Below are positions 1 to 64,000 of a stretch of DNA of 64,000 nt, in pieces. Position 1 is the stretch's first letter, and every line of letters begins with the position of its first letter. A program made the position numbers and the translations under genes. The notes under the pieces were generated by a model that saw only the letters and a list, made by a program, of their open reading frames with translations, was not told the DNA's origin and searched no databases. This DNA comes from an uncultured Anaerolineae bacterium (GTDB lineage Bacteria; Chloroflexota; Anaerolineae; JACIWP01), in NCBI GenBank assembly GCA_938049385.1, contig CALIBQ010000015.1, positions 1 to 64,000 on the forward strand, in the 5' to 3' direction.

Positions 1-1266
1 GAACGCGCCGGCGTCGTCGCCGAATGGGCCGGCCTGACGGCAGAGGAACGCGCCCTCCTGCTGGGGGAGGGCGCTTTGCCGCGCCAAACGGCCGATCAGA
101 TGATCGAGAACGCCGTCGGGACCTACCCTCTGCCGCTGGGCATCGCCGCCAACTTCCGGGTCAACAGCCGAGACTACCTGGTCCCTATGGCCATTGAGGA
201 GCCTTCGGTGGTGGCCGGCGCCAGCTTCGCCGCCCGCCTGGTCCGCGAAGGCGGGGGATTCCAGGCCCATGCGGACGAGCCGGTCATGATCGCCCAGCTC
301 CAGGTGTTGGGCGTTGCGGACCTGTGGGGGGCGCGTCATGCCCTGCTGGAAGCGCGCCAGGAGCTGATGCGCCAGGCGGATGCCGCCGGCGGCACCATCG
401 TCCAGCGCGGCGGCGGGGCGCGCGATATCGAGGTGCGCCTTTTCCCGCAGACGCCGGCCGGCCCCATGTTGGTCGTGCACGTGCTCTTCGACTGCCGCGA
501 TGCTATGGGCGCCAACGCCGTGAACACCGTCGCTGAGTGGCTGGCGCCGGCGGTGGAAGACATCACCGGCGGCCGGGTCAACCTGCGCATCCTGTCCAAC
601 CTGGCGGACCGCCGGCTGGCGCGGGCTAAAGCTGTCGTGCCGGCGGCGGCCCTGGCCGCCGGCGATTTCCCGGGCGAGCTGGTGGTGGAACGCATCATCG
701 AGGCCTATGCTTTGGCCGCAGTGGATCCGTACCGCGCCGCCACGCATAACAAGGGCATCATGAACGGCATTGACGCGGTAGTCATCGCCACCGGCAACGA
801 CTGGCGGGCGGTGGAGGCCGGCGCGCATGCCTACGCGGCGCGCTGGGGGCAGTACACCAGCCTGTCGCACTGGGAGAAGAACGCCGCCGGCGACTTGGTG
901 GGCACCCTCGAACTGCCCCTGGCGCTGGGCATCGTGGGAGGTGCCACGCGCTCCCATCCTATGGCCCGCCTGGCCTTAAAGGTACTAGGCGTGCAGAGCG
1001 CCCGGGAGCTGGCCGAGGTGGTGGTCAGTGTGGGGCTGGCACAGAACCTGGCCGCCCTCCGGGCACTGGCCACCGAGGGCATTCAGCGCGGCCATATGTC
1101 CCTGCATGCGCGTCAGCTTGCCCTGGCCGCCGGCGCCCAGGGGGATGAGGTTGCCTGGGTTGTCCAGCGCATGCTGGAAGAGAACAATATCCGCAGTGAG
1201 CGAGCTGTCGCCCTGCTGGCTGAACTGCGCCGGGGCCGGCAGTCCGCCTCTGCTTCGGCATCTTAA
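1..1266 (+). CDS. mvaA: Hydroxymethylglutaryl-CoA reductase, class II-like (5' end outside window)
   Basis: Reduces HMG-CoA to mevalonate, the committed step of the mevalonate pathway. The reading frame stays open to base 1 and the translated upstream part still looks like the family's N-terminus, so the TTG at 76 in the ORF track is internal and the gene is truncated by the window edge. Visible motifs in order: ENAVG dimerisation segment, EEPSV with the catalytic Glu, DAMGAN cofactor-binding segment, NKGIMNG with the catalytic Lys, and a C-terminal GHMSLHA with the catalytic His. This set fits class II (mevalonii-type) enzymes. It is 5-30 nt upstream of HMG-CoA synthase and clearly co-transcribed with it, which argues for biosynthetic rather than mevalonate-degrading use. 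NADH or NADPH preference cannot be judged by eye. Confidence 0.93.
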
Positions 1267-1292
1267 GCACGTTGGGAGACATCGGGGATTCC

Positions 1293-2339
1293 ATGAAGCC
1301 AGTCAAGGACGTTGGGATTATCGGATACGGAGCTTATGTGCCGCGCTACCGCCTGCCGGCCAGCGAGGTAGCGCGCGTTTGGAAGAACGGAGAGGATGTC
1401 CTGCCAGTGCACGAGAAGTCGGTGCCTGGTCTGGACGAGGATACCGCCACCATGGCCATCGAGGCGGCGCGCAGTGCTTTACAGCGTGCCGGCGTTGACC
1501 CTCAGCTCATCGGCGCAGTGTGGGTGGGCAGTGAGTCGCATCCGTACGCCGTGAAGCCGACCTCCACCATTGTTGCGGAGGCGCTGGGCATTGTGCCGAA
1601 CACACTGGCCGGCGACTGGGAATTCGCTTGCAAGGCCGGCACCGAGGCCCTGCAGGCCAGCATCGGGCTGGTCGGTTCTGGTATGGCGCGCTACGCGCTG
1701 GCCATCGGGATGGACACTGCCCAGGGCCGGCCGGGCGATGCCCTGGAATACACGGCGGCCGCCGGCGGCGCGGCCTACATCGTCGGGCCGGCGGAGGAGG
1801 CCTTGGCTGTGTTCGAGGGTTCCTTCAGCTATGTGACGGACACGCCGGACTTCTTCCGGCGGCCGTACCAGCACTATCCCCAACATGGGAGCCGCTTCAC
1901 CGGTGAGCCGGCCTACTTCAAGCACATCCAGGCCGCCGCGAAGGCACTCATGGAGGAGCTGGGGGCGCGTCCGGAAGACTTCACCTATGCGGTTTTCCAT
2001 CAGCCGAACATCAAATTCCCCCAGCAGGTGGCGAAAATGCTGGGCTTCCGCCCCGAGCAGATCAAGCCCGGCTTGCTGGTGGGGGAAATCGGCAATACCT
2101 ATGCCGGCTCCTCGCTCATCGGCCTCTCCGCGACGCTGGACGCGGCCAAGCCCGGCGACCGCATCCTGCTGGTGTCGTTCGGTTCCGGCGCCGGCAGTGA
2201 TGCCTTCGCCCTGCGTGTGACCGAGGCCATCGAGGAGCGCCGCGCGCGGGCCTATCTCACGCGCGAGTACGTCAGCCGGCGCAAACCCATTGACTACGGC
2301 CTGTACGTGCGCTATCGGCGCAAACTGCACATGCACTAA
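1293..2339 (+). CDS. Hydroxymethylglutaryl-CoA synthase, archaeal type
   Basis: Condenses acetyl-CoA with acetoacetyl-CoA to HMG-CoA. The thiolase-fold protein of 348 aa carries the acyl-accepting Cys in [11 protein letters not shown], a His in FHQPN and the [10 protein letters not shown] segment near the C-terminus, matching the short archaeal/bacterial HMGS group rather than the eukaryotic type. The ORF track opens at a TTG at 1272. I prefer the ATG at 1293 because GGGAG lies about 14 nt upstream and the protein then begins directly with [13 protein letters not shown], the usual N-terminal strand. It sits between HMG-CoA reductase and thiolase. In methanogens HMGS, thiolase and a DUF35 protein form one channelling complex (established for that group); all three are adjacent here. 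Confidence 0.92.
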
Positions 2340-2369
2340 TCGCACGACCTGGAACATGGAGAGATCACC

Positions 2370-3521
2370 TTGCGGGACGTGAGCATTATCGGATTCGGAC
2401 AGACCCCGGTGGGGGAACATTGGGAACTTTCCCTTCGTCATTTAGCGGCGCAGGCAGTGTTGGCCGCCATGCAGGACGCCGGCATTGAGCGCGCCGACGC
2501 CCTGTACGTGGGCAATATGCTCTCCAGCGAGACCTCCGGCCAGCATCATCTGGGAGCGCTGGTGGCAGATTTCGTGGGACTGCGGGGCATCGAGGCCTTC
2601 CGAGTGGAAGCGGCCTGCGCTTCCGGCGCGGCGGCACTGCGGGCCGGCTATCTGGCGGTGGCCTCCGACGCGGCCGACCTGGTCATCGTCGCCGGCGTGG
2701 AGAAGATGACCGACTCCATCGGCAATTCCATCACCACCGCCCTGGCGGAGGCCGCCGACGCCGATTACGAGACGCCGCATGGGCTTTCGTTCGTGTCCAT
2801 CAACGCTCTGCTGATGCGGCGCTATATGTACGAGTTCGGCGTGCGGCACGAGGATTTCGCCGGCTTCGCCATCACCGCGCATCAGAACGCGGTCAACAAC
2901 CCGTATGCCATGTTCCGCCGGCCCATCACCAAAGAGGAGTTCGTCCAGGCGCGCATGATTGCTGATCCTATCAACCTGCTCGACTCCTCACCGGTGGCCG
3001 ACGGCGCGGCGGCGGTGGTGCTCTGTCCGACCGAGCAGGCGCGCTCCTTCACCGACCATCCGGTGCGCATCCGGGCCTGCGAGGTGGGCACCGATTCGCT
3101 GGCCCTGCACGACCGCCGCGACCCGCTGTTCCTGGAGGCCGGCTACATCTCGGTGCAGAAGGCCTATGCCCGGGCCGGCGTCACACCGGCGGACATTGAC
3201 CTGTTCGAACTGCACGATGCCTTCACCATCATGGCCGCGCTTTCCCTGGAGGCGGCCGGCTTCGCCCGCCGCGGCGAGGGGGTGCGCTTGGCCATGGATG
3301 GGTCCATCGCCCGGAACGGCCGCATCCCCATCTCGACCATGGGGGGCCTGAAAGGGCGTGGGCATCCGGTGGGCGCCACCGGTATCTATCAGGTGATCGA
3401 AGTTGCCCAACAAGTGACCGGGCGCGCCGGCGCCAACCAGGTTCCGAATGCCCGGCTCGGCATGGCGCAGAACATCGGTGGAAGCGGCGCCACCATCATC
3501 ACCACTATTTTGGAAGCATGA
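2370..3521 (+). CDS. Acetyl-CoA acetyltransferase (thiolase), archaeal/SCP-x-like
   Basis: Makes acetoacetyl-CoA from two acetyl-CoA, supplying the neighbouring HMG-CoA synthase. 383 aa thiolase fold; the nucleophilic Cys is in VEAACASGAAAL near residue 87, a His is in the ELHDAF segment, and GGLKGRGHPVGATG near residue 335 is the C-terminal catalytic loop. Start is TTG at 2370 with GGAG about 10 nt upstream. Its stop overlaps an ATG (ATGA at 3518), so translation is probably coupled to the DUF35 gene. Its sequence type is the non-canonical thiolase found beside HMGS and DUF35 in archaea, not the classical AtoB/PhaA type. Confidence 0.9.
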   Translation: MRDVSIIGFGQTPVGEHWELSLRHLAAQAVLAAMQDAGIERADALYVGNMLSSETSGQHHLGALVADFVGLRGIEAFRVEAACASGAAALRAGYLAVASDAADLVIVAGVEKMTDSIGNSITTALAEAADADYETPHGLSFVSINALLMRRYMYEFGVRHEDFAGFAITAHQNAVNNPYAMFRRPITKEEFVQARMIADPINLLDSSPVADGAAAVVLCPTEQARSFTDHPVRIRACEVGTDSLALHDRRDPLFLEAGYISVQKAYARAGVTPADIDLFELHDAFTIMAALSLEAAGFARRGEGVRLAMDGSIARNGRIPISTMGGLKGRGHPVGATGIYQVIEVAQQVTGRAGANQVPNARLGMAQNIGGSGATIITTILEA

Positions 3522-3553
3522 CAATTTGCGAACTATGTCCTGGAGGTAATGCA

Positions 3554-3985
3554 ATGGGAATTCCTGCGTATTGGAGAACGAGGGCACAGCGCTATGCCCT
3601 GGTGGGTGAGGTCTGCCACAAATGCGGCGCCAAAATCTTCCCGCCGCGGGACGTCTGCCCAGAGTGCAGTCGGCCGGCGTCCGACCCTTTCACCTTCAGC
3701 GGCCGCGGAGAGGTATACTCCTTCTCTACCATTTACCAGCCGCCGGAGGGCTTTGAGGAGTTCGTGCCCTATACCGTCGCCATCGTCAAGCTGGAAGAAG
3801 GGCCGCTGGTAACCGCGCAGTTGACGGACGTGGACCCGGCAGAGGTGCATATCGGCATGCCGGTCGAGATGGTGACGCGCAAACTGCGCGAAGAGGGTGA
3901 GGAAGGGCAGATCATCTACGGCTACAAGTTCCGCCCCCTTCTGCGGAACACCCTGACCCCCCGGCCCTCAGGCCAGGCGGCCTGA
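3554..3985 (+). CDS. DUF35 Zn-ribbon / OB-fold protein
   Basis: Small acyl-CoA-associated protein, 143 aa. A rubredoxin-like zinc ribbon with CHKCG and CPEC pairs is followed by an OB-fold (from about residue 40, VYSFSTIYQPPEGFE). In archaea this family bridges thiolase and HMG-CoA synthase and holds the shared CoA site, and the gene order here implies the same role. The ORF track starts at an ATG at 3518 overlapping the thiolase stop. I prefer the ATG at 3554 because GGAGG lies 7 nt before it and the protein then starts at GIPAYWRTRAQRYALVG, the usual family start. Both starts are in frame. Confidence 0.88.
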   Translation: MGIPAYWRTRAQRYALVGEVCHKCGAKIFPPRDVCPECSRPASDPFTFSGRGEVYSFSTIYQPPEGFEEFVPYTVAIVKLEEGPLVTAQLTDVDPAEVHIGMPVEMVTRKLREEGEEGQIIYGYKFRPLLRNTLTPRPSGQAA

Positions 3986-4002
3986 ATCAGCCCGTGACTA
4001 AT

Positions 4003-4033
4003 GGGATGGGACACAACGGTGTGACCCCATCCC
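4003..4033 (+). other. Strong hairpin between DUF35 and SRPBCC genes
   Basis: GGGATGGG and CCCCATCCC face each other across a short loop that itself pairs CAC with GTG. No T-run follows, so it is a weak terminator at best. It could mark a processing site or partial attenuation between the mevalonate genes and the next ORF. Confidence 0.4.
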
Positions 4034-4093
4034 GGCCCTGCCCCTAGGGCGCATGATCCGACGCAGTCCATCTGATTTCAAGGAAGGCCTCTA

Positions 4094-4555
4094 ATGCCCG
4101 TGATCGAGGCTTCACTGCTTATCCCCGCACCGCTGGAAGCTGTCTGGCAGGTGGTCAGCGACCCGGGCCGTGCGCCGGCCTGGATGCCGGACATCAAAGA
4201 GCGCCGGCTGATCACACCGCCTCCCGTTGGCGTCGGCAGTCAATGGGAGGACCACGGACTCCTGCGCGGCCGGCCTTTCCGCATGACCTGTCAGGTGACA
4301 CACTGGCAGGCGCCGCGCCGCTTTGCGTATCAGCATGTGTCTGCCGAGCGGGCCGGCGCGCAGTGGCACGAGCATGTATTTCTGGCGCCGCAGGACGAGG
4401 GGACCCTGGTAACCCTGCGCCTGGAGTACCGCTTGCTGGGTGGGTTCATGGGCCGGCTGTATGACCAGCTCTTCTTTCGGAAGGACTTTCGTATTACCCT
4501 CGAGAACCGCTTAGAGGCACTGCGCGACCTGTTTATGCCCCCGACGCAGGGGTAA
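4094..4555 (+). CDS. SRPBCC (START/polyketide-cyclase-like) ligand-binding protein
   Basis: 153 aa, single helix-grip domain. It starts EASLLIPAPLEAVWQVVSDP, the typical SRPBCC first strand and helix, has a GSQWEDHG middle strand and ends with the long C-terminal helix FRITLENRLEALRDLF. These domains bind hydrophobic ligands; the substrate cannot be read from sequence. AAGGAAGG lies about 9 nt before the ATG. It is on the same strand as the mevalonate genes but separated by 108 nt containing a hairpin, so co-transcription is possible but not certain. Confidence 0.8.
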   Translation: MPVIEASLLIPAPLEAVWQVVSDPGRAPAWMPDIKERRLITPPPVGVGSQWEDHGLLRGRPFRMTCQVTHWQAPRRFAYQHVSAERAGAQWHEHVFLAPQDEGTLVTLRLEYRLLGGFMGRLYDQLFFRKDFRITLENRLEALRDLFMPPTQG

Positions 4556-4640
4556 TTCCCCCAAGCGTATCGGCGGCCTGATCCCGCCCAAGCGTGGGAC
4601 GTCCGGGCGTAAGGAGCGAAGCCCTGCGGCTCCCCAAAAA

Positions 4641-4677
4641 TCAGGTGACAGCCACCGCGAAGATGACTGTCACCTGA
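4641..4677 (-). terminator. Rho-independent terminator of leuS
   Basis: An 11-bp perfect inverted repeat (TCAGGTGACAG / CTGTCACCTGA) with a 15-nt loop lies 23 nt after the leuS stop. Read on the minus strand it is followed by ATTTTTGG. The plus side lacks a T-run. Confidence 0.75.
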
Positions 4678-4699
4678 ACCACTACCATCATGGGCGAAC

Positions 4700-7153
4700 T
4701 TATTTCACCACAATGTTGACCAGCCGGCGCGGCACATACACCACCTGGACGATTTCCTTGCCCTCGTAGTGCCGGCGGGCGTTGGGGCATTCCAGTGCCA
4801 GCCGCTTGGCCTCTTCCTCCGGAATATCCACGGGCACAGTAACCTTATCGCGCACCTTGCCGTTGACCTGCACCACCAACGTCACCATCTCGTCGGCGGC
4901 CAGTTCCTCGGACCAGGCCGGCCAGGACTGCTGATGCACGCTGTACGGCCCGCCGATGCGCGCCCACAGCTCCTCCGCCAGATGCGGGGTGGACGGCGCC
5001 AGCAGAAGGATGAGCGTGCGGATGGCCTCGTCCCAAGCCTCGCTCCCATATACCTCGGTGTCCTTGGCCTTGACGAGATAGTTGTTGAACTCCATCAGGG
5101 CCGCGATCATCGTGTTGAACTGGAAGCCCTCCATGTCCTGGGTGACCTTGCGGATGGTCTTGTGGGTAATGCGCCGCAGATCGGCCACCTGTTGCGGCGT
5201 GGGCTGAGCAGTGCGCATTTCCTCTTTCCCCGGCTCTACCACCACCGACCAGACGCGGTGCAGGAAGCGGTGCACCCCCTCGATGCCCTTGCTGTTCCAG
5301 GGACCGCCCTCTTCCCACGGGCCGATGAACATCAAATAGGCGCGCACCGTGTCCGCCCCGTATTTCGCCACCAGGTCATCGGGGTTCACCACGTTGCCCC
5401 GGCTCTTGCTCATCTTCTCGCCGTCTTCGCCGAGGATGGTGCCCTGGTTGAACAGGCGGAGCATCGGCTCGTCGAAATCCACCAGGCCCATGTCCCGCAT
5501 AGCCTTAGTGAAGAAGCGGGTATAGAGCAGGTGCATGGTGGCATGTTCCACGCCGCCGGTATACAGGTCTACCGGCAGCCAGTACCTGCCCTCTTCGGGG
5601 TCGAACGGCCCCTTATCGTAATGCGGGCTGAGATAGCGGTACTGATACCAGGAGGAGCACACGAAGGTATCCATGGTATCGGTCTCGCGCTCCGCCGGCC
5701 CGCCGCACTGCGGGCACGTGGTGTGCAGGAACCCCTCGTGATACTTCAGCGGCGACTCGCCGGTCGGCATGAACTCGGCATCCATAGGCAGGAGCACCGG
5801 CAGGTCCTCCTCCGGCACCGGCACCGTGCCGCACTTCGGGCAGTAGATGATGGGGATGGGCGCGCCCCAGTAGCGCTGCCGGCTGACCAGCCAGTCATGC
5901 AGGCGGTAATTCACCTTGCGCTCGCCGATGCCGTGCTGTTCCATGTAGTCAGCGATGGCATGCCAGGCCTCCGTACTGCGCATACCGTTGAACGGCCCGG
6001 AATTGACCATCGTGCCTTCGCCTATATAGGCTTCTTTCAGCGGACTGCCGTCCCATCCATCTGGCGCGATGACTACTGGGATGGGCAGGCCGTACTTTTT
6101 GGCGAAATCGAAGTCGCGCTCGTCGTGCGCCGGCACCGCCATAATAGCGCCTGTGCCGTAGGTCATGAGCACATAATCGGCGATGTAGATGGGCACCCGC
6201 TCGCCGTTCATGGGGTTGATGGCATAGGCGCCCGTGAAGACGCCGGTGCGCTCCTTCTCCGTGGACAGGCGTTCGATCTCGGTCTGCCGGCGGGCCTGGA
6301 ACACGTACGCCTCCACCTCCAAGCGGCGGTCCGGCGTTGTGATCTCCTCGACCAGAGGGTGCTCCGGCGCCAGGACGGCGAAGGTCATGCCGTACACCGT
6401 GTCCGGCCGCGTGGTGAAGACGCGAAAGCTTTTGTCGCTGTCCGCCACCGGCATGGTGAACTCCACGCCCTCACTGCGGCCAATCCAGTTGCGCTGCATA
6501 GTGATGACGCGCTCGGGCCAGTCAATGCCGTCGAAGTTCAGCAGTTCCTCGGCATACTTGGTGATGCGGAACATCCACTGTTCCAGGTCCTTTTTGATGA
6601 CCGGCGTGCCACAGCGCTCGCAGTGGCGGTCCTCCCCCCAGACCTGCTCCCGCGCCAGGGTGGTGTTGCAGGTGGGGCACCAGTCCACCGGCGCCTTCTG
6701 GCGGTACGCCAGGCCGTGCTTATAGAGCTGGAGGAAGAACCACTGTGTCCATTTGTAATATTCGGGCAGGCAGGTGATGACCTCCCGTTCCCAATCGAAC
6801 ATCGGGCCCATAGATTTGAGCTGTTTGCGCATGCGCTCGATGTTGGCCATGGTCCACTGATAGGGGTGGATGCCGTGCTTGATGGCGGCGTTCTCCGCCG
6901 GCAGTCCGAAGGCATCGAACCCCATGGGGAAGAGCACGTTGTACCCCTTCATGCGGGCATAACGCGCCCGCACGTCCGAGGGGGCCATGGCGTACCAGTG
7001 TCCGATGTGTAGGTCCCCGCTGGGGTACGGGAACATGGTCAGCGCGTACCATTTGGGCCGGCTGGGATCAACCTTCGCCCGGTACAGCCCGTCCGCCTCC
7101 CACCGCTCCTGCCATTTCTTCTCAATGACCGCGGGTTGATAGTTGTCCGCCAT
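4700..7153 (-). CDS. leuS: Leucyl-tRNA synthetase
   Basis: Charges tRNA-Leu with leucine. 817 aa, the usual bacterial LeuRS length. The class I HIGH signature is in PSGDLHIGHW at residues 44-53. A zinc-type Cys pair (CPTCN, CERCG) follows, then the CP1 editing domain in the middle, then KMSKS near residue 579, and a C-terminal domain ending in a VNGKVRDKV-type segment. AGGAGG lies 9 nt upstream of the ATG at 7153. Expression is governed by the T-box leader immediately upstream (specifier CUC), and transcription ends at the hairpin at 4641-4677. The long antisense ORF at 4769-7012 is a high-GC shadow. Confidence 0.97.
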   Translation of the reverse strand: MADNYQPAVIEKKWQERWEADGLYRAKVDPSRPKWYALTMFPYPSGDLHIGHWYAMAPSDVRARYARMKGYNVLFPMGFDAFGLPAENAAIKHGIHPYQWTMANIERMRKQLKSMGPMFDWEREVITCLPEYYKWTQWFFLQLYKHGLAYRQKAPVDWCPTCNTTLAREQVWGEDRHCERCGTPVIKKDLEQWMFRITKYAEELLNFDGIDWPERVITMQRNWIGRSEGVEFTMPVADSDKSFRVFTTRPDTVYGMTFAVLAPEHPLVEEITTPDRRLEVEAYVFQARRQTEIERLSTEKERTGVFTGAYAINPMNGERVPIYIADYVLMTYGTGAIMAVPAHDERDFDFAKKYGLPIPVVIAPDGWDGSPLKEAYIGEGTMVNSGPFNGMRSTEAWHAIADYMEQHGIGERKVNYRLHDWLVSRQRYWGAPIPIIYCPKCGTVPVPEEDLPVLLPMDAEFMPTGESPLKYHEGFLHTTCPQCGGPAERETDTMDTFVCSSWYQYRYLSPHYDKGPFDPEEGRYWLPVDLYTGGVEHATMHLLYTRFFTKAMRDMGLVDFDEPMLRLFNQGTILGEDGEKMSKSRGNVVNPDDLVAKYGADTVRAYLMFIGPWEEGGPWNSKGIEGVHRFLHRVWSVVVEPGKEEMRTAQPTPQQVADLRRITHKTIRKVTQDMEGFQFNTMIAALMEFNNYLVKAKDTEVYGSEAWDEAIRTLILLLAPSTPHLAEELWARIGGPYSVHQQSWPAWSEELAADEMVTLVVQVNGKVRDKVTVPVDIPEEEAKRLALECPNARRHYEGKEIVQVVYVPRRLVNIVVK

Positions 7154-7215
7154 ATCCCGATGCCTCCTGAATGCGCGAAATATCCGTCTGTGCGGCCGAC
7201 ACTGCCAGCCAAATC

Positions 7216-7248
7216 AAAAACCCCTTCATCCCATCAGGGACGAAGGGG
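7216..7248 (-). terminator. T-box-controlled intrinsic terminator
   Basis: On the minus strand CCCCTTCGTCCC-TGAT-GGGATGAAGGGG forms a 12-bp stem with one G-U pair, followed by TTTTTG. Its 5' arm contains the CCCTG that the upstream CAGGG of the T-box can capture, giving the mutually exclusive antiterminator typical of this riboswitch class. Confidence 0.9.
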
Positions 7249-7282
7249 AGCCTCCGTGGTACCACCCTGGTTGTCAGAGAGG

Positions 7283-7328
7283 TATGAGGCGAGGTGCTCA
7301 GCCATCCGCCCCGATGCTGAGCACCTCC
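7283..7328 (-). other. Stem III-like hairpin of the T-box leader
   Basis: On the minus strand GAGGTGCTCAG and CTGAGCACCTC pair over 11 bp, continued after a bulged G by CATC/GATG around a GGGGCG loop. It lies directly between the 3' end of the nested tRNA-Ala and the T-box antiterminator, the place of Stem III. It has no T-run, so it is not a terminator for the tRNA. Confidence 0.6.
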
Positions 7329-7333
7329 ATCCG

Positions 7334-7410
<77 letters not shown>

Positions 7411-7621
7411 ATACACATCTCCAACCACTTTTGGCGAGGTAACGGCCGCCGGCCGGCGGCGGCTACTTTACGTTCACCGCCACAGCTCACGGGCGAGTTC
7501 GACCTTATCACGGCACTCTCCGATGTGCCTGCCCGGCTCCCACCTGGTATACTGCCGGACTCTCTGCGGAGATGGTCTACTACTCCCGCTCACCGCCTTT
7601 ACGCTATGCGATTGTTCCCAC

Positions 7622-7697
<76 letters not shown>

Positions 7698-7710
7698 TTG
7701 GGCATAATAT

Positions 7711-7739
7711 ATTATAGCGGAGGCTATCCGGCTTGTCAA
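7711..7739 (-). promoter_or_regulatory. Consensus sigma-70-type promoter for tRNA-Ala(CGC)/T-box/leuS
   Basis: On the minus strand TTGACA (7739-7734), a 17-nt spacer, and TATAAT (7716-7711): a perfect match to the housekeeping consensus. The predicted start is 6-7 nt before the tRNA 5' end. I see no comparable promoter between this tRNA and T-box Stem I. Confidence 0.9.
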
Positions 7740-7754
7740 ATTGATGACGGCAGG

Positions 7755-9368
7755 TCATGCCCATGCCGGCGCGCGGTATACCAGCCGGCCGCCCAGCACC
7801 GTGCCGTGCACCTCTGTCTCCAACAGGGCCTCTGCCGGCCCCTCGAAGATATCCCGCGATAGGATGGCAATATCCGCCAGCTTGCCCGGCTCCAGCGTGC
7901 CCTTGATGTCGCTCTCGCCGCTGGCCGCGGCCGGCGCGGCACAACAGGCGGCCAGCGCCTGCTCCAGCGTGAGGCGCTCCTCAGGATGCCAGCCGGCCGG
8001 CGAAGGGGAACCGTCCGGCCGGCGGCGCGCCACCGCCGCGTATACGGTTGCCAGCGGCCCCAGCGGTTCCACCGGGCAGTCAGTGCCGAAGATGAGCACC
8101 GCGCCGGCCTCCAGCAAACTGCGGAAGGCATAGGCGCCGCGTCCCCGCTCCTCACCCCAGTAGCGCTCCACCATTTCGTAATCCGATGTGGCATGCAGAG
8201 GCTGTACAGAAGCAATGACCCCCAGCCGGCCAAAGCGGGGAATATCCGCCGGCGCCAGGAGCTGGACATGCTCCACGCGGTTAGGCAGTGCACGCGCCGC
8301 CGGGTACCGAGCCAGCATTTCCTCCAGGGCATCCAGCGCCCGATGGTTGGCGGCATCGCCGATGGCGTGGATGGTGGCGCTGATCCCGTGAGAGAAGGCC
8401 AACGCCAGATATTCCCGCAGTTCCGCCGGCGGCGTGATCTCCACGCCCCGGTTGGCCGGCTCGCCCACGTACGGCTCAAAGAGCAGGGCCGTGCGTGATC
8501 CGAGGGAGCCGTCCATGAAAATCTTGACCCCGCCGACGCGCAGCCAGGCATCGCCGAGGCCGGTGCGCATGCCGGCCTGCACCGCCGGCTCCAGCATATC
8601 CTGTCTGATCTGGCAGAGCATGCGCAGGCCCAACTTGCCCTGCCGATGAAGCTCCTGCAGGGCGCCGAACTCCTGCGCCCCCTCGTTCAGCAGGAAATTA
8701 TGGATGGTAGTGATGCCGTGCGCCCAGACACTGGGGAAGGCCGCTTCCATCGCCGCACAGCGCTGTTCAAGGGTGGGCGGCGGGACAGCTTTCAGTACCA
8801 GCAGTTTCGCCGGCATCTCGCAAAGGATGCCAGTCGGTTCACCACTCTCATCCCGGACAATGCGGCCGTCTGTCGGCTCAGGGGTCTGCGCGTCAATGCC
8901 GGCCAGCTCGAGCGCCCGGCTGTTGACCCACAGCGAATGCAGGTCTTTGCTGTCCAGGGCGATAGGGTGCTCCCGCGTGACCGCATCCAGCATTTGGCGG
9001 TGCGGGAATTCCGCCGGCTCCCAGATGTTGGGGTCCCATCCGCCGCCCAGGATCCACTGCCCGGCAGGAACGCGGCGCACCGCCTCCCTTACCCTTTCCA
9101 ATGCTTCAGTAACCGACCGGGTGCCGCTCAGGTCCACCTGCTGTCGCCGCAGGGCATATTCCATGAAGTGGACATGGCAGTCGCAGAAGCCCGGCAGGAC
9201 CAGCCGGCCGGCGAGATTCACCCGCCGTTCGGCAGGGACGCTCTCGGCGAGAGAATTGTCTCCCAACGCCGCGATGCGGTCGCGCCAAACGGCCACTGCC
9301 TGATACGCCGGCTGGCCGGGTACCAGGGTGCGGACAATGCCGTTGTACAACACCAAGTCGGGTTTCAT
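7755..9368 (-). CDS. Amidohydrolase family protein (YtcJ-like metal-dependent hydrolase)
   Basis: 537 aa. Two-part fold: an N-terminal beta segment (KPDLVLYNGIVRTL), then a TIM barrel opening with the metal motif GFCDCHVHF near residue 70, a His-containing HAIGDAANHRALD segment, and a late Asp in FGTDCPVEPLGP, closing with the C-terminal beta segment GKLADIAILS. This matches the amidohydrolase_3/YtcJ group, whose substrates are mostly unknown. The ORF track runs on upstream to 10082 in this frame, but that part overlaps the MFS gene. The ATG at 9368 with GGAGGGGGAT just upstream is the sensible start. It lies 23 nt downstream of the MFS transporter, so uptake or export of its substrate is a plausible link. 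Confidence 0.85.
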   Translation of the reverse strand: MKPDLVLYNGIVRTLVPGQPAYQAVAVWRDRIAALGDNSLAESVPAERRVNLAGRLVLPGFCDCHVHFMEYALRRQQVDLSGTRSVTEALERVREAVRRVPAGQWILGGGWDPNIWEPAEFPHRQMLDAVTREHPIALDSKDLHSLWVNSRALELAGIDAQTPEPTDGRIVRDESGEPTGILCEMPAKLLVLKAVPPPTLEQRCAAMEAAFPSVWAHGITTIHNFLLNEGAQEFGALQELHRQGKLGLRMLCQIRQDMLEPAVQAGMRTGLGDAWLRVGGVKIFMDGSLGSRTALLFEPYVGEPANRGVEITPPAELREYLALAFSHGISATIHAIGDAANHRALDALEEMLARYPAARALPNRVEHVQLLAPADIPRFGRLGVIASVQPLHATSDYEMVERYWGEERGRGAYAFRSLLEAGAVLIFGTDCPVEPLGPLATVYAAVARRRPDGSPSPAGWHPEERLTLEQALAACCAAPAAASGESDIKGTLEPGKLADIAILSRDIFEGPAEALLETEVHGTVLGGRLVYRAPAWA

Positions 9369-9391
9369 TATGATATCCCCCTCCGGGTATC

Positions 9392-10735
9392 TCAGGGGCT
9401 GGGGACCGGCGCCGCCGGCCGCGGACGCGGGTGAAAGCCCCAGCCGAGCGAGCAAAGAAGGATGCCGGCAATGATCCCGAAGAATCCAGAACCCATCAGC
9501 ACCCAGCGGGGGCCAAACGTATTGGCCAGGGCCGTGCTGGCCAGCGGTGCGAAGAAGGCCGCCGCGTTCGCAATCATCTGATGAACCGCTACAAAGGTCG
9601 GGCGGGTCCGGCGCGGGGACAAGGCCACCGTGCGGTTGAAGATGATCAGTTCGTGTCCGCCGCCCATGAAGCCGGCGAAGAGCATGACCGGCACCAGCGG
9701 CGCAAGCAGGTGGAAGGTCGCGGTCAGCAGGGGATAGCCGGCCAAGATGCCCAAAGAGGCGATGAGCGCGCCGCGCTGTTCCCGCTCCGGGCGGTTCCAA
9801 CGTCCCCAGAAGATGTAGCCCAGCAGGCCGCCGGCGGAATAGGCCGCCGTCAGGACGCCGATCCAAGTGCCTGTGGCGCCCAGATCCCGCACCCAGTAAA
9901 TTCGGAACAGCGGCACCGCGGCAAACATGGCGAAATATGCCAGGAACACGCCCACCTCGTACATGGCGAACTGCCGATATGCCTGCCACCAAGGCGCCGG
10001 CGCCGAAGTGTTCTCCGCAGAGGAAGTGGAAGAAACAGGCTCTTCCTGCCGGGGAGGCATCCGGAGCTGGAGGACAAACCACACAGAGGCAAGCGTCAGT
10101 GCACCCAGGCCGGCGAACAGCACCTGGAAGTTAAGGGGAAAGGGGATGAGGTCCAGCATTTTCCCCAGGAGCAGGGACGTGATCATCCCCACGATGCTCA
10201 TCACTGCCCAGCGCTCCCCCACCACACGCGCCAAGTGCCGCGGGTGGAACATCTCGGCGGAAGCGGTCTGGAACGAGGCGCCCCAGATGGTCGCCGGCAG
10301 GGCGGAGAGCGTGGTCAGCACCACAATGGCCCAGGCACGCCAGGCCGGCGGGAGGAACGGGATGCCGGCCAGCGCGATAATAGGCAGGCGGTGGAAGAAG
10401 GCCGACAGCGCCAAGGTGCGCGGGTAATTGGCCAGACGCTGAATGATGCGGGCGCTGGGCAGGGGCCACAGCATGTTCACCACCGCCGGCCCGCTGGTCA
10501 GCCAGCCCACCACCGCGTTGCTCCCGCCCAACTGGATGGCGAAGAGCGCGAAGAAGTTGGCCAGCGAGCCGAAGGCGATATTGGTGAACGGGGCTTCCCA
10601 GATGAATATCCGGCTGTTGTGCCGCTCCTCGGGTGTGACCACATCGGTGGGGTCAGGATGGGCAAACCCGCGACCCACAAGGCCGAGGTGCTGTCCGACA
10701 CGCCGGAGTAACCGCAAGAACGAGAAGGCCGGCAC
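9392..10735 (-). CDS. Major facilitator superfamily transporter
   Basis: 447 aa, strongly hydrophobic with about 12 predicted membrane segments in two halves. The central loop is charged (RMPPRQEEPVSSTSSAENTS), as usual between the N and C halves. Substrate not recognisable. The start is GTG at 10735 with AGGAG 8 nt upstream. Probably co-transcribed with the amidohydrolase from the promoter at 10783-10811. Confidence 0.85.
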   Translation of the reverse strand: MPAFSFLRLLRRVGQHLGLVGRGFAHPDPTDVVTPEERHNSRIFIWEAPFTNIAFGSLANFFALFAIQLGGSNAVVGWLTSGPAVVNMLWPLPSARIIQRLANYPRTLALSAFFHRLPIIALAGIPFLPPAWRAWAIVVLTTLSALPATIWGASFQTASAEMFHPRHLARVVGERWAVMSIVGMITSLLLGKMLDLIPFPLNFQVLFAGLGALTLASVWFVLQLRMPPRQEEPVSSTSSAENTSAPAPWWQAYRQFAMYEVGVFLAYFAMFAAVPLFRIYWVRDLGATGTWIGVLTAAYSAGGLLGYIFWGRWNRPEREQRGALIASLGILAGYPLLTATFHLLAPLVPVMLFAGFMGGGHELIIFNRTVALSPRRTRPTFVAVHQMIANAAAFFAPLASTALANTFGPRWVLMGSGFFGIIAGILLCSLGWGFHPRPRPAAPVPSP

Positions 10736-10782
10736 GCGAATGCTCCTGACTGCCTGTATTGCAGGATAATGTGTTCAGCGGG

Positions 10783-10811
10783 AGTATAGCCGGCCCGACC
10801 AATATCGCCAA
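10783..10811 (-). promoter_or_regulatory. Promoter for MFS/amidohydrolase pair
   Basis: On the minus strand TTGGCG, 17 nt, TATACT, about 48 nt before the GTG start of the MFS gene. Confidence 0.6.
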
Positions 10812-10847
10812 ATAACGCGCCGGCGCTTTCCCGCGCGCGGCCATGCA

Positions 10848-13400
10848 CTATAACTTGATCTCCAGCTCATGGAATAGAGGTGTCTCCAGCTTCAACACCT
10901 TTTTTTCGGCAGTCCATGTAAAGGCGCACGCCTGGCCATCTACCTTAACCTCTCGCGCCGGCGCCGGCAGGCCGTGCACGATCACATCCCACGTTCGGGA
11001 GCCGATGTTCTCCCGGCCTTCGGCTGAGCGGGAAATGTCCAGCCTATCCCCCTGCCAGGTAGTGGTAAAGCGGGACAACCGGTATGCCCCCTGGGTGAAC
11101 TCCCAACCATCGCCGACATCCTCATACAGCACGCTTTGCGCGTTCCCCGCGAAGACATGAAGGGTCAAATGCTCCCAGCCGGCCGGCGGCGTGTGCGGCG
11201 TCACCCTGGCCGTGGGGATTACGGCGCCGGCGCGCACAAAGAGCGGCAGGATTTCCAGCGGTGCCGGCACCCGCACCTGGGCCGGCCCCTCGAACCGCTC
11301 ATCCGTCCACCAGTCGTACCAACCACCGGCCGGCAGATGCACATCCCGACCGACGGCGCGCGGCCGCAGGACCGGCGCCGCCAGCAGATGATCGCCGCAG
11401 AAGAACTGGTCGTCGCAGTGAGGGGAAGCCGCCATTTCGGGGGTGTCCCAGAACATGGGACGCATGACCGGCCAGCCGTACTGGGCCGCCTGCCAGAACG
11501 CGGTATAAATGGCCGGCAGGAACTGATAGCGCATGGCGATATAGGTGCGGTTGATGGATGTGAACGGTTCGCCGAAGGCCCAAGGCTCCTGCGGCCGGCC
11601 GCGCAGATGGTTGTGATTGCGGAAGAACGGTGTCAGCACCGCCAACTGCGTCCAGCGCACCAGCAGTTCCCCGTCGCAGTCGCCCCCGAACCCGCCCACA
11701 TCGGCGCCGGCAAACGCGACTCCCGCAAGCCCCAGGTTCAGGAGCATCGGGATGGTGAGGGCCAGGGAATCCCAGGTGGAAACGTTATCGCCGGTCCACA
11801 CCAGGGCATAGCGTTGAATGCCGGCAGTTCCCGAACGGCTGAGGACGAACGGCCGGCGCGCCGGCCGCAGGCGCATCAAGGCCTCATGGGATGTGCGTGC
11901 CATCAATAGGCCGTAGACGTTGTGATACTGCCGATGGTCGCCGCCGGTACCCTCCGCCGCGTGACGGGCCGCATCTGGCGGCGTGTCCCCATGAACGCTG
12001 ATGATGGTCGGCTCGTTCATGTCGTTCCAGATGCCGGCAACCCCTATTTCCAGCAGAGGGCGGTACTGTTCCCCAAACCAGGCGCGGACAGCAGGCGAGG
12101 TGAAATCCGGGAAATAACAGTCGCCAGGCCAGACCGGGCCTTTGAAAGGCCGGCCGTCAGGATAGGTGATGAACGCTTTACGTTCCACACCTTCTCTGCA
12201 GACCGGGTAGCGGCTGTCCGCTTTGATGCCGGCGTCAATGATGACGACCAGCCGAAACCCGAGGCTTTCCAGGTAGCGGATCAGGCCGGCAGGGTCCGGG
12301 AAGCGCTCTGGGTGCCAGGTGAAATTGCGGTAGCCATCCATGTAATGGATGTCCAGGTATACGGCGTCGCAGGGGATGTCCAGCCGGCGGAAGGTTTCCG
12401 CCAGCCGGCGGACCTCCGCGTCGGGGAAATACGACCACTTGCTCTGGTGAAAGCCCAGCGCCCACAGCGGCGGCAGGTGGATGCGGCCGGTGAGCTGGGT
12501 GAAGCGCTCCAGCACCGCTGTCGGCGCCGGCCCATACATGAAATAGTAGCGCAGTTCTCCGCATTCCGACATGATGGCGAGCCTGTCCGGGTGTTCATGC
12601 CCGATGTCAAAGATGGCCGGCGCAGGGTTATCCAGGAACAGCCCATAGGCGCGGCCTTGGTGCAGTCCCATCAGGAAGGGGATGTTCAGATACAGCGGGT
12701 CCGCGCCGCGCACGAAATTTTGCGGGTCCAGGTTCCAAATGCGGTAGCGCCGGCCGCGCAGGTCCAGGCCGGCGGCCTTTTCCGCCAGGCCGAACACCTG
12801 CTCGCCTTCGGCAAGCCGACGCCAGCCGGCGGTCCATTCGCCGGCAGTGCCGGAGCCCGTCTCCTCTGCGCTGATGAGCTGGCCGTCGGTATCGCGAAAC
12901 TCCACGCCGGCGTCCTCCCGCCGCACGACGCAGACCAAGCGTCCTGCGGCGATGCGGACGCCATCATCATCTTCCGTCACGGTGAAGGAGCAGGCCGGCC
13001 AGTCCTCGACCTTTTGCTGGACGGAATAGGAGAAGGCGGGGGGAAACTTCCCATCCGCGCTGTGCCGCACGCAGAACAAGTCGGCGGACAATGGGATAAT
13101 GCGCAGGGTGCCGGCCCGGCAGTGCACGTCCACATGCCGCTCCGCCGCGGAGATGCTCTGCACCCGTCCCAGGTGAGAGAAAGCCTCTGCCGGCGGGGGG
13201 TCTGGCCGTTCACGGCGTCTCCAGGCCTCCGGGAAACGGCGCAGTGTCTCGCCCAGAGAACGCCGGCGACCATCAGGCGCATATCGGGCAGTGGCAAGGG
13301 ACTTGCGGAAGGGATACTGCCAGGCGAGTACGGCTACATTCCACCCCAGAACGCGGATTCCCCATATTGCCTTATACAGCGGAGCGAGCAATCGGTGCAT
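10848..13400 (-). CDS. Glycoside hydrolase family 31 (alpha-glucosidase/alpha-xylosidase type)
   Basis: 850 aa, retaining alpha-glycosidase. It has an N-terminal beta-sandwich (to about residue 260), then a TIM barrel with PLWALGFHQSKWSYF, the nucleophile motif GIWNDMNEP near residue 459 (Asp) and the acid/base region VWTGDNVSTWDS near residue 540. The proximal and distal beta domains are at the C-terminus (VGRDVHLPAGGWYDWW). No signal peptide of the classical kind, but the first 25 residues are hydrophobic (YKAIWGIRVLGWNVAVLAW) and could be a membrane anchor. Family members cleave alpha-glucosidic or alpha-xylosidic ends; specificity is not decidable by eye. Confidence 0.93.
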   Translation of the reverse strand: MHRLLAPLYKAIWGIRVLGWNVAVLAWQYPFRKSLATARYAPDGRRRSLGETLRRFPEAWRRRERPDPPPAEAFSHLGRVQSISAAERHVDVHCRAGTLRIIPLSADLFCVRHSADGKFPPAFSYSVQQKVEDWPACSFTVTEDDDGVRIAAGRLVCVVRREDAGVEFRDTDGQLISAEETGSGTAGEWTAGWRRLAEGEQVFGLAEKAAGLDLRGRRYRIWNLDPQNFVRGADPLYLNIPFLMGLHQGRAYGLFLDNPAPAIFDIGHEHPDRLAIMSECGELRYYFMYGPAPTAVLERFTQLTGRIHLPPLWALGFHQSKWSYFPDAEVRRLAETFRRLDIPCDAVYLDIHYMDGYRNFTWHPERFPDPAGLIRYLESLGFRLVVIIDAGIKADSRYPVCREGVERKAFITYPDGRPFKGPVWPGDCYFPDFTSPAVRAWFGEQYRPLLEIGVAGIWNDMNEPTIISVHGDTPPDAARHAAEGTGGDHRQYHNVYGLLMARTSHEALMRLRPARRPFVLSRSGTAGIQRYALVWTGDNVSTWDSLALTIPMLLNLGLAGVAFAGADVGGFGGDCDGELLVRWTQLAVLTPFFRNHNHLRGRPQEPWAFGEPFTSINRTYIAMRYQFLPAIYTAFWQAAQYGWPVMRPMFWDTPEMAASPHCDDQFFCGDHLLAAPVLRPRAVGRDVHLPAGGWYDWWTDERFEGPAQVRVPAPLEILPLFVRAGAVIPTARVTPHTPPAGWEHLTLHVFAGNAQSVLYEDVGDGWEFTQGAYRLSRFTTTWQGDRLDISRSAEGRENIGSRTWDVIVHGLPAPAREVKVDGQACAFTWTAEKKVLKLETPLFHELEIKL

Positions 13401-13419
13401 GCGATTCCCTCACTGGATG

Positions 13420-13446
13420 GATATAGTTGGAGAAGCACTGGGTCAA
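13420..13446 (-). promoter_or_regulatory. Possible promoter for GH31 gene
   Basis: On the minus strand TTGACC, 15 nt (or TTTGAC, 16 nt), TATATC, ending about 20 nt before the ATG. The spacing is short and the match moderate. Confidence 0.45.
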
Positions 13447-13493
13447 AGATACCACAGGAACGGAGGGATGACAATCACTGAAGGATGGGTATC

Positions 13494-13647
13494 AGGGCTT
13501 TTCAATGTTATAACACATTCTGGGCGACTGGAAGTCGCGGCTACAGTTGCGAAGCCCACCTGCGTGGGCTATACCAGTCAGCGCCGGCTGGCTTCGCAGT
13601 CGTTGGTGCAGTTTCAACTGCCGTTTGTTAGGACGTTGAAAAGCCTT
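13494..13647 (+). repeat. MITE-like palindromic repeat, copy 1
   Basis: About 154 bp bounded by the imperfect terminal inverted repeat AGGGCTTTTCAATGTTATAACA / TGTTAGGACGTTGAAAAGCCTT. Inside are nested inverted repeats: TGCGAAGCC with GGCTTCGCA, and AGCCCAC-ctgc-GTGGGCT at the centre. Close copies lie at 38789-38940 and 50634-50786. No transposase gene is present, and no target-site duplication is obvious. The small ORF covering it (shared SGRLEVAATVAKP peptide) is an artefact of the repeat. With the two promoters it accounts for the gene-free stretch 13401-13760. Confidence 0.85.
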
Positions 13648-13692
13648 GGATGAGTATACAAAGGGGTTGACCGCCCAAAGGGCGGAAATGAT

Positions 13693-13721
13693 TTGCTGAT
13701 GTATTCCTCTCGTGGTATAAT
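13693..13721 (+). promoter_or_regulatory. Promoter for secG
   Basis: TTGCTG, 17-nt spacer, TATAAT, ending 39 nt before the GTG start of secG. Confidence 0.75.
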
Positions 13722-13760
13722 CGTGCCGCTACTGCACGTGAGAAAAGGGGGCTGATAGCT

Positions 13761-13979
13761 GTGAAACCATTCTTGTACGTGGCGATGCTGATCGTCTCCG
13801 CCGGCCTGATCGCGCTCATCCTGCTCCAGATCCGGGGCTCCAGCTTGAGCGGCCTTTTCGGCGGCGATGGTTCCATTTACCGCACCAAGCGCGGCGTGGA
13901 GAAAACCCTGTTCAACGCCACCATCGGCGTCGCCGTGCTCTTCTTTGTGCTGGCGACCGTGATTGTGCTGGTGCATTAA
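13761..13979 (+). CDS. secG: Preprotein translocase subunit SecG
   Basis: 72 aa with two membrane helices (residues about 2-20 and 52-71) and the cytoplasmic loop between them, including the family-typical GSSLSGLFGG-type segment. SecG supports SecYEG translocation by topology changes and SecA cycling. Start is GTG with AAAAGGGGG about 10 nt upstream. A good promoter precedes it and the peptide-binding protein follows 71 nt later, so they may share a transcript. Confidence 0.9.
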   Translation: MKPFLYVAMLIVSAGLIALILLQIRGSSLSGLFGGDGSIYRTKRGVEKTLFNATIGVAVLFFVLATVIVLVH

Positions 13980-14050
13980 CGATTCCGTGCGGCTCCTCTT
14001 CCGCGCCGATTTCTTTGAACACCATCCTGGCTGGGTGAAGGAGTGCGGTT

Positions 14051-15715
14051 TTGCACACCTTGCACACTGCAAAGTGGACGTGGACCTTCCTGGGCTTTCT
14101 GGCGCTGGTGATCGCGCTGGCCCTGGTGCTCCTTCCCCAAAGCCCACTGGCTCATATGGAGGAAGCCGGCAGTTACACCGAAGGGCTTGCCGGCGCTCCT
14201 CAGCACCTCAACCCTCTGCTCGCCCAGTATAACAGCACTGACCGCGATATCTGCGCCCTGCTTTTCGAGGGGCTGACCGCCTTCGATGAGGCCGGCCGGC
14301 TGGTGCCGCGCCTGGCCGAGCGCTGGGAGGTCTCTTCGGACGGGCTGACCTATACCTTTTTCCTTCGCCGGGGCGTGTTCTGGCATGACGGCGCGCCCTT
14401 TACCGCCGATGACGTGGTCTTCACCGCCGGCGTGATGGCAGACCCGGACTTCCAGGCCCTGGACCCCAGCGGTCTCTTCGACCTCTGGTCCAGCGTCAAG
14501 GTCGAGAAGGTGGACGACTATGCGGTCCGCTTCACGCTTTCAGAGCCGTTCGCTCCGTTCCTGGATTATTCCACGGTGGGGATCTTGCCGGCGCATTTGC
14601 TGAAGCAGGTGCCGGTGTCAGACCTCCCTAAGTCCGCCTTCAACTACCAACCAGTGGGTACCGGGCCTTTCACGGTGGAGAGCGTCAGTGCCAAGGAAGT
14701 GCGGCTGAAATCTAACCCAGCCTATTACGGCGAGCGTCCTCGTCTGCAGAGCGTCGCCTTCCGCTTTTTCCCGGATGTGGAGAGCATCTGGACCGCTTAT
14801 CAGAAGCGGCAGGTGGATGGGCTGGGTCAAGTGCCGCCGGCCGCTCTTGCCCGCATCCAGTCCACCCCGAGCCTGCGCCTGTATTCGGCGCGTCTAGCGC
14901 AGATAACGATGGTGCTCCTGAATCTCCAGGACCCGGAACTGCCCTTCTTTGCCGAAGTGCCCGTGCGGCAAGCGCTGATGTGGGGCTTGGACCGGCAGGG
15001 GCTGATCGAGCGGGTGCTGGACGGCCAGGGCATTCTGGCCAACAGCGTGATATTTCCGGAATCCTGGGCGTATCACCCGGCCGCGCCGGCCTATACCTTT
15101 GACCCGACGAAGGCGATGCGCCTTTTGGAGGATGCCGGCTGGAAAGACGCCGACGGCGACGGGGTGCGGGAAAAAGAGGGCCGTACGCTGTCTTTTACCC
15201 TGCTGACCAGCGAGGACCCGGTCTGGCAGGAGGTGGCCGGCGAGCTGGCGCGGCAGTGGCGCGCCATTGGCGTCGAAGCCGTGCCGGAAACGGTGGGGTT
15301 CTACGAGTTGGTCGGCCGCTATCTTTATCCGAGGCGCTTTCAGGCGGCGTTGGTCTCTGTGGAACTGGCCGGCGACCCCGACCCGTATCCGCTGTGGCAT
15401 TCCACCCAGGCGGCGGAAAAGGGCCAGAACTGGGCCGGCTTTGCGGACCGCCGCGCGGATGAGGTCATGGAAGAGGCCAGGCGCATCGTGGATCAAACCC
15501 GCCGCGCGGAACTGTATGCTGAATTCCAAGCCATCTTCGCCGAGCAGGTGCCGGCAGTCCTGCTCTATTACCCGGTCTACAACTATGCCGTGGACCAGCG
15601 GTTGAAAAACGTCCAGTTAGGCCCGCTGATGTCCCCCGCGGACCGCTTCCGCACCATCAGCCAGTGGTACATCGAGACCCGCCGGTCGCTCCTGGCGCTG
15701 GGCAAGGTTCGATAA
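14051..15715 (+). CDS. Oligopeptide/nickel-type ABC transporter substrate-binding protein (SBP family 5)
   Basis: 554 aa. An N-terminal signal or anchor helix (WTFLGFLALVIALALVLL) is followed by the family 5 fold: GLAGAPQHLNPL, LLFEGLTAFDE, a typical TYTFFLRRGVFWHDGAPFTADD, and GTGPFTVES. Family members deliver peptides or other solutes to ABC permeases outside the membrane. No permease or ATPase gene is adjacent, so it is either an orphan receptor or served by a distant transporter. Start is TTG at 14051 with AAGGAG about 7 nt upstream. Confidence 0.9.
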   Translation: MHTLHTAKWTWTFLGFLALVIALALVLLPQSPLAHMEEAGSYTEGLAGAPQHLNPLLAQYNSTDRDICALLFEGLTAFDEAGRLVPRLAERWEVSSDGLTYTFFLRRGVFWHDGAPFTADDVVFTAGVMADPDFQALDPSGLFDLWSSVKVEKVDDYAVRFTLSEPFAPFLDYSTVGILPAHLLKQVPVSDLPKSAFNYQPVGTGPFTVESVSAKEVRLKSNPAYYGERPRLQSVAFRFFPDVESIWTAYQKRQVDGLGQVPPAALARIQSTPSLRLYSARLAQITMVLLNLQDPELPFFAEVPVRQALMWGLDRQGLIERVLDGQGILANSVIFPESWAYHPAAPAYTFDPTKAMRLLEDAGWKDADGDGVREKEGRTLSFTLLTSEDPVWQEVAGELARQWRAIGVEAVPETVGFYELVGRYLYPRRFQAALVSVELAGDPDPYPLWHSTQAAEKGQNWAGFADRRADEVMEEARRIVDQTRRAELYAEFQAIFAEQVPAVLLYYPVYNYAVDQRLKNVQLGPLMSPADRFRTISQWYIETRRSLLALGKVR

Positions 15716-15729
15716 ACGCTCGCTCCTTG

Positions 15730-16944
15730 CTACCCCGTGCCTTCCTGCGCAGTCCCTTCTTCCGTGAGTCGAGACAGAAAAGTGCGCAGGCGGTACGCCT
15801 CGGCGCGGATATTGGCCAGGTCATCCACCAGCTCCTGAGGAAGGTCCTCGCGTTGGAGCCAGGTCTCCGACTGGTGCACGATGACCGAGAGGGGGCGCGA
15901 GATGGCCTTCGCCATATCCTCTTCCAGCCGGCGCAGTACCGCCTGCTGGTCGGGGCCGCACTTCTGGCGCAGTTCGACCATCAGCTCCTGATGCCGGCGT
16001 TCCAGCGCGTCGGCTAATTCCTTTTGCCGATGAAAGAGCAAGGCATTGGCGATCGCAGTAGCCGCAGAGGCCGCGATCAGGGTAAACAGGCGCAGGTCGT
16101 CCCGGTCAAAAGTCCCCTCGCGCTTGTTCATCGCCTCAATGGCCCCAATGATTTTGCCGTGCGCTTCCAGCGGCACGCACATCAGGGACCGTGTGCGTTC
16201 GCCGGTGATGTTGTCAATGCCGGGGAAAAAACGCGGGTCCTGGCTGACATCGGGCACGATGAGCGGCTGGCGGTTGCGCACCACCCATCCGATGACACCC
16301 TGGGATGCCGGCATGCGGGCCCCGCGCACACGGTTGGCGCCTACTCCCTCCGCCATGATGAAGAACAGGTCCTGCCGCTCCTCATCCAGCAGGGCCGCGG
16401 AGCAGGCCTCTACGCCCAGCGTTTCCCGGGTCTCTTCCAGGAGAATGGAAAGGACTTTCTCCAGTTCCAAGGATGAGGAAACCGCCATATTGACCCGATT
16501 GAGGAGCCGCAGTTCGTTCAACTGCCGTTGGGTCTCGGCATATGCCTGGCGCTGGGAAGAGATGTCCCGGATGATGGCGGCGGCCGCAGACGGCGGTGCC
16601 GCATCGCTGTCATGTAAAGGGAATAGGGAGGCCAAGACATGCCGGCGGCCCTCCGGCCCATGACGCAGTTCCGTCTCGGTCTGGATGATCTGGTTCTGGC
16701 GGAGCATGCGCAGTACCTCGCCGGCATTGCCCAGGTCGAGGACCTGCTCAATATGCATGCCGCGCAGGAGCGAACTGGATAGGTGGCATAGTGCATGGGC
16801 CGCCGGATTGGCATAGTAAATGCGGCCGAAGAGGTCGAACAGCAGGACAGCATCACAAGCAGAATGAACGATCAGAGCAAGAAGATGCTCATCCTCAAAG
16901 CTGGCGCCCTGGCCGGCGGAATTCGCGGAATCCTCTCTCATCAC
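15730..16944 (-). CDS. PAS-GAF sensory protein without a kinase catalytic domain
   Basis: 404 aa. PAS domain about residues 20-125 (LLFDLFGRIYYANPAAHALC), then GAF domain about 150-305 (LLEETRETLGVEACSAALL through VIGWVVRNRQPLIVPDVSQDPRF and SLMCVPLEAHGKIIGAIEAMNK), then a coiled segment and a two-helix region about 320-395. That last region resembles a histidine-kinase dimerisation domain, but where the H-box should be it reads SRPLSVIVHQSE, and the protein ends without an ATPase domain. It may therefore sense redox, gas or a small ligand and act by protein contact. GTG at 16944 or ATG at 16941 could be the start. Next to its 3' end is the convergent SBP gene. Confidence 0.85.
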   Translation of the reverse strand: MMREDSANSAGQGASFEDEHLLALIVHSACDAVLLFDLFGRIYYANPAAHALCHLSSSLLRGMHIEQVLDLGNAGEVLRMLRQNQIIQTETELRHGPEGRRHVLASLFPLHDSDAAPPSAAAAIIRDISSQRQAYAETQRQLNELRLLNRVNMAVSSSLELEKVLSILLEETRETLGVEACSAALLDEERQDLFFIMAEGVGANRVRGARMPASQGVIGWVVRNRQPLIVPDVSQDPRFFPGIDNITGERTRSLMCVPLEAHGKIIGAIEAMNKREGTFDRDDLRLFTLIAASAATAIANALLFHRQKELADALERRHQELMVELRQKCGPDQQAVLRRLEEDMAKAISRPLSVIVHQSETWLQREDLPQELVDDLANIRAEAYRLRTFLSRLTEEGTAQEGTG

Positions 16945-17024
16945 TGCACCTGCCTCACCGTATCCTGCCTAAGCCGAGCCCAGCTCGGGATGCCAAACCC
17001 TACGGGAACTGCGCGCGCATGCTC

Positions 17025-17052
17025 AGTATAGCATATTTGTATGTCGCCGCAA
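17025..17052 (-). promoter_or_regulatory. Promoter for PAS-GAF gene
   Basis: On the minus strand TTGCGG, 16 nt, TATACT, about 80 nt before the start codon. Confidence 0.55.
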
Positions 17053-17104
17053 CAGCCCGATGGGGGAATGTTCTCTACGCTGTTTCAACAGGGCTTGCGG
17101 CGCT

Positions 17105-17255
17105 GAGGGTGTTGAAATAGTCCAAACATACAATCTGTGGAAGAGCGGCCTGGCGGCTGAAGCTACGGCAACAACTGCAAAGCCTGCCTGCGCCGGCTTC
17201 GCAGGCGCAGACGCGGTTTCAACCGCCAGGCGATGAGCCTTTTTCAACATCCTTC
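17105..17255 (+). repeat. Diverged relative of the MITE-like repeat, copy 4
   Basis: Ends are an inverted repeat (GAGGGTGTTGAAA / TTTCAACATCCTTC), and the core TGCAAAGCC..GGCTTCGCA matches that of the closer copies, but the rest has drifted. It fills most of the gap between the PAS-GAF promoter and the tRNA-Val promoter. Confidence 0.55.
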
Positions 17256-17266
17256 AGAGCCTTGTT

Positions 17267-17295
17267 TTGACAGGGGGGCCGCCGGCCTGTATAAT
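17267..17295 (+). promoter_or_regulatory. Consensus promoter for tRNA-Val
   Basis: TTGACA (17267-17272), 17-nt spacer, TATAAT (17290-17295): a perfect housekeeping match, 22 nt before the tRNA. Confidence 0.92.
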
Positions 17296-17317
17296 AATGT
17301 TTGCACACGCACTGCTT

Positions 17318-17391
17318 GGGCGAATAGCTCAGTTGGGATGAGCGCCTCCCTTACAAGGAGGAGGTCACAGGTTCGAGCCCTGTTTCGCCCA
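17318..17391 (+). tRNA. tRNA-Val (anticodon TAC)
   Basis: Cloverleaf GGGCGAA..TTCGCCC with D arm GCTC..GAGC-type, anticodon stem CCTCC/GGAGG, loop CTTACAA (anticodon TAC, codon GTA), and T arm ACAGG TTCGAGC CCTGT. A73 is present but CCA is not encoded, unlike in the two tRNA-Ala genes of this window. Confidence 0.96.
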
Positions 17392-17421
17392 CTATACATC
17401 CACTGCACACAGCGTTCCAAT

Positions 17422-17459
17422 GTGCCCTGGTTTGTACCATTGTACCTGGGGCACGTTTT
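17422..17459 (+). terminator. Probable terminator after tRNA-Val
   Basis: GTGCCC pairs with GGGCAC across a 21-nt partly paired interior, followed by GTTTTATT. It lies 30 nt after the tRNA and ends 18 nt before the universal stress gene. Confidence 0.6.
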
Positions 17460-17476
17460 ATTATGAGGAGCAAACC

Positions 17477-18391
17477 GTGTTCGGTCGCATCCTCTTTCCA
17501 ACCGACTTTTCCGCATATTCCAACGCCGTGTTCGACTGCCTCCCGGAGCTCAAATCTGCCGGCGCCCAGGAGGTGATCCTGCTGTATGTCATCCGCGAAA
17601 GCGATGTCCCCCTGCCCGAAACTGTCAACCGTGAGAGCCTGGAGCGGGTTCGCTGGAGCGCGGAAGAACTGCTCAACATCGCTGAGATGGCGTTGAAAGG
17701 GAAGGGCCTGCGCACGCGGACCCGTATTGAATACGGCAGTCCCGCCGCACGCATCGTGGAAGTCGCCCAGGAGGAGAACGTTGATGTTATTGTCCTGGGG
17801 GCACAAGGAAGCTCCCTCTTGGCCGAGGTGCTGTTGGGCAGTGTGGCGGCGGAGGTTCTCCGCCGCTCCCGAGTGCCGGTACTGCTCCTGAAATTTGAGG
17901 TTATTCGGGAGCTGGGTCGGGTGGAATGCCGGCGCATTTGCCAAGGGCTGTTCCGCCGGGTGCTTTTCCCCACCGACTTTTCCGACTGCGTTCTGGGCGC
18001 GTTCCAATTGGTCAAGAATCTCAAATCCGCCGGCACCCAAGAGGTCATCGTCCTGCACGTGCAGGACGAGAGATTTATGCGCCACCGCTCGCCCGAACAG
18101 CTCGCACAGTTCGATCAGGAAGATAGGGAGCGTTTGGAACGCATCGAACGCGACCTGTTTCTGTACGGACTGCCGGCGCGCACCATCCTGCGGCACGGCA
18201 TACCATTCCGTGAGGTCATGAGAGTGGTGGAGGAAGAGAACCCTGACCTCATCGTAATGGGCACACATGGTCGTGGAGCTGTGCAGGAAATACTGTTGGG
18301 CAGTACCCTGGAACGCGTGGTGCGGGTCTGCCGGCATCCAGTGCTTGCCGTCCCCTGCCCAATCCATTCACTCCCGGCCAAGGATCGCTAG
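17477..18391 (+). CDS. Tandem universal stress protein (two UspA domains)
   Basis: 304 aa. Two complete UspA domains in tandem, residues about 1-140 and 160-300, each starting FxRxLFPTDFS. The ATP-binding GxxGxGxxxxxxLGS pattern is clear in the second (GTHGRGAVQEILLGST) and slightly altered in the first (GAQGSSLLAEVLLGS). Such proteins bind ATP and help survival under starvation or redox stress. The ORF track starts at 17420. I choose the GTG at 17477 because GAGGAG lies 6 nt upstream and the domain begins there. Confidence 0.9.
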   Translation: MFGRILFPTDFSAYSNAVFDCLPELKSAGAQEVILLYVIRESDVPLPETVNRESLERVRWSAEELLNIAEMALKGKGLRTRTRIEYGSPAARIVEVAQEENVDVIVLGAQGSSLLAEVLLGSVAAEVLRRSRVPVLLLKFEVIRELGRVECRRICQGLFRRVLFPTDFSDCVLGAFQLVKNLKSAGTQEVIVLHVQDERFMRHRSPEQLAQFDQEDRERLERIERDLFLYGLPARTILRHGIPFREVMRVVEEENPDLIVMGTHGRGAVQEILLGSTLERVVRVCRHPVLAVPCPIHSLPAKDR

Positions 18392-18397
18392 CGTCTG

Positions 18398-19318
18398 CTA
18401 GCGCAGGTGCCGGCGTGCCTGCTCCATCAAATCTACTCCCACCGTCTCCCCCCATGCCTTCAGCAGACGCCGGGTGATTAGCCCCGGCCGGCCGTCCCCG
18501 ATGACGACTTTGTTGATGCGGGTGATGGGCATGATGCAGTAGCCGGTCGAAGTGAAAAAGGCCTCATCGGCGGTGAGCGCATGATAGGCCTGCAGGGTGC
18601 GCTCATAGGCCGGGATTCCCAATCGGCCCGCCAACTCCAGCACCGTGGCCCGCGTGATGCCGGCCAGGATACCGTCTGCTGCCGGCGTGTAGAGCGCGCC
18701 GTCCTTCACCAGGAACACGTTGCCGCTCTTGTTCTCCGTGAGGTTGCCGTGAATATCCAGGATGAGCGACCAGGCCTCCGGGTCTACCATGCGCGCCTCG
18801 AACTCTGCCAGCACCAGGTGCATGCGTGAGCCGGTCTTCAGCTTGGGGTCCAGGCACTGCGGTGGGAGATGCCGCGATGGAGGAATAACCGCGTGCACGC
18901 CGTGCTCATACCCTCGCGCGAAGGCCGCGAAGGGGAGCGGCCGGCAGAAGATGATGACGGTCGGCCGGCGTTCCTCCGCTGTCGCTGGTAGATAGTACTG
19001 CACGTTGTTCACGAACCGCCCGCGGGTGATGTAGATATACAGCCAGACATCGTCTTCCAGGAGCGGCCGGTTGGCCTCCAGCGTCAGCATCACGGCTTCG
19101 TGCAGGTCCTGCCGGCGCATGCCGGGGTCTATCCGGGCATAGGTCAGCGAGCGCCACAGCCGGTCCAGGTGCGGCTCTAGATGGAACGGCACGAAGCGAA
19201 AGGTGCGCACCGCCTCATACACCGAATCGCCAAGCAGAAAACCGCCGTCGTGTATCGAAATCGCGGCCTGGCTGTCCGGCACCAGCTCCCCGTTGCGGTA
19301 GACCAGTAGTTCGGACAT
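18398..19318 (-). CDS. Class IV (branched-chain/D-amino-acid type) PLP aminotransferase
   Basis: 306 aa, fold-type IV PLP enzyme. It has the N-terminal LLVYRNGELVPDSQAAISIHDGGFLLGDSVYE with a typical GD and Arg series, an internal DPKLKTGSRM segment with the likely PLP Lys, and ENKSGNVFLVKDGALYTP with the LNGIT-like ILAGITRATVLEL. The group includes branched-chain aminotransferase, D-alanine aminotransferase and aminodeoxychorismate lyase; assignment within it is uncertain. ATG at 19318 with GAGGAGGT 6 nt upstream is better than the ORF-track start. It is 11 nt downstream of the DapB-like dehydrogenase gene, and the two probably act on related substrates. Confidence 0.87.
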   Translation of the reverse strand: MSELLVYRNGELVPDSQAAISIHDGGFLLGDSVYEAVRTFRFVPFHLEPHLDRLWRSLTYARIDPGMRRQDLHEAVMLTLEANRPLLEDDVWLYIYITRGRFVNNVQYYLPATAEERRPTVIIFCRPLPFAAFARGYEHGVHAVIPPSRHLPPQCLDPKLKTGSRMHLVLAEFEARMVDPEAWSLILDIHGNLTENKSGNVFLVKDGALYTPAADGILAGITRATVLELAGRLGIPAYERTLQAYHALTADEAFFTSTGYCIMPITRINKVVIGDGRPGLITRRLLKAWGETVGVDLMEQARRHLR

Positions 19319-19329
19319 CGCCGACCTCC

Positions 19330-20343
19330 TCACCACGCCGGCCTGTCCCAGAACCGCACCAGTGGAACGTCAGCCATGGTCAGAAAGCCAGCCGGCGCCT
19401 GCAGTACCCGAGGAATGGCGTTGATGACGACTGCCGCAGTGGCGGTATCCCCGTGGATGCCGGCGATATGCGTTTCCATCCGACCGTCTCCGCCCATATC
19501 CAGCAGGATGTGGTCACCCGGCTCCGGGGCATGCACCACCATGTCCAGCATCAGCACAACTCGCAGAGCCTCTCCCTCAAATCCCAGCGCCACCTGATGA
19601 ATGCCGGCGACAGAGCCGGCCGGTATGGACAGGTGCGGCGTCTCATCGCTTTCTGATGCCAGGATGGGTTCCAGCACCTCCTCGATGCGGTCCAGCCTCC
19701 AGCCCAAGCCGTAAGCGATGAGGGCGGCCGATTCGGCCAGGCCCACATGACCGACGCGGCCGGCGGCCCGCTCTGCCTCGAACTCCTCCAGTGTCAGGCC
19801 GGCGCCGATCTTGCGCTGGAGCGGGAGCCGGCGGTTGGCGGCATCCACCACCCGGTGCACCTGCACCCGCTCTAGGCGTGCACAGGGTGCGCTCAGCGCC
19901 AGGGCCAGGGTGTCCATGATGAAGCCCGGGTTAATGCCGGTACCCAGCAGGGTTACCTGACGCCGGCGGGCCAGCTCGTCCAGTTCCGCGTATACCCCCG
20001 GATGGCGCCAGCGGGGGAAAGCGGCTTCCTCACAGGTGGTGATGACATGGGCGCCGGCGGAGAGGATATCGGCCAATTGTCTGGCCACCGCCGGCAGGTA
20101 CGACGCCGTCGAATGGATCACTATGTCCGGTCGGGTCTCGGCCAGGAGTACTTGCGCGTCATCCCGCACTCGTATACCCGTCGGTTGGAGCAGGCCGGCG
20201 ACCTCCGCCGCATCGCGGCCGGCCTTCTCTGGGTCAATATCCACCGCCCCTACCAGCCGGACGCCGGGTCTGGCCAGCAGTTGGCGCACACACTCGCACC
20301 CGATCGGCCCCATTCCGTACTGCACCACACGCACTTCCGTCAT
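19330..20343 (-). CDS. DapB-like NAD(P)-dependent dehydrogenase (2,4-diaminopentanoate dehydrogenase-like)
   Basis: 337 aa. An N-terminal Rossmann fold (VRVVQYGMGPIGCECVRQLL, then GAVDIDPEKAGRD) belongs to the dihydrodipicolinate-reductase N-terminal family. The middle contains STASYLPAVARQL and TTCEEAAFPRW. The C-terminal half is not that of true DapB, and the length fits the Ord-like group that oxidises amino compounds. GGAGGA lies 7-8 nt before the ATG at 20343. It is transcribed with the aminotransferase, which suggests an amino-acid conversion pathway of unknown substrate. Confidence 0.75.
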   Translation of the reverse strand: MTEVRVVQYGMGPIGCECVRQLLARPGVRLVGAVDIDPEKAGRDAAEVAGLLQPTGIRVRDDAQVLLAETRPDIVIHSTASYLPAVARQLADILSAGAHVITTCEEAAFPRWRHPGVYAELDELARRRQVTLLGTGINPGFIMDTLALALSAPCARLERVQVHRVVDAANRRLPLQRKIGAGLTLEEFEAERAAGRVGHVGLAESAALIAYGLGWRLDRIEEVLEPILASESDETPHLSIPAGSVAGIHQVALGFEGEALRVVLMLDMVVHAPEPGDHILLDMGGDGRMETHIAGIHGDTATAAVVINAIPRVLQAPAGFLTMADVPLVRFWDRPAW

Positions 20344-20387
20344 TGTGGCTTTCCTCCATGAAATGTGTCGCTTGAGAACGCGCTCAT

Positions 20388-20416
20388 AGGTTATCACCCA
20401 GCACATTCTCTGTCAA
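20388..20416 (-). promoter_or_regulatory. Possible promoter for dehydrogenase/aminotransferase pair
   Basis: On the minus strand TTGACA, 17 nt, TAACCT. The -35 is perfect and the -10 is weak. Confidence 0.45.
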
Positions 20417-20464
20417 CCGGGATATTCACCGAGACCGATCGGCCGGCGCAAGTACTTGGAAAAT

Positions 20465-20493
20465 TTGTCAACCTATGTAACATTGGGTATAAT
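20465..20493 (+). promoter_or_regulatory. Promoter for the unknown two-gene cassette
   Basis: TTGTCA, 17-nt spacer, TATAAT. It lies downstream of the ORF-track start at 20365 and so supports the later GTG start at 20536. Confidence 0.8.
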
Positions 20494-20535
20494 TGTAAAT
20501 TGGCATTGCTCCCATGCGAGCAGGAGGACATACGA

Positions 20536-22134
20536 GTGATCACACTGAAAACCCAGACGCCGAGCTACTGGCAGGAATCATTTTCCATCAATGAGGATGA
20601 CCTGGCCTACCTGCGCCAGTTTATCATCGATCACGGCAGTCCCGTACCCCTTCAAGACCTGGTGCTGAGCCTGGTCAAGACTCGCTGTCAGGATGAGATC
20701 AACGCCATCCGGCATGAGTTGTCTCGCGGGCCGCTCTATCAGCCGAAGGACAGCTATCAGATCGGCCAGACACTGATTTTCCCGGCCCTGCAGTTCGCCG
20801 TCGGCACCGTCGTCGGCACCCGCCCGGGATATGACCCCGGCCATGGTCATTTCGAGGTCATTCAAGTGCGCTTCGAACACAGCGGGGAGCAGCGCGAGTT
20901 TGCCTCGAAGCTCACCACGCCACACCCATTGAACCGCCCGGATGGAGAGAACGGGCTTGCTTTCTTGCAGGAGGCAGTGTCCGCCGAAGAGATCGCCAAA
21001 AAGTTTGGGAACGTGGTCGCTCAGCGATTGCTGGATGTCCTCCAGCGCCCCGATTCGGGCTTCATCCAGTACCAGGGGCAGTGGCTCGTCAAGGAGATGC
21101 TCCCAGAGATTCACATCGGGCACCTCAACCTGGCAGAGGCAATCATTGACGTTGCCGGCCAGCCCATGACCCCGCGCCAAATCCTGGCCGAACTGGGCCT
21201 GCCCAAGGAAATCCCGCTCCCCATCCAGGAGTTCGCGCTCAACGCTCATCTCTCCCAGGACGAGCGCTTCGACGACGTGGGCTGGGATGGCACGGTGCTG
21301 TGGTTCCTGCGCCGGCTCGAACCCAACACCATTGTCAACCCGCCGGCGCGCCTCCAGCTCCTCCAAGAGCCATATGACCGACAGTCCATCCTGCCGGAGC
21401 TTGTCGCCGTCGCCAAGGATATCGACTTCGAACCGGACCAGCTTGCGGCGCGCGGGCTAGAATCCATGGTTTATAAGGCCTATATTGTGCTGACCTACCC
21501 GCACTGGCGCTCGGGGACCCTGCCCCTTTCCCCGCAGATCGCCGCCATGTTGCCGAAGGGCTCTCATCAGCACAGCCGCATGGAGTTCATTGATGGCAAG
21601 CTGGGCGAGACCATCGTCGGCTGGGTGCACCATGAGATGGGCTTCATCGCCGGCCTCGAACGCTGGTACCAGGATAATCAGATCGTCCCCGGCGCTTTCA
21701 TCCGCTTGGAACGCCTGAAGAAACCCGGCGTCCTGCTGGTGGATTTCGAACAGCGGCGCATGCGCAGGGAATGGGTGCGCGTCGCCACTGTCGAGGACGG
21801 CCGCATCGTCTTCTCGATGCAGAAACTGCCTATCGCCTGCCAGTACGACGAAGACATGGCTGTCAGCCATGCGGATGCCCTTGTGCTGGACGAATTTGTC
21901 GAGCAGATCACCGCCGAGCGCCGGCCGCTGGCCCGCCTCCTGCGCGAGATCATGCCTGAGCTGGTGAAGCTCAACCCATCCGGCGCCGTGCATGCCAAGA
22001 CGATTTACAGCGCCGTAAACCTGTTCCGGCGCACTCCTGCCGGCCCAGTCTTCGCCCTGCTGTCCACTGACCCCCATTACACCTACGTGGGCAATGGGAT
22101 GTGGACCTATGACCCGGCGCGCACGCGAGGATAA
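20536..22134 (+). CDS. Unrecognised protein with probable winged-helix/HARE-HTH-like segments
   Basis: 532 aa, not recognised as a named family. The segment around residues 195-260 (AEAIIDVAGQPMTPRQILAE, then a stretch ending ERFDDVGWDGTVLWFL) and the last 65 residues (REIMPELVKLNPSGAVHAKT, then TYVGNGMWTYDP) both resemble the winged helix of RNA-polymerase delta/HARE-HTH proteins. Between and before them are beta-rich stretches (SYQIGQTLIFPALQFAVGTV). No enzyme motif, signal peptide or membrane helix is visible. A nucleic-acid-binding role is my inference. GTG at 20536 has AGGAGG about 9 nt upstream and is preferred over the ORF-track start, which precedes the promoter. The partner gene follows on the same strand. 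Confidence 0.75.
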   Translation: MITLKTQTPSYWQESFSINEDDLAYLRQFIIDHGSPVPLQDLVLSLVKTRCQDEINAIRHELSRGPLYQPKDSYQIGQTLIFPALQFAVGTVVGTRPGYDPGHGHFEVIQVRFEHSGEQREFASKLTTPHPLNRPDGENGLAFLQEAVSAEEIAKKFGNVVAQRLLDVLQRPDSGFIQYQGQWLVKEMLPEIHIGHLNLAEAIIDVAGQPMTPRQILAELGLPKEIPLPIQEFALNAHLSQDERFDDVGWDGTVLWFLRRLEPNTIVNPPARLQLLQEPYDRQSILPELVAVAKDIDFEPDQLAARGLESMVYKAYIVLTYPHWRSGTLPLSPQIAAMLPKGSHQHSRMEFIDGKLGETIVGWVHHEMGFIAGLERWYQDNQIVPGAFIRLERLKKPGVLLVDFEQRRMRREWVRVATVEDGRIVFSMQKLPIACQYDEDMAVSHADALVLDEFVEQITAERRPLARLLREIMPELVKLNPSGAVHAKTIYSAVNLFRRTPAGPVFALLSTDPHYTYVGNGMWTYDPARTRG

Positions 22135-22232
22135 CCATGCTCAGCGGCGCGGCAATCTCTCAGCAACACGTTCGGCCGGCTTCGCCTCCGCCGGCAGGCT
22201 CCCGGAACACGATAGAACAAAGGATGCGCTCG

Positions 22233-22658
22233 ATGGCCAAGTGGACCCGACCAACCCTGGATACCAAATTCCATATTGATATGGACTGGTGGGAACAAGA
22301 ACAGCTTGACTTCCACCTGTATCTCCACCATCAGCTCTGCCCGGAACACCGCAAGAGCTATCCCGACTATCACCGCACCGAGCTGGTGGACTGGGTTGAC
22401 CCGGTCACGGCAGAGGTCAAGCGCGTCGACGCACTGTGGCAGGCCCTGCTGTCCTGCTGTAGCAAACGCCCGGATTACCTGTCCGATTCTACGCCGCTCA
22501 TCACAGCCATTTTTCGCGTCTTCCTGGCCAACAATAACACGCCGATGACACCGGTGGAACTGGCGCAGGTCATCGGACGTGCCCAACCGGAAGTCATCCT
22601 GCATCTCCTGACGCGCGGCAAGATATATCGCGGCATCAAGCCCGTCCCTCCCGAATAA
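22233..22658 (+). CDS. Unrecognised small winged-helix-like protein, partner of the preceding gene
   Basis: 141 aa. An N-terminal aromatic-rich region (DMDWWEQEQLDFHLYLHHQL) is followed by a C-terminal helix-turn-helix-like segment (NNTPMTPVELAQVIGRAQPE and VILHLLTRGKIYRGIKP) similar in layout to the winged-helix parts of the upstream protein. I do not recognise the family. ATG at 22233 has AAGG 9 nt upstream; the ORF-track start at 22137 gives a low-complexity extension. An intrinsic terminator follows at 22721, so the two genes form a closed transcription unit. Confidence 0.7.
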   Translation: MAKWTRPTLDTKFHIDMDWWEQEQLDFHLYLHHQLCPEHRKSYPDYHRTELVDWVDPVTAEVKRVDALWQALLSCCSKRPDYLSDSTPLITAIFRVFLANNNTPMTPVELAQVIGRAQPEVILHLLTRGKIYRGIKPVPPE

Positions 22659-22720
22659 TCCGTCTGCGCCGGCGCTTTGCACCAATACGCCGGAGCTTCA
22701 GCCGGCCATATCACTTATCA

Positions 22721-22757
22721 AGAAGGGGAAAGCAACGGCGCTCTCCCCTTCTTTCAT
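22721..22757 (+). terminator. Intrinsic terminator after the two-gene cassette
   Basis: AGAAGGGGA and TCCCCTTCT pair over 9 bp with a 14-nt loop, followed by TTCATATTTT. Confidence 0.75.
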
Positions 22758-22778
22758 ATTTTGCAAGGAGGCAAATGG

Positions 22779-23759
22779 ATGGCTGTGTCAGACGAATCCT
22801 TCATCCACCAGGTTGCGGCGATCGGAGAAGACCACGTCAGCGGCGCAACCGCTCTGGCCCTGCGCGCAGCCGAGGTGCTGTCCTCATTCATTGCTATTGC
22901 CCATGATTGGCCGCTCCGCCGCCAGCGGGAGGGGCTTTTCACGCTGTGTGACCAGCTTTTCCAGGCCCAGCCGAATATGGCGCCCATCATCAATCTGTGC
23001 AGTGCGGCGATGGAGGCCGGCCAGCACAGTTTCCGCCAGCCCGCCGAATGGGCCGGCGAGGTCGGCAAGGTCGTCGAAAACTTCCGCAGTCAATTACTGC
23101 GCTCCAACGCCGTTATTGCTGAACTGACACTGCCGAAGCTGTCCCGCACCCCGAATTCCCTGCGGGTGCTCACCCACTCCGCCAGCAGTTCGGTCGAGGA
23201 AGCCCTCCTGCAAGCCCACCGTCACGGCCTGAAGCTGTCCGTCGTCTGCACCGAAACCCGCCCCATGCTGGAGGGGCGGGATATGGCCGAGCGGCTTGCC
23301 GGCGCCGGCCTGGACGTCACTCTCATTGTGGACGCCGGCATTGCCCTGGCTGTGCAGGAAAGCGACGTCTGCCTGGTCGGCGCGGATGCCATCGGCCTGG
23401 GCGGGGTCGTCAATAAGCTGGGCACATGGGCGATGGCGTTGGCAGCGCGTGAGGTCGGTGTCCCCATCTACGTGCTCTGCAGTACCCTGAAATTCTGGCC
23501 GACCGCCGCCGGCAAAGGCCCCCGCCTGGAACGCTACGACCTGCATGACGCGCGTGAGGTGTACGCCGGCCTGGCGCCCCTGCGGGTGCAGAACCGCTAT
23601 TTCGAATACACACCGCTGGATTGGTTCACCGCCTTCCTGACCGATGCCGGCGAAATGCGCCGGACCGACGTGACCAAATACCTGCGCCAGATGCCCTATT
23701 TTGACGCCGGCCTCTTCCCCGCCGCATCAGGAGAGAACGACCATGACCGTCACCACTGA
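22779..23759 (+). CDS. eIF2B alpha/beta/delta-like protein (sugar-phosphate isomerase family)
   Basis: 326 aa. The C-terminal two thirds has the NagB/RpiA-like Rossmann fold of the eIF2B/MtnA/R15P-isomerase family: VLTHSASSSVEEALLQA, CTETRPMLEGRDMAERLAGAG, an acidic DVCLVGADAIGLGGVVNKLGT motif, and a C-terminal FEYTPLDW. In bacteria and archaea members isomerise methylthioribose-1-phosphate or ribose-1,5-bisphosphate. This one looks closest to the ribose-bisphosphate type, but I cannot fix the substrate. GGAGG lies 7 nt before the ATG at 22779. It overlaps the CinA-like gene by 17 nt, so the two are translationally linked. Confidence 0.82.
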   Translation: MAVSDESFIHQVAAIGEDHVSGATALALRAAEVLSSFIAIAHDWPLRRQREGLFTLCDQLFQAQPNMAPIINLCSAAMEAGQHSFRQPAEWAGEVGKVVENFRSQLLRSNAVIAELTLPKLSRTPNSLRVLTHSASSSVEEALLQAHRHGLKLSVVCTETRPMLEGRDMAERLAGAGLDVTLIVDAGIALAVQESDVCLVGADAIGLGGVVNKLGTWAMALAAREVGVPIYVLCSTLKFWPTAAGKGPRLERYDLHDAREVYAGLAPLRVQNRYFEYTPLDWFTAFLTDAGEMRRTDVTKYLRQMPYFDAGLFPAASGENDHDRHH

Positions 23760-24558
23760 AATTATCGCCATCGGCAACGAACTGCTCATCGGAGATGTCC
23801 AGGACACCAATACCCACTGGCTGTGCCAGCGCATCACCGGATTGGGCGGCATGGTCCTGCGCGCTACCCTCGTCCGCGATGACCCGCAGGTTATCGGGGA
23901 GGTCCTCCTGCAGGCTGTCCAGCGCGGCACACAGGTGATCTTCACCACCGGTGGGTTAGGCCCCACCGCGGACGACCTGACCCTTTTTGCCATGGCGACC
24001 GCCCTCGGCCGGCCGCTGGAGGAACATCCCGAGGCTCTGCGTATGGTGCAGGAAACTTATACGCGCCTGGCACAGGCCGGCTATGTCTCCCACGCTGAAC
24101 TCACCCCGGAGCGCCGCAAGATGGCCATCCTGCCGGCCGGCGCCCAGCCCCTCTATAACCCTGTGGGAGCCGCGCCGGGGGTGCTCCTGCGCCAGGGCGA
24201 TACCACCATCATCACCCTTCCCGGCGTGCCGGCGGAACTGCAGGGCATCTTCGAGCAGTCCCTGACCCCCATCCTGCGGGAGTTGTACGGGCAGGGCTAT
24301 TACGCGGAGCGCGTGCTGATCGTGGACTGCGGGGACGAGTCAGCGCTGGCGCCGGCGGTGGACGCCGTACAGCGCGGCCACCCGGAGGTGTATGTCAAAT
24401 CCCGCGCCAAAGCCTACGGCCCCGGCGTGCGGTTGAAAATCACCCTCAGCGCCCGCGGCGACAGCAAGGAAGAGGTCGAGGGGCGGCTCTCCATGGCGCT
24501 GGAGGAACTGCGGGGCCGGCTGGAGGCCCTGCACATCCCCATTGTTCAAATCTCGTGA
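23743..24558 (+). CDS. CinA-like molybdopterin-binding-domain protein
   Basis: 271 aa. The N-terminal MoCF-type domain is clear: IIAIGNELLIGDVQDTNTHW, then FTTGGLGPTADDLT, YNPVGAAPGV and LPGVPAELQGIFEQ. This is the CinA/YfaY N-terminal domain, which in some bacteria is an ADP-ribose or NAD-related pyrophosphatase. The C-terminal nicotinamide-nucleotide deamidase domain of full-length CinA (about 410 aa) is absent. ATG at 23743 has GGAGAG about 8 nt upstream; the ORF-track start at 23701 lies within the preceding gene. The end overlaps the convergent GT2 gene by 13 nt. Confidence 0.88.
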   Translation: MTVTTEIIAIGNELLIGDVQDTNTHWLCQRITGLGGMVLRATLVRDDPQVIGEVLLQAVQRGTQVIFTTGGLGPTADDLTLFAMATALGRPLEEHPEALRMVQETYTRLAQAGYVSHAELTPERRKMAILPAGAQPLYNPVGAAPGVLLRQGDTTIITLPGVPAELQGIFEQSLTPILRELYGQGYYAERVLIVDCGDESALAPAVDAVQRGHPEVYVKSRAKAYGPGVRLKITLSARGDSKEEVEGRLSMALEELRGRLEALHIPIVQIS

Positions 24559-25559
24559 GCCGGCCGGCGCACCAGCGCCCTCGCCAGGCCGGCCAGCAGG
24601 CCGGCTCCCCAGCAGACATGCATGGTGATGAACACCAGCGGCAGGAGCACCGCCGGCCGGTTCTTCCACGGCCACCCCAACCGCATGGAAAAGCCCAGGT
24701 TCAGCAGTGCGTAGATGCCCAGCAGGGCAAACAGCCATGCCGGCCGGCCGAAGGCCGCCGCCAGCGCGGCCAGCACGAATGCGGCGATGCCCATCAGTGC
24801 CAGCATATGCCGCCGGCTGACGGACGCTGGATGCAGGACCATCACCTGCCCCTTCCAGTAGCCGTACCGAAGGTACTGCCGTGCGAGCTGGGTCAGCGTG
24901 CGGCGGGTAAAGGTGCGGGAGCGGATATGTGGGTCGAACCAGACCAGCCGGCCGGCCCGACGCAGGCGGTAATGCAGTTCGTAATCCTCGTTGGCACCAA
25001 GGGACGCGTTGTACAGGCCAACCTCCAGCAGGTCCCGCCGACGGAAGGAGCCCAGATACACCGTGTCCACCGGCCCCGCCTGTTGGGCATGGCGAAAGGG
25101 CGCGCCGCCCATGCTGAAAGGCGACTTCAACGCAAGGGCAATGGCCTGTCCGACGACAGTTTCGCCGATCGGGGAGATAGAGCCGCCGGCACTGCCGACC
25201 TGCGGGTTTCCCGTCAGGTGCGCGACACAGCGTGATACATAATCCGGGGCGATAATGGTGTGCCCATCCACCCGCACGATATATTCCCCGCGCGCCGCAG
25301 TGATAGCCGCGTTCAGGCCGGCAGAGGCGCGCCGGCGCGGGTTCTCCACCAGCCGGACACGCTCATCCCGCAGTGCGACATCCCGCACGATCTCCCGGCT
25401 CCCGTCCGCTGATCCTCCATCCGCCACGATGATTTCGATGCATCCGGCGGGATAATCCTGCTGAAGCACTGCCTGCAAGCACTGGCGCAGATGCGGCTCC
25501 TCGTTGAGAACAGGTATCACCACGCTCACCAGCGGCGCCGGGAGAGGCGTCAGCGTCAT
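24546..25559 (-). CDS. Family 2 glycosyltransferase
   Basis: 337 aa, inverting GT-A enzyme. The N-terminal domain shows SVVIPVLNEEPHLRQCL, EIIVADGGSADGSREIV and a DxD-like VDGH near residue 98; the last about 90 residues form two to three membrane helices. It adds a sugar to a lipid-linked or surface glycan; donor unknown. Last gene of the minus-strand polysaccharide operon. Its ATG shares one base with the stop of the ligase gene upstream (TAATG), indicating coupling. Confidence 0.9.
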   Translation of the reverse strand: MTLTPLPAPLVSVVIPVLNEEPHLRQCLQAVLQQDYPAGCIEIIVADGGSADGSREIVRDVALRDERVRLVENPRRRASAGLNAAITAARGEYIVRVDGHTIIAPDYVSRCVAHLTGNPQVGSAGGSISPIGETVVGQAIALALKSPFSMGGAPFRHAQQAGPVDTVYLGSFRRRDLLEVGLYNASLGANEDYELHYRLRRAGRLVWFDPHIRSRTFTRRTLTQLARQYLRYGYWKGQVMVLHPASVSRRHMLALMGIAAFVLAALAAAFGRPAWLFALLGIYALLNLGFSMRLGWPWKNRPAVLLPLVFITMHVCWGAGLLAGLARALVRRPAHEI

Positions 25560-27931
25560 TATGGTGCCTCCTGCAGAGGGGAATGGATGGCCTGCAGGTC
25601 TTGTGCCAATCCAAGGTTGGTCGGCGCGATCGCCAGCGCGTCCATCAGCACCTTGTGCGCTTGGAGCAGTAACTCGCGCCGGCGCCCTGCATCCTCCTCA
25701 CCTTCCGCCCACCCCTGGTAGATCGCGCTCAGCCGGCGCGCCCACTCCACCTGGCGCGGCTCCGCATTCCAGGCGGCCGTCATCATGCGCGCTGCCTCCT
25801 GCAGAACCGCAGAGCGCTGTTCGGGCGCGGCCTCGAGCCGGCCGGCGGCCAGCCAGCGCTGTGCCCAGACGTCATACGCCAGGGCATCATACGGCGGAAG
25901 CTTCACCGCAATTCGCATGGTGCTGTCCACTCGTGCCCAGTCCCCCGACGGCAGGGCACGTCGGCCCAGGGCGAGGTAGGCATCGCCGGCGGCTGGCCAG
26001 CCAGCGCCGACCAGGCCTGCCAGCAGGATGACCGCTCCCGCCACTCGCCAGGGCACCGCCCGCGCCGGCCGGCACACTGCATCTGGAACATCGCTGAGCA
26101 TTTGGGCAGTGATCACCATGCATGTCAGTATGCCGGCCGTGCCAACGAGCATTTGCCCGCGCGGGTCCCCGCCGGCGGCACGCATCCCTGCGCCTGCAAT
26201 CAACACCGGGAGCAGGGAACAGCTCACCGCTCCCCGCCAGGAGCGCGCCGGCATAGTCCACGCGTATAGCAGCAAGCCCGATAACCACATTACCGCCATC
26301 AGCGGCAGGAGGCTCAGCCGGGCATCCTCCCCAACGGCGACCAGCACCCCTGTCAGGCCGGCCCCTGTGATCGCCGGCAGTACCGGCCCATGATCGCGTG
26401 CTTCCTCATCCCCTGCGTCTGCCCTGCTGGCCAGCAGGACACCCAGCAGAACATACGCCGGCAGGGATACCCCCGCCGTTCCGAACCCCACCATCAGGTC
26501 CACGAAATGACCCACCAGGGCCGCAAGCGCGGCGATCGCCGTTCCCTCCACAGCTCCGATAGGACGATGTGGGGATGTGTCCCACAGCGCCGCGGCAGAA
26601 CCGACCGTCATCCCGCCGGCGATGGCGATGCCGGCCGCCGCCGGCCAGTACGCCGCCGGCAAACCCCACATCCATCCAACGGCCAGCACCACCGCCGCGC
26701 TGGCGGCACCCGCGCCGATCCCGCGCCACCGCCTAACACGCGGTGTCAGCGCTCGCAGGCCGGCCTGCACCGCTCCCACACCTAGGGACGCCCAGCAGGC
26801 CAGGCCGGCGGCCCCCTGCGCCAGCAAGATATCCAGCACGGCATTATGCGCCCGGTCCAGCAGGAGCGGCGCATTCTCCCCGGCGGTAGGCGCGCGATAC
26901 GACAGATGATTCGGCAGTATCATCCCCTGCACGTCCAGGCCATACCCGAGGGCCAGCCGCCATGCCGGCACCTTGTGCGTCAAGAACGCGATCAGCTCCC
27001 CCCAGAACTGCCCCCTCTGCCGGCCACTGCCGGTCGGGTCCAGCCAGCCGGCCGCCTCCGGCAGGGCAAGCCCCTGCGCCAGCATCCAGATGCTGGCCAA
27101 CGCCAGCACCAGCCCTGCGGCCGCGCCCAGCAGTATGCCGGCCGTATGCCGCCGGCGCGCCGCAACTAGGGTCAGAGCCAGCGCACCGGCCAGCGCCGTG
27201 CCCAGCCATGCCCCACGTGCTCCCGATCGCCACAACAGCCATACATTGACCGCAGTCCACACGGCCAGCCAGCCGGCATACCCCGTACGCCGAGCACCCC
27301 AAGCCGCCCACAGCTCCAGCCCCATCACCGGCAGGGCCAGCCCCAGGAAGCTTCCGAGGAAGTCGGGATTCCCCAGGCTGATAAAAGCTCTTCCCAGGAA
27401 AGGATCGCCCTGCCACATGGTCGGGAGCGGCCAGCCCAGCGCCCACCAGACGCCGGCGGTTCCGATCCAACTTCCTGCCAACACGATCACCTGACGGAGT
27501 GTCCGCCATCCGCCGGGAGAACTTGCCAGCAGGCCGGCCGCGATGATGCTCGCAATCAGTGCCAGTTGGGTGAAACTGCCGAATCCCCGATGGGGGCTTC
27601 CCCATATGCTCCAGCTTACCTGCATGGACCACAGCGGCGCGGACAGGGTCAGCGCCGCCAGGCCGGCCAGTCCGACGCGTGCCGGCCGGGGCATCTGGCT
27701 CCATAGGCTCGTGATCCCGGCGCGCGTGCCGGCGGGGTCCAGCAGTAGGGCGAGGCCAACTCCGCCCAGCGCCAGCAGGACCGCCAGCCGCGCTTTGTCC
27801 GGCTCAAAGCCGAAGCTGGCCGCCGGCATGCTCCACAGCGGGATCGCCGCCAGCGCGCACAGCAGGCCGGCCCATGTCCAGCGCATGCCCGGCGCGCTGC
27901 CGCGTCCCCTTCCTCCCCTCGTCTCAGACAT
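25559..27931 (-). CDS. O-antigen ligase/Wzy-like polymerase with C-terminal TPR-like tail
   Basis: 790 aa, about 14 or more membrane helices and a long periplasm-type loop (WQGDPFLGRAFISLGNPDF) as in the Wzy_C/WaaL family, which polymerise or ligate lipid-linked glycans at the membrane. The last about 110 residues are soluble and helical with a TPR look (DWARVDSTMRIAVKLPPYDA, AWNAEPRQVEWARRLSAIYQ). The ORF track starts at 28072, which lies inside the preceding GT4 gene. I take the ATG at 27931, overlapping that gene's stop by 8 nt. Confidence 0.85.
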   Translation of the reverse strand: MSETRGGRGRGSAPGMRWTWAGLLCALAAIPLWSMPAASFGFEPDKARLAVLLALGGVGLALLLDPAGTRAGITSLWSQMPRPARVGLAGLAALTLSAPLWSMQVSWSIWGSPHRGFGSFTQLALIASIIAAGLLASSPGGWRTLRQVIVLAGSWIGTAGVWWALGWPLPTMWQGDPFLGRAFISLGNPDFLGSFLGLALPVMGLELWAAWGARRTGYAGWLAVWTAVNVWLLWRSGARGAWLGTALAGALALTLVAARRRHTAGILLGAAAGLVLALASIWMLAQGLALPEAAGWLDPTGSGRQRGQFWGELIAFLTHKVPAWRLALGYGLDVQGMILPNHLSYRAPTAGENAPLLLDRAHNAVLDILLAQGAAGLACWASLGVGAVQAGLRALTPRVRRWRGIGAGAASAAVVLAVGWMWGLPAAYWPAAAGIAIAGGMTVGSAAALWDTSPHRPIGAVEGTAIAALAALVGHFVDLMVGFGTAGVSLPAYVLLGVLLASRADAGDEEARDHGPVLPAITGAGLTGVLVAVGEDARLSLLPLMAVMWLSGLLLYAWTMPARSWRGAVSCSLLPVLIAGAGMRAAGGDPRGQMLVGTAGILTCMVITAQMLSDVPDAVCRPARAVPWRVAGAVILLAGLVGAGWPAAGDAYLALGRRALPSGDWARVDSTMRIAVKLPPYDALAYDVWAQRWLAAGRLEAAPEQRSAVLQEAARMMTAAWNAEPRQVEWARRLSAIYQGWAEGEEDAGRRRELLLQAHKVLMDALAIAPTNLGLAQDLQAIHSPLQEAP

Positions 27932-29051
27932 GCAGTGCATCCAATCTCCGCAGGCTGGCGCGTGTTCGCTCCGCGATGGCGCTGGCATGCTCCTTTGCGG
28001 CGGCAGACATCCCCCGGTACAGAACCGGGTCTGCCAGCAGACGCTCGATGGCCTCGACAGCGGCATCGGCATCGCCGGCCGGCACCACCAGGCCCGTCAC
28101 CCCATCCTGTACGGCCTCGGCCACACCGCCCGTGCGCCATGCCGCCGAAGGGACACCGCACGCCGCCGCTTCCAGGTAGACCATCCCAAACCCCTCCACC
28201 TCGCCGTCCCGCTCATCCGGCGTCGGCAGTAGGACGAACAGGTCGCCGGCGGCGTACACCGCCGGCAAATCCGCATCCGGCACATCGCCCCAGAAGTGCA
28301 CCGCTGAGGCGATGCCCAGTTCCCGTGCCAAGGCTTCCAGCCGGCGGCGCTCTGGTCCCTCCCCGACGACCCAGTACTGCAGGCCTGGAAAGCGCCGGCG
28401 CAGTCGAGGGATCAGCGAGAGCACCACATGCACCCCTTTGCGCCGCTCCAGCCGCGCCACCGTCAGGAGGATCGGGCCATCTCCGCGCGCCGGCGCCGCC
28501 TGATGACCGATATTGGGAGCGCCCAGGAAGGGATGAATGACCTCGGTCTTGTCATCGGGATACCCCGACATTGCCACCAACTCGCTGGTATATCGGCTGA
28601 TGGCCAGCACATGGTCCGCGCCGTTCAGCGCCGCGGAGAGGAAGGGCCGCGCCCACCAGCGCAGGGCCGGCTTCCGGACATCATCCCCGAACGCCCAGAT
28701 GCGGTACGGGATGCCCCAACGTCTCTGTATCAGGCGCGCCGCCAGGCCGAACGGCAGTGCCTGGCCGCATTCCAGCATTTGGAACCGGTAGCGGCGGTGA
28801 AGCAAAGGGAACAAGCATATTGGGAAGAGAAACTGCGTCAGCCGGCGCCAGCCTGGAATTCCCCGTCCGAGTGCCGGCCAGCGCAGGACCGGGAACGGCT
28901 GACGCGCGTCGAACTCTCGCGCCCCGGGGAATGCCGGCGCCGCCACGACGATGCGGTCCGCGGCGAAGGACGCCCGCTGATACAGCCAGCTCTGGATGCC
29001 GCCGCGCGCCGGCGGGAACCCCAGTGTCACCAACAGAATATCCCGTCCCAT
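27924..29051 (-). CDS. Family 4 glycosyltransferase (GT-B)
   Basis: 375 aa retaining GT-B enzyme. The N-terminal domain opens LLVTLGFPPARGGIQSWLYQ. The C-terminal domain carries LTVARLERRKGVHVVLSLIP and the nucleotide-sugar Glu segment VEGFGMVYLEAAACGVP. Sugar donor unknown. It follows the other GT4 gene by 4 nt and overlaps the ligase gene, so it is in the polysaccharide operon. Confidence 0.92.
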   Translation of the reverse strand: MGRDILLVTLGFPPARGGIQSWLYQRASFAADRIVVAAPAFPGAREFDARQPFPVLRWPALGRGIPGWRRLTQFLFPICLFPLLHRRYRFQMLECGQALPFGLAARLIQRRWGIPYRIWAFGDDVRKPALRWWARPFLSAALNGADHVLAISRYTSELVAMSGYPDDKTEVIHPFLGAPNIGHQAAPARGDGPILLTVARLERRKGVHVVLSLIPRLRRRFPGLQYWVVGEGPERRRLEALARELGIASAVHFWGDVPDADLPAVYAAGDLFVLLPTPDERDGEVEGFGMVYLEAAACGVPSAAWRTGGVAEAVQDGVTGLVVPAGDADAAVEAIERLLADPVLYRGMSAAAKEHASAIAERTRASLRRLDALHV

Positions 29052-29055
29052 TTCC

Positions 29056-30222
29056 CTATGCGCGCCCGGGGCGCCGCTCCCCCTGGCCTGACGTCAGCTT
29101 GCGGTACAGCGCCACCCATTGGGGGAGGATTACTTCAGCGCGGCAGCGCGACCAAACAGCGCGCCGGCCGGCCTCGCCCCACTCCCCGGCCTGTTCAGGG
29201 TCGGCCAGCGCTTCGCGCACCGCTTCTGCGAGCGCGACCGCATCCCCCGGCGGCACCAGCCGGCCGCTCGCACCATCCTGCACCAGCTCCGGCAGACCGC
29301 CGACGCGCGAGGCGATGACCGGCCGGCCAAGGGCCAGCGCCTCCAGCGCGGCCAGCCCGAACGCCTCGCGGAGGGAGGGAACGATCACCAGGTCGCAGGC
29401 GTACAGCCACGGGCGGATATCCGGCTGAAAGCCGGCCCAGATGATGCCCTCCGTAGAGGACCGCCGGTCCGCCGGCCCCACGACCGCCAGCCTCACATCA
29501 GGACGCTCTCGGTGGATCAATGGAAATGCCTTCAGCAGGACGTCCAGTCCCTTCTCCCGGCTGTCCCGCCCGAAATATCCCAGCAGGGGAGCCTGCTCAC
29601 CGAGGCCCAAGCGCCGGCGTGTTTCCGCCCGCCATACCTCCGCGCCGCCGGCCTCCCAGCTTGGCTCGATGAAATTGGGCAGATGAACAATGCGTTCCGC
29701 CGGCACCCCCCATCGGCGTAAGAGCCGGCATTGATGCTCCGATACCCCGATGACGCAGTCAAAGCGCGGCAGGAGAAGCCGGTCCAGGAACTCGTACAGG
29801 CGCACCCTGGCCGTAGCGCCGGTATGTCCATGACAGGTGCTTACGAGCATGATGTCAAGCCCACTCCCTCGCGCCGCCCATGCCAGCACATCACTGCGGT
29901 AATCGTTGCTGTGTACCACCAGCGGGTGCTTCTGCTGAAGCAGTGCGCGTAGGGAAGTGCCGGCCCGCCGCGACCACGGCGCAGGGTCGAGGATTTGCAC
30001 CGCCGGCACTCTATGCTCTGCGGCGAAGCGTACGGCCGGATGCTCGTCCGGCCGGCCGGACTGCTGTCGGTACAGCAGGCCCAACTCTGGCCGGAAGCCG
30101 GCAGACGCCAGAGCCTGCGCAGTATAGACCAGCCGGCGCTCAATGCCGGCGCATTCGACACTGCTTCGCAGGAACACTATATCCAGCCCAGTCGGGTTCA
30201 CCGTATCACGGCCTCTGCCCAT
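29056..30222 (-). CDS. Family 4 glycosyltransferase (GT-B)
   Basis: 388 aa retaining GT-B enzyme: an N-terminal acceptor domain (SSVECAGIERRLVYTAQAL), LLGYFGRDSREKGLDVLLKA, and the donor-site EAFGLAALEALALGRPVIAS. The ORF track opens at 30408, well inside the preceding gene. ATG at 30222 overlaps that gene by 25 nt. A GTG at 30201 that overlaps the upstream stop (GTGA) is an equally possible start. Acts in the same surface-glycan pathway as its neighbours. Confidence 0.9.
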   Translation of the reverse strand: MGRGRDTVNPTGLDIVFLRSSVECAGIERRLVYTAQALASAGFRPELGLLYRQQSGRPDEHPAVRFAAEHRVPAVQILDPAPWSRRAGTSLRALLQQKHPLVVHSNDYRSDVLAWAARGSGLDIMLVSTCHGHTGATARVRLYEFLDRLLLPRFDCVIGVSEHQCRLLRRWGVPAERIVHLPNFIEPSWEAGGAEVWRAETRRRLGLGEQAPLLGYFGRDSREKGLDVLLKAFPLIHRERPDVRLAVVGPADRRSSTEGIIWAGFQPDIRPWLYACDLVIVPSLREAFGLAALEALALGRPVIASRVGGLPELVQDGASGRLVPPGDAVALAEAVREALADPEQAGEWGEAGRRAVWSRCRAEVILPQWVALYRKLTSGQGERRPGRA

Positions 30223-32105
30223 AATCGTCTGATCACCCGCCGGTGCAGTAGCGCTTTGTCGCGCGCCGCCGGCCCAAATACCATCAGTTTCATCAGTGAC
30301 AGCAGGGTTATCATCCAGCGGTAGGCATGCCCCGCCAGCCGGCCGTGATGCTTGCAGAAATAGCGTAGGAGGCTGACCAGGGCATGAATGCCGGCTTCCT
30401 CCGGGCACAGGGCACTGCTGACAGCCCCATAATGATGCACCCTTGCCCGCCCCACATAATATATCCGCCAGCCGGCGGCATGCAAGGCCCGACAGAGGTC
30501 CACATCCTCGGCATACAGGAAATAGCGCTCATCGAATCCACCGACCTCATCCCATGCCCGCCGGCGCACGCACAGCGCCGCGCCCGACACTGCCGGCACC
30601 TCCGCAGTTTCATCTCCAGGTAGGACCGCCAAACGCGAAAACGACAGTGCCGCCAGACCAACTTTCTCCAGGAATTCCGTCCAGAGCGTGGGAAAACGCC
30701 TTGCAGAAAGGGGATACGGCCCTCCGTCCGGCGTCAGCAGTTGAGGGCCGGCCGCCCCAATTTCCGGGCGCCCCGCCAGTTCCGCAAGCAGTACCGCGAC
30801 CGCGCCGCGCTCGACTGCTGTGTCTGGATTGAGGAACCAGAGATACTCCCCGCGCGCCTGTTGGGCGGCGCGGTTGGCCGCCGCGGCAAAGCCCAGGTTC
30901 TCCGGAAAGGCCAGCACGCGGACGTCGGGAGCATGCCGGCCCAGCCATTCCACTGTTCCGTCCTCTGACCCATTGTCCGCGACGATGATTTCCGCCGGCA
31001 CATCCGCCAGCGCCGGCCGAAGGGAATCCAGGCACCGCTCCAGCGCCAGCCGGCAGTTCCAGGTCACGATAATGACGGACAATTCCGGGGATATGGGCGG
31101 TCCATCACCGCCCAGCAGGCGCGGAGCCGGCGCCGGCCGAGCGCTCGCCCAGATGCACCCCCCATTTCCCCACGCCTGTTCCAAGCCGGCGGCCAGATGC
31201 GTCAGCGGTTTCACAAGGTACCATACTGCCGGCAGATGCATCTGATGCGCGGAGGCCCAATTTCGGATGCTCCCTTCCCAGCCGACAGCGGAAGGCCGCG
31301 AGCGCGAGGTGATATCTGTAAAGCCAGCCTCCTGCAGAAGCCGGCGCAGGGCGGCCGGCGTGAAATTGTAGCGGTGCCGCGGCACGTCGAGATGCATCCA
31401 ATATCGCCCGAACAGCCGTGCCTGCAGGCTGTCCAGATTGGGGACTTCCAGGAGCAGGCGCCCCCCAGGTCGCAGAAGACGCCTGGACTCCCGCAGTGCC
31501 GCCAAGGGGGAAGTCGTATGTTCGAGGCTGTGCCAGAAGGTGATGACGTCGAACTGCTCAAGGGCAAAGGGCATTTGCTCGGCGCGGCCGGCGGCGAACG
31601 GCCCTGCACCCCACACGTCGGCAGGAGCACTGGTCAGCGCCGGCTCCAATCCGAAAGCTCGCCAGCCTAGGTCGCGCACCGCCCGGACATACTGGCCCGC
31701 ACCGCATCCGGCATCCAGCAGTTTGCCCTGGCGAACATAGGGGGGCATATGGGACAAACGGCCGGCAAGCAACCATCCCACCACCGTCCCAAGCACCCTC
31801 GCCAGCCAAGGAGGCGAAGGCGCCGGATAGCCGTATCGGCATGAGAGCACAGTGCGTTTCAGCCATCGCCGCCAGCCGGCGCGCGCCGGCACAGGCGCCA
31901 GCTCCACCGCCGGCAAAGGCGGCACTTCGACGGGCTCCGCCAGCCATGCCAAGCCGCAGTGCCGGCAGTGCCGCAGTATGTACTCGCCGGGGGTTCCCAG
32001 CCGCCAGTCGCGAACCCTTATCTGCTCGCCGAGGTCTTTCCAGCCGCAGATGGGACAGCCGGCCGGCCCATCGTCTTGGGACAGCACATCCGTTCGCCAA
32101 TCCAT
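30198..32105 (-). CDS. Fusion of a zinc-finger SAM methyltransferase and a family 2 glycosyltransferase
   Basis: 635 aa with two enzymes in one chain. The N-terminal part has a CPICG..CRHCG zinc pair (residues about 17-50), then a class I methyltransferase with LLDAGCGAGQYVRAVRDLG, FWHSLEHTTSPLAALRE and LLRPGGRLLLEVPN (about 125-260). The C-terminal part from about 345 is a rhamnosyltransferase-like GT2: LSVIIVTWNCRLALERCLDS, VADNGSEDGTVEWL, FLNPDTAV and GFDERYFLYAEDVDLC. The methylase may cap or modify the sugar that the transferase adds; that is inference. No frameshift is seen at the junction. It is 9 nt from the glycosidase gene upstream. Confidence 0.9.
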   Translation of the reverse strand: MDWRTDVLSQDDGPAGCPICGWKDLGEQIRVRDWRLGTPGEYILRHCRHCGLAWLAEPVEVPPLPAVELAPVPARAGWRRWLKRTVLSCRYGYPAPSPPWLARVLGTVVGWLLAGRLSHMPPYVRQGKLLDAGCGAGQYVRAVRDLGWRAFGLEPALTSAPADVWGAGPFAAGRAEQMPFALEQFDVITFWHSLEHTTSPLAALRESRRLLRPGGRLLLEVPNLDSLQARLFGRYWMHLDVPRHRYNFTPAALRRLLQEAGFTDITSRSRPSAVGWEGSIRNWASAHQMHLPAVWYLVKPLTHLAAGLEQAWGNGGCIWASARPAPAPRLLGGDGPPISPELSVIIVTWNCRLALERCLDSLRPALADVPAEIIVADNGSEDGTVEWLGRHAPDVRVLAFPENLGFAAAANRAAQQARGEYLWFLNPDTAVERGAVAVLLAELAGRPEIGAAGPQLLTPDGGPYPLSARRFPTLWTEFLEKVGLAALSFSRLAVLPGDETAEVPAVSGAALCVRRRAWDEVGGFDERYFLYAEDVDLCRALHAAGWRIYYVGRARVHHYGAVSSALCPEEAGIHALVSLLRYFCKHHGRLAGHAYRWMITLLSLMKLMVFGPAARDKALLHRRVIRRLWAEAVIR

Positions 32106-32114
32106 AGGGTATGG

Positions 32115-33482
32115 TCAGCGGGCTCCCCGGTACATGCGCGGCAGATAGAGCGCCGGCCCCGGCAGTTCTGCAAGCTCCAGGGGATAGACAATGCGCGGGT
32201 CCGGCCCCACCGGGAAGCTGGTGACGCCGTCCCGCCGGCCGTCCAGGTCCTCCGGTGAGCCGTCCAGGACGCCGCTCCGCCGGCCGCCCTTGTCCACCAG
32301 CCACACGCCGGGCGCCGGCATGGACATGGTCTGCGTGACCGTCTCGCTCCAGCAGACGGTCTTTTCGCGGCCGCCGGCGCCAAACACATAGGCCTCCAGC
32401 GTGCCCTGCGAGACATCGCGGAGATACTGCAGGCCGGCCAGCTCGCGGGTAAAGGTCTGATACGCGGTGTACGATGGCTTAGCGGAGCCATCCGCCCGCA
32501 GAAGCCCGTACTTGCGCGGGTCGTTTGGGTCATCCATCATCTCGAACCAGACGATGGCGCGCAGGCCGGCGGCATGGGCACGGGCATGCGCCTGCACCAG
32601 ATAGCGACTGCTGGCCTCCTCGCTGTAATCCTGCCTGTCCTCCGCCGGCCCGTCGCTGGGATAACCCACCTCCGTCAGGATAATGGGTTTCTGCAGGCCG
32701 GCCTGTGCCAGCACGCCGCGCACATAGGCCGTTTTCCCGATCAGGTCCCTGCCGAAAGGGTCCCAGCGCCAGTGGAATGCCCGGTAATAGTGGAAATTCA
32801 TCATGTCAAACTGCTTCCCGCCGGGGCTGGCCAGCACCTGGTTCAGGAACATGTGGTTGAAATAGTCATCCAACAGCTCCATCGCCAGGCCGCCGAACAC
32901 CATCTGGGCCTGCGGGTCCACCGCTTTCACAGCGGGATAGACCTGGCCCAGCAGTGCGGCATACTGCGCCGGATACGCCCCCCAGCATCCGCCCTGCTGG
33001 TGCATATCGGGGCGCTGATTGTCCGGCTCGTTGTACAGCTCCCAGTACTTGATGTGATAGGGTGCGCCGCTGTAGCGTGTTACTGCCGCCTGCAGGAAGC
33101 TGACCAGCCGGCCCACTGGCACCTTATCTATCGGCCCGCAGGGGGTGGTAGCCGCCCAGTTCGGATTGTCCCGCACGGTCACCATGATGGCAAAGCCGGC
33201 CTGCGCCATAGCGCCGAAGAGCGCATCGTATTTGTCCCAAATGTAGGTCGATGGGTTGGTGTTCGCCGGCTCGACCTCCGCCCAGCGCAGGTTGACCCGA
33301 ATCAGCCCCGCGCCCACCTCACCTGCCGGCCCCAGCAGATCGCGCTGGGAGAGGATATCCCGGAACTGGATGCCGTAGAAGGGCAGGGCCGGCGCCTGGA
33401 TGGCGCTCGTCCCGCTTTCGGCCGGCGGTAACACTGCCCCTAGCACCAGCACTGCTATCAATATCAGCGCCCTTTTCATCAT
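32115..33482 (-). CDS. Secreted clan-A glycoside hydrolase-like protein
   Basis: 455 aa. Signal peptide (RALILIAVLVLGAVLPPAES), then a TIM barrel. The two catalytic carboxylates of clan GH-A are visible: YWELYNEPDNQR (acid/base Glu) near residue 147 and IILTEVGYPSDG (nucleophile Glu) near residue 265. It could belong to GH39, GH5 or a related family. The C-terminus ends ALYLPRMYRGAR, resembling the Leu-Pro tail seen on other secreted proteins here. It is a paralogue of the next gene upstream (33556-35142), with the same motif order and similar wording throughout. Likely trims or remodels the polysaccharide made by the operon. Confidence 0.85.
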   Translation of the reverse strand: MMKRALILIAVLVLGAVLPPAESGTSAIQAPALPFYGIQFRDILSQRDLLGPAGEVGAGLIRVNLRWAEVEPANTNPSTYIWDKYDALFGAMAQAGFAIMVTVRDNPNWAATTPCGPIDKVPVGRLVSFLQAAVTRYSGAPYHIKYWELYNEPDNQRPDMHQQGGCWGAYPAQYAALLGQVYPAVKAVDPQAQMVFGGLAMELLDDYFNHMFLNQVLASPGGKQFDMMNFHYYRAFHWRWDPFGRDLIGKTAYVRGVLAQAGLQKPIILTEVGYPSDGPAEDRQDYSEEASSRYLVQAHARAHAAGLRAIVWFEMMDDPNDPRKYGLLRADGSAKPSYTAYQTFTRELAGLQYLRDVSQGTLEAYVFGAGGREKTVCWSETVTQTMSMPAPGVWLVDKGGRRSGVLDGSPEDLDGRRDGVTSFPVGPDPRIVYPLELAELPGPALYLPRMYRGAR

Positions 33483-33555
33483 CCGCGTGCTCCTTCCACA
33501 TTCTCGCTCCCCTGACGGTCCGCGCGGGTTGTTTGCGCGGTCTAGCCCCGACCCC

Positions 33556-35142
33556 TCATTGGGCCAGGATTAAGGGGAGCCAGACGCGTTCCCCGACAGC
33601 CGGCGTCCCCGTCGGAGATGGCGCAGGATCGGGCGTGGCGGTCGGCGTCCCGCTGGGTGTGGCGGTGCTCGTAGCAGTGGGCGTGGTGGTGGGAGTCGGG
33701 GTTGCTGTGGCCGTAGGGGATGGTGTGACTGTGCCGGATGGTATCGCGGTATTCGTCGGCGTCGGCGTCGCAGAGTAGCGCTCCACAAAAACAGGCTCGT
33801 TGGTCAGCCAGAGCGTGATTTTGCCATCCCGCTTGCCATCTTTATCTTCGGCGCTCCCATCGGCGATGACCACTGCCTCATACGGGTCGCAGGTGGTATC
33901 ACCGCACTGCCGGCGCCACACCAGCGCCTGTGTCCATTCCACATACATCCTCTTATACCCATCATTCCACACGCACCACCCTATGATTAATTCTATGCCG
34001 TCCTTATTGAATTGATACGCCTCTAAGCCATACGGACTTGGATCAGGGGTTTTGAAATACGGGCCAATATATGCCGCACCGCTCAGTTTCCCCACCAGGA
34101 AGCGGTACACGTCGTAGCCGGCCTGTGGGGACAACTGCGAATTCAGCAGGCCGTACAGACGCACATCCTCGGGACCGTCCACCATCTGATACCAAATGAT
34201 GATGCCGATGCCCTCCGCAACCGCCCGCACATTGCCTTGGATGACATAGCGCGAGTTGCCCCTTGGGGTATAGCCTTCCGCCGGCGGGCCGGCGTAGGGG
34301 TGTCCCAATTCCGTGATCACAAAGGGTTTCATCTGCACGCCGTTGCGCGTGAGCACCGATTTCAGTGCATCCAATTTGCCCTGCAGGTCCACGCGCGTGG
34401 AAGAATCCCAGTTCGTATGATATTCATGAAAGTAATGGAAATTCATGACATCGAAATACGGGCCGCCGCCGGCGCGCAGTACATCATCCAGGAAGTTCAT
34501 GTTCAGGTGGTCCACATAGCGGTACTCATACCCGAGCGCGCCGATGAGCACGATGGCCTGTGGGTCCGCCTGCTTGATAGCGGGATAGACCACCTTCAGC
34601 ATGTCGGCATAGGCGCGGCCGGCGTTCCCCCAGCACCCGCCCAGATTCACAAACCAGCCGTCGGTGCGCTTGTTGTCCGGCTCGTTGTACAGCTCCCAGA
34701 CCCGGATATTGTATGGAGGCTGGCTGTAACGAGATACAGCGGCGCGAGCGAAGCGCGCCAGCTCGTTCGGGTCATACAGCGGCCCACAGCGCGTCGCCGC
34801 CGCCCATCCGGGATTGTCGCGGATCGTTACCACGAGCTGAAGGCCGGCCTCCGCCGCGCGCCGGAAAATCGCGTCGTAAGAGGCCCAGTTGTACTGCGGA
34901 GGGTCTGTCTTGACTGGCTCTACGCTGTCCCATGACAGCTTGACGCGCGCCCAGCGGGCGCCGGCGTTCACCGCATACGACAGCCCCTGCGATTCGTCAA
35001 TGGTGCCCCGCATGTCCACCCCGAAGGGGGAGGCCGGCGGCCAGTTCGGCAGGTTCCCCTGCCCCCAGCTCATTTGCTGAAAAGCCAGTCCCGCCAAGAG
35101 CAAAATAACAGAGATACTGATGAACAGGTACGTGCGCCGCAT
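33556..35142 (-). CDS. Secreted clan-A glycoside hydrolase with Thr/Pro stalk
   Basis: 528 aa. Signal/anchor helix (TYLFISISVILLLAGLAF), TIM barrel with VWELYNEPDNKRT and FVITELGHPYAG, then a Thr/Pro-rich stalk from about residue 455 and the tail RVWLPLILAQ. Close paralogue of 32115-33482. The ORF track extends to 35808, but that stretch is the antisense-frame shadow of the Thr/Pro gene upstream. ATG at 35142 has TAAGGAC just before it. The stalk and tail suggest display at the cell surface. Confidence 0.85.
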   Translation of the reverse strand: MRRTYLFISISVILLLAGLAFQQMSWGQGNLPNWPPASPFGVDMRGTIDESQGLSYAVNAGARWARVKLSWDSVEPVKTDPPQYNWASYDAIFRRAAEAGLQLVVTIRDNPGWAAATRCGPLYDPNELARFARAAVSRYSQPPYNIRVWELYNEPDNKRTDGWFVNLGGCWGNAGRAYADMLKVVYPAIKQADPQAIVLIGALGYEYRYVDHLNMNFLDDVLRAGGGPYFDVMNFHYFHEYHTNWDSSTRVDLQGKLDALKSVLTRNGVQMKPFVITELGHPYAGPPAEGYTPRGNSRYVIQGNVRAVAEGIGIIIWYQMVDGPEDVRLYGLLNSQLSPQAGYDVYRFLVGKLSGAAYIGPYFKTPDPSPYGLEAYQFNKDGIELIIGWCVWNDGYKRMYVEWTQALVWRRQCGDTTCDPYEAVVIADGSAEDKDGKRDGKITLWLTNEPVFVERYSATPTPTNTAIPSGTVTPSPTATATPTPTTTPTATSTATPSGTPTATPDPAPSPTGTPAVGERVWLPLILAQ

Positions 35143-35186
35143 GTCCTTACCTCGATAAGGGAATATCGTCAAACCGATTGCGGCCT

Positions 35187-35870
35187 TCAACGCCGCCGGC
35201 GTGCCAGGAGCCATAATCCGGTGGCCACGCCAGCGCCCAACGCGGCCACGGCCAGCAGGAGATACCCCTCCAGGCGCGCATCGCGTGCCGTGGCCGCCGG
35301 CGTGCTCGTTGGAGTATTGAACGCCGGCGTGGGCGTCTTGGTCGGTGTGGACGGTACCGGCGTCCAGGTAGCGCTGGAGGTCGGGGTTGGTGTTTCTGTC
35401 GGTGGCAAAGCTGTGGTGGGCGCGGGCGTCGGCGTGGGTGAGTTCGTGGGCGTCCGCGTCGGCGTGGCAGTCGAAGTCGGCGTTCTGGTCGCTGTCTCGG
35501 TCGCTGTCGGAGCAGGTGTATGCGTCGGTGACGGCGCCGGCGTGAAGGTGGAGGTTGGCGGCGGTGGGGGAGCCGGCGTGTCGGTCGGGCGTGGGGTAGC
35601 TGTCGGAGGCGCGGGGGTATTGGTGGGCGGCAGGGTCGGCGTCGGGGGCGTCGTCTCCCACTGGAACGGGGCGCGAAACAGCGGCAGGAAGCCCTCCGGG
35701 GCCGTCTGCGCCGGCAGGGCGCCCGCCGATACCGCCGGCCGTCCGTTCGCCGGCCAGGCCAGCACCAACACCGTCAGCAGAACGGCGAGGATATCCGCCA
35801 AGGGCCACCGTCTCCCCGGCCCTGACTGGTGCTTGTTCACCGGACCCGGGTTATCCTGATCCGCATCCAT
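35187..35870 (-). CDS. Membrane-anchored Thr/Pro-rich surface protein
   Basis: 227 aa, no enzyme domain. Layout: short basic N-terminus, a membrane or signal helix ([16 protein letters not shown]), the segment GFLPLFRAP, a stalk of about 120 residues that is almost only Thr and Pro with some Ala and Ser, and a C-terminal helix ending LWLLARRRR, which is anchor-like. The composition suggests an O-glycosylated spacer exposed on the surface. Function unknown; it lies in the polysaccharide operon between the GT39-like and glycosidase genes. Confidence 0.8.
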
Positions 35871-35879
35871 CGCACAGCC

Positions 35880-37271
35880 TCAGTGGTAGAATGGCAGGAC
35901 GTAACCCATCAGACACAAGGCGTCAAACAGCAGTAAGGCCAGCCCGCCGGCCCAGCCAGCCGTTCGCCGCCAGGCCGCCGGCACCCATTCCCTCAGCCCC
36001 CACACGAACAGCGTCGCCAGCGGGATCACGGCCGGGAAGAGGTACCGTCCCTGCGGCACTACTCCGAAGCGGTAGCTCAGGTACAGCACCTCCTTCGCCA
36101 TGATAAGCAAGAACGCGGCAACTGCTATCAGCAAATAGACGATCAGGGCGCGCCGCAGATATCCCTCTGGCGGCTGGTGATGTAGTCCTTTGAGCAGGCC
36201 GGCGCCGGCGGCGCCGCACACCGCCAGCAGGACAAAATACCAGCCCTCGGCCAGGCGCACGTTCAGCCAGCCGAAGCGAGCCCAGAAGCTCTCGAAGATC
36301 AGGCGGGAGTAGTAGAGATAGGGTGTGCGAAGCAGGGCCTCGCCGTACCTGCCGCTCGTCAGCAATTCTACCATATCCTGGGGAAGATGGAAAAAGCGCC
36401 AGCCGGCCGCCAACAGCTCCCGGCCAGCCGGCCAGAGCAGGGCCGCGCCGGCCGCCAACAGTACCCCCGTCAGAGTGCCCAGTGCCCAGGCCGTTAACCG
36501 CCGGCCGGCCCTCTCCGGCCAGAGTGAACCGAGGCTGATCAGGGCGAATGCCGCCGGCGCGATGAAACCGGTGCGCTTGGTCAGCAGAGCCAGCAGGGCG
36601 CAGACCAGCATGCCCAACACCCTGCCCCATGTCAGCCGCTCCCGCAGGGCGCCGGCGCCGAACAAGAAGACGCCGGCGGAGAAAAAAGCCGCCAGATTGT
36701 CGTTGTTCGCCGCGGCATGGATAAAGGCGAACATAGGCAGGCCGGCGATAAACAAGGCTGTGCCAGCCGCAAAGCCAGGTTGGTTTGGGATGAGCGTCCG
36801 GCCGGCCAGCCATGCCGCGACCACAATGCCGGCGCCCAGCAGTGCCGAGAGCCAGCGCACCAGCCGCAGTTGTGCCGCGATATTCCCCAGGCCGCTCCAG
36901 CGCACCAGCCGGCCGACCAGCCAGTAATACAGCGGCGGCTGATGCGTCTCATGGGCGAAGCCCGGCCAGATATCATCCAGGGTGCGCGGGGGATTCTCCG
37001 GGTCATAGGGATTGATGAAATAGCCGTACTGCCAGAAACGGTGCTCCTCCATCGAGGAAATGATGCGCGCTTGGATGGCCGCGGCCGCCGGCGTCCCCGG
37101 CTCCGCCCCCTCGGCCATCAGCAGGATGTACTCCATATGGCGCGGCTCATCCGGCCCCTGCCATGGAGGGACGAGATAGAGGTACAGCAGTTGATGGGCA
37201 AGGGAAAGTATGAACAACAGGAGGGCAGTGCCGGCCGCCGGCCGTATCTTCGCCAAGCGTTCGGATGGCAT
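35880..37271 (-). CDS. GT39/PMT-like membrane glycosyltransferase
   Basis: 463 aa with about 10-12 membrane helices. After the first helix comes PPWQGPDEPRHMEYI, the acidic first-loop motif of lipid-carrier-dependent (GT-C) transferases; HQPPLYYWLVG follows as in ArnT/PMT-like proteins. It would move a sugar from a polyprenyl carrier to an acceptor outside the membrane. The ORF track starts at 37337. I use the ATG at 37271, which shares a base with the stop of the sugar transferase gene (TGATG). Confidence 0.85.
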   Translation of the reverse strand: MPSERLAKIRPAAGTALLLFILSLAHQLLYLYLVPPWQGPDEPRHMEYILLMAEGAEPGTPAAAAIQARIISSMEEHRFWQYGYFINPYDPENPPRTLDDIWPGFAHETHQPPLYYWLVGRLVRWSGLGNIAAQLRLVRWLSALLGAGIVVAAWLAGRTLIPNQPGFAAGTALFIAGLPMFAFIHAAANNDNLAAFFSAGVFLFGAGALRERLTWGRVLGMLVCALLALLTKRTGFIAPAAFALISLGSLWPERAGRRLTAWALGTLTGVLLAAGAALLWPAGRELLAAGWRFFHLPQDMVELLTSGRYGEALLRTPYLYYSRLIFESFWARFGWLNVRLAEGWYFVLLAVCGAAGAGLLKGLHHQPPEGYLRRALIVYLLIAVAAFLLIMAKEVLYLSYRFGVVPQGRYLFPAVIPLATLFVWGLREWVPAAWRRTAGWAGGLALLLFDALCLMGYVLPFYH

Positions 37272-38677
37272 CAATACGACCCCTTCCCCGAGAGGATAGC
37301 CGGCACCGTCTTCGCCATGATTTTCAGGTCCTGCCACAGCGAGTAATGCTGGATGTAATCAATCTCCAGCCGCACTCGGTCGTCAATCGGCAGGTCCGCC
37401 CGTCCGTTCACCTGCATCGGGCCTGTCAGCCCGGGCTTGACCAGCAGGCGCTTCCTCTGCCAGGCGTTATAGGTCTGCACGATGCGCGGCTCCTCGGGCC
37501 GCGGCCCCACCATGCTCATGTCCCCCCGCAGGACGTTCCAAAGCTGAGGAAGCTCGTCCAGGCTGAAGCGCCGCAGGACCTTACCGATGCGGGTCACGCG
37601 CGGGTCATCGGGGATTTTCAGCGGCGGCTTCTCCCAGCCGCGCTCCCGCAGAAGCGCTTGCAGGCGCGCCTCGGCATCGGGCACCATGGTGCGGAATTTG
37701 TACATGGTGAAAATGCAGCCGTCCTGCCCCACCCGCGGCTGGCGGAACAGCACCGGTCCAGGGGAATCGAGCCGCACTGCCAGGGCAATGCCGGCCATCA
37801 GCGGCGCCGTCAGCGCCAGCAGGACCGCCGAGGCCGTGATGTCCAGGGCACGCTTGAGCGCTGACTGCCAGGCCGTCAGGCGCAGATCGCTCACGCCGAT
37901 GAGCGAAATGCCGTACAAATCTTCCACGCGCGGGCAGAAAGCGATCTCGCCGGCATAGTCCGGTGCCAGGTACACCCGCACCCCCAGCTCCTGCAGGGCC
38001 AAGATATCCTCCGTCAGCGGCAGGCTGTCCCCAAACGGCAGGGTGAATATGACGCAGTCCGCATCATGTTCCCGCACCAGCGCCATCAGGCGTTCCATGC
38101 CCCCCAGACAGGGAGCGCCGGCCCCTGGCGGCGCGTTTTCCCCGCCGGCATACCCTACCAGCTCGAACCCCGCCCAGGGATGCGTCTGGATGCGCCGGCC
38201 GATCTCCAGCGCCGTCGGCCCACCGCCGACAATGAGGGTGCGCAGGGCCTCCCCGCGCCGATGACGGTGCGCCAGCACCACCATCCGCGCCCAGCGCGCC
38301 AGCAGTAGCAGGAGGAAATCCAGCACTGCGAAATAGACCACCAGCAGGCGGGAGAAATCGCGCATGCGGGTGAAGTACAGCCCGCCGGCGAACAGCATCA
38401 GCGCCGTGCTCAGCGCCGCCAGCAGGGAGCGCAGTTCGTCCCCGAAGGGCCGCCGGCGCCCGTCATATACCCCGAAGAAAAGGAAGCACCCTGCCCAGAT
38501 GGCCGCTACCATGAGGCACACGGCCGGCGTCAAGTACACCGTGCCCGGCGCGATCTCCCGGCCGAAAGGAATGCGGTGCCGCAGGAAATCGGCTGTCCAA
38601 AGCGCCAGCAGGGTCAAGGCCAGGTCGGCCAGCAGTATCGGCAGGGGGCGGAACAACGGACGTTTTCTGGGCTTCAT
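37271..38677 (-). CDS. Polyprenyl-phosphate sugar-1-phosphate transferase (WcaJ/WbaP-like)
   Basis: 468 aa. Four or five N-terminal membrane helices, a CoA-binding-like Rossmann segment (IVGGGPTALEIGRRIQTHPW), then the C-terminal bacterial sugar transferase domain from about residue 270 with MYKFRTMVPDAEARL, SLDELPQLWNVLRGDMSMVG, PRPEEP and KPGLTGPMQVNGR. It starts glycan assembly by loading sugar-1-phosphate onto undecaprenyl phosphate at the inner face. First gene of the minus-strand operon, which fits its role as the initiating enzyme. Confidence 0.93.
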   Translation of the reverse strand: MKPRKRPLFRPLPILLADLALTLLALWTADFLRHRIPFGREIAPGTVYLTPAVCLMVAAIWAGCFLFFGVYDGRRRPFGDELRSLLAALSTALMLFAGGLYFTRMRDFSRLLVVYFAVLDFLLLLLARWARMVVLAHRHRRGEALRTLIVGGGPTALEIGRRIQTHPWAGFELVGYAGGENAPPGAGAPCLGGMERLMALVREHDADCVIFTLPFGDSLPLTEDILALQELGVRVYLAPDYAGEIAFCPRVEDLYGISLIGVSDLRLTAWQSALKRALDITASAVLLALTAPLMAGIALAVRLDSPGPVLFRQPRVGQDGCIFTMYKFRTMVPDAEARLQALLRERGWEKPPLKIPDDPRVTRIGKVLRRFSLDELPQLWNVLRGDMSMVGPRPEEPRIVQTYNAWQRKRLLVKPGLTGPMQVNGRADLPIDDRVRLEIDYIQHYSLWQDLKIMAKTVPAILSGKGSY

Positions 38678-38742
38678 GACCGCTCACTGTTTCGGAAGCG
38701 TCAGACCCCATCCTGCAGGGGATAGACATATCGTTGCAAGCT

Positions 38743-38770
38743 ATTATACTGTTTCGAGACGCCGGCGCAA
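38743..38770 (-). promoter_or_regulatory. Promoter of the minus-strand polysaccharide operon
   Basis: On the minus strand TTGCGC, 16-nt spacer, TATAAT, about 65 nt before the first gene. I see no comparable promoter inside the ten closely spaced genes that follow. Confidence 0.7.
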
Positions 38771-38788
38771 GCGGCTGGACATCGGGCC

Positions 38789-38940
38789 AGGGCTTTTCAA
38801 TGCTATACCATTCTGGGCGACTGGAAGTCGCGGCTACAGTTGCGAAGCCCTCCTGCGTGGGCTATACCAGTCGGCGTCGGCCGACTTCGCAGTCGTTGGT
38901 GTGGTTTCAACTGCCGTTTGTTAGGACATTGAAAAGCCTT
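38789..38940 (+). repeat. MITE-like palindromic repeat, copy 2
   Basis: About 152 bp, nearly identical in layout and sequence to copy 1: ends AGGGCTTTTCAATG / CATTGAAAAGCCTT, with TGCGAAGCC and the AGCCC..CTGCGTGGGCT centre. It sits just upstream of the polysaccharide operon promoter, between two divergent gene sets. Confidence 0.85.
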
Positions 38941-38966
38941 GACATCGGGCGGTAGGTTTACCTCAT

Positions 38967-39004
38967 CCCCATCCCCTTCCCCGTCCACAAGGAAGGGGAT
39001 GGGG
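38967..39004. repeat. Perfect 14-bp palindrome
   Basis: CCCCATCCCCTTCC and GGAAGGGGATGGGG face each other across a 10-nt loop (CCGTCCACAA). No clear T-run on either side. It looks like a REP-type dispersed palindrome rather than a terminator, since no gene ends here. Confidence 0.6.
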
Positions 39005-39057
39005 GCTTCAGTACCTTCTTGGCCGCTCTCGACTTGGCCTATGGGGTAGTCACCCGC

Positions 39058-39209
39058 TTGTCGGAAGTTCGCCGGCGGCTGGAAGCCGCCGGCTCAGGAA
39101 GCGAAGCCCCTGCGGGGCTTGGCAACGTACGCCTGGTGCTTCAGCGCCAGGCGAAGTGTTCGCACACACAGCCGCCGTTTCAAGTGCCAGGCTTTTTCGA
39201 CACCCTCAC
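39058..39209 (+). repeat. Diverged relative of the MITE-like repeat, copy 5
   Basis: Contains GCGAAGCCCCTGCGGGGCTT as centre and ends GGCTTTTTCGACACCCTCA, matching the right end of copy 4. The left end is not clear, so it may be truncated. Confidence 0.4.
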
Positions 39210-39218
39210 TGCCGGCGT

Positions 39219-39247
39219 TTGCTTCGCCATGCGCTTTATGGTACGAT
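39219..39247 (+). promoter_or_regulatory. Possible promoter for the plus-strand arm of the polysaccharide island
   Basis: TTGCTT, 17-nt spacer, TACGAT, 20 nt before the ATG at 39267. Confidence 0.5.
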
Positions 39248-39266
39248 ATATTAATCCGGAGGGCAT

Positions 39267-40943
39267 ATGAATGGCAGGATGCGCGCGCTGCGCCGGCCAA
39301 TCGAGCTTCTCTTCACACTCCTTATCGGGGTGAGCATACTGCGGCTGACAGGGTGTCTGGCTCCGGCCTCAGCCGCCAAACGCGTCACCATCGAAACCAG
39401 CGACATGCGGCTGGTCATGTACACCACCGCCGGCACCGTGCGTGAGGTCCTCCAGCAGGCCGGCGTCTCCCCAGGACAAATGGACCGCGTCGAACCCGAC
39501 CTCTGGCAGGAAATTCAGGACGGCTCCACCGTGCGGGTGGTGCGGGTGGAAGTGCGCGAGGAGACGGAGCGCCGGCCCATCCCCTTCTCCCAAAAGATCA
39601 TCAAGAGCGAGGCCCTCCCACCGGGCGAGCGGAAACTGCTCCAGCTCGGGGTCAATGGTGAGGAGGAGATCGTCTACCGCATCGTGCTCGAGGACGGGCA
39701 GGTCGTCGAGCGCTCAGAGGCACTGCGCACCATCATCAAACCCCCGGTGGACGAGATCATCGCCGTCGGCCTGCAGGCAGACCTCCCATCGGTTCCCATC
39801 ACTGGTACCCTGGTCTATATCTCCGCCGGCAATGCCTGGGTCATGCGCGGCACCAGCGCCAGCCGCCGGCCGCTGACTTCTTCCGGTGACCTGGACGGCC
39901 GTGTGCTGGCGCTCTCGCCCGACGGGGAATGGTTGGTGTATTCGCGGGCGGAACCCCACGGCCGGCCCTATGTCCTCAATTCCCTCTGGATTGTTGGCAC
40001 CTCTATCCTCAACGAGCCGTCACATCCGCTGGGCATCGAGGGGGTAATATACGCCGAATGGCTGGCTGATGGCAAGGGCATCATCTATTCCACGGCGGAG
40101 CGCACCAGCGGCGCACCCGGCTGGCGTGCCCATAACGATATCTGGAAGGCGAATATCTACGGTCTGAGGCCGCCCGGCCGGCGCACCGGCAGTGAAAGGA
40201 TCACCGCCCTGACGCAGAAGCTCTTGGACCCGCCGGCGGAAACGGTCTATAGCTGGTGGGGCACCCATTTCGCCCTTTCCCCCGACGGCCGCTGGCTGGC
40301 CTACGGCCAGGCGGATGAGGTCGGTGTGATTGACCTGCGCAGTAACACCCGATCGCCCCTGCTCCATTTTGCCGCTTACCACACCTACGGAGAGTGGGTC
40401 TGGCTGTCGGAGCTGAGCTGGTCGCCTGACAGCCGCTATCTGGCCTGTTCCGCGCATGGGCAGGTGGAAGGCACGGACCCGGAGGACAGCCCGGTGTTTG
40501 ACCTGTGGGTGGTGGAGCGCACCGGGCAGGTGAGGGTGCCGCTGGCTCCGGACGTGGGGATGTGGACCGCGCCGGCCTGGTCGCCGGCCAGACGCCTGCC
40601 GGACGGTGAGAGAGCCAGCGTCATCGCCTTCGGTGTGGCCTACAGCCCGCGCAGTTCCCAGGACAGCCGCTATGATCTCTACGTGATGGACCGGGACGGG
40701 AGCAACCGCCGCAAGCTGTTCCCGCCGGCCGGCATGCCCGGCCTGGTGGCGCCGGAGCTGGCCTGGTCGCCCGACGGCCGACAGATGGTCATCGCGCACC
40801 AGGGATACTTGTACCTGCTTGATATAGAAAGCGGCACGTACCAGCAGTTGACTGCTGATGGGCAGAGTGGTCAACCGCGCTGGGCCGGCGAGGAGGATAT
40901 GGCATATGGCGAGGAAACCATCCCCAAGGATTCTGGTCGTTGA
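39267..40943 (+). CDS. Lipoprotein with DUF348, G5 and beta-propeller (PD40/TolB-like) domains
   Basis: 558 aa. The N-terminal signal ends LRLTGC, a fair lipobox. A DUF348 unit (VTIETSDMRLVMYTTAGTVR) follows at about 38-85, then a G5 domain (PIPFSQKIIKSEALPPGERK to about residue 165), then a WD40-like propeller with repeated LSPDGEWLVYS, LSPDGRWLAYG, WSPDSRYLACS and AWSPDGRQMVIA motifs. DUF348 and G5 usually occur on cell-wall hydrolases and bind wall polymers or glycans; the propeller is a docking surface. GGAGG precedes the ATG. Its end overlaps the kinase gene by 38 nt, so the two may form a sensory pair. Confidence 0.85.
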   Translation: MNGRMRALRRPIELLFTLLIGVSILRLTGCLAPASAAKRVTIETSDMRLVMYTTAGTVREVLQQAGVSPGQMDRVEPDLWQEIQDGSTVRVVRVEVREETERRPIPFSQKIIKSEALPPGERKLLQLGVNGEEEIVYRIVLEDGQVVERSEALRTIIKPPVDEIIAVGLQADLPSVPITGTLVYISAGNAWVMRGTSASRRPLTSSGDLDGRVLALSPDGEWLVYSRAEPHGRPYVLNSLWIVGTSILNEPSHPLGIEGVIYAEWLADGKGIIYSTAERTSGAPGWRAHNDIWKANIYGLRPPGRRTGSERITALTQKLLDPPAETVYSWWGTHFALSPDGRWLAYGQADEVGVIDLRSNTRSPLLHFAAYHTYGEWVWLSELSWSPDSRYLACSAHGQVEGTDPEDSPVFDLWVVERTGQVRVPLAPDVGMWTAPAWSPARRLPDGERASVIAFGVAYSPRSSQDSRYDLYVMDRDGSNRRKLFPPAGMPGLVAPELAWSPDGRQMVIAHQGYLYLLDIESGTYQQLTADGQSGQPRWAGEEDMAYGEETIPKDSGR

Positions 40944-42510
40944 CGACGAACCCCTTGTCCTGCAAGCTCTCCAGGACAGCCTTCAGCGCAGAGGATACCG
41001 GGTGGACACTGCCTCCACCGGGCGAGAAGCCTTAGAGCAAGCGCGCGCTACTATGCCGGACCTTATCATCCTGGACCTGCTCCTGCCCGGCATGGACGGG
41101 TTCGAGGTCTTCCAAACGCTCAAGCGGGATGTCCAGACCCGACATATCCCCATTATCCTCCTGACCGGGGTGTACGACAGCGCGGAAACCATGCATGCCG
41201 GCTTTCAGATGGGTGCCGCCGGCTATATCATCAAGGAACGCGGCCCGAATTTCAACGCCGAGAAGCTGGCGCAGACGGTTGAGCAGGTGCTGGAGCACAC
41301 GCCGGCCGCCGCCCCCGCCGGCGCCTCCATCCTCATTATTGACGACGACCGGCTCCATCAGGCCGTCCTCCAGCGCAGTCTGGTGGAGGCCGGCTTTCAT
41401 GTCCGGCTGTCCTCTGAAGGAAAACGCGGCATGGAAATCGTCCAGGAGGATGCGCCGGACCTGGTTCTGCTGGACTACAGGCTCCCGGACACAGATGGGC
41501 TACAGCTCCTGCGCACACTGCGCTCCTCTTTCCCGGACATGGCTATCGTGTTCATGACTGCCTACGGCTCTGAGGAGGTCGCGGTCGAAGCACTGCGAAG
41601 CGGTGCGGACGATTACCTCATCAAGCCTTTCCGCCCCTGGCATATCCTCACCGTGGTCGAGGAGAGTTTGGAAAAGGCCCGACAGCGCCGGCTGACCCGC
41701 ATCCTGCTCGAAGAACTGCGCCAGTCCAACCTGCGCCTACGCGCCAAACAGCAGGAGCTGGAGGCAGAGCACCAGGCGCTCCAGGAAGCGTACCGCCAGT
41801 TGGAACAGTTTGACCAACTGAAAGAGGAATGGCTGAGCATGATGGTCCATGACCTGAAAAGCCCTATCGGCATCCTGCTCAGTGCGGTGGACCTGCTCGG
41901 CTCGGACTTCGAGCCCCAGATGGATGACGAACAGCGGGCGGTCCTTGAAAGCGCGCGCCGAGCCAGCGCACAGCTCCTCTCTATGATGAGCAATTTCCTG
42001 GATGTCCAGCGGTTGGAAGCGGGCAAACTGGCCCTGATCCGCACCCCGCTGAACCTGAACGAGCTGGTGCGGAACGCCGGCATGGCCGTCCTGCCGCGGG
42101 CGCGCGAACAGCAGGTGAGCATCTTCTTTGACTTGGACAGGGACCTGCCGGTAGTGCTGGCGGACGAGGATCTGATGGAGCGCGTGCTCGGCAACCTGCT
42201 GGACAACGCGTTGAAGTTCACGCCGGCCCAGGGCACCATCACATTGTTCACCCAGGCCGGCACCGATGAGGTGCGGGTTGGTGTGGCTGATACCGGCGAA
42301 GGGATCCCGGCAGGGGAGCGCCCGCGGGTTTTCGAAAAATTCACCCAGCTCCGCCGGCCGGGAAAGGGAGCGCGCGGCAGCGGCCTGGGGCTCACTTTCT
42401 GCCGGCTGGCCGTGGAGGCGCACGGCGGCCGCATCTGGGTCGAGGACAACCACCCTCGGGGAAGCCGCTTCATCTTCACACTGCCCCTGCAGGCTCCTCC
42501 TCAGGAGTGA
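40906..42510 (+). CDS. Hybrid two-component protein: REC-REC-HisKA-HATPase
   Basis: 534 aa, no membrane segment. Two receiver domains: residues 8-125 (LVVDDEP with Asp in LIILDLLLPGMDG) and about 140-260 (LIIDDDR, LVLLDYRLPDTDG). The second ends DDYLIKPF; the first has KERGPN where the usual KP should be. A coiled coil (about 280-325) leads to a HisKA domain with SMMVHDLKSPIG and a HATPase with NLLDNALKFT, DTGEGIP and GSGLGLTFC. Receiver domains N-terminal to a kinase suggest it is itself a target of other kinases. ATG at 40906 has AGGAGG 9 nt upstream and lies inside the preceding gene. Confidence 0.92.
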   Translation: MARKPSPRILVVDDEPLVLQALQDSLQRRGYRVDTASTGREALEQARATMPDLIILDLLLPGMDGFEVFQTLKRDVQTRHIPIILLTGVYDSAETMHAGFQMGAAGYIIKERGPNFNAEKLAQTVEQVLEHTPAAAPAGASILIIDDDRLHQAVLQRSLVEAGFHVRLSSEGKRGMEIVQEDAPDLVLLDYRLPDTDGLQLLRTLRSSFPDMAIVFMTAYGSEEVAVEALRSGADDYLIKPFRPWHILTVVEESLEKARQRRLTRILLEELRQSNLRLRAKQQELEAEHQALQEAYRQLEQFDQLKEEWLSMMVHDLKSPIGILLSAVDLLGSDFEPQMDDEQRAVLESARRASAQLLSMMSNFLDVQRLEAGKLALIRTPLNLNELVRNAGMAVLPRAREQQVSIFFDLDRDLPVVLADEDLMERVLGNLLDNALKFTPAQGTITLFTQAGTDEVRVGVADTGEGIPAGERPRVFEKFTQLRRPGKGARGSGLGLTFCRLAVEAHGGRIWVEDNHPRGSRFIFTLPLQAPPQE

Positions 42511-42519
42511 CGGCGCCCC

Positions 42520-45500
42520 ATGCCTACCCCGCGCTCGGTAAAGCTGTCCCACCTTTTCCTGCTGATCCTGCTCCCACTGGTCTGCGCAGCGGCCGCCGGC
42601 CTGGCCTGGTCCGCTCTGCCGACGCCGGCCGCCCCCCTGCCGGGACCGGACCCGCGCATGTGGCCGCCCTACGGCATCAACCTTTCTCCCTGGCATCTGT
42701 CCGATGCGGGGTGGAACGCCCAACTGGATGAGGTCGAGCAAATCCTCCCGGGCGGCTGGGTGCGCGTCCGCTTCCGCTGGGCGGAGCTGGAGCCGGCACC
42801 CGGTCAGTTCGATTGGACGTTAGCGGACCGCATTGTGGGTGCCCTGCGCGGCCGGCGGTTGCGCCTGCTGGCTGTGCTGGAGACCAGCCCGGCCTGGGCA
42901 AGGGGCGAGCAGGACCAGGATAATCCCTATGCCCCGCCAAAAGAGCGCCGGCACTTCGGCGCCTTTACCGCGGCCTTCGCCGGCCGCTACGGGGACACAG
43001 CCGCCGCTTATCAAATTTGGGATGAACCCAACATCATCCCGCATTGGGGCAGCCGCTATGTGAACGCCGCAGAATACACCGACCTCCTGCGCGAAGCCGC
43101 CGTGCAGATTCGCTCCGTGGACCCCGACGCCGTTATCCTGGCCGGCGGGCTGGCGCCCAACATCGAACCCGGCGGCCTGAATCAAAGCGATATCATCTTC
43201 CTGCGGGAAATGTATGCCGCCGGCGCCGCGCAGTGGTTCGACGCGCTGGCCGCCAAGCCCTACGGCCTGCGCGCCGGCCCGGACGACCCACCGGACCCCA
43301 CCCAGCTCAATTTCCAGCGGGTCTCCCTTCTGCGCCAGGTGATGCTGGAAGCCGGCGACGGGGCTACCCCCATTTGGGGCGTGGAATTCGGCTGGAACAG
43401 CCTGCCGGCGGACTGGCAGGGTGCGCCATCCCCCTGGGGCACCACTGACGAGGAAACACAGGCCCGCTGGACGCTGGAGGCGGCCGGCATCGCCCACCGC
43501 TCCTGGCCGTGGATGGGGCCGCTCCTTTGGGCAGATTGGCAGCCCGATGCCCCGCCGGATGACCCGCGCTGGGGCTTCGCGGTGGTGGACAGCGAAGGCC
43601 GGCCGCGCCCGGTGCTGGCATCCCTGCGCGCCCTGCCGGCCCTCTCCCAAACCGCCGGCGCTGGCGTCCATGCCTTCTGGGAGCCTTCGGTGACCATCGA
43701 AGGGAATTGGCGCATCGCCCCTGATGGAGCCGACATCGGGGAGGATGGGGCGGTTATGCGCATCCGCTTCGTCGGGACGGGCATTGACCTGGCTGTGCGG
43801 CGCGGCCCCTATTGGGCCTACCTGGAGGTGGCCGTTGACGGCCGGCCGGCCAACGCCCTGCCGAGCGACGAGGCCGGCCGGAGCTACCTGGTGCTGTACG
43901 ACCCCCTGCGGGCGCCGGCGGTAGTACCGCTGGCGCGCGGCCTGCCGGCCGGCGAGCATGAAGCACGGATTGTCGCGCACGGCGGCTGGGACCAGTGGGC
44001 GCTGGCATATTTCGCTGTGCATGAGGGCACGCCGGCGCGGTCCCCCTGGCCGGCGGCCGCCGTAGGAGCGCTCGCCGGCCTGCTGATGGACACTGCCATC
44101 GTATTGGGTGTGCGTGGTGTGTTTCAAAAGCTGACCCTTTTGCTCGCCGGCCTATGGGGGAGGGCACATAATTGGTTCACGGGGCGGCCCCTCTCCCTGC
44201 GGATTACCATCCTGGCCGCCGCCGGCGCTCTCTTCCTCCTGGCGCAGGGTTCCATCTTGCCGCTGATCGGTCTGCTGGGCTGTGCTGTGATGATCCTGCT
44301 CTGGCCGCCGGCCGGCCTGGTCCTGGCGCCGGCGGGCTTCCCGCTCTTCCTGCGCCCGCCGGTGCTTTTCGGATACACTGTCCCCAATCTGGAATCCATC
44401 ATCTGGCTGACACTGGTTGGCCTGCTCTGGTGCACTGCACTGCGCGGCGGCCTGCGGGATTTGTGGAGCCGGCTCTGGCGGACCCGTTCCTGGGTAGATG
44501 CAGGGGTACTGGGATTGCTGTTTGCGGCCGGCCTGAGTACAATATTTGCTCAGCATCCGGGCACTGCTGGGCACGAGTGGCGTACGGTGTTCCTGGGGCC
44601 CGCCCTGCTGTACGGCCTCTGGCGGGCGATGCCGGGGGGCCGGCAGGAAGCGCAGTGGCGCTTGCTGGCCGTGGATGCGCTCATCGCCGGCGGAGTGATC
44701 GCCGCGCTGGCTGGCATCGTCCAGTGGGTCTCGGGCGCCGGCCTGATCACCGCCGAGGGGGTGGCACGGGTGCGCGCCTGGTACGGCTCGCCCAACAACC
44801 TGGCGCTGTACCTGGAGCGGCTGGTGCCGGTTGCACTGTCCATGGCGCTATTGGGGGGCGCCGGCCGCCGGCGTTTGACCTACGGCCTGGCGCTCCTGCC
44901 TCTGTTGACGGCGCTTTATCTCACGTTTTCGCGCGGCGCCTGGCTGTTGGGACTGCCGGCGTCCCTCATCGTGATGGGCGTAGCGCGCGGCGGCAGATGG
45001 CGCTGGGGGGCGCTGGCCGGCGTCCTGCTCATCGGCATAATGCTCCTGCCGCTGGCCGGCACGGAGCGCCTGCAGAGCTTGCTGGACACATCGGCCGGCA
45101 CCGGCTTCGTGCGCCTGAAGCTCTGGCAGGGCACCTGGAATATGATTCGCGAGCACCCGGTGCTGGGGGTCGGGCCGGACAATTTCCTGTACCTGTACCG
45201 CACCCGCTACGTCCTGCCGGCGGCATGGGAGGAGCTGAACCTCTCCCATCCGCACAACATCGTGCTGGATGCCTGGACCCGCACCGGCATATTGGGGCTG
45301 GCGTCACTGGGGGTCCTGCTGACGGCGTTGGTACGCCGGCTCTGGCGCATGTCGCGGCAGGCCGGGGAGCCGGCTGAGCGGGCGCTGTATATCGGCCTGC
45401 TGGGTTCGCTGGCCGCTTCCCTGGCCCACGGCCTGATTGACAATTCGTTTTTCCTGGTGGACCTGGCGATGGTATTGATGATGACCGCCGGCCTGGCGGC

Positions 45501-45531
45501 GCGCCCTGAACGGCCGGCGGAAGAACAATAA
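42520..45531 (+). CDS. Fusion of a clan-A glycosidase-like domain and an O-antigen ligase/polymerase
   Basis: 1003 aa. One N-terminal membrane helix, then an extracytoplasmic TIM barrel of about 350 residues with [12 protein letters not shown] (acid/base Glu near 172) and [10 protein letters not shown] (nucleophile Glu near 290). A beta-rich linker to about 510 follows, and then about 12 membrane helices of Wzy_C type with [46 protein letters not shown] and [11 protein letters not shown]. Glycosidase and ligase active sites would both face the outside. It is the second Wzy-like protein in the island. GTG/ATG choice is clear (ATG at 42520). Confidence 0.88.
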
Positions 45532-45562
45532 ATTGGACGAGAGAATCGGGAGGAGGAATCCG

Positions 45563-46513
45563 ATGCGCGTGCTCATCACCGGCGGTGCCGGCTTCATTGG
45601 CTCTCACCTCTGTGACTATTTTCTGGAAAAGGGCCATACCGTCATCGCCATGGATAATCTGGTCACCGGCTCGACGCGCAATATCGAACATCTCATCGGC
45701 CATGAACGCTTCCTGTTCATCAAGCATGATGTAACCGAATACATCTACCTGAAAGGCCCGATAGACGCCGTCCTGCACCTGGCATCCCTGCCCAGCCCGG
45801 TGGACTACCTGCGTCATCCCATCAAGACCCTCAAGGTTGGCGCCCTTGGCACGCATAAGACCCTGGGTTTTGCTCTGGCCAAAGGAGCGCGCTATCTGCT
45901 GGCTTCCACATCGGAGGTCTACGGAGACCCGGAGGTGCATCCCCAGCCCGAATCATACTGGGGCCACGTCAACCCGGTCGGCCCGCGCGGCGTCTACGAC
46001 GAGTCCAAGCGCTTTGCTGAGGCCATGACTATGGCCTATCACCGCGCCCACGGCCTGGATACCCGCATCGTGCGCATCTTCAACACCTACGGTCCCCGCA
46101 TGCGTCTGGACGACGGCCGGGTAGTGCCCAACTTCATCAAGCAGGCCCTGTTGGGAGAGCCGCTGACAGTGTACGACTCTGGGGAGCGCACCCGCTCCTT
46201 CTGCTACGTCAGCGACCTGGTGGACGGCATCTACCGCCTGCTGATGTCCGACGAGGTGGAGCCGGTCAACCTAGGCAACCCCTGTGAGATCACCATCCGG
46301 GAGTTCGCCGAGAAGGTCAAGGAGATCGCCGGCAGTACCTCTCCCATCACCTACATCACGCCGGCCGATGACCGCACGCGCGACGACCCGCGCACCCGTC
46401 GGCCGGATATCTCCAAGGCGCGCCGCATCCTGGGCTGGGAGCCGAAGGTGAGCCTGGATGAGGGTCTGCGCCTGACCGTGGAGTGGTTCCGCGAGTACCT
46501 GGGGCTGAAGTAA
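45563..46513 (+). CDS. NAD-dependent epimerase/dehydratase, UDP-glucuronate decarboxylase-like
   Basis: 316 aa, extended SDR. The NAD motif [14 protein letters not shown] is at residues 7-20, followed by [10 protein letters not shown], the catalytic STSEVYGDP and YDESK near residue 145, then FNTYGPRM and [13 protein letters not shown]. The combination with [15 protein letters not shown] is typical of UDP-xylose synthase (UXS), which makes UDP-xylose for surface glycans. A related UDP-glucose epimerase role cannot be excluded. GGAGGAATCCG lies before the ATG at 45563; the ORF-track start is an upstream TTG. Confidence 0.87.
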
Positions 46514-46526
46514 GGAGTAGCGGGGC

Positions 46527-47099
46527 GTGCACCGCCTGCTGGTACGGCCGTACCTTGCCCTGGTGCGCTGGTACTTCCGCCGGCTGAAACTGCCGGCCTC
46601 GCGCCTGGCCGATCTTTTCCGCCCGCGAGAGCGCTTCCTCCTGCCCTCCTTCGCCTCCCTGGAGGAGTTCGCCGGCTGGCTGGCCAACCACACCCGCTGG
46701 CGATCCGACCCGCTGGCCGGCGTCTTCGACATATTCCCCAGCCTGGAACACCTGGCCTGGCAGTTGCACCGCCGTGGATACGCGGCCGACGACTGCGACG
46801 GCCTGGCCTACTTGGCGGCCCAGGGAGCCCTGCAGTTCGCCGATGCCCCTGACCTGGTCTATATCGTTACGCTGGTGCTGGATCCGACGCGCCTGCCGCT
46901 ACAGCAGGCGGCCCACGTGCTGTGCATCTTCCGACATGCCGGCCGCTGGCGGGTCATCAGCAACAATGAGCTGTACCCCCAGTCGTATGCCTCGTTCTGG
47001 CGCGCCCTGACCAATAACCCGTACTCTCAGGGCCGCACCATCCTCTTTTACGAGCTTCGCGATGCCCATCTGCGGCCGGCCCGCGAGCCGGCGGCCTGA
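46527..47099 (+). CDS. Putative transglutaminase-like cysteine protein
   Basis: 190 aa, weakly recognised. GYAADDCDGLAYLAA around residue 91 resembles the Cys motif of transglutaminase/protease-like folds. HVLCIFRHAGRWRVISNNEL supplies a His about 40 residues later and a polar residue after it, as in a Cys-His-Asp/Asn triad. No signal peptide, although the first 30 residues are basic. GTG start at 46527 with AAGGAG upstream. It follows the epimerase by 13 nt, so it may belong to the polysaccharide arm. Function open. Confidence 0.65.
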   Translation: MHRLLVRPYLALVRWYFRRLKLPASRLADLFRPRERFLLPSFASLEEFAGWLANHTRWRSDPLAGVFDIFPSLEHLAWQLHRRGYAADDCDGLAYLAAQGALQFADAPDLVYIVTLVLDPTRLPLQQAAHVLCIFRHAGRWRVISNNELYPQSYASFWRALTNNPYSQGRTILFYELRDAHLRPAREPAA

Positions 47100-47126
47100 A
47101 CTTTTCCCCTTCTGACGGTTTCGCGC

Positions 47127-47132
47127 TATAAT
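47127..47132 (+). promoter_or_regulatory. Probable -10 element for lepA
   Basis: TATAAT, 48 nt before the ATG. The -35 position holds only TTTCCC at 18 nt, so the promoter is supported by one hexamer. Confidence 0.45.
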
Positions 47133-47179
47133 GTATACCGCCGGCCGGCAGTTATGCCGGCGCGACGGAAGGTAAGGAG

Positions 47180-48988
47180 ATGGATCAGGCGTATATCCGC
47201 AATTTCTGCATCATCGCCCATATTGACCACGGAAAATCGACGCTGGCGGACCGGCTGTTGGAATATACCGGCACGCTGAGCGCGCGCGAGCTCCAGGACC
47301 AGGTGCTCGACTCCATGGAGCTGGAGCGCGAGAAAGGCGTGACCATCAAAGCCTCCGCCGTGCGCATGCTCTACACCGCCGATGACGGCCAGCAGTACGA
47401 GCTGAACCTGATTGATACGCCCGGACATGTGGACTTCACCTACGAGGTCTCGCGAAGCCTGGCCGCCTGCGAGGGCGCCCTGCTCATCGTGGACGCCACC
47501 CAAGGTGTGGAAGCCCAGACCTTGGGCAACCTGTACCTGGCGCTGGAACAGGACCTGGCGATCATCCCGGCGGTCAATAAGATAGACCTGCCCTCGGCGC
47601 GGCCGGACGAGGTGGCCCAGGAGCTGGAGCATCTGCTGGGCACACCGGCGGACGAGGTCCTGCGCGTCTCCGCCAAAGAGGGTATCGGCATCAAGGACGT
47701 GCTGGAGCGCGTGGTGCAGGAAGTTCCACCGCCGCGCGGCCTGCGCAAACAACCCCTGCGTGCCCTGATTTTTGACTCCCATTATGACCCCTACAAAGGG
47801 GTCATCGCCTACGTGCGTGTGGTGGATGGCGAGGTGCGCCCCGGCCAGCAGTTAATGCTGATGGCCAGCCGGCGCAGGGCCGAAGCTCTCGAGGTGGGCA
47901 TCTTCCGCCCCGGCATGCAGGCGGTGGACATCTTGGAGGCCGGCGAGGTGGGCTACATCGCCACCGGCTTGAAGGAACTGCGCGATGTGCACGTGGGCGA
48001 TACCATCACCTGGTTCGACCAGCCGGCAGAAATCCCCCTGCCAGGATACCGCCCGGTCAAGCCTATGGTGTTCGCCGGCCTGTACCCTTCCGAACCCAAC
48101 GATTATGAACTCCTGCGCGATGCCCTGGCCAAACTCCAGCTCAACGACGCCTCCCTGACCTACGAGCCGGAGACCTCCCAAGCCCTGGGCTACGGCTTCC
48201 GATGCGGCTTCCTGGGCCTGTTCCACATGGAGATCATCCAGGAGCGCTTGGAGCGGGAATATGATCTGGACATCGTCTTCACCTCTCCCAGCGTCGAGTA
48301 TGAGGTCCTGCTGAAGGACGGCACCACCATCACCATTGACAACCCGGCCAAACTGCCGTCGGAAGAGCGCATCGCCGAAATCCGCGAGCCGTGGTTGAAG
48401 GTGAGCATTTTCACCCCGACGGAGTACATCGGCCCGGTGATGGAGCTGGTGGCGGGCCGGCGGGGCGAATTTATCGATATGGAATATCTCGATGAGCGGC
48501 GCGTTGTCCTGCGCTATCACATGCCCTTGGCGGAGATCGTGGTGGACTTTTATGACCGCTTGAAATCGGTCTCGCGCGGCTACGCCTCGCTGGACTATGA
48601 GTTCGAGGGGTATCGGCCGGCGGACCTGGTGAAGATTGACGTGCTGGTCAACGGTCAGCCGGTGGATGCGCTGTCCATCATCGTGCACCGTGACCAGGCC
48701 TATTACAAGGGCCAGCGGCTGGTGAGCAAGATGAAGCGCGTCATCCCGCGCCAGCTCTTCGAGATGCCCATCCAGGCCGCCATCGGCAAACGCGTGATCA
48801 GCCGCGCCAACATCAAGGCCCTGCGCAAGGATGTGCTGGCCAAGTGCTACGGCGGCGACGTTACCCGCAAGCGCAAACTGCTGGAAAAGCAGAAGGCCGG
48901 CAAGAAGCGCATGAAAGCGCTGGGCAATATCGAGATACCGCAGGAAGCCTTTATGTCCGTACTGCGGCTGGACGAGGAGGACGAGTAG
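47180..48988 (+). CDS. lepA: Translation elongation factor 4 (LepA)
   Basis: 602 aa GTPase acting on the ribosome, linked to initiation and back-translocation. G motifs: AHIDHGKST at residues 13-21, the RExGITI-like [14 protein letters not shown], and NKIDLP. The C-terminal half has the LepA-specific segments [18 protein letters not shown] and [20 protein letters not shown], then the terminal [19 protein letters not shown]. Full family length. It appears to have its own promoter. Confidence 0.97.
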
Positions 48989-49037
48989 CCCTCTTTTCAC
49001 AGCCCCGGCGTTCCTACAGCACAGAAAGGAGCATGCG

Positions 49038-49703
49038 ATGTTCGAGATTGACTGGAACGCCTATGAGCTGGTAGACCTCTCGTATGAGGTACAGGCCGGC
49101 CAAGATGGGGATCGTCCCTTCTTGGTCACCCCTTCCCGACTGGTAGATGGGTCGTACAAATACGACATCCAGACCCATTCCCACGTCGGTTCTCACGTGG
49201 AGTTCCCCCGCCACTTTTTCGGCGAGGGTGCCCGGGGCGTTACGGATTATCCGCCGGCCTACTTCCTGGGTCGGGCGGTGCTGTGCCGCATCCTCAAAGG
49301 GAGCGACCTGGCCATTCGCCCCGGTGACCTGGAGGCAGAGATCGGGGATATCATCCGGCCGGGCGACATCGTGGTTTTCCGCAATGATGGGCCGCGCTCG
49401 GACGATTTGGAACGCCTGCCGTACTTCACGCCGGCGGCCGCCCGCTGGCTGCGCGACCACCAGGTCAGGCTCATTGTGCTGGATACCATACGGCTGGGGG
49501 AAGACATCGAAGACATGCGGGCCTTCCACGAAATCCTGATGGGGCCGGGCGCAGAGGTGCCTTTCGTGGAATTCGTGAGCAATCTCGATGCGCTGACCCA
49601 GCGCGAGTTCTTCCTGATGTGCCCGCCGTATAAAGTGCGGGGGCTGGACAGCTCCTTCTGCCGGGTGCTGGCCATACTCGAACGGAACAACCGCATCGGT
49701 TGA
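49038..49703 (+). CDS. Cyclase-family metal-dependent hydrolase (kynurenine formamidase-like fold)
   Basis: 221 aa. The family metal motif HxGTHxDxPxH appears as HSHVGSHVEFPRHF near residue 47, with a Glu for Asp change. The start VDLSYEVQAGQDGDRPF and the late VPFVEFVSNLDAL also fit PF04199. Members hydrolyse amides such as N-formylkynurenine or cyclic substrates; this one has no tryptophan-degradation neighbours, so its substrate is unknown. ATG has AAAGGAG upstream. A terminator follows. Confidence 0.85.
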   Translation: MFEIDWNAYELVDLSYEVQAGQDGDRPFLVTPSRLVDGSYKYDIQTHSHVGSHVEFPRHFFGEGARGVTDYPPAYFLGRAVLCRILKGSDLAIRPGDLEAEIGDIIRPGDIVVFRNDGPRSDDLERLPYFTPAAARWLRDHQVRLIVLDTIRLGEDIEDMRAFHEILMGPGAEVPFVEFVSNLDALTQREFFLMCPPYKVRGLDSSFCRVLAILERNNRIG

Positions 49704-49713
49704 GCATAGAAAC

Positions 49714-49740
49714 GCCCCGATAGACATTCTATCGGGGCTT
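49714..49740. terminator. Hairpin terminator between convergent genes
   Basis: GCCCCGATAG and CTATCGGGGC form a perfect 10-bp stem around ACATT between the cyclase gene (+) and arsM (-). T-runs are poor on both sides (TTCAC; GTTTC). Confidence 0.65.
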
Positions 49741-49800
49741 CACGCGCCTCTTCCTGTCCCCTTCCCGACACGCCGGAAGGGCGGAGGTTAGGTTCCCCAT

Positions 49801-50541
49801 TTACGGCTTATAACCCACCACCGTGATGCTCAGGAAGCCGTAGTTCTCACCGCGCGGATAGGCTACCGCTTCTCGGTGCGGCACCTCGATCTGGACAAAG
49901 CCGGCCTCTTCGATAATGCGCAGGTATTCCTTTTCATCCAGCGCACCGCCGTAGCAGGAAGCCCACCAGTCCGGGTCCTGCCGCAGCTCCGCCGGCACCT
50001 CCCCGAATGATACGATGTCGGAGATGGAGAAATGGCCGCCCGGCGTCAGCACACGGTACATCTCGGCGAAGGCGCGCCGCTTATCGGGCACCAGGTTGAT
50101 GACGCAGTTGGAAAGGACGACATCCACGCTGTTATCTGCAACCGGCAGAGCCTCGACCTCTCCCAGGCGGAACTGCACGTTGCGGAAGCCGCCGGCGATG
50201 GCGTTGCGGCGTGCCAGCTTGATCATGTCAGGGGTCATGTCCACGCCGATGACCAGTCCCTCCGGTCCGACGACACGCGCCGCCAGAAAGACGTCAATGC
50301 CGGCGCCGCTCCCAAGGTCGAGCACCGTCTGCCCCGGCCGCAGGTCGGCGTAGCGGGTAGAGATGCCGCACCCCAGGCCGAGGTTGGCCTCTGCCGGCAC
50401 GTCCGCCGGCAGTTCGCCGTAATCCACCAGCGGCGCCCATTGGGCGTCCGCCCCACAGCAGGACGAACTGCAACAGGAGGAGCTTTGCCGGCGGGCGATC
50501 TCCGCATACCGCTTCTGCACTTCGGACTTGATGTCTTCCAT
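49801..50541 (-). CDS. arsM: Arsenite S-adenosylmethionine methyltransferase
   Basis: 246 aa. It methylates As(III) using SAM. A Cys-rich N-terminus (SSSCCSSSCCG) leads into the SAM motif TVLDLGSGAGIDVFLAA, and the arsenic-binding Cys residues sit in VLSNCVINL near residue 145 and WASCYGGAL near residue 195, as in known ArsM proteins. ATG at 50541 follows GGGAG; the ORF track starts 36 nt earlier. There is no arsR or other ars gene next to it. Upstream, TGTGCAA and TTGCACA form a spaced inverted repeat around a possible TTGTGC-17-TAACAT promoter, which might be an operator, but this is weak. Confidence 0.93.
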   Translation of the reverse strand: MEDIKSEVQKRYAEIARRQSSSCCSSSCCGADAQWAPLVDYGELPADVPAEANLGLGCGISTRYADLRPGQTVLDLGSGAGIDVFLAARVVGPEGLVIGVDMTPDMIKLARRNAIAGGFRNVQFRLGEVEALPVADNSVDVVLSNCVINLVPDKRRAFAEMYRVLTPGGHFSISDIVSFGEVPAELRQDPDWWASCYGGALDEKEYLRIIEEAGFVQIEVPHREAVAYPRGENYGFLSITVVGYKP

Positions 50542-50633
50542 ATATCTCCCTTTCGCCTCGCGATAGATGTGCAACAATCATATATCATGTTATTCTTTCT
50601 TAACAAATTGCACAATCGGAGGGGGTTGAGAAC

Positions 50634-50786
50634 AGGACTTTTCAATGTTATAACATTTTGGGCGACTAGGAGTCGTAGCAATGATGGGCGAAGCCTGCCT
50701 GTGTGGGCTTGTCAGTTGGCGCAGGCCGACTTTGCAGCCGTTGGTGCAGTTTCAACTGCCATTTTGTTAGAATATTGAAAAGCCCT
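50634..50786 (+). repeat. MITE-like palindromic repeat, copy 3
   Basis: About 153 bp with ends AGGACTTTTCAATGTTATAACA / TTAGAATATTGAAAAGCCCT and the shared GGTGCAGTTTCAACTGCC segment near the right end. More diverged in the middle than copies 1 and 2. With further repeat-like remnants at about 50800-50900 it fills the gap between arsM and the hydrolase gene. Confidence 0.8.
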
Positions 50787-50911
50787 GGGTTAGTTGTCTG
50801 GTGGTTCAAACCGGGACTACGCCCGCGGAGTTGGTCTGCGCCGACTGAAAAAGGGCCTGTGCAGGCAGGTTTCACGGTCTTTACAGCAATTTCATCAGCC
50901 AGGCCGTCTTT

Positions 50912-52231
50912 CTATATCATTTGCGCCGGCAGATGATGCAGTTCCAAGCCGACGCAGGTCCACTGGCGGAAGCCCTTCCAGTAGGTATGGTCATCGCGGA
51001 AGGTGCCGTCGGGATTCTGCGACCAGCGCGCCTGGTTAGCGATAGGCACGGGCACGTCCAGGTAGGCCTGGTACTCTGCCATGCCTTTGAGATGCCGGCC
51101 CAGGAACGCCGTCAGGAAATGCTGGTTGATGTTGTTACAGCGCGCGTTGTCCCAGCAGGGCTCCTGATAATGCATGTATTCCCGAAAGCTTGTGGTCGAG
51201 ATCCGGGGGGCCGGATTCACCACCACCTCATGGATGCCGCCCTGATAGACCAGCATATAGCGGTCCGAATGCACACATTTTTCAAAGAGATAGCGCACGT
51301 TGTGGAAGCCTGAGGTATCGTCCTGGTCTCCCACGATGAAGAAGGCCGGCACCCGGATGCCCTTCAGCCCCTCCTCGTCGAAAAAGTACGGTGCGCCCCA
51401 GGGTGCCATCGGGACGATGGCCTTCACCCGCTCATCCCGGGAGGCCTCGAAGGACGGATGCCCCCGCACGCGCGCCGCCAGGTAGCCGCCCGGCACACCC
51501 CAGGGGAGGTCTACGCTTTCGGGGCGAAAGCCGGCGCCGGCGGCGTTCAGCACGCCGTAGCCGCCCATGGAATAGCCCATCAGCGCGGTGCGCGTGTCAT
51601 CCACCAGGCCGGCCAGGAAACTGCCGGAGCCGGCCTGTCCCATTCTCCCCAGCTCGTTCAGCACGAAGAGGATATCCAGCGGCCGGTTGAGCAGGGTGCT
51701 GGCAAAGCCGGCGGCGTCCCAGTGCGTCGAATCCGTGTGCTCGATGGCCGCCACCACATAGCCCTTGGAGGCCAGGTTCTCGGTCAGGTTGGTCATCAGC
51801 ACCGCGGAGCCGGGATAGCCGTGAGAAAGGATGACCAGCGGGTAGGGCGCTTCGCTGAAGTCCGGCTCGGCACCCTGCAGAGCGCGGCCGGGGAACGTAA
51901 AGGGGATGATGGGGCGGTCGGGATTGTCCGGGCCGCTTCCCAGGGTATCATGGTAAGTCGTCAGCATCTCGACGCCGGCAGGGATGACCGCCGGGTACCA
52001 GACCATGAGGCCCAGAGGACGGTCATAGCGCGGCGCAGGGTTGGCACCGCTGTAGCGCAGGATGTCAATTTGATCCGGGTTGACCAGGTCCAGCCAGCGC
52101 ACCCCTACCCCGAATCTGCCGCGCGGAGCCAGCTCCGGCGCGTCGGGTCGGGGATCGCCGTAGACAAAATCGGGGCCATATTGGGAAGCATTGAGCCATT
52201 GGGTGCGGCCGGCGGCCGGCATGACAGACAT
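50912..52231 (-). CDS. Alpha/beta hydrolase (dienelactone-hydrolase/PAF-acetylhydrolase-like)
   Basis: 439 aa. Nucleophile elbow GYSMGGYG near residue 218, oxyanion strand PYPLVILSHGYPGS near 131, and a C-terminal His in YQGGIHE. The N-terminal 100 residues with YDRPLGLMVWYPA resemble the PAF-acetylhydrolase-like group that hydrolyses short esters. No signal peptide. It is 21 nt downstream of the DUF6506 gene, probably in one transcript with DUF6506 and CPBP genes. Confidence 0.82.
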   Translation of the reverse strand: MSVMPAAGRTQWLNASQYGPDFVYGDPRPDAPELAPRGRFGVGVRWLDLVNPDQIDILRYSGANPAPRYDRPLGLMVWYPAVIPAGVEMLTTYHDTLGSGPDNPDRPIIPFTFPGRALQGAEPDFSEAPYPLVILSHGYPGSAVLMTNLTENLASKGYVVAAIEHTDSTHWDAAGFASTLLNRPLDILFVLNELGRMGQAGSGSFLAGLVDDTRTALMGYSMGGYGVLNAAGAGFRPESVDLPWGVPGGYLAARVRGHPSFEASRDERVKAIVPMAPWGAPYFFDEEGLKGIRVPAFFIVGDQDDTSGFHNVRYLFEKCVHSDRYMLVYQGGIHEVVVNPAPRISTTSFREYMHYQEPCWDNARCNNINQHFLTAFLGRHLKGMAEYQAYLDVPVPIANQARWSQNPDGTFRDDHTYWKGFRQWTCVGLELHHLPAQMI

Positions 52232-52252
52232 TCTCTTTCGGTACGGGTCAGT

Positions 52253-52573
52253 TTACTTGCGGAACCAGCCCTCGCGCGCCATAACCTCCATGACCACGGC
52301 ATTGCTGGGGGAATCGCCGCGGGCGGCGAAAATGCCGACAGCCGGCCCAAGGGCCTCCGCTAATTCCGCGATGTCTTTATGTGTGAAGCCCGGGCAGAGC
52401 ACGACGGCGTGAATGCCTTCTGCCTGGGCCAGATGCCGGCAGACCTCTAAGGCCTGCATCTGATTCTGCACCACGCGCACGAAAAGCTTATAGGTAGGGG
52501 TCTCCACGACGCATTGGTGTCTTGCCGGCTCTGCATCGGGGGCATGGGCCAGGAACACCGCTTTGAATGTCAT
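52253..52573 (-). CDS. DUF6506 family protein
   Basis: 106 aa. Reads MTFKAVFLAHAPDAEPARH at the start and GIFAARGDSPSNAVVMEVMA near the end, the pattern of DUF6506, a small family of unknown function. The ORF track merges it into a 350-aa ORF whose N-terminal part is the shadow of the CPBP gene. GGAGG lies 8 nt before the ATG at 52573; another in-frame ATG at 52579 is too close to it. Confidence 0.75.
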   Translation of the reverse strand: MTFKAVFLAHAPDAEPARHQCVVETPTYKLFVRVVQNQMQALEVCRHLAQAEGIHAVVLCPGFTHKDIAELAEALGPAVGIFAARGDSPSNAVVMEVMAREGWFRK

Positions 52574-52578
52574 ACGCA

Positions 52579-53373
52579 TCACCTCCGTATGAACCGCCTC
52601 GGACCATATCGCAGGACGATGCCCATCGCAAAAACTGTTGTCAGCGCGACAACCGGCCAGTAAGAGGACTGATACACGCCCATCTCCAGCAGGACGAACG
52701 CGATGGTGTTGGACATGGCGTGGAAGATGCTCACGAAGAGCAGACTGCCGCCGGTGTGTAGGTACAACCAGGTGTAGATGATAGTGAGGGCCAGGCTGAA
52801 AATCAGCTCGCCGGCCCAGGGCAGGCCGGCCATGGGCGACGAGGGATTGAGCATAAGCGGGAGATGCCACAGGCTCCACAGGATGCCCATGATGAAAGCG
52901 ATCATCAGGTCGTTGTATCTCTCTTGCAGTCGCGGCAGGGCGAATCCCCGCCACCCAATCTCCTCCCACACATTGGAGAACAGCATCATGACAAAAATGG
53001 GCACGAGGCTTCCCCAGGCGAATTGGTCCAGCGCCGGCGGTGCACTGCCCAGAACCGCCCCGATGCCTAGAGCGACAGCGGCTGTCACTGCCCAGAAGCC
53101 GAAGACAAACACGAACCAGCCGGGAGAGGCTTTCCACTGCAACAAGGAGCCGAACAACCTGCGTATGCCCGCCGTATCGCGAAGCCGCAGGAGGACAATG
53201 ACAGCGGCCAGGGTTGGGCCAGCGCCGGCCAGCAGGTTGAACAGAGGGTTGTCGAACGGAAAAGCCCGGCGCGCGTACAGCGCCTGGGGAACCCATCCCA
53301 GCCATGATATGGCAAAGGCCAGGATGTAAAAGGCTGTTACGGGATGTCGGGTCGCCAATGAACGATCGTGCAC
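52579..53373 (-). CDS. CPBP family intramembrane metalloprotease (Abi/CAAX-like)
   Basis: 264 aa with 7-8 membrane helices. The family motifs are present: EExxxR in WEEIGWRGFALP, the His in WSLWHLPLML, and HAMSN in the last part. Members cleave inside membranes or act in bacteriocin immunity; substrate unknown. I prefer the GTG at 53373 (GGAG 8 nt upstream) to the ORF-track GTG at 53412. The stop TGA lies next to the ribosome binding site of the DUF6506 gene, so the two are tightly coupled. Confidence 0.87.
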   Translation of the reverse strand: MHDRSLATRHPVTAFYILAFAISWLGWVPQALYARRAFPFDNPLFNLLAGAGPTLAAVIVLLRLRDTAGIRRLFGSLLQWKASPGWFVFVFGFWAVTAAVALGIGAVLGSAPPALDQFAWGSLVPIFVMMLFSNVWEEIGWRGFALPRLQERYNDLMIAFIMGILWSLWHLPLMLNPSSPMAGLPWAGELIFSLALTIIYTWLYLHTGGSLLFVSIFHAMSNTIAFVLLEMGVYQSSYWPVVALTTVFAMGIVLRYGPRRFIRR

Positions 53374-53456
53374 GTCTTTTGCTCCACTTTCAAGACCTGC
53401 TGGCCGGCTCACTCATGCGCAATCAGGCGCGATTGTAGTGCGGGGCGCATGCGCTG

Positions 53457-55358
53457 TCAAGGAGAGCGCTTCACCCCTTCCTGCATCAGCGGCCAGGCCC
53501 AGCCCACCCCCAGCTCAATCAGCTTGGCACGCGTGGGAATGCCCGTATCCTCGTCCCAGCCCATCATGGCGTAGTAGAGGCGGAGCGATTCTTGGAAGGC
53601 CTTGCGGTCCAGCGGCACGCCCTTGGGCGAGGCCTCGATGGGTTCGAAGAAGCGCGCCGGCAGGGTGTCATCCTTCGCTGTCATCCCGCGCCGCACGTTG
53701 ACCGCTCTTGCCAGTGTTACACTCCGCTCCCCCACCTTGGTCAGCTCAAACATGTTGGTGTTCCAGCCAGTGGCGGCCCGCACTGCTTCGGCGACCAGCG
53801 GGAAGTCGGTCATGTACGGCTGGCCGAAGCACAGCTCCAGCACGTTGAACAGGCTCCACCAGTGCACATCGTACACGAACAGCCGCACCTTCTCCGGCGT
53901 CAGCTCCGTCGCCCGGATGGGGTCCAAGATGCCCAGCGAGCGGATGCGGTTGAACATGGGGTTGTCCTCGTCCTCGTACCACACGTCATGCACGTTGTGC
54001 ACATGGTCGGCGCCAGTGGGGGAAACGGCATAGCCCAGCCCGGTGAGGTGCTTGGCGCGCGGCTCGTGCATGGGCAGTTCCTGTCCCTTCACATGCATGG
54101 CAAACTGCTCGGTGCCGCGCCCGATCTTCTTCGAAGCCCGGTACACTCCCTCGGCCAGCAGATCGCCGAAGCCCTGACGTTCGGCGATCATTTGCACGAG
54201 CTTGACCACCATATCCCCATCGCCGAAGCGAAGCTCCAGGCCGCCGGTATCCTCTTTGGTGATGAGGCCGCGCTCGAAGCACTCCATGGCCCAGGCGATG
54301 TTAACGCCGGCGGCAATCGTGTCAATGGTATACGCGTTGCAGATTTCGTTGGCCTTGCACAGCGCGACCAGGTCGTCCACGCCAACCAGTGAGCCGAGCG
54401 CGGCGCCGGTCTCGTATTCCGGTCCGCCGTAGGTGGGGCTGACCTCGTATGGCTCGTGGGCCTCCACGACACGCTTGCATTTGTTCCGGCAGGCGAAACA
54501 GCTCTCTCGGTCAATCAGCAGGGTCTCGGCAAGGGTGGCGCCGGTGATTTTTTCGGCGCCGGCAAAGGAGCCAGCGCGAAAGTTGTACGTCGGCAGGGCG
54601 CCGGCGGCGCTCAGCGCCTCCAAGCCGCCGATGGTCCCCAGATTCGTGTTGCATTCCTCCAGCGATGGCCCCCGCTCCCGATAGGCCTGGATACAGCGCT
54701 TAATGCCCTCCGGGTCCGCCACCGGCACCTGCTTGTTCGAACCCCGCACGTAGATGCCCTTCAGGCGTTTGGAGCCCATGACCGCGCCCATGCCGCACCG
54801 GCCGTAGAAATGGGTAATGTCATTGGCGATGCTGGCATAGCGCACCAGCTTCTCCGCCCCTGGCCCGATGGAGGCCGAACGGATGCGCCGCTCCCCTAGC
54901 TCGTCCTGCACCGCCTCCAGCGCCTCAGCGGTCTTCAGCCCCCACAGCCGGGAGGCATCGCGCAGTTCCGCCTGGCCGTCGTGGATCCAGAGGTACACCG
55001 GCTTTGGGGACTGCCCCTGGATGACGACAGCGTCAAAGCCGGCGAACTTCAGCTCGGCACCGAAGAACCCGCCTGACTCGCTCTCGCCGTAGCCGCCGGT
55101 GAGGGGGTTATAGGCGCCGGCGCTGTTGCGGCCGCTGTAGCCGATGGGCACGCCGGTCAGCACCCCGGTGGCGAAAATCAGCGGATTGTCCGGCCCCAAT
55201 GGGTCCGCGTCGCGGGGCGCCTCTTTCAGCAGGTAATAGGCGATGATGTTGCGCCCGCCCATATAGGTGCGGTAGAATTTGTCGTCGGGGGATTCCGTCC
55301 AGATGCGGCCGTCGGAAAGGTTGACCCGCAGGATTTTGCCCACATATCCGAATCCCAT
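53457..55358 (-). CDS. Aldehyde ferredoxin oxidoreductase family protein (tungsten-pterin enzyme)
   Basis: 633 aa. Oxidises aldehydes to acids with ferredoxin as electron acceptor in the best-known members. N-terminal domain GYVGKILRVNLSDGRI with YMGGRNIIAYYLL; SESGGFFGAELKFAGFDAVV; a cluster-binding CFACRNKC near residue 289 and a further Cys in LELCFGQ near 509 that together match the 4Fe-4S ligands. The set requires tungsten or molybdenum bis-pterin cofactor, so the organism likely has anaerobic metabolism. ATG at 55358 has GGAGG upstream and a good promoter. Confidence 0.93.
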   Translation of the reverse strand: MGFGYVGKILRVNLSDGRIWTESPDDKFYRTYMGGRNIIAYYLLKEAPRDADPLGPDNPLIFATGVLTGVPIGYSGRNSAGAYNPLTGGYGESESGGFFGAELKFAGFDAVVIQGQSPKPVYLWIHDGQAELRDASRLWGLKTAEALEAVQDELGERRIRSASIGPGAEKLVRYASIANDITHFYGRCGMGAVMGSKRLKGIYVRGSNKQVPVADPEGIKRCIQAYRERGPSLEECNTNLGTIGGLEALSAAGALPTYNFRAGSFAGAEKITGATLAETLLIDRESCFACRNKCKRVVEAHEPYEVSPTYGGPEYETGAALGSLVGVDDLVALCKANEICNAYTIDTIAAGVNIAWAMECFERGLITKEDTGGLELRFGDGDMVVKLVQMIAERQGFGDLLAEGVYRASKKIGRGTEQFAMHVKGQELPMHEPRAKHLTGLGYAVSPTGADHVHNVHDVWYEDEDNPMFNRIRSLGILDPIRATELTPEKVRLFVYDVHWWSLFNVLELCFGQPYMTDFPLVAEAVRAATGWNTNMFELTKVGERSVTLARAVNVRRGMTAKDDTLPARFFEPIEASPKGVPLDRKAFQESLRLYYAMMGWDEDTGIPTRAKLIELGVGWAWPLMQEGVKRSP

Positions 55359-55413
55359 GGCGCGCCTCCATCCTTGATTGGACTGGTGTTATGCTTGTCA
55401 GACCACTTTGCCC

Positions 55414-55442
55414 ATTATAGCATACGCGGTGGGTTTTGACAA
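55414..55442 (-). promoter_or_regulatory. AOR promoter sharing its -35 with the RidA promoter
   Basis: On the minus strand TTGTCA (55442-55437), 17-nt spacer, TATAAT (55419-55414). Its -35 hexamer covers five of the six bases of the plus-strand -35 of ridA. Confidence 0.8.
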
Positions 55443-55463
55443 CCGCCCACTGCATGGTATCAT
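55436..55463 (+). promoter_or_regulatory. RidA promoter sharing its -35 with the AOR promoter
   Basis: TTGACA (55436-55441), 16-nt spacer, TATCAT (55458-55463), 40 nt before the ATG of the RidA gene. It diverges from the AOR promoter with overlapping -35 elements. Confidence 0.8.
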
Positions 55464-55503
55464 GGCGGCAGTTTGCTCATATCCTGTCATTCGGAGGTGC
55501 ACC

Positions 55504-55887
55504 ATGTCCCGTGAGGTCATCGCCACATCGAAGGCGCCGGCCGCGGTCGGCCCCTATTCCCAGGCCATCAAGGCCAACGGCTTCGTCTTCACCGCCGGCC
55601 AGTTGGGGCTGGACCCCGCCGCCGGCAAGCTGGTCGAGGGTGACGTGACGGACCAGGCCCGCCAGGCCCTCAAGAATCTGCAGGCCATCCTGGAGGCCGC
55701 CGGCTCTTCTCTGGATCAGGTGGTGAAGGTCACTGTGTTCCTGAAGGACATCAACGACTTCAAGCGGGTCAACGAGGTCTATGCCGAGTTCTTCAAGGCC
55801 AATCCGCCGGCGCGCTCTGCCGTGCAGGTCGCCGCACTGCCGCTCGGCGGCCTGGTCGAGATCGAGGCTGTCGCAGTGGCTCCATAA
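55504..55887 (+). CDS. ridA: RidA family protein (reactive intermediate deaminase)
   Basis: 127 aa, trimeric YjgF/YER057c fold. It hydrolyses reactive enamine/imine intermediates released by PLP enzymes. Motifs: APAAVGPYSQAIKANGFVFTAG, the central NLQAILEAAGSSLDQVVKVT, and RSAVQVAALPLGGLVEIEAVA with the catalytic Arg near residue 105. ATG at 55504 follows GGAGGTGCACC; the ORF track starts 126 nt upstream, before the promoter. Ended by a strong terminator. Confidence 0.94.
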   Translation: MSREVIATSKAPAAVGPYSQAIKANGFVFTAGQLGLDPAAGKLVEGDVTDQARQALKNLQAILEAAGSSLDQVVKVTVFLKDINDFKRVNEVYAEFFKANPPARSAVQVAALPLGGLVEIEAVAVAP

Positions 55888-55894
55888 CGAAAAG

Positions 55895-55930
55895 CCTCCC
55901 GCAGGAACGCATCCTGCGGGAGGTCTCTTT
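55895..55930. terminator. Bidirectional intrinsic terminator
   Basis: CCTCCCGCAGGA and TCCTGCGGGAGG form a perfect 12-bp stem around ACGCA. On the plus side TCTCTTT follows, on the minus side GCTTTTCG. It ends both ridA (+) and the large secreted protein (-), whose stop codon touches the stem. Confidence 0.9.
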
Positions 55931-58900
55931 ATCGGCCCCCTCCGGCAAGGGAAAGGATGAAGGGTAGCAGTGTCCTCGCCATGCCGGCGCCCCGTAAGGT
56001 GACCATGCCGTCGGCGGGATTGCCGGCGTTGCTGAAGATCACCAGCGTGTCGTTCCAGATGCCCGATGCCGGCGGCGAGAAAGCGATGATGAAGCTCTCG
56101 TACTGGCCGCGCGGGATCACCACGGGGAACTGCGTGGGGCGCGTCAGGCGGAACGCCCTGCCATCCACGAACGACGCGCCGGTGATGACCAGGTTGGCAC
56201 AGCCGTTGGCGATGGGCGGGAAGGAGACCCATACCTCTTCCTGCGCGGTGCGGCCGGCCGGCAGGCTCCCGAAATCAATGCTCCGGCGGGAGACAGCGAT
56301 CCGCACCTCGCATGCCGGCGTGGTCGTCGGCGTGGGTGTTGGTCCCGCCGTAGCGGTCGCGGTGGGCGTCAGGGTGCTGGTGGCCGTGGGCGTTGTGGTC
56401 GGCGTGGGCGAAGGCGTGGCGGTGGGGACAGTCCCCGTCGGCGTCCATGTGGCGGTGGCTGTGGGCGTCGGGTTGTAGGTGTGCGTGGCTGTCGGCGTAA
56501 ATGTGCTCGTAGGTGTCGCCGTGCGCGTGGCAGTGGGCGTGGCAGTGGGCGTGGCGGTGGGCACAGCCGCCGGCACCTGATAGACGATCTGCAGTTTCGG
56601 GCGATTGGCAGGGACAACGGTGTATTCCGAGGAGGCGAAGCGGTAGTACAGGCTTCCCTGGCCCGGCCCCAGGAGCAGGACCCCAAAATTGCCGGCGGGA
56701 TTGCGCACCCAGTCTGCCACCAGCGAAGTGATATCGAAGTTCAGCCAGGTATTGACGTTCGATGCGGTCTGTATGGCGGCCGGCGTCGGGTCAAAGTCGC
56801 CGCCGGGCGTCTGCCAGGGAACGCCGGCACGCGCCAGGTTCCAGGTAGCCTGTGCCTCGTTCCAGGCGTTCAACACCCGATGCGCGGTGATGGTCATGGG
56901 CTGGCTGGGATAGCGGTAGGTGGGCCACAAGCTCAGCGTGGCCTGCAGTATCGCGGCGTGGGGCGGGATACTCGATAGGTCGAAGGCCACCAGCACGCGC
57001 AGGGCACTGTCAGCGCGTAGCCACAGCGCGTCCTCCATACCGTGCACTTGAGTGGGATTCCAGGCGTCCGGGCTGGTGTCCTGGACACCTTGATACCCTT
57101 CCAGCCCCCGCTGAAGCACGATGGTGGTGGGCACCGGCGTGGCCGTCGGCGTGGGCGTATAAATGGGCGTGGGTGTTGGTGTCGGCGTGGGGATGAAATA
57201 GCTGACGCTGAGGTAAGGGCGTTTGCCGGCATCCGCATATTCCCGCGAATAGGCCGAGTAGCGCACATACGGGTGCACACCCAGCTCACCGCGGATCAAC
57301 ACCCCTTCGTTGGGCAAGGCGCCGCTGACCCACTCCTGCACCAGCGGTGTGATGTCCCAGGAGACCCATCCCAGGCCCGTCAGGAGGGCGGCCGCCGCCG
57401 GCTCCCCGCGCCGATCGGCCGGCACGCCGTTGGCGCCTCCCACGGACCAGTTCTGCCCGACGGAAGCCTGTCCCCAAGTGGCTTCGTTTTCGACCCAGTG
57501 CCGGTTGACGGCATAGGCCCAGGCGTTCATGGTGTCCACTGCACTGCGCTCGCCGAAGTATAGGTACATCTGGGCGCTGGTGATGACGGCGTCGCGTGGG
57601 ATGGCGGAAAGGTCAAAGCGCAGGAGTATCTCCTGCCGGCTGTCCTCCACCACATGGAGCAGGGGGCTGGCGCCGAGATTCACCGCCGGCTGGTACAGGT
57701 CCAGCGTGGTATCCGCCTCCGCGAGAACATCGTCATGGCCGGATGCCGGCACGGTGGGGGTAGGGGTGCCGGCCGGCGTCGCAGTCATGGTTGGCGTCGG
57801 CGTGCGGGTCGGCGTGGCGGCGGATGACGTAGCGGTGCGCGTCGGGGTAGGGGTCGGTGTGTAGGTTGCCCCGCCCTGAGGGGTCACGGTAGGCGTGGGC
57901 GCGGGGAGGAGGGCCGGCTGGCGCTCGACCACCACCATGTGGATGATCTCATCCCCATCGCCGCGACAGTCAATGTGGAAATCGCTCCCGCCGGCCTGTC
58001 GGTTGGCGAGCCGCGCGTCGTAGAGCACGAAGCTCACACGCTTCCAGGTATTGGTGTTGGTCTTATACACGGTGCCGGCGCTTTCCTCCGGCGAGTTGGC
58101 GCCGTCGTACTTCAGCTCCCAGGCGTCATAGCCGCGGTCGAAGTACGTTACCGTGATGGTCACGGGCGCGGTGATAGTGAAAGCATCGTCCAGCTTGAAG
58201 AACATATAGGGGTTGCTGGTGGCCTGGTCGGTGCGGCGCGTGATCCAGCCCTCTTTCGTGCCGGCCAGATAGCTCACGTTCACCTCGTCCACCAGCGAGC
58301 CCTGCTGAATCTCATATCCCTCGCAGTAGTCCTGGGCGGTGCGCGAGGTCTGCTGGGGGTTGCAGAAGCCGTCCCGCCAGGTGATAGCGCGTGTGTCGCC
58401 GCCGGGCACGGTGTCATCCTGCACGAGCCATTCGCCGAAGTTGCCGCGCTCGGCGTACCAGTAAAAGCCGGACTCGCGCAGGGCGACCCAGGCCGCCGGC
58501 GCGGTCTCGACGCTTTGCCCCAGCATGCGGTTGGCGAAGCGCAGGATATCGGCGTTCGCAGTATCGGTGATGATCTGCCGGCCCAGCACCAGGTAATCGG
58601 CATGCTTGGCCAGCCCGCTCAGAATGCCCCAGTAGGCCAGCGTGGAATCAGCCAGGTAATAGGGGTAGGTCCCCTCCCAGGCCACCGGCACCTCGGTCCA
58701 GTGGAGCAGGATGGGGTCGTAGGCGCCACAGCGGTAGAGCGAATAGCCTGGATCGTCAATGACGGTGGCATCGGCATCGGCCGCCAGGCCGTTGTGCTTC
58801 AGGCCCACGTACAGCGAGGCGGCGTAATTGGTGAAATCACGGCGCTCGCAGGGTGAGAGGAAGCGCGGCGCGAACTGCAGGAAGAGGGTTTTATTGCGAA

Positions 58901-59567
58901 ACGCCTGGCGGTATATGTTGGTGATGGCGTTGACAGTGGCGATCCATTTGGCGCTGTCCAGGCCGGCGGCTTTCAGGCAGTCATTGGCGCTGGCCTCCGC
59001 CGGCGTCGTCTCGCCGTACATGCCGACCGAAACCTGCACCCAAGCGATGCGCGGGTCATTGTCATAGCGAGCCGCCAAGGCGCGCACGAAGTTACCGAAC
59101 TTCTGCTGATAGAGGGAATTCCAGTAATGAGGGATGCGCTTGCCACTGCAGTAGACGGAAGGGACGCCGGCGCTGTACACCCACAGCGGCGTGGCGCTGT
59201 CCGCCGGCGCCTCGTTGCGGAAGGTGTCCACGGCGATGCCGACTGGCTTGCCGGCGGCCGCCTGATTATCCAGCCAGGTGTCAATCAGCCCCCACTGATA
59301 CTGCCCCTCGGCCGGCTCCAGCGCGCTCCAGGACCAGTCCTGGTGTCCCCCCACGATGATGCCGGGATAGTTGGCCGGCGTCAGACCGGAGCGTCCATCG
59401 TCCTGGAAGACGTAAATGCCCGGCGAAGGGACGCGCGGGGCCGGAAACTGTGCGGATGGTTCTGCCGGCGCGTGGGCCGCGGCCGGCGCCACCCGGCCCA
59501 GTACAACCGTCATGCATACCAGCGCAAGCAGGAGCACGAACCAGCGCGCCAAAGAAGTGGTTTTCAT
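55929..59567 (-). CDS. Large secreted multidomain protein: glycosidase-like, two DNRLRE-type domains, ASH-like domain, Thr/Pro linkers
   Basis: 1212 aa. Signal peptide ([21 protein letters not shown]), then a TIM-barrel-like region to about 400 ([38 protein letters not shown]) and a beta domain to about 555. A Thr/Pro linker leads to a DNRLRE-like domain at about 625-795 ([28 protein letters not shown]). A short linker and a second such domain ([30 protein letters not shown]) end near 1015. A longer Thr/Pro linker precedes an ASH/choice-of-anchor-like beta domain ([20 protein letters not shown]) and the tail [14 protein letters not shown]. This looks like a surface-displayed glycan-binding or degrading protein; activity is unproven. 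Confidence 0.82.
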
Positions 59568-59751
59568 TCAGATGGCTCCCGAATTGTGGATGAAGGGATA
59601 CAGGGAAAAGGCCGGCGTTGCGCAATTGCCCTGCACATTATATAATGACGGGGAAAATGATGTCCCGTCACGGCATGACAAACAGCCATTCTGCCCCTGA
59701 GTATAACAGACTGTTTGCAAAGGGACAAAATCGGTAAGAGAAGAGGCACGC

Positions 59752-60369
59752 ATGGCTCCACTGCAACAGGATAACCCCCTCGAAAGCTGGCAGGTGCTGG
59801 AGGAAAAGGTCGTCTATGACAACTTGCCTTGGCTGAGGTTGATCGAACAGCATGTCCTGCTCCCGAACGGCCGGCATATCGAGCGCTATCTCGTCAGCGA
59901 GGGGCTGGATGTGGTGATGATGTTCCCCGTGACTCCCGCCGGCGAGGTCATCTTCGTGGAGCAGTACAAGCACGGTATGGGCATGCTGTCGCTGGACCTG
60001 CCGGCCGGCTACATGGACAGCTCCGACAGCTCGCCCCTCTTTGCCGCCCAACGGGAGCTGGAAGAGGAGACTGGCTACCGCTCGGAGCGCTGGACGCATC
60101 TTGGGAGCCTGTTCATGAGCCCCAACCGCTCCCGCGGCCAGATTCACTACTTCTTGGCCGAGGAGTGTCAGCCGGCCGGCCACCAGCACCTGGACCCCAC
60201 GGAGGAACTGCGGGTGCGGTTGTTTCGATTGGAAGAGATCCCGGGAATGATGCTGGATGGGGCGGTGCTCACCATTTCCTCCATCGCTGGCATGGCGCTG
60301 GGACTGCTGGCGCTCCAGCAGGGCCTGACCCATCCGCAGGCCGGCCGAACCATATCTGACGGGCGTTGA
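59752..60369 (+). CDS. Nudix hydrolase (ADP-ribose pyrophosphatase-like)
   Basis: 205 aa. N-terminal WQVLEEKVVYDNLPWLRL as in ADP-ribose pyrophosphatases; the Nudix box reads GYMDSSDSSPLFAAQRELEE followed by ETG, with Asp for the first Glu and one extra residue before RELEEE. Catalytic Glu residues are kept. It would hydrolyse nucleoside diphosphates linked to another group. It overlaps in-frame spacing with the next gene (TTGAG at 60366), suggesting an operon. Confidence 0.87.
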   Translation: MAPLQQDNPLESWQVLEEKVVYDNLPWLRLIEQHVLLPNGRHIERYLVSEGLDVVMMFPVTPAGEVIFVEQYKHGMGMLSLDLPAGYMDSSDSSPLFAAQRELEEETGYRSERWTHLGSLFMSPNRSRGQIHYFLAEECQPAGHQHLDPTEELRVRLFRLEEIPGMMLDGAVLTISSIAGMALGLLALQQGLTHPQAGRTISDGR

Positions 60370-60374
60370 GCCGC

Positions 60375-61430
60375 ATGCCTGAGCTGACACAGGTTGAGAT
60401 ACTCCCGGAAAAGGCCGCAGAGGTGCCAGGAGAGCCGGCAAAGGCTCCCCGCCGCATGGCTCTCCACAAGCTGACCCGCTGGGGACTGCGCGCCGTTGGC
60501 CCCCTCATCCTGGTTACCATCCTGCTGTTCGGTGTGGACCTTTCGCAGGCCCTTTCCCTGTTGATCCATGTTTCCATCCCTCTGCTGATTGTCTCCTGGT
60601 TCGTGATCTTTCCGATTGTGGTGCTCATGCGTTCCCTGCGCTGGCATATCATCGCCCGCATTTATGGTATTCGCCAGTCCTTTGTCATGAGCATCGTGCT
60701 GTACTTCATCGGCTTTTCCGCCGGCTTCCTCATCTCTGACAGCATCAGTGCCTTTGTGCGCTCGGTCTTTCTGAACCGCGACGGCTACCGCTGGTCCGTT
60801 TCCATCCTGACGCCCTTCTGGGAGAAGACGGTGGAGCTGATCGCCATCCTGCTGTCAGGGCTGATTGCCTTCGCGGCACTGCCACAGGTCATCCTTTCCC
60901 GCGGCTTGCTGATCATGACGCTGAACCTGGGTGCCGGCATCATCGCCGCCACCGCGCTCCTGCTCTCCCCGAGGGTCCAGTCCTGGGCCTTCGAACGCCT
61001 CTTCCCCTGGCTGGTGCGGCGCGTGCCCAGGATTCGTGAGGAGCAGGGGGCGGTCTTGCTGGAGGAATTCCGCCGCATGCGGCCAGGCGCGGTCATCGGA
61101 TTGACCCTCTTCTCCATCGCCACGCGCCTGCTGTACTTCTATTCGCTGTACCTGGTCGGCCTGGCGATGAACTGCCCGCTCACTTTCTGGCAGGTCAGCG
61201 TGGTGATGGCGCTGGTCAGCCTGGTGACCATGATCCCTATTGGCATCGGGGGTATCGGCACCCGAGATATGATCATGATCCCGACCTTCAGCCTGTTCGG
61301 TCAGCCGGCGGAACAGGCTATCGCCTTCTCTTTCCTGATCCTCCTTACCAACGTTCTCTGGCGGGCATTGGGGTCGTTGGCGTGGATGTTCCTGCCGCGC
61401 TATCTGCCGGCGCTGGAAGACACTCCGTAA
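60375..61430 (+). CDS. Flippase-like membrane protein (lysylphosphatidylglycerol synthase transmembrane / UPF0104 type)
   Basis: 351 aa with about 8 membrane helices. Basic N-terminal region, then WFVIFPIVVLMRSLRWHIIA and, in the C-terminal half, MIPIGIGGIGTRDMIMIPTF, the pattern of the AglD/MprF-type integral membrane family that moves or modifies lipid-linked molecules. An in-frame TTG at 60366 overlaps the Nudix stop, but I take the ATG at 60375; neither has a strong ribosome binding site. Likely part of a lipid/glycan unit with the following genes. Confidence 0.82.
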   Translation: MPELTQVEILPEKAAEVPGEPAKAPRRMALHKLTRWGLRAVGPLILVTILLFGVDLSQALSLLIHVSIPLLIVSWFVIFPIVVLMRSLRWHIIARIYGIRQSFVMSIVLYFIGFSAGFLISDSISAFVRSVFLNRDGYRWSVSILTPFWEKTVELIAILLSGLIAFAALPQVILSRGLLIMTLNLGAGIIAATALLLSPRVQSWAFERLFPWLVRRVPRIREEQGAVLLEEFRRMRPGAVIGLTLFSIATRLLYFYSLYLVGLAMNCPLTFWQVSVVMALVSLVTMIPIGIGGIGTRDMIMIPTFSLFGQPAEQAIAFSFLILLTNVLWRALGSLAWMFLPRYLPALEDTP

Positions 61431-61489
61431 AGATGCGGCATTCAGCGATTCTTCAGCCACTGTTCGATTAACCGTACACTGGAGGAAAG

Positions 61490-63178
61490 ATGACAATGGC
61501 TTCTGGTGAGCCATCTCGCACGCTCGTCGTTGGCTTTGATGGTGCCACCTTTGACCAGATTCTACCCCTGGTCCAGCAGGGGCGCCTGCCGCATATCCGC
61601 GGCCTGCTGGAGCGCGGCAGTTGGGGGCCGCTTCGGAGCACTATCCCGCCGGTAACCGCGCCGGCCTGGAGCAGTTTCATGACCGGTGTCAACCCCGGCC
61701 GGCACGGCATCTATGACTTCCGCTACCGCCAGGCTGGCACCTATGAACTGCGCACCAATAACCTTACCCTGAACCGCGCCCCCACCCTCTGGGAGGTGCT
61801 GAGCCGGCACGGCATGCGGTGCTGTGTGATCAATATGCCGGCTTCCTGGCCGCCGCGCCCCATCAACGGATATTGGGTCACGGGGATATTGACGCCGGCG
61901 GACGCTGAGACCTATACCTATCCCCCCGAACTGACAAGGCAAATCCTGCAGGCCATTCCCGATTACGAGGTCTGGCCGACCAGCGTCTTCCACCCTAAGG
62001 GGCGCGAGCGCGAGTTCCTGCAGGCCATTGAAGGGCTGACCTGGAAGCGGGTAGAGCTGTTCCGCTTCCTACAGGGGCTGGGAAAATGGGATGCCGGCAT
62101 GATCGTCTTCATGGGGGCGGACCAGGTTCAGCATGCCATGTGGCATTTCCAGGACCCGACGCACCCGCAGTATGACCCGGACGCGCCGGCGGAATTCCGG
62201 GACGCCATCGCCCACACGTACGAAGAGATTGATGCGGCTGTTGGGACGATCCTGGCGGAAGCCGGCGAGGATGTCAACGTCTTCCTGGTCTCTGACCACG
62301 GCTTCGGCCCGTTGGACGATTGGTTCCACATCAACACCTGGCTCATTCAGGAAAGGCTGATGGTGCTGAAGCCGCGAGCGCTGAGCCGGCTGAAATACCG
62401 GCTGTTTTCCCTGGGCATTACCCCGCTGAACATTTACGAGTGGGCGCTGAAGCTCCGGCTGAACCGGGCGGTGGCACGCACCACGCGCCAGCGCCGTGAG
62501 GAGACGTTTGCACTGCTCCGCCGGCTGTTCGTCTCCTTTGATGATGTGGATTGGAGTCGCACCGTCGCTTACTCGATGGGGAACGTCGGGCCGATTTTCG
62601 TCAACCTGGCCGGCCGCGAACCAGAGGGCTGTGTGCCGCCCGAACGCTACGAGGAAACGCTCGAGATGATTGCGGAGCGTCTGCGCGGCATCGTAGACCC
62701 ACGGACAGGCCGGCCGCTGGTCACGGAAATAATCTTCGGCAAAGATGTGTATCATGGACCGTACGCGCCCAGCGGCCCCGACATCACGGTCTTTATGCGC
62801 GACATGCGGGTCTGTGCCTACGGTAACACCGAGTTTGCCTCGCACCGATGGTTGACGCCGACGTCTGGCCGGACGGGCTGGCACCGTATGGAGGGCATCC
62901 TGGTGGCGGCCGGCCCGGGCATCCGCCAGGGCGAACAAATCGCCGGCGCCCGCCTGTGGGACATCTATCCCACACTGCTGGCCCTGATGGATGTGCCCAT
63001 CCCGGCCGGCCTGGACGGCCAACCCCTGCTCTCCCTCCTGCGCGATGCTGTGCGGGAAAGGGTGCGGTATGACTCCCAGGGGCTTGAGCAGTACTTTCAG
63101 GGCGCGGAAAAGGTTGGCTATTCCGAAGAGGAAGAGGAAATGATGGAGCGGCATTTGAAAGGGCTGGGCTATGTTTGA
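61490..63178 (+). CDS. Type I phosphodiesterase/nucleotide pyrophosphatase family protein
   Basis: 562 aa, alkaline-phosphatase-superfamily fold. Metal and nucleophile motifs: VVGFDGATFDQI near residue 15, TIPPVTAPAWSSFMTGVNPG (Thr nucleophile near 56), GADQVQHAMWHF near 210, VSDHGFGPLDDWFHINTWL near 268, and a late VAAGPGIRQG. Members hydrolyse phosphodiesters or transfer phosphoryl groups on lipids and glycans. GGAGGAAAG precedes the ATG. No signal peptide is seen, so it may act in the cytoplasm. Confidence 0.88.
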   Translation: MTMASGEPSRTLVVGFDGATFDQILPLVQQGRLPHIRGLLERGSWGPLRSTIPPVTAPAWSSFMTGVNPGRHGIYDFRYRQAGTYELRTNNLTLNRAPTLWEVLSRHGMRCCVINMPASWPPRPINGYWVTGILTPADAETYTYPPELTRQILQAIPDYEVWPTSVFHPKGREREFLQAIEGLTWKRVELFRFLQGLGKWDAGMIVFMGADQVQHAMWHFQDPTHPQYDPDAPAEFRDAIAHTYEEIDAAVGTILAEAGEDVNVFLVSDHGFGPLDDWFHINTWLIQERLMVLKPRALSRLKYRLFSLGITPLNIYEWALKLRLNRAVARTTRQRREETFALLRRLFVSFDDVDWSRTVAYSMGNVGPIFVNLAGREPEGCVPPERYEETLEMIAERLRGIVDPRTGRPLVTEIIFGKDVYHGPYAPSGPDITVFMRDMRVCAYGNTEFASHRWLTPTSGRTGWHRMEGILVAAGPGIRQGEQIAGARLWDIYPTLLALMDVPIPAGLDGQPLLSLLRDAVRERVRYDSQGLEQYFQGAEKVGYSEEEEEMMERHLKGLGYV

Positions 63179-63212
63179 TGCCGCTCGGCGTACACGGTGA
63201 AGGGCGCGACCG

Positions 63213-64000
63213 ATGCATATTTTCCAGACCCTTGCCGCAGTGATACTGTGCTGGTGGCTCCCTGGCTTCTTCCTGGTGGACCTTCTCTGGCCCTATGCGG
63301 AGCGGGATTCCATCTCGGGCATGATGGTCCTGTCCTGCGCGCTCAGCGTGGTGGTCACCGCGCTGGTTGGGCTGGCGCTGGCCGGCCTCCATCGGTTGAG
63401 CGCCGGCTGGGCCTGGGGAGCCATACTGGCAGTGACGGTCGTGCTGGCCGGCGTATGGGCGGTCCGCCGGCCGGCGCGGCCGCGGCTGGTCTGGGGCCGG
63501 CGGCGCACGCTCACCGCCATGTTCCTCCTGGTTGTGGCGGCGGCTGTCCTGGCGCCGCGCCTGTACCTCGCCTTTGGCCCGAACCCCTTCCCGCTGGAAC
63601 CCGACTCCTGGGCATACATGGCGGATACCATGCGGCTGATATCCGCCCGGTCCATCCCGGCTACGGTATACCAGTGGGGACTGGAGCCCCCGTTCCCCAC
63701 CGATAAACTGCTGTTTCAGCTTTTCAGCGCCGTGTTCACACTGTTGAGCGGCTTGGATGTGCTGGGAGTGATGAGATGGGTTACCTTGCTGTATGTCCCG
63801 ATTGCCGCCGCGGCGCTGTGGCTGTGGTTGAGGGAGTTCGTTCCCATGCCTACTGCCTCGGCCCTGGTGGTGCTGGCCTTCCACGATGGGGCGGTCGGCT
63901 ACGGCCTGCTGTCCAACCGCTTTGGCGAGGAGTTCTTCCGCGCCGAAGGGTTCGCCTTGATGCTGGGCTTCACAGCATTGTGGCTGGCCGGCCGCATATC
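63213..64000 (+). CDS. Polytopic membrane protein, possibly GT-C-like (3' end outside window)
   Basis: Not in the ORF track because no stop occurs before base 64000; the frame from ATG 63213 is open for 262 codons. Translation shows at least five hydrophobic helices: ILCWWLPGFFLVDLLW, MMVLSCALSVVVTALVGLAL, AILAVTVVLAGVWAV, TAMFLLVVAAAVLAP and LYVPIAAAALWLWL. A loop with PFPLEPDSWAYMADTMRLIS recalls the acidic loop of lipid-carrier glycosyltransferases. The identification is tentative. It follows the phosphodiesterase by 34 nt on the same strand. Confidence 0.75.
   Translation, partial: MHIFQTLAAVILCWWLPGFFLVDLLWPYAERDSISGMMVLSCALSVVVTALVGLALAGLHRLSAGWAWGAILAVTVVLAGVWAVRRPARPRLVWGRRRTLTAMFLLVVAAAVLAPRLYLAFGPNPFPLEPDSWAYMADTMRLISARSIPATVYQWGLEPPFPTDKLLFQLFSAVFTLLSGLDVLGVMRWVTLLYVPIAAAALWLWLREFVPMPTASALVVLAFHDGAVGYGLLSNRFGEEFFRAEGFALMLGFTALWLAGRI

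Follow-up and report, generated by a model that had tools for sequence, protein, structure and literature searches.

A PslG-like barrel fused to a Wzy-type polymerase/ligase in Chloroflexota: a candidate glycan guide whose catalytic glutamates are often lost

Enzymes of the Wzy superfamily transfer a lipid-linked glycan onto an acceptor. WaaL, a solved member of this Wzy_C superfamily (PDB 7tpg/7tpj), attaches O-antigen to lipid A and carries no fused barrel. Polysaccharide assembly systems also contain proteins of a polymer-cleaving-type fold, as is generally known for PgaB, BcsZ, AlgL, and PelA (PMC5933820, PMC6813494); these belong to other fold families than the barrel described here or are encoded by separate genes, and none was found fused to Wzy in our searches. 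The nearest solved relative of that barrel is PslG of P. aeruginosa (GH39; PDB 4zn2/5bx9/9g17). PslG is an endo-beta-glucanase (PMC11912335) and a membrane-associated member of a polysaccharide assembly complex (PMC6813494). Its catalytic pair is E165/E276 (PMC6813494), which has been seen with a covalent inhibitor (PMC11912335). Why a hydrolase should be needed in polysaccharide assembly operons is not settled, and published accounts of PslG in Psl synthesis disagree (PMC6813494).

We analyzed a gene that joins these two kinds of protein in the window, that is, the whole stretch of 64,000 nucleotides from an uncultured Anaerolineae bacterium. As the first-pass annotation had stated, it is a single uninterrupted frame of 1003 codons on the plus strand, running from the ATG at 42520 to the stop at 45531. 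The encoded protein of 1003 aa starts with a signal anchor, which is followed by a clan-A barrel; a predicted beta-rich linker and a TM helix then lead to the C-terminal Wzy_C polymerase/ligase. The N-terminal hydrophobic signal anchor (residues 12-30; 42553..42609) has a hydropathy peak of 2.46, and the PslG-like barrel follows at residues 48-376 (42661..43647). Residues 42-367 matched the solved PslG in a phmmer search against the PDB (E=1.8e-15; 5e-32 with a profile), and GH39 beta-xylosidases also matched the barrel profile at about 1e-12 to 1e-9. Both Glu motifs claimed earlier were located by alignment with PslG. D168-E169 of WDEPN (43021..43026) is aligned with N164-E165, the Glu being the acid/base and the Asp replacing the clan-A Asn, and E289 in WGVEFGWN (43384..43386) is the counterpart of the nucleophile E276. 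The layout of catalytic motifs is thereby shared; a place in a polysaccharide assembly complex and endo-beta-glucanase activity would be further likenesses. In contrast, PslG is a separate, unfused protein with Asn164 before its acid/base Glu, and its host is gamma-proteobacterial, with an outer membrane.

The linker (residues 385-500; 43672..44019) is conserved and showed a weak CE2_N match; it probably adopts a jelly-roll-like fold. Our own HMM of the linker matched most fusions and also separate barrel genes. A TM helix placed by hydropathy (residues 513-531; 44056..44112) separates the outer domains from the Wzy half (residues 560-1003; 44197..45528). In the latter, PF04932 Wzy_C matched residues 791-929 (E=4.8e-20; 72.3 bits against a curated cut-off of 31.7), and the WaaL structure 7tpg was matched by profile with E=3.8e-12. 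R865 (45112..45114) fell on the Arg in the VRLKIW motif of WaaL, and the outer-loop H910-P-H912 (45247..45255) of HPHN aligned with EHAHN. The first-pass annotation had proposed a domain search with PF04932 and GH5/GH39 profiles; the Wzy_C part was borne out, whereas the Pfam GH5/GH39 profiles gave no match to the barrel at E<=0.1. Weak GH42 and CE2_N matches to the fusion protein fell below the Pfam cut-off. An AF2 prediction on a two-sequence alignment reached a pLDDT of 36, too low to be of use. Judging from the signal anchor, hydropathy, and the positive-inside pattern of basic loops, the barrel and the catalytic loop of Wzy (H910, H912) would lie on the same outer face.

Full-length matches in a single frame turned up when 400 Chloroflexota genomes were searched, and in all we extracted 140 fused barrel-Wzy proteins from 44 Chloroflexota families (by family codes). 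Same-genus copies are 83-88% identical, and one of them (genome G400) has 995 aa and 83% identity. A sequencing join or frameshift was thus ruled out, and the fusion claimed earlier is genuine, its unfused counterparts being adjacent genes. Among 396 genomes of the window's class, matches at E<=1e-100 were obtained in 145, some of them partial. The 140 fusions are the top matches to this query; outside Chloroflexota, the searches covered plasmids, phages, and viral contigs. Relatives of the fusion were not found in the viral contigs scanned, and tblastn against plasmids and phages returned barrel-only matches and no fusion. In sister lineages, the barrel and Wzy occur as adjacent co-oriented genes (L065, L067, L079, L084, L085, and L086), a barrel-plus-linker gene lying directly upstream of the Wzy gene. 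When Wzy domains are compared, those from fusions and those from unfused genes form one group, apart from the second Wzy found in the same operons. A Deinococcus aetherius plasmid (L098 2653-6594) encodes a glycosyl hydrolase of 1048 aa that matches the barrel, and the gene immediately downstream is annotated as an O-antigen ligase; the same pairing therefore exists, unfused, outside Chloroflexota. One 1236-aa fusion (L056 1390-5100) matches the barrel twice, in the overlapping stretches 50-307 and 306-567, which may be either an assembly duplication or a real repeat. No paper on a barrel-Wzy fusion was found in a literature search whose coverage mostly excluded subscription papers.

We then compared the catalytic residues across the fused family. 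Both Glu residues were present in 48 of the 140 fused barrels (22 WDEPN-type and 26 WNEPN-type fusions), and at least one was lost in 92; because the top matches over-represent the query's clade, this share of 34% is valid for the sample and not for the phylum. Position 289 was occupied by E (54 proteins), A (23), H (19), N (16), S (11), Q (6), D (5), and others, and position 169 by E (118), N (11), Q (9), and two others. The nucleophile column ranked 218 of 335 in conservation. W167, P170, N171, W176, Y186, G291, and W292 were conserved at 98-100% in the fused barrels, and the barrel framework together with R865 and H912 of the polymerase at 94-100%. Within the Wzy half, R865, H912, and D974 were 100% conserved (R865 and H912 in 138/138 each), and H910 was found in 137/138, so the outer-loop Arg/His residues of the superfamily are kept. 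On a Wzy-only tree, the intact or lost state requires at least 11 changes, of which only 4 are forced by well-supported (starred) branches, and the letter at 289 requires 37; the degenerate clade has long branches on this tree. Since most members are without the catalytic pair, ordinary hydrolysis by two Glu residues cannot be what the fused barrels have in common, and retention of the barrel despite the lost Glu indicates that it does something else. Coupled polymerization and trimming had been suggested earlier, with loss of the catalytic Glu in orthologues named as evidence against it; as a general function, this suggestion is not supported, given the loss in 92 of 140.

Of 32 complete separate barrels encoded in this set of loci, 30 contained the catalytic pair. 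Two short separate barrels of one family (L053 7383-8639 and L096 15032-16288; 418 aa) have WHEPN and an Ala in place of the nucleophile, indicating that inactivation is not confined to fused barrels. The barrel could alternatively be a transglycosylase or an enzyme of altered mechanism, in which D168/E169 or other residues catalyze, for example, attachment of the polymer to an acceptor. Most WDEPN-type proteins without E289 do retain D168 together with E169, and conservation is dense around the cleft end. However, no consistent replacement carboxylate appears, as HN/H, HE/A, DQ/E, DE/N, and other combinations occur, and we regard this alternative as highly improbable.

The window protein is of the WDEPN type and lies inside the degenerate clade, but E169 and E289 are both present in it and in its relatives from the same genus. 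Conservation of both Glu, raised in the first-pass annotation, therefore holds for this copy and its genus, but not for the family. Among 51 proteins, the window copy had appeared to be the sole same-class keeper of both residues; this was dropped after wider sampling. To describe the cleft, intact barrels (26 fused with NE/E and 32 separate, 2 of the latter without the nucleophile) were set against the WDEPN-type proteins (n=114, defined as not N-E/E). There were 57 columns conserved at >=90% in the intact barrels, and six of these were below 30% in the WDEPN-type set (119, 159, 168, 175, 289, and 338); columns 168 and 289 are partly circular because of that definition, whereas 119, 175, and 338 are independent of how the set was drawn. 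The window protein has the replaced state at 119, 159, 168, 175, and 338 and keeps only E289 of the six, so that R119, N168, E175, and W338, near-invariant in intact barrels, are lost. Arg at column 119 is found in 25/26 NE/E fusions, while most of the WDEPN clade has V or L and the window protein has V119 (42874..42876). Glu at column 175 is likewise found in 25/26 and Trp at column 338 in 26/26, both being at 0% in the WDEPN clade; the window protein has H175 (43042..43044) and A338 (43531..43533). The residue before the acid/base Glu, D168 here, is Asn in PslG, in the WNEPN fusions, and in nearly all separate barrels. PslG itself has no Arg at position 119 in the phmmer alignment, and a change at 119 alone is therefore no argument for inactivity.

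As both Glu are kept in a remodelled cleft, cleavage by this copy is uncertain, and from its residues we consider it doubtful that the window barrel would still cleave glycan. A rival reading takes the window protein as a polymerase coupled with an active endoglycosidase, which would cleave or edit the polymer during its synthesis, in the manner of PslG with Psl, BcsZ with cellulose, and AlgL with alginate. The catalytic pair in this genus and in the 48 fusions speaks for it, many WNEPN fusions are located behind a second intact barrel gene, and the catalytic activity of PslG has been reported as necessary for Psl production (PMC6813494). Against it stand the four replaced residues, one of which corresponds to PslG Asn164 (= residue 168), seen to bond the -1 sugar in the crystal (PMC11912335), and the loss of a catalytic Glu in most orthologues. 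We consider this reading unlikely.

Against same-genus copies, the barrel had a dN/dS ratio of 0.16 and the linker one of 0.10, compared with 0.26-0.33 in the Wzy half, indicating that the barrel is under purifying selection, stronger than that on Wzy, and is not decaying. Such selection would also be expected of a structural or docking domain whose conserved face touches the Wzy loops or other secreted proteins, the glycan not being its ligand, and the top conserved columns do include fold-type Pro, Gly, and Trp. However, many conserved positions, as placed by motif, fall in the clan-A motif loops (WxEPN, xGW) at the sugar-binding end, and we judge a pure docking role quite improbable.

We lean towards reading the fusion as a Wzy-type glycan polymerase/ligase that acts outside the cytoplasm and has a PslG-like barrel tethered to it, which would bind or guide glycan, cleavage being optional. 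Its Wzy half would move the lipid-linked glycan to an acceptor, and the barrel cleft may bind the emerging glycan and present, position, or measure it for the polymerase. Glycan binding would then be the role common to all family members; hydrolysis by the barrel was probably ancestral, would still be on in the WNEPN clade, and appears to have been lost repeatedly among the relatives that share a clade with the window protein. For a glycosidase fold whose cleft end is conserved, we infer that holding or guiding a nascent glycan is the simplest role. Of the functions offered by the first-pass annotation, the glycan-binding guide fits best, with binding deduced from conservation. On the other side, barrel conservation could reflect fold stability or contact with Wzy, and the window's genus keeps both Glu, which a pure binder does not need. 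More tentatively, there may be a phylum-wide class of Wzy polymerases that have incorporated a PslG-like pseudoglycosidase, inactivated time and again, which guides the glycan or gauges its length. In a hydrolase fused to a polymerase, the repeated removal of catalysis without loss of the domain would separate a binding role from a cutting role, and swapping natural intact and inactive barrels makes the hydrolase question testable. If our reading is true, active and inactive forms stand side by side, and sequence reveals where cutting gave way to holding. Labelling such fusions as glycosidases or O-antigen ligases from domain matches would mislead.

The host envelope bears on the role of the Wzy half. 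Neither LpxC nor Omp85 gave a match in the host genome (98% complete; controls positive), which sets this protein apart from WaaL and makes ligation to lipid A implausible; "O-antigen ligase" in the LPS sense was thus excluded. The same genome gave six Wzx-type and six Wzz-type matches, five of the latter above the cut-off; with the priming transferase of the window, the partners expected for a Wzx/Wzy pathway polymerase are present. The Wzy half is a putative polymerase/ligase, whose residues would suit polymerization of repeat units and ligation to an acceptor alike.

Glycan-assembly genes occupy 25559..38677 of the same island on the minus strand and include a priming sugar transferase (37271-38677), a DUF2142 protein, and GTs. 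As noted in the first-pass annotation, a separate Wzy-like protein (25559-28072) and two separate secreted barrels with NEP/E motifs (32115-33482 and 33556-35808) are also encoded here. The start of the 33556-35808 frame is probably too early, since about 220 N-terminal residues look non-coding and a signal-like start, MRRTYLFISISVILLLAG, lies inside. On the plus strand, a secreted protein with G5 and a beta-propeller (39267..40943; Pfam, homologue cluster) precedes the fusion, and several other loci have a homologue of it in the same upstream position. A hybrid response regulator/histidine kinase (40858-42510) overlaps the G5-propeller gene and lies between it and the fusion. An SDR NDP-sugar epimerase/dehydratase (45533..46513, plus strand; PF01370/PF16363) is the next operon gene, two bases past the fusion stop, and an SDR epimerase follows the fusion on the same strand in about nine loci. 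In one compact glycan operon (L062), a barrel, the fusion, the SDR epimerase, and a second Wzy are followed in a row by a membrane protein resembling LPG-synthase-TM and by two GT4. Further along the window, at 55929-59567, a 1212-aa secreted protein has weak GH42 similarity and two CBM96-type repeats. Elsewhere in this genome, on contig C56 (L089 9530-12496 and its neighbour), a pair of divergent PslG-like barrels is encoded side by side.
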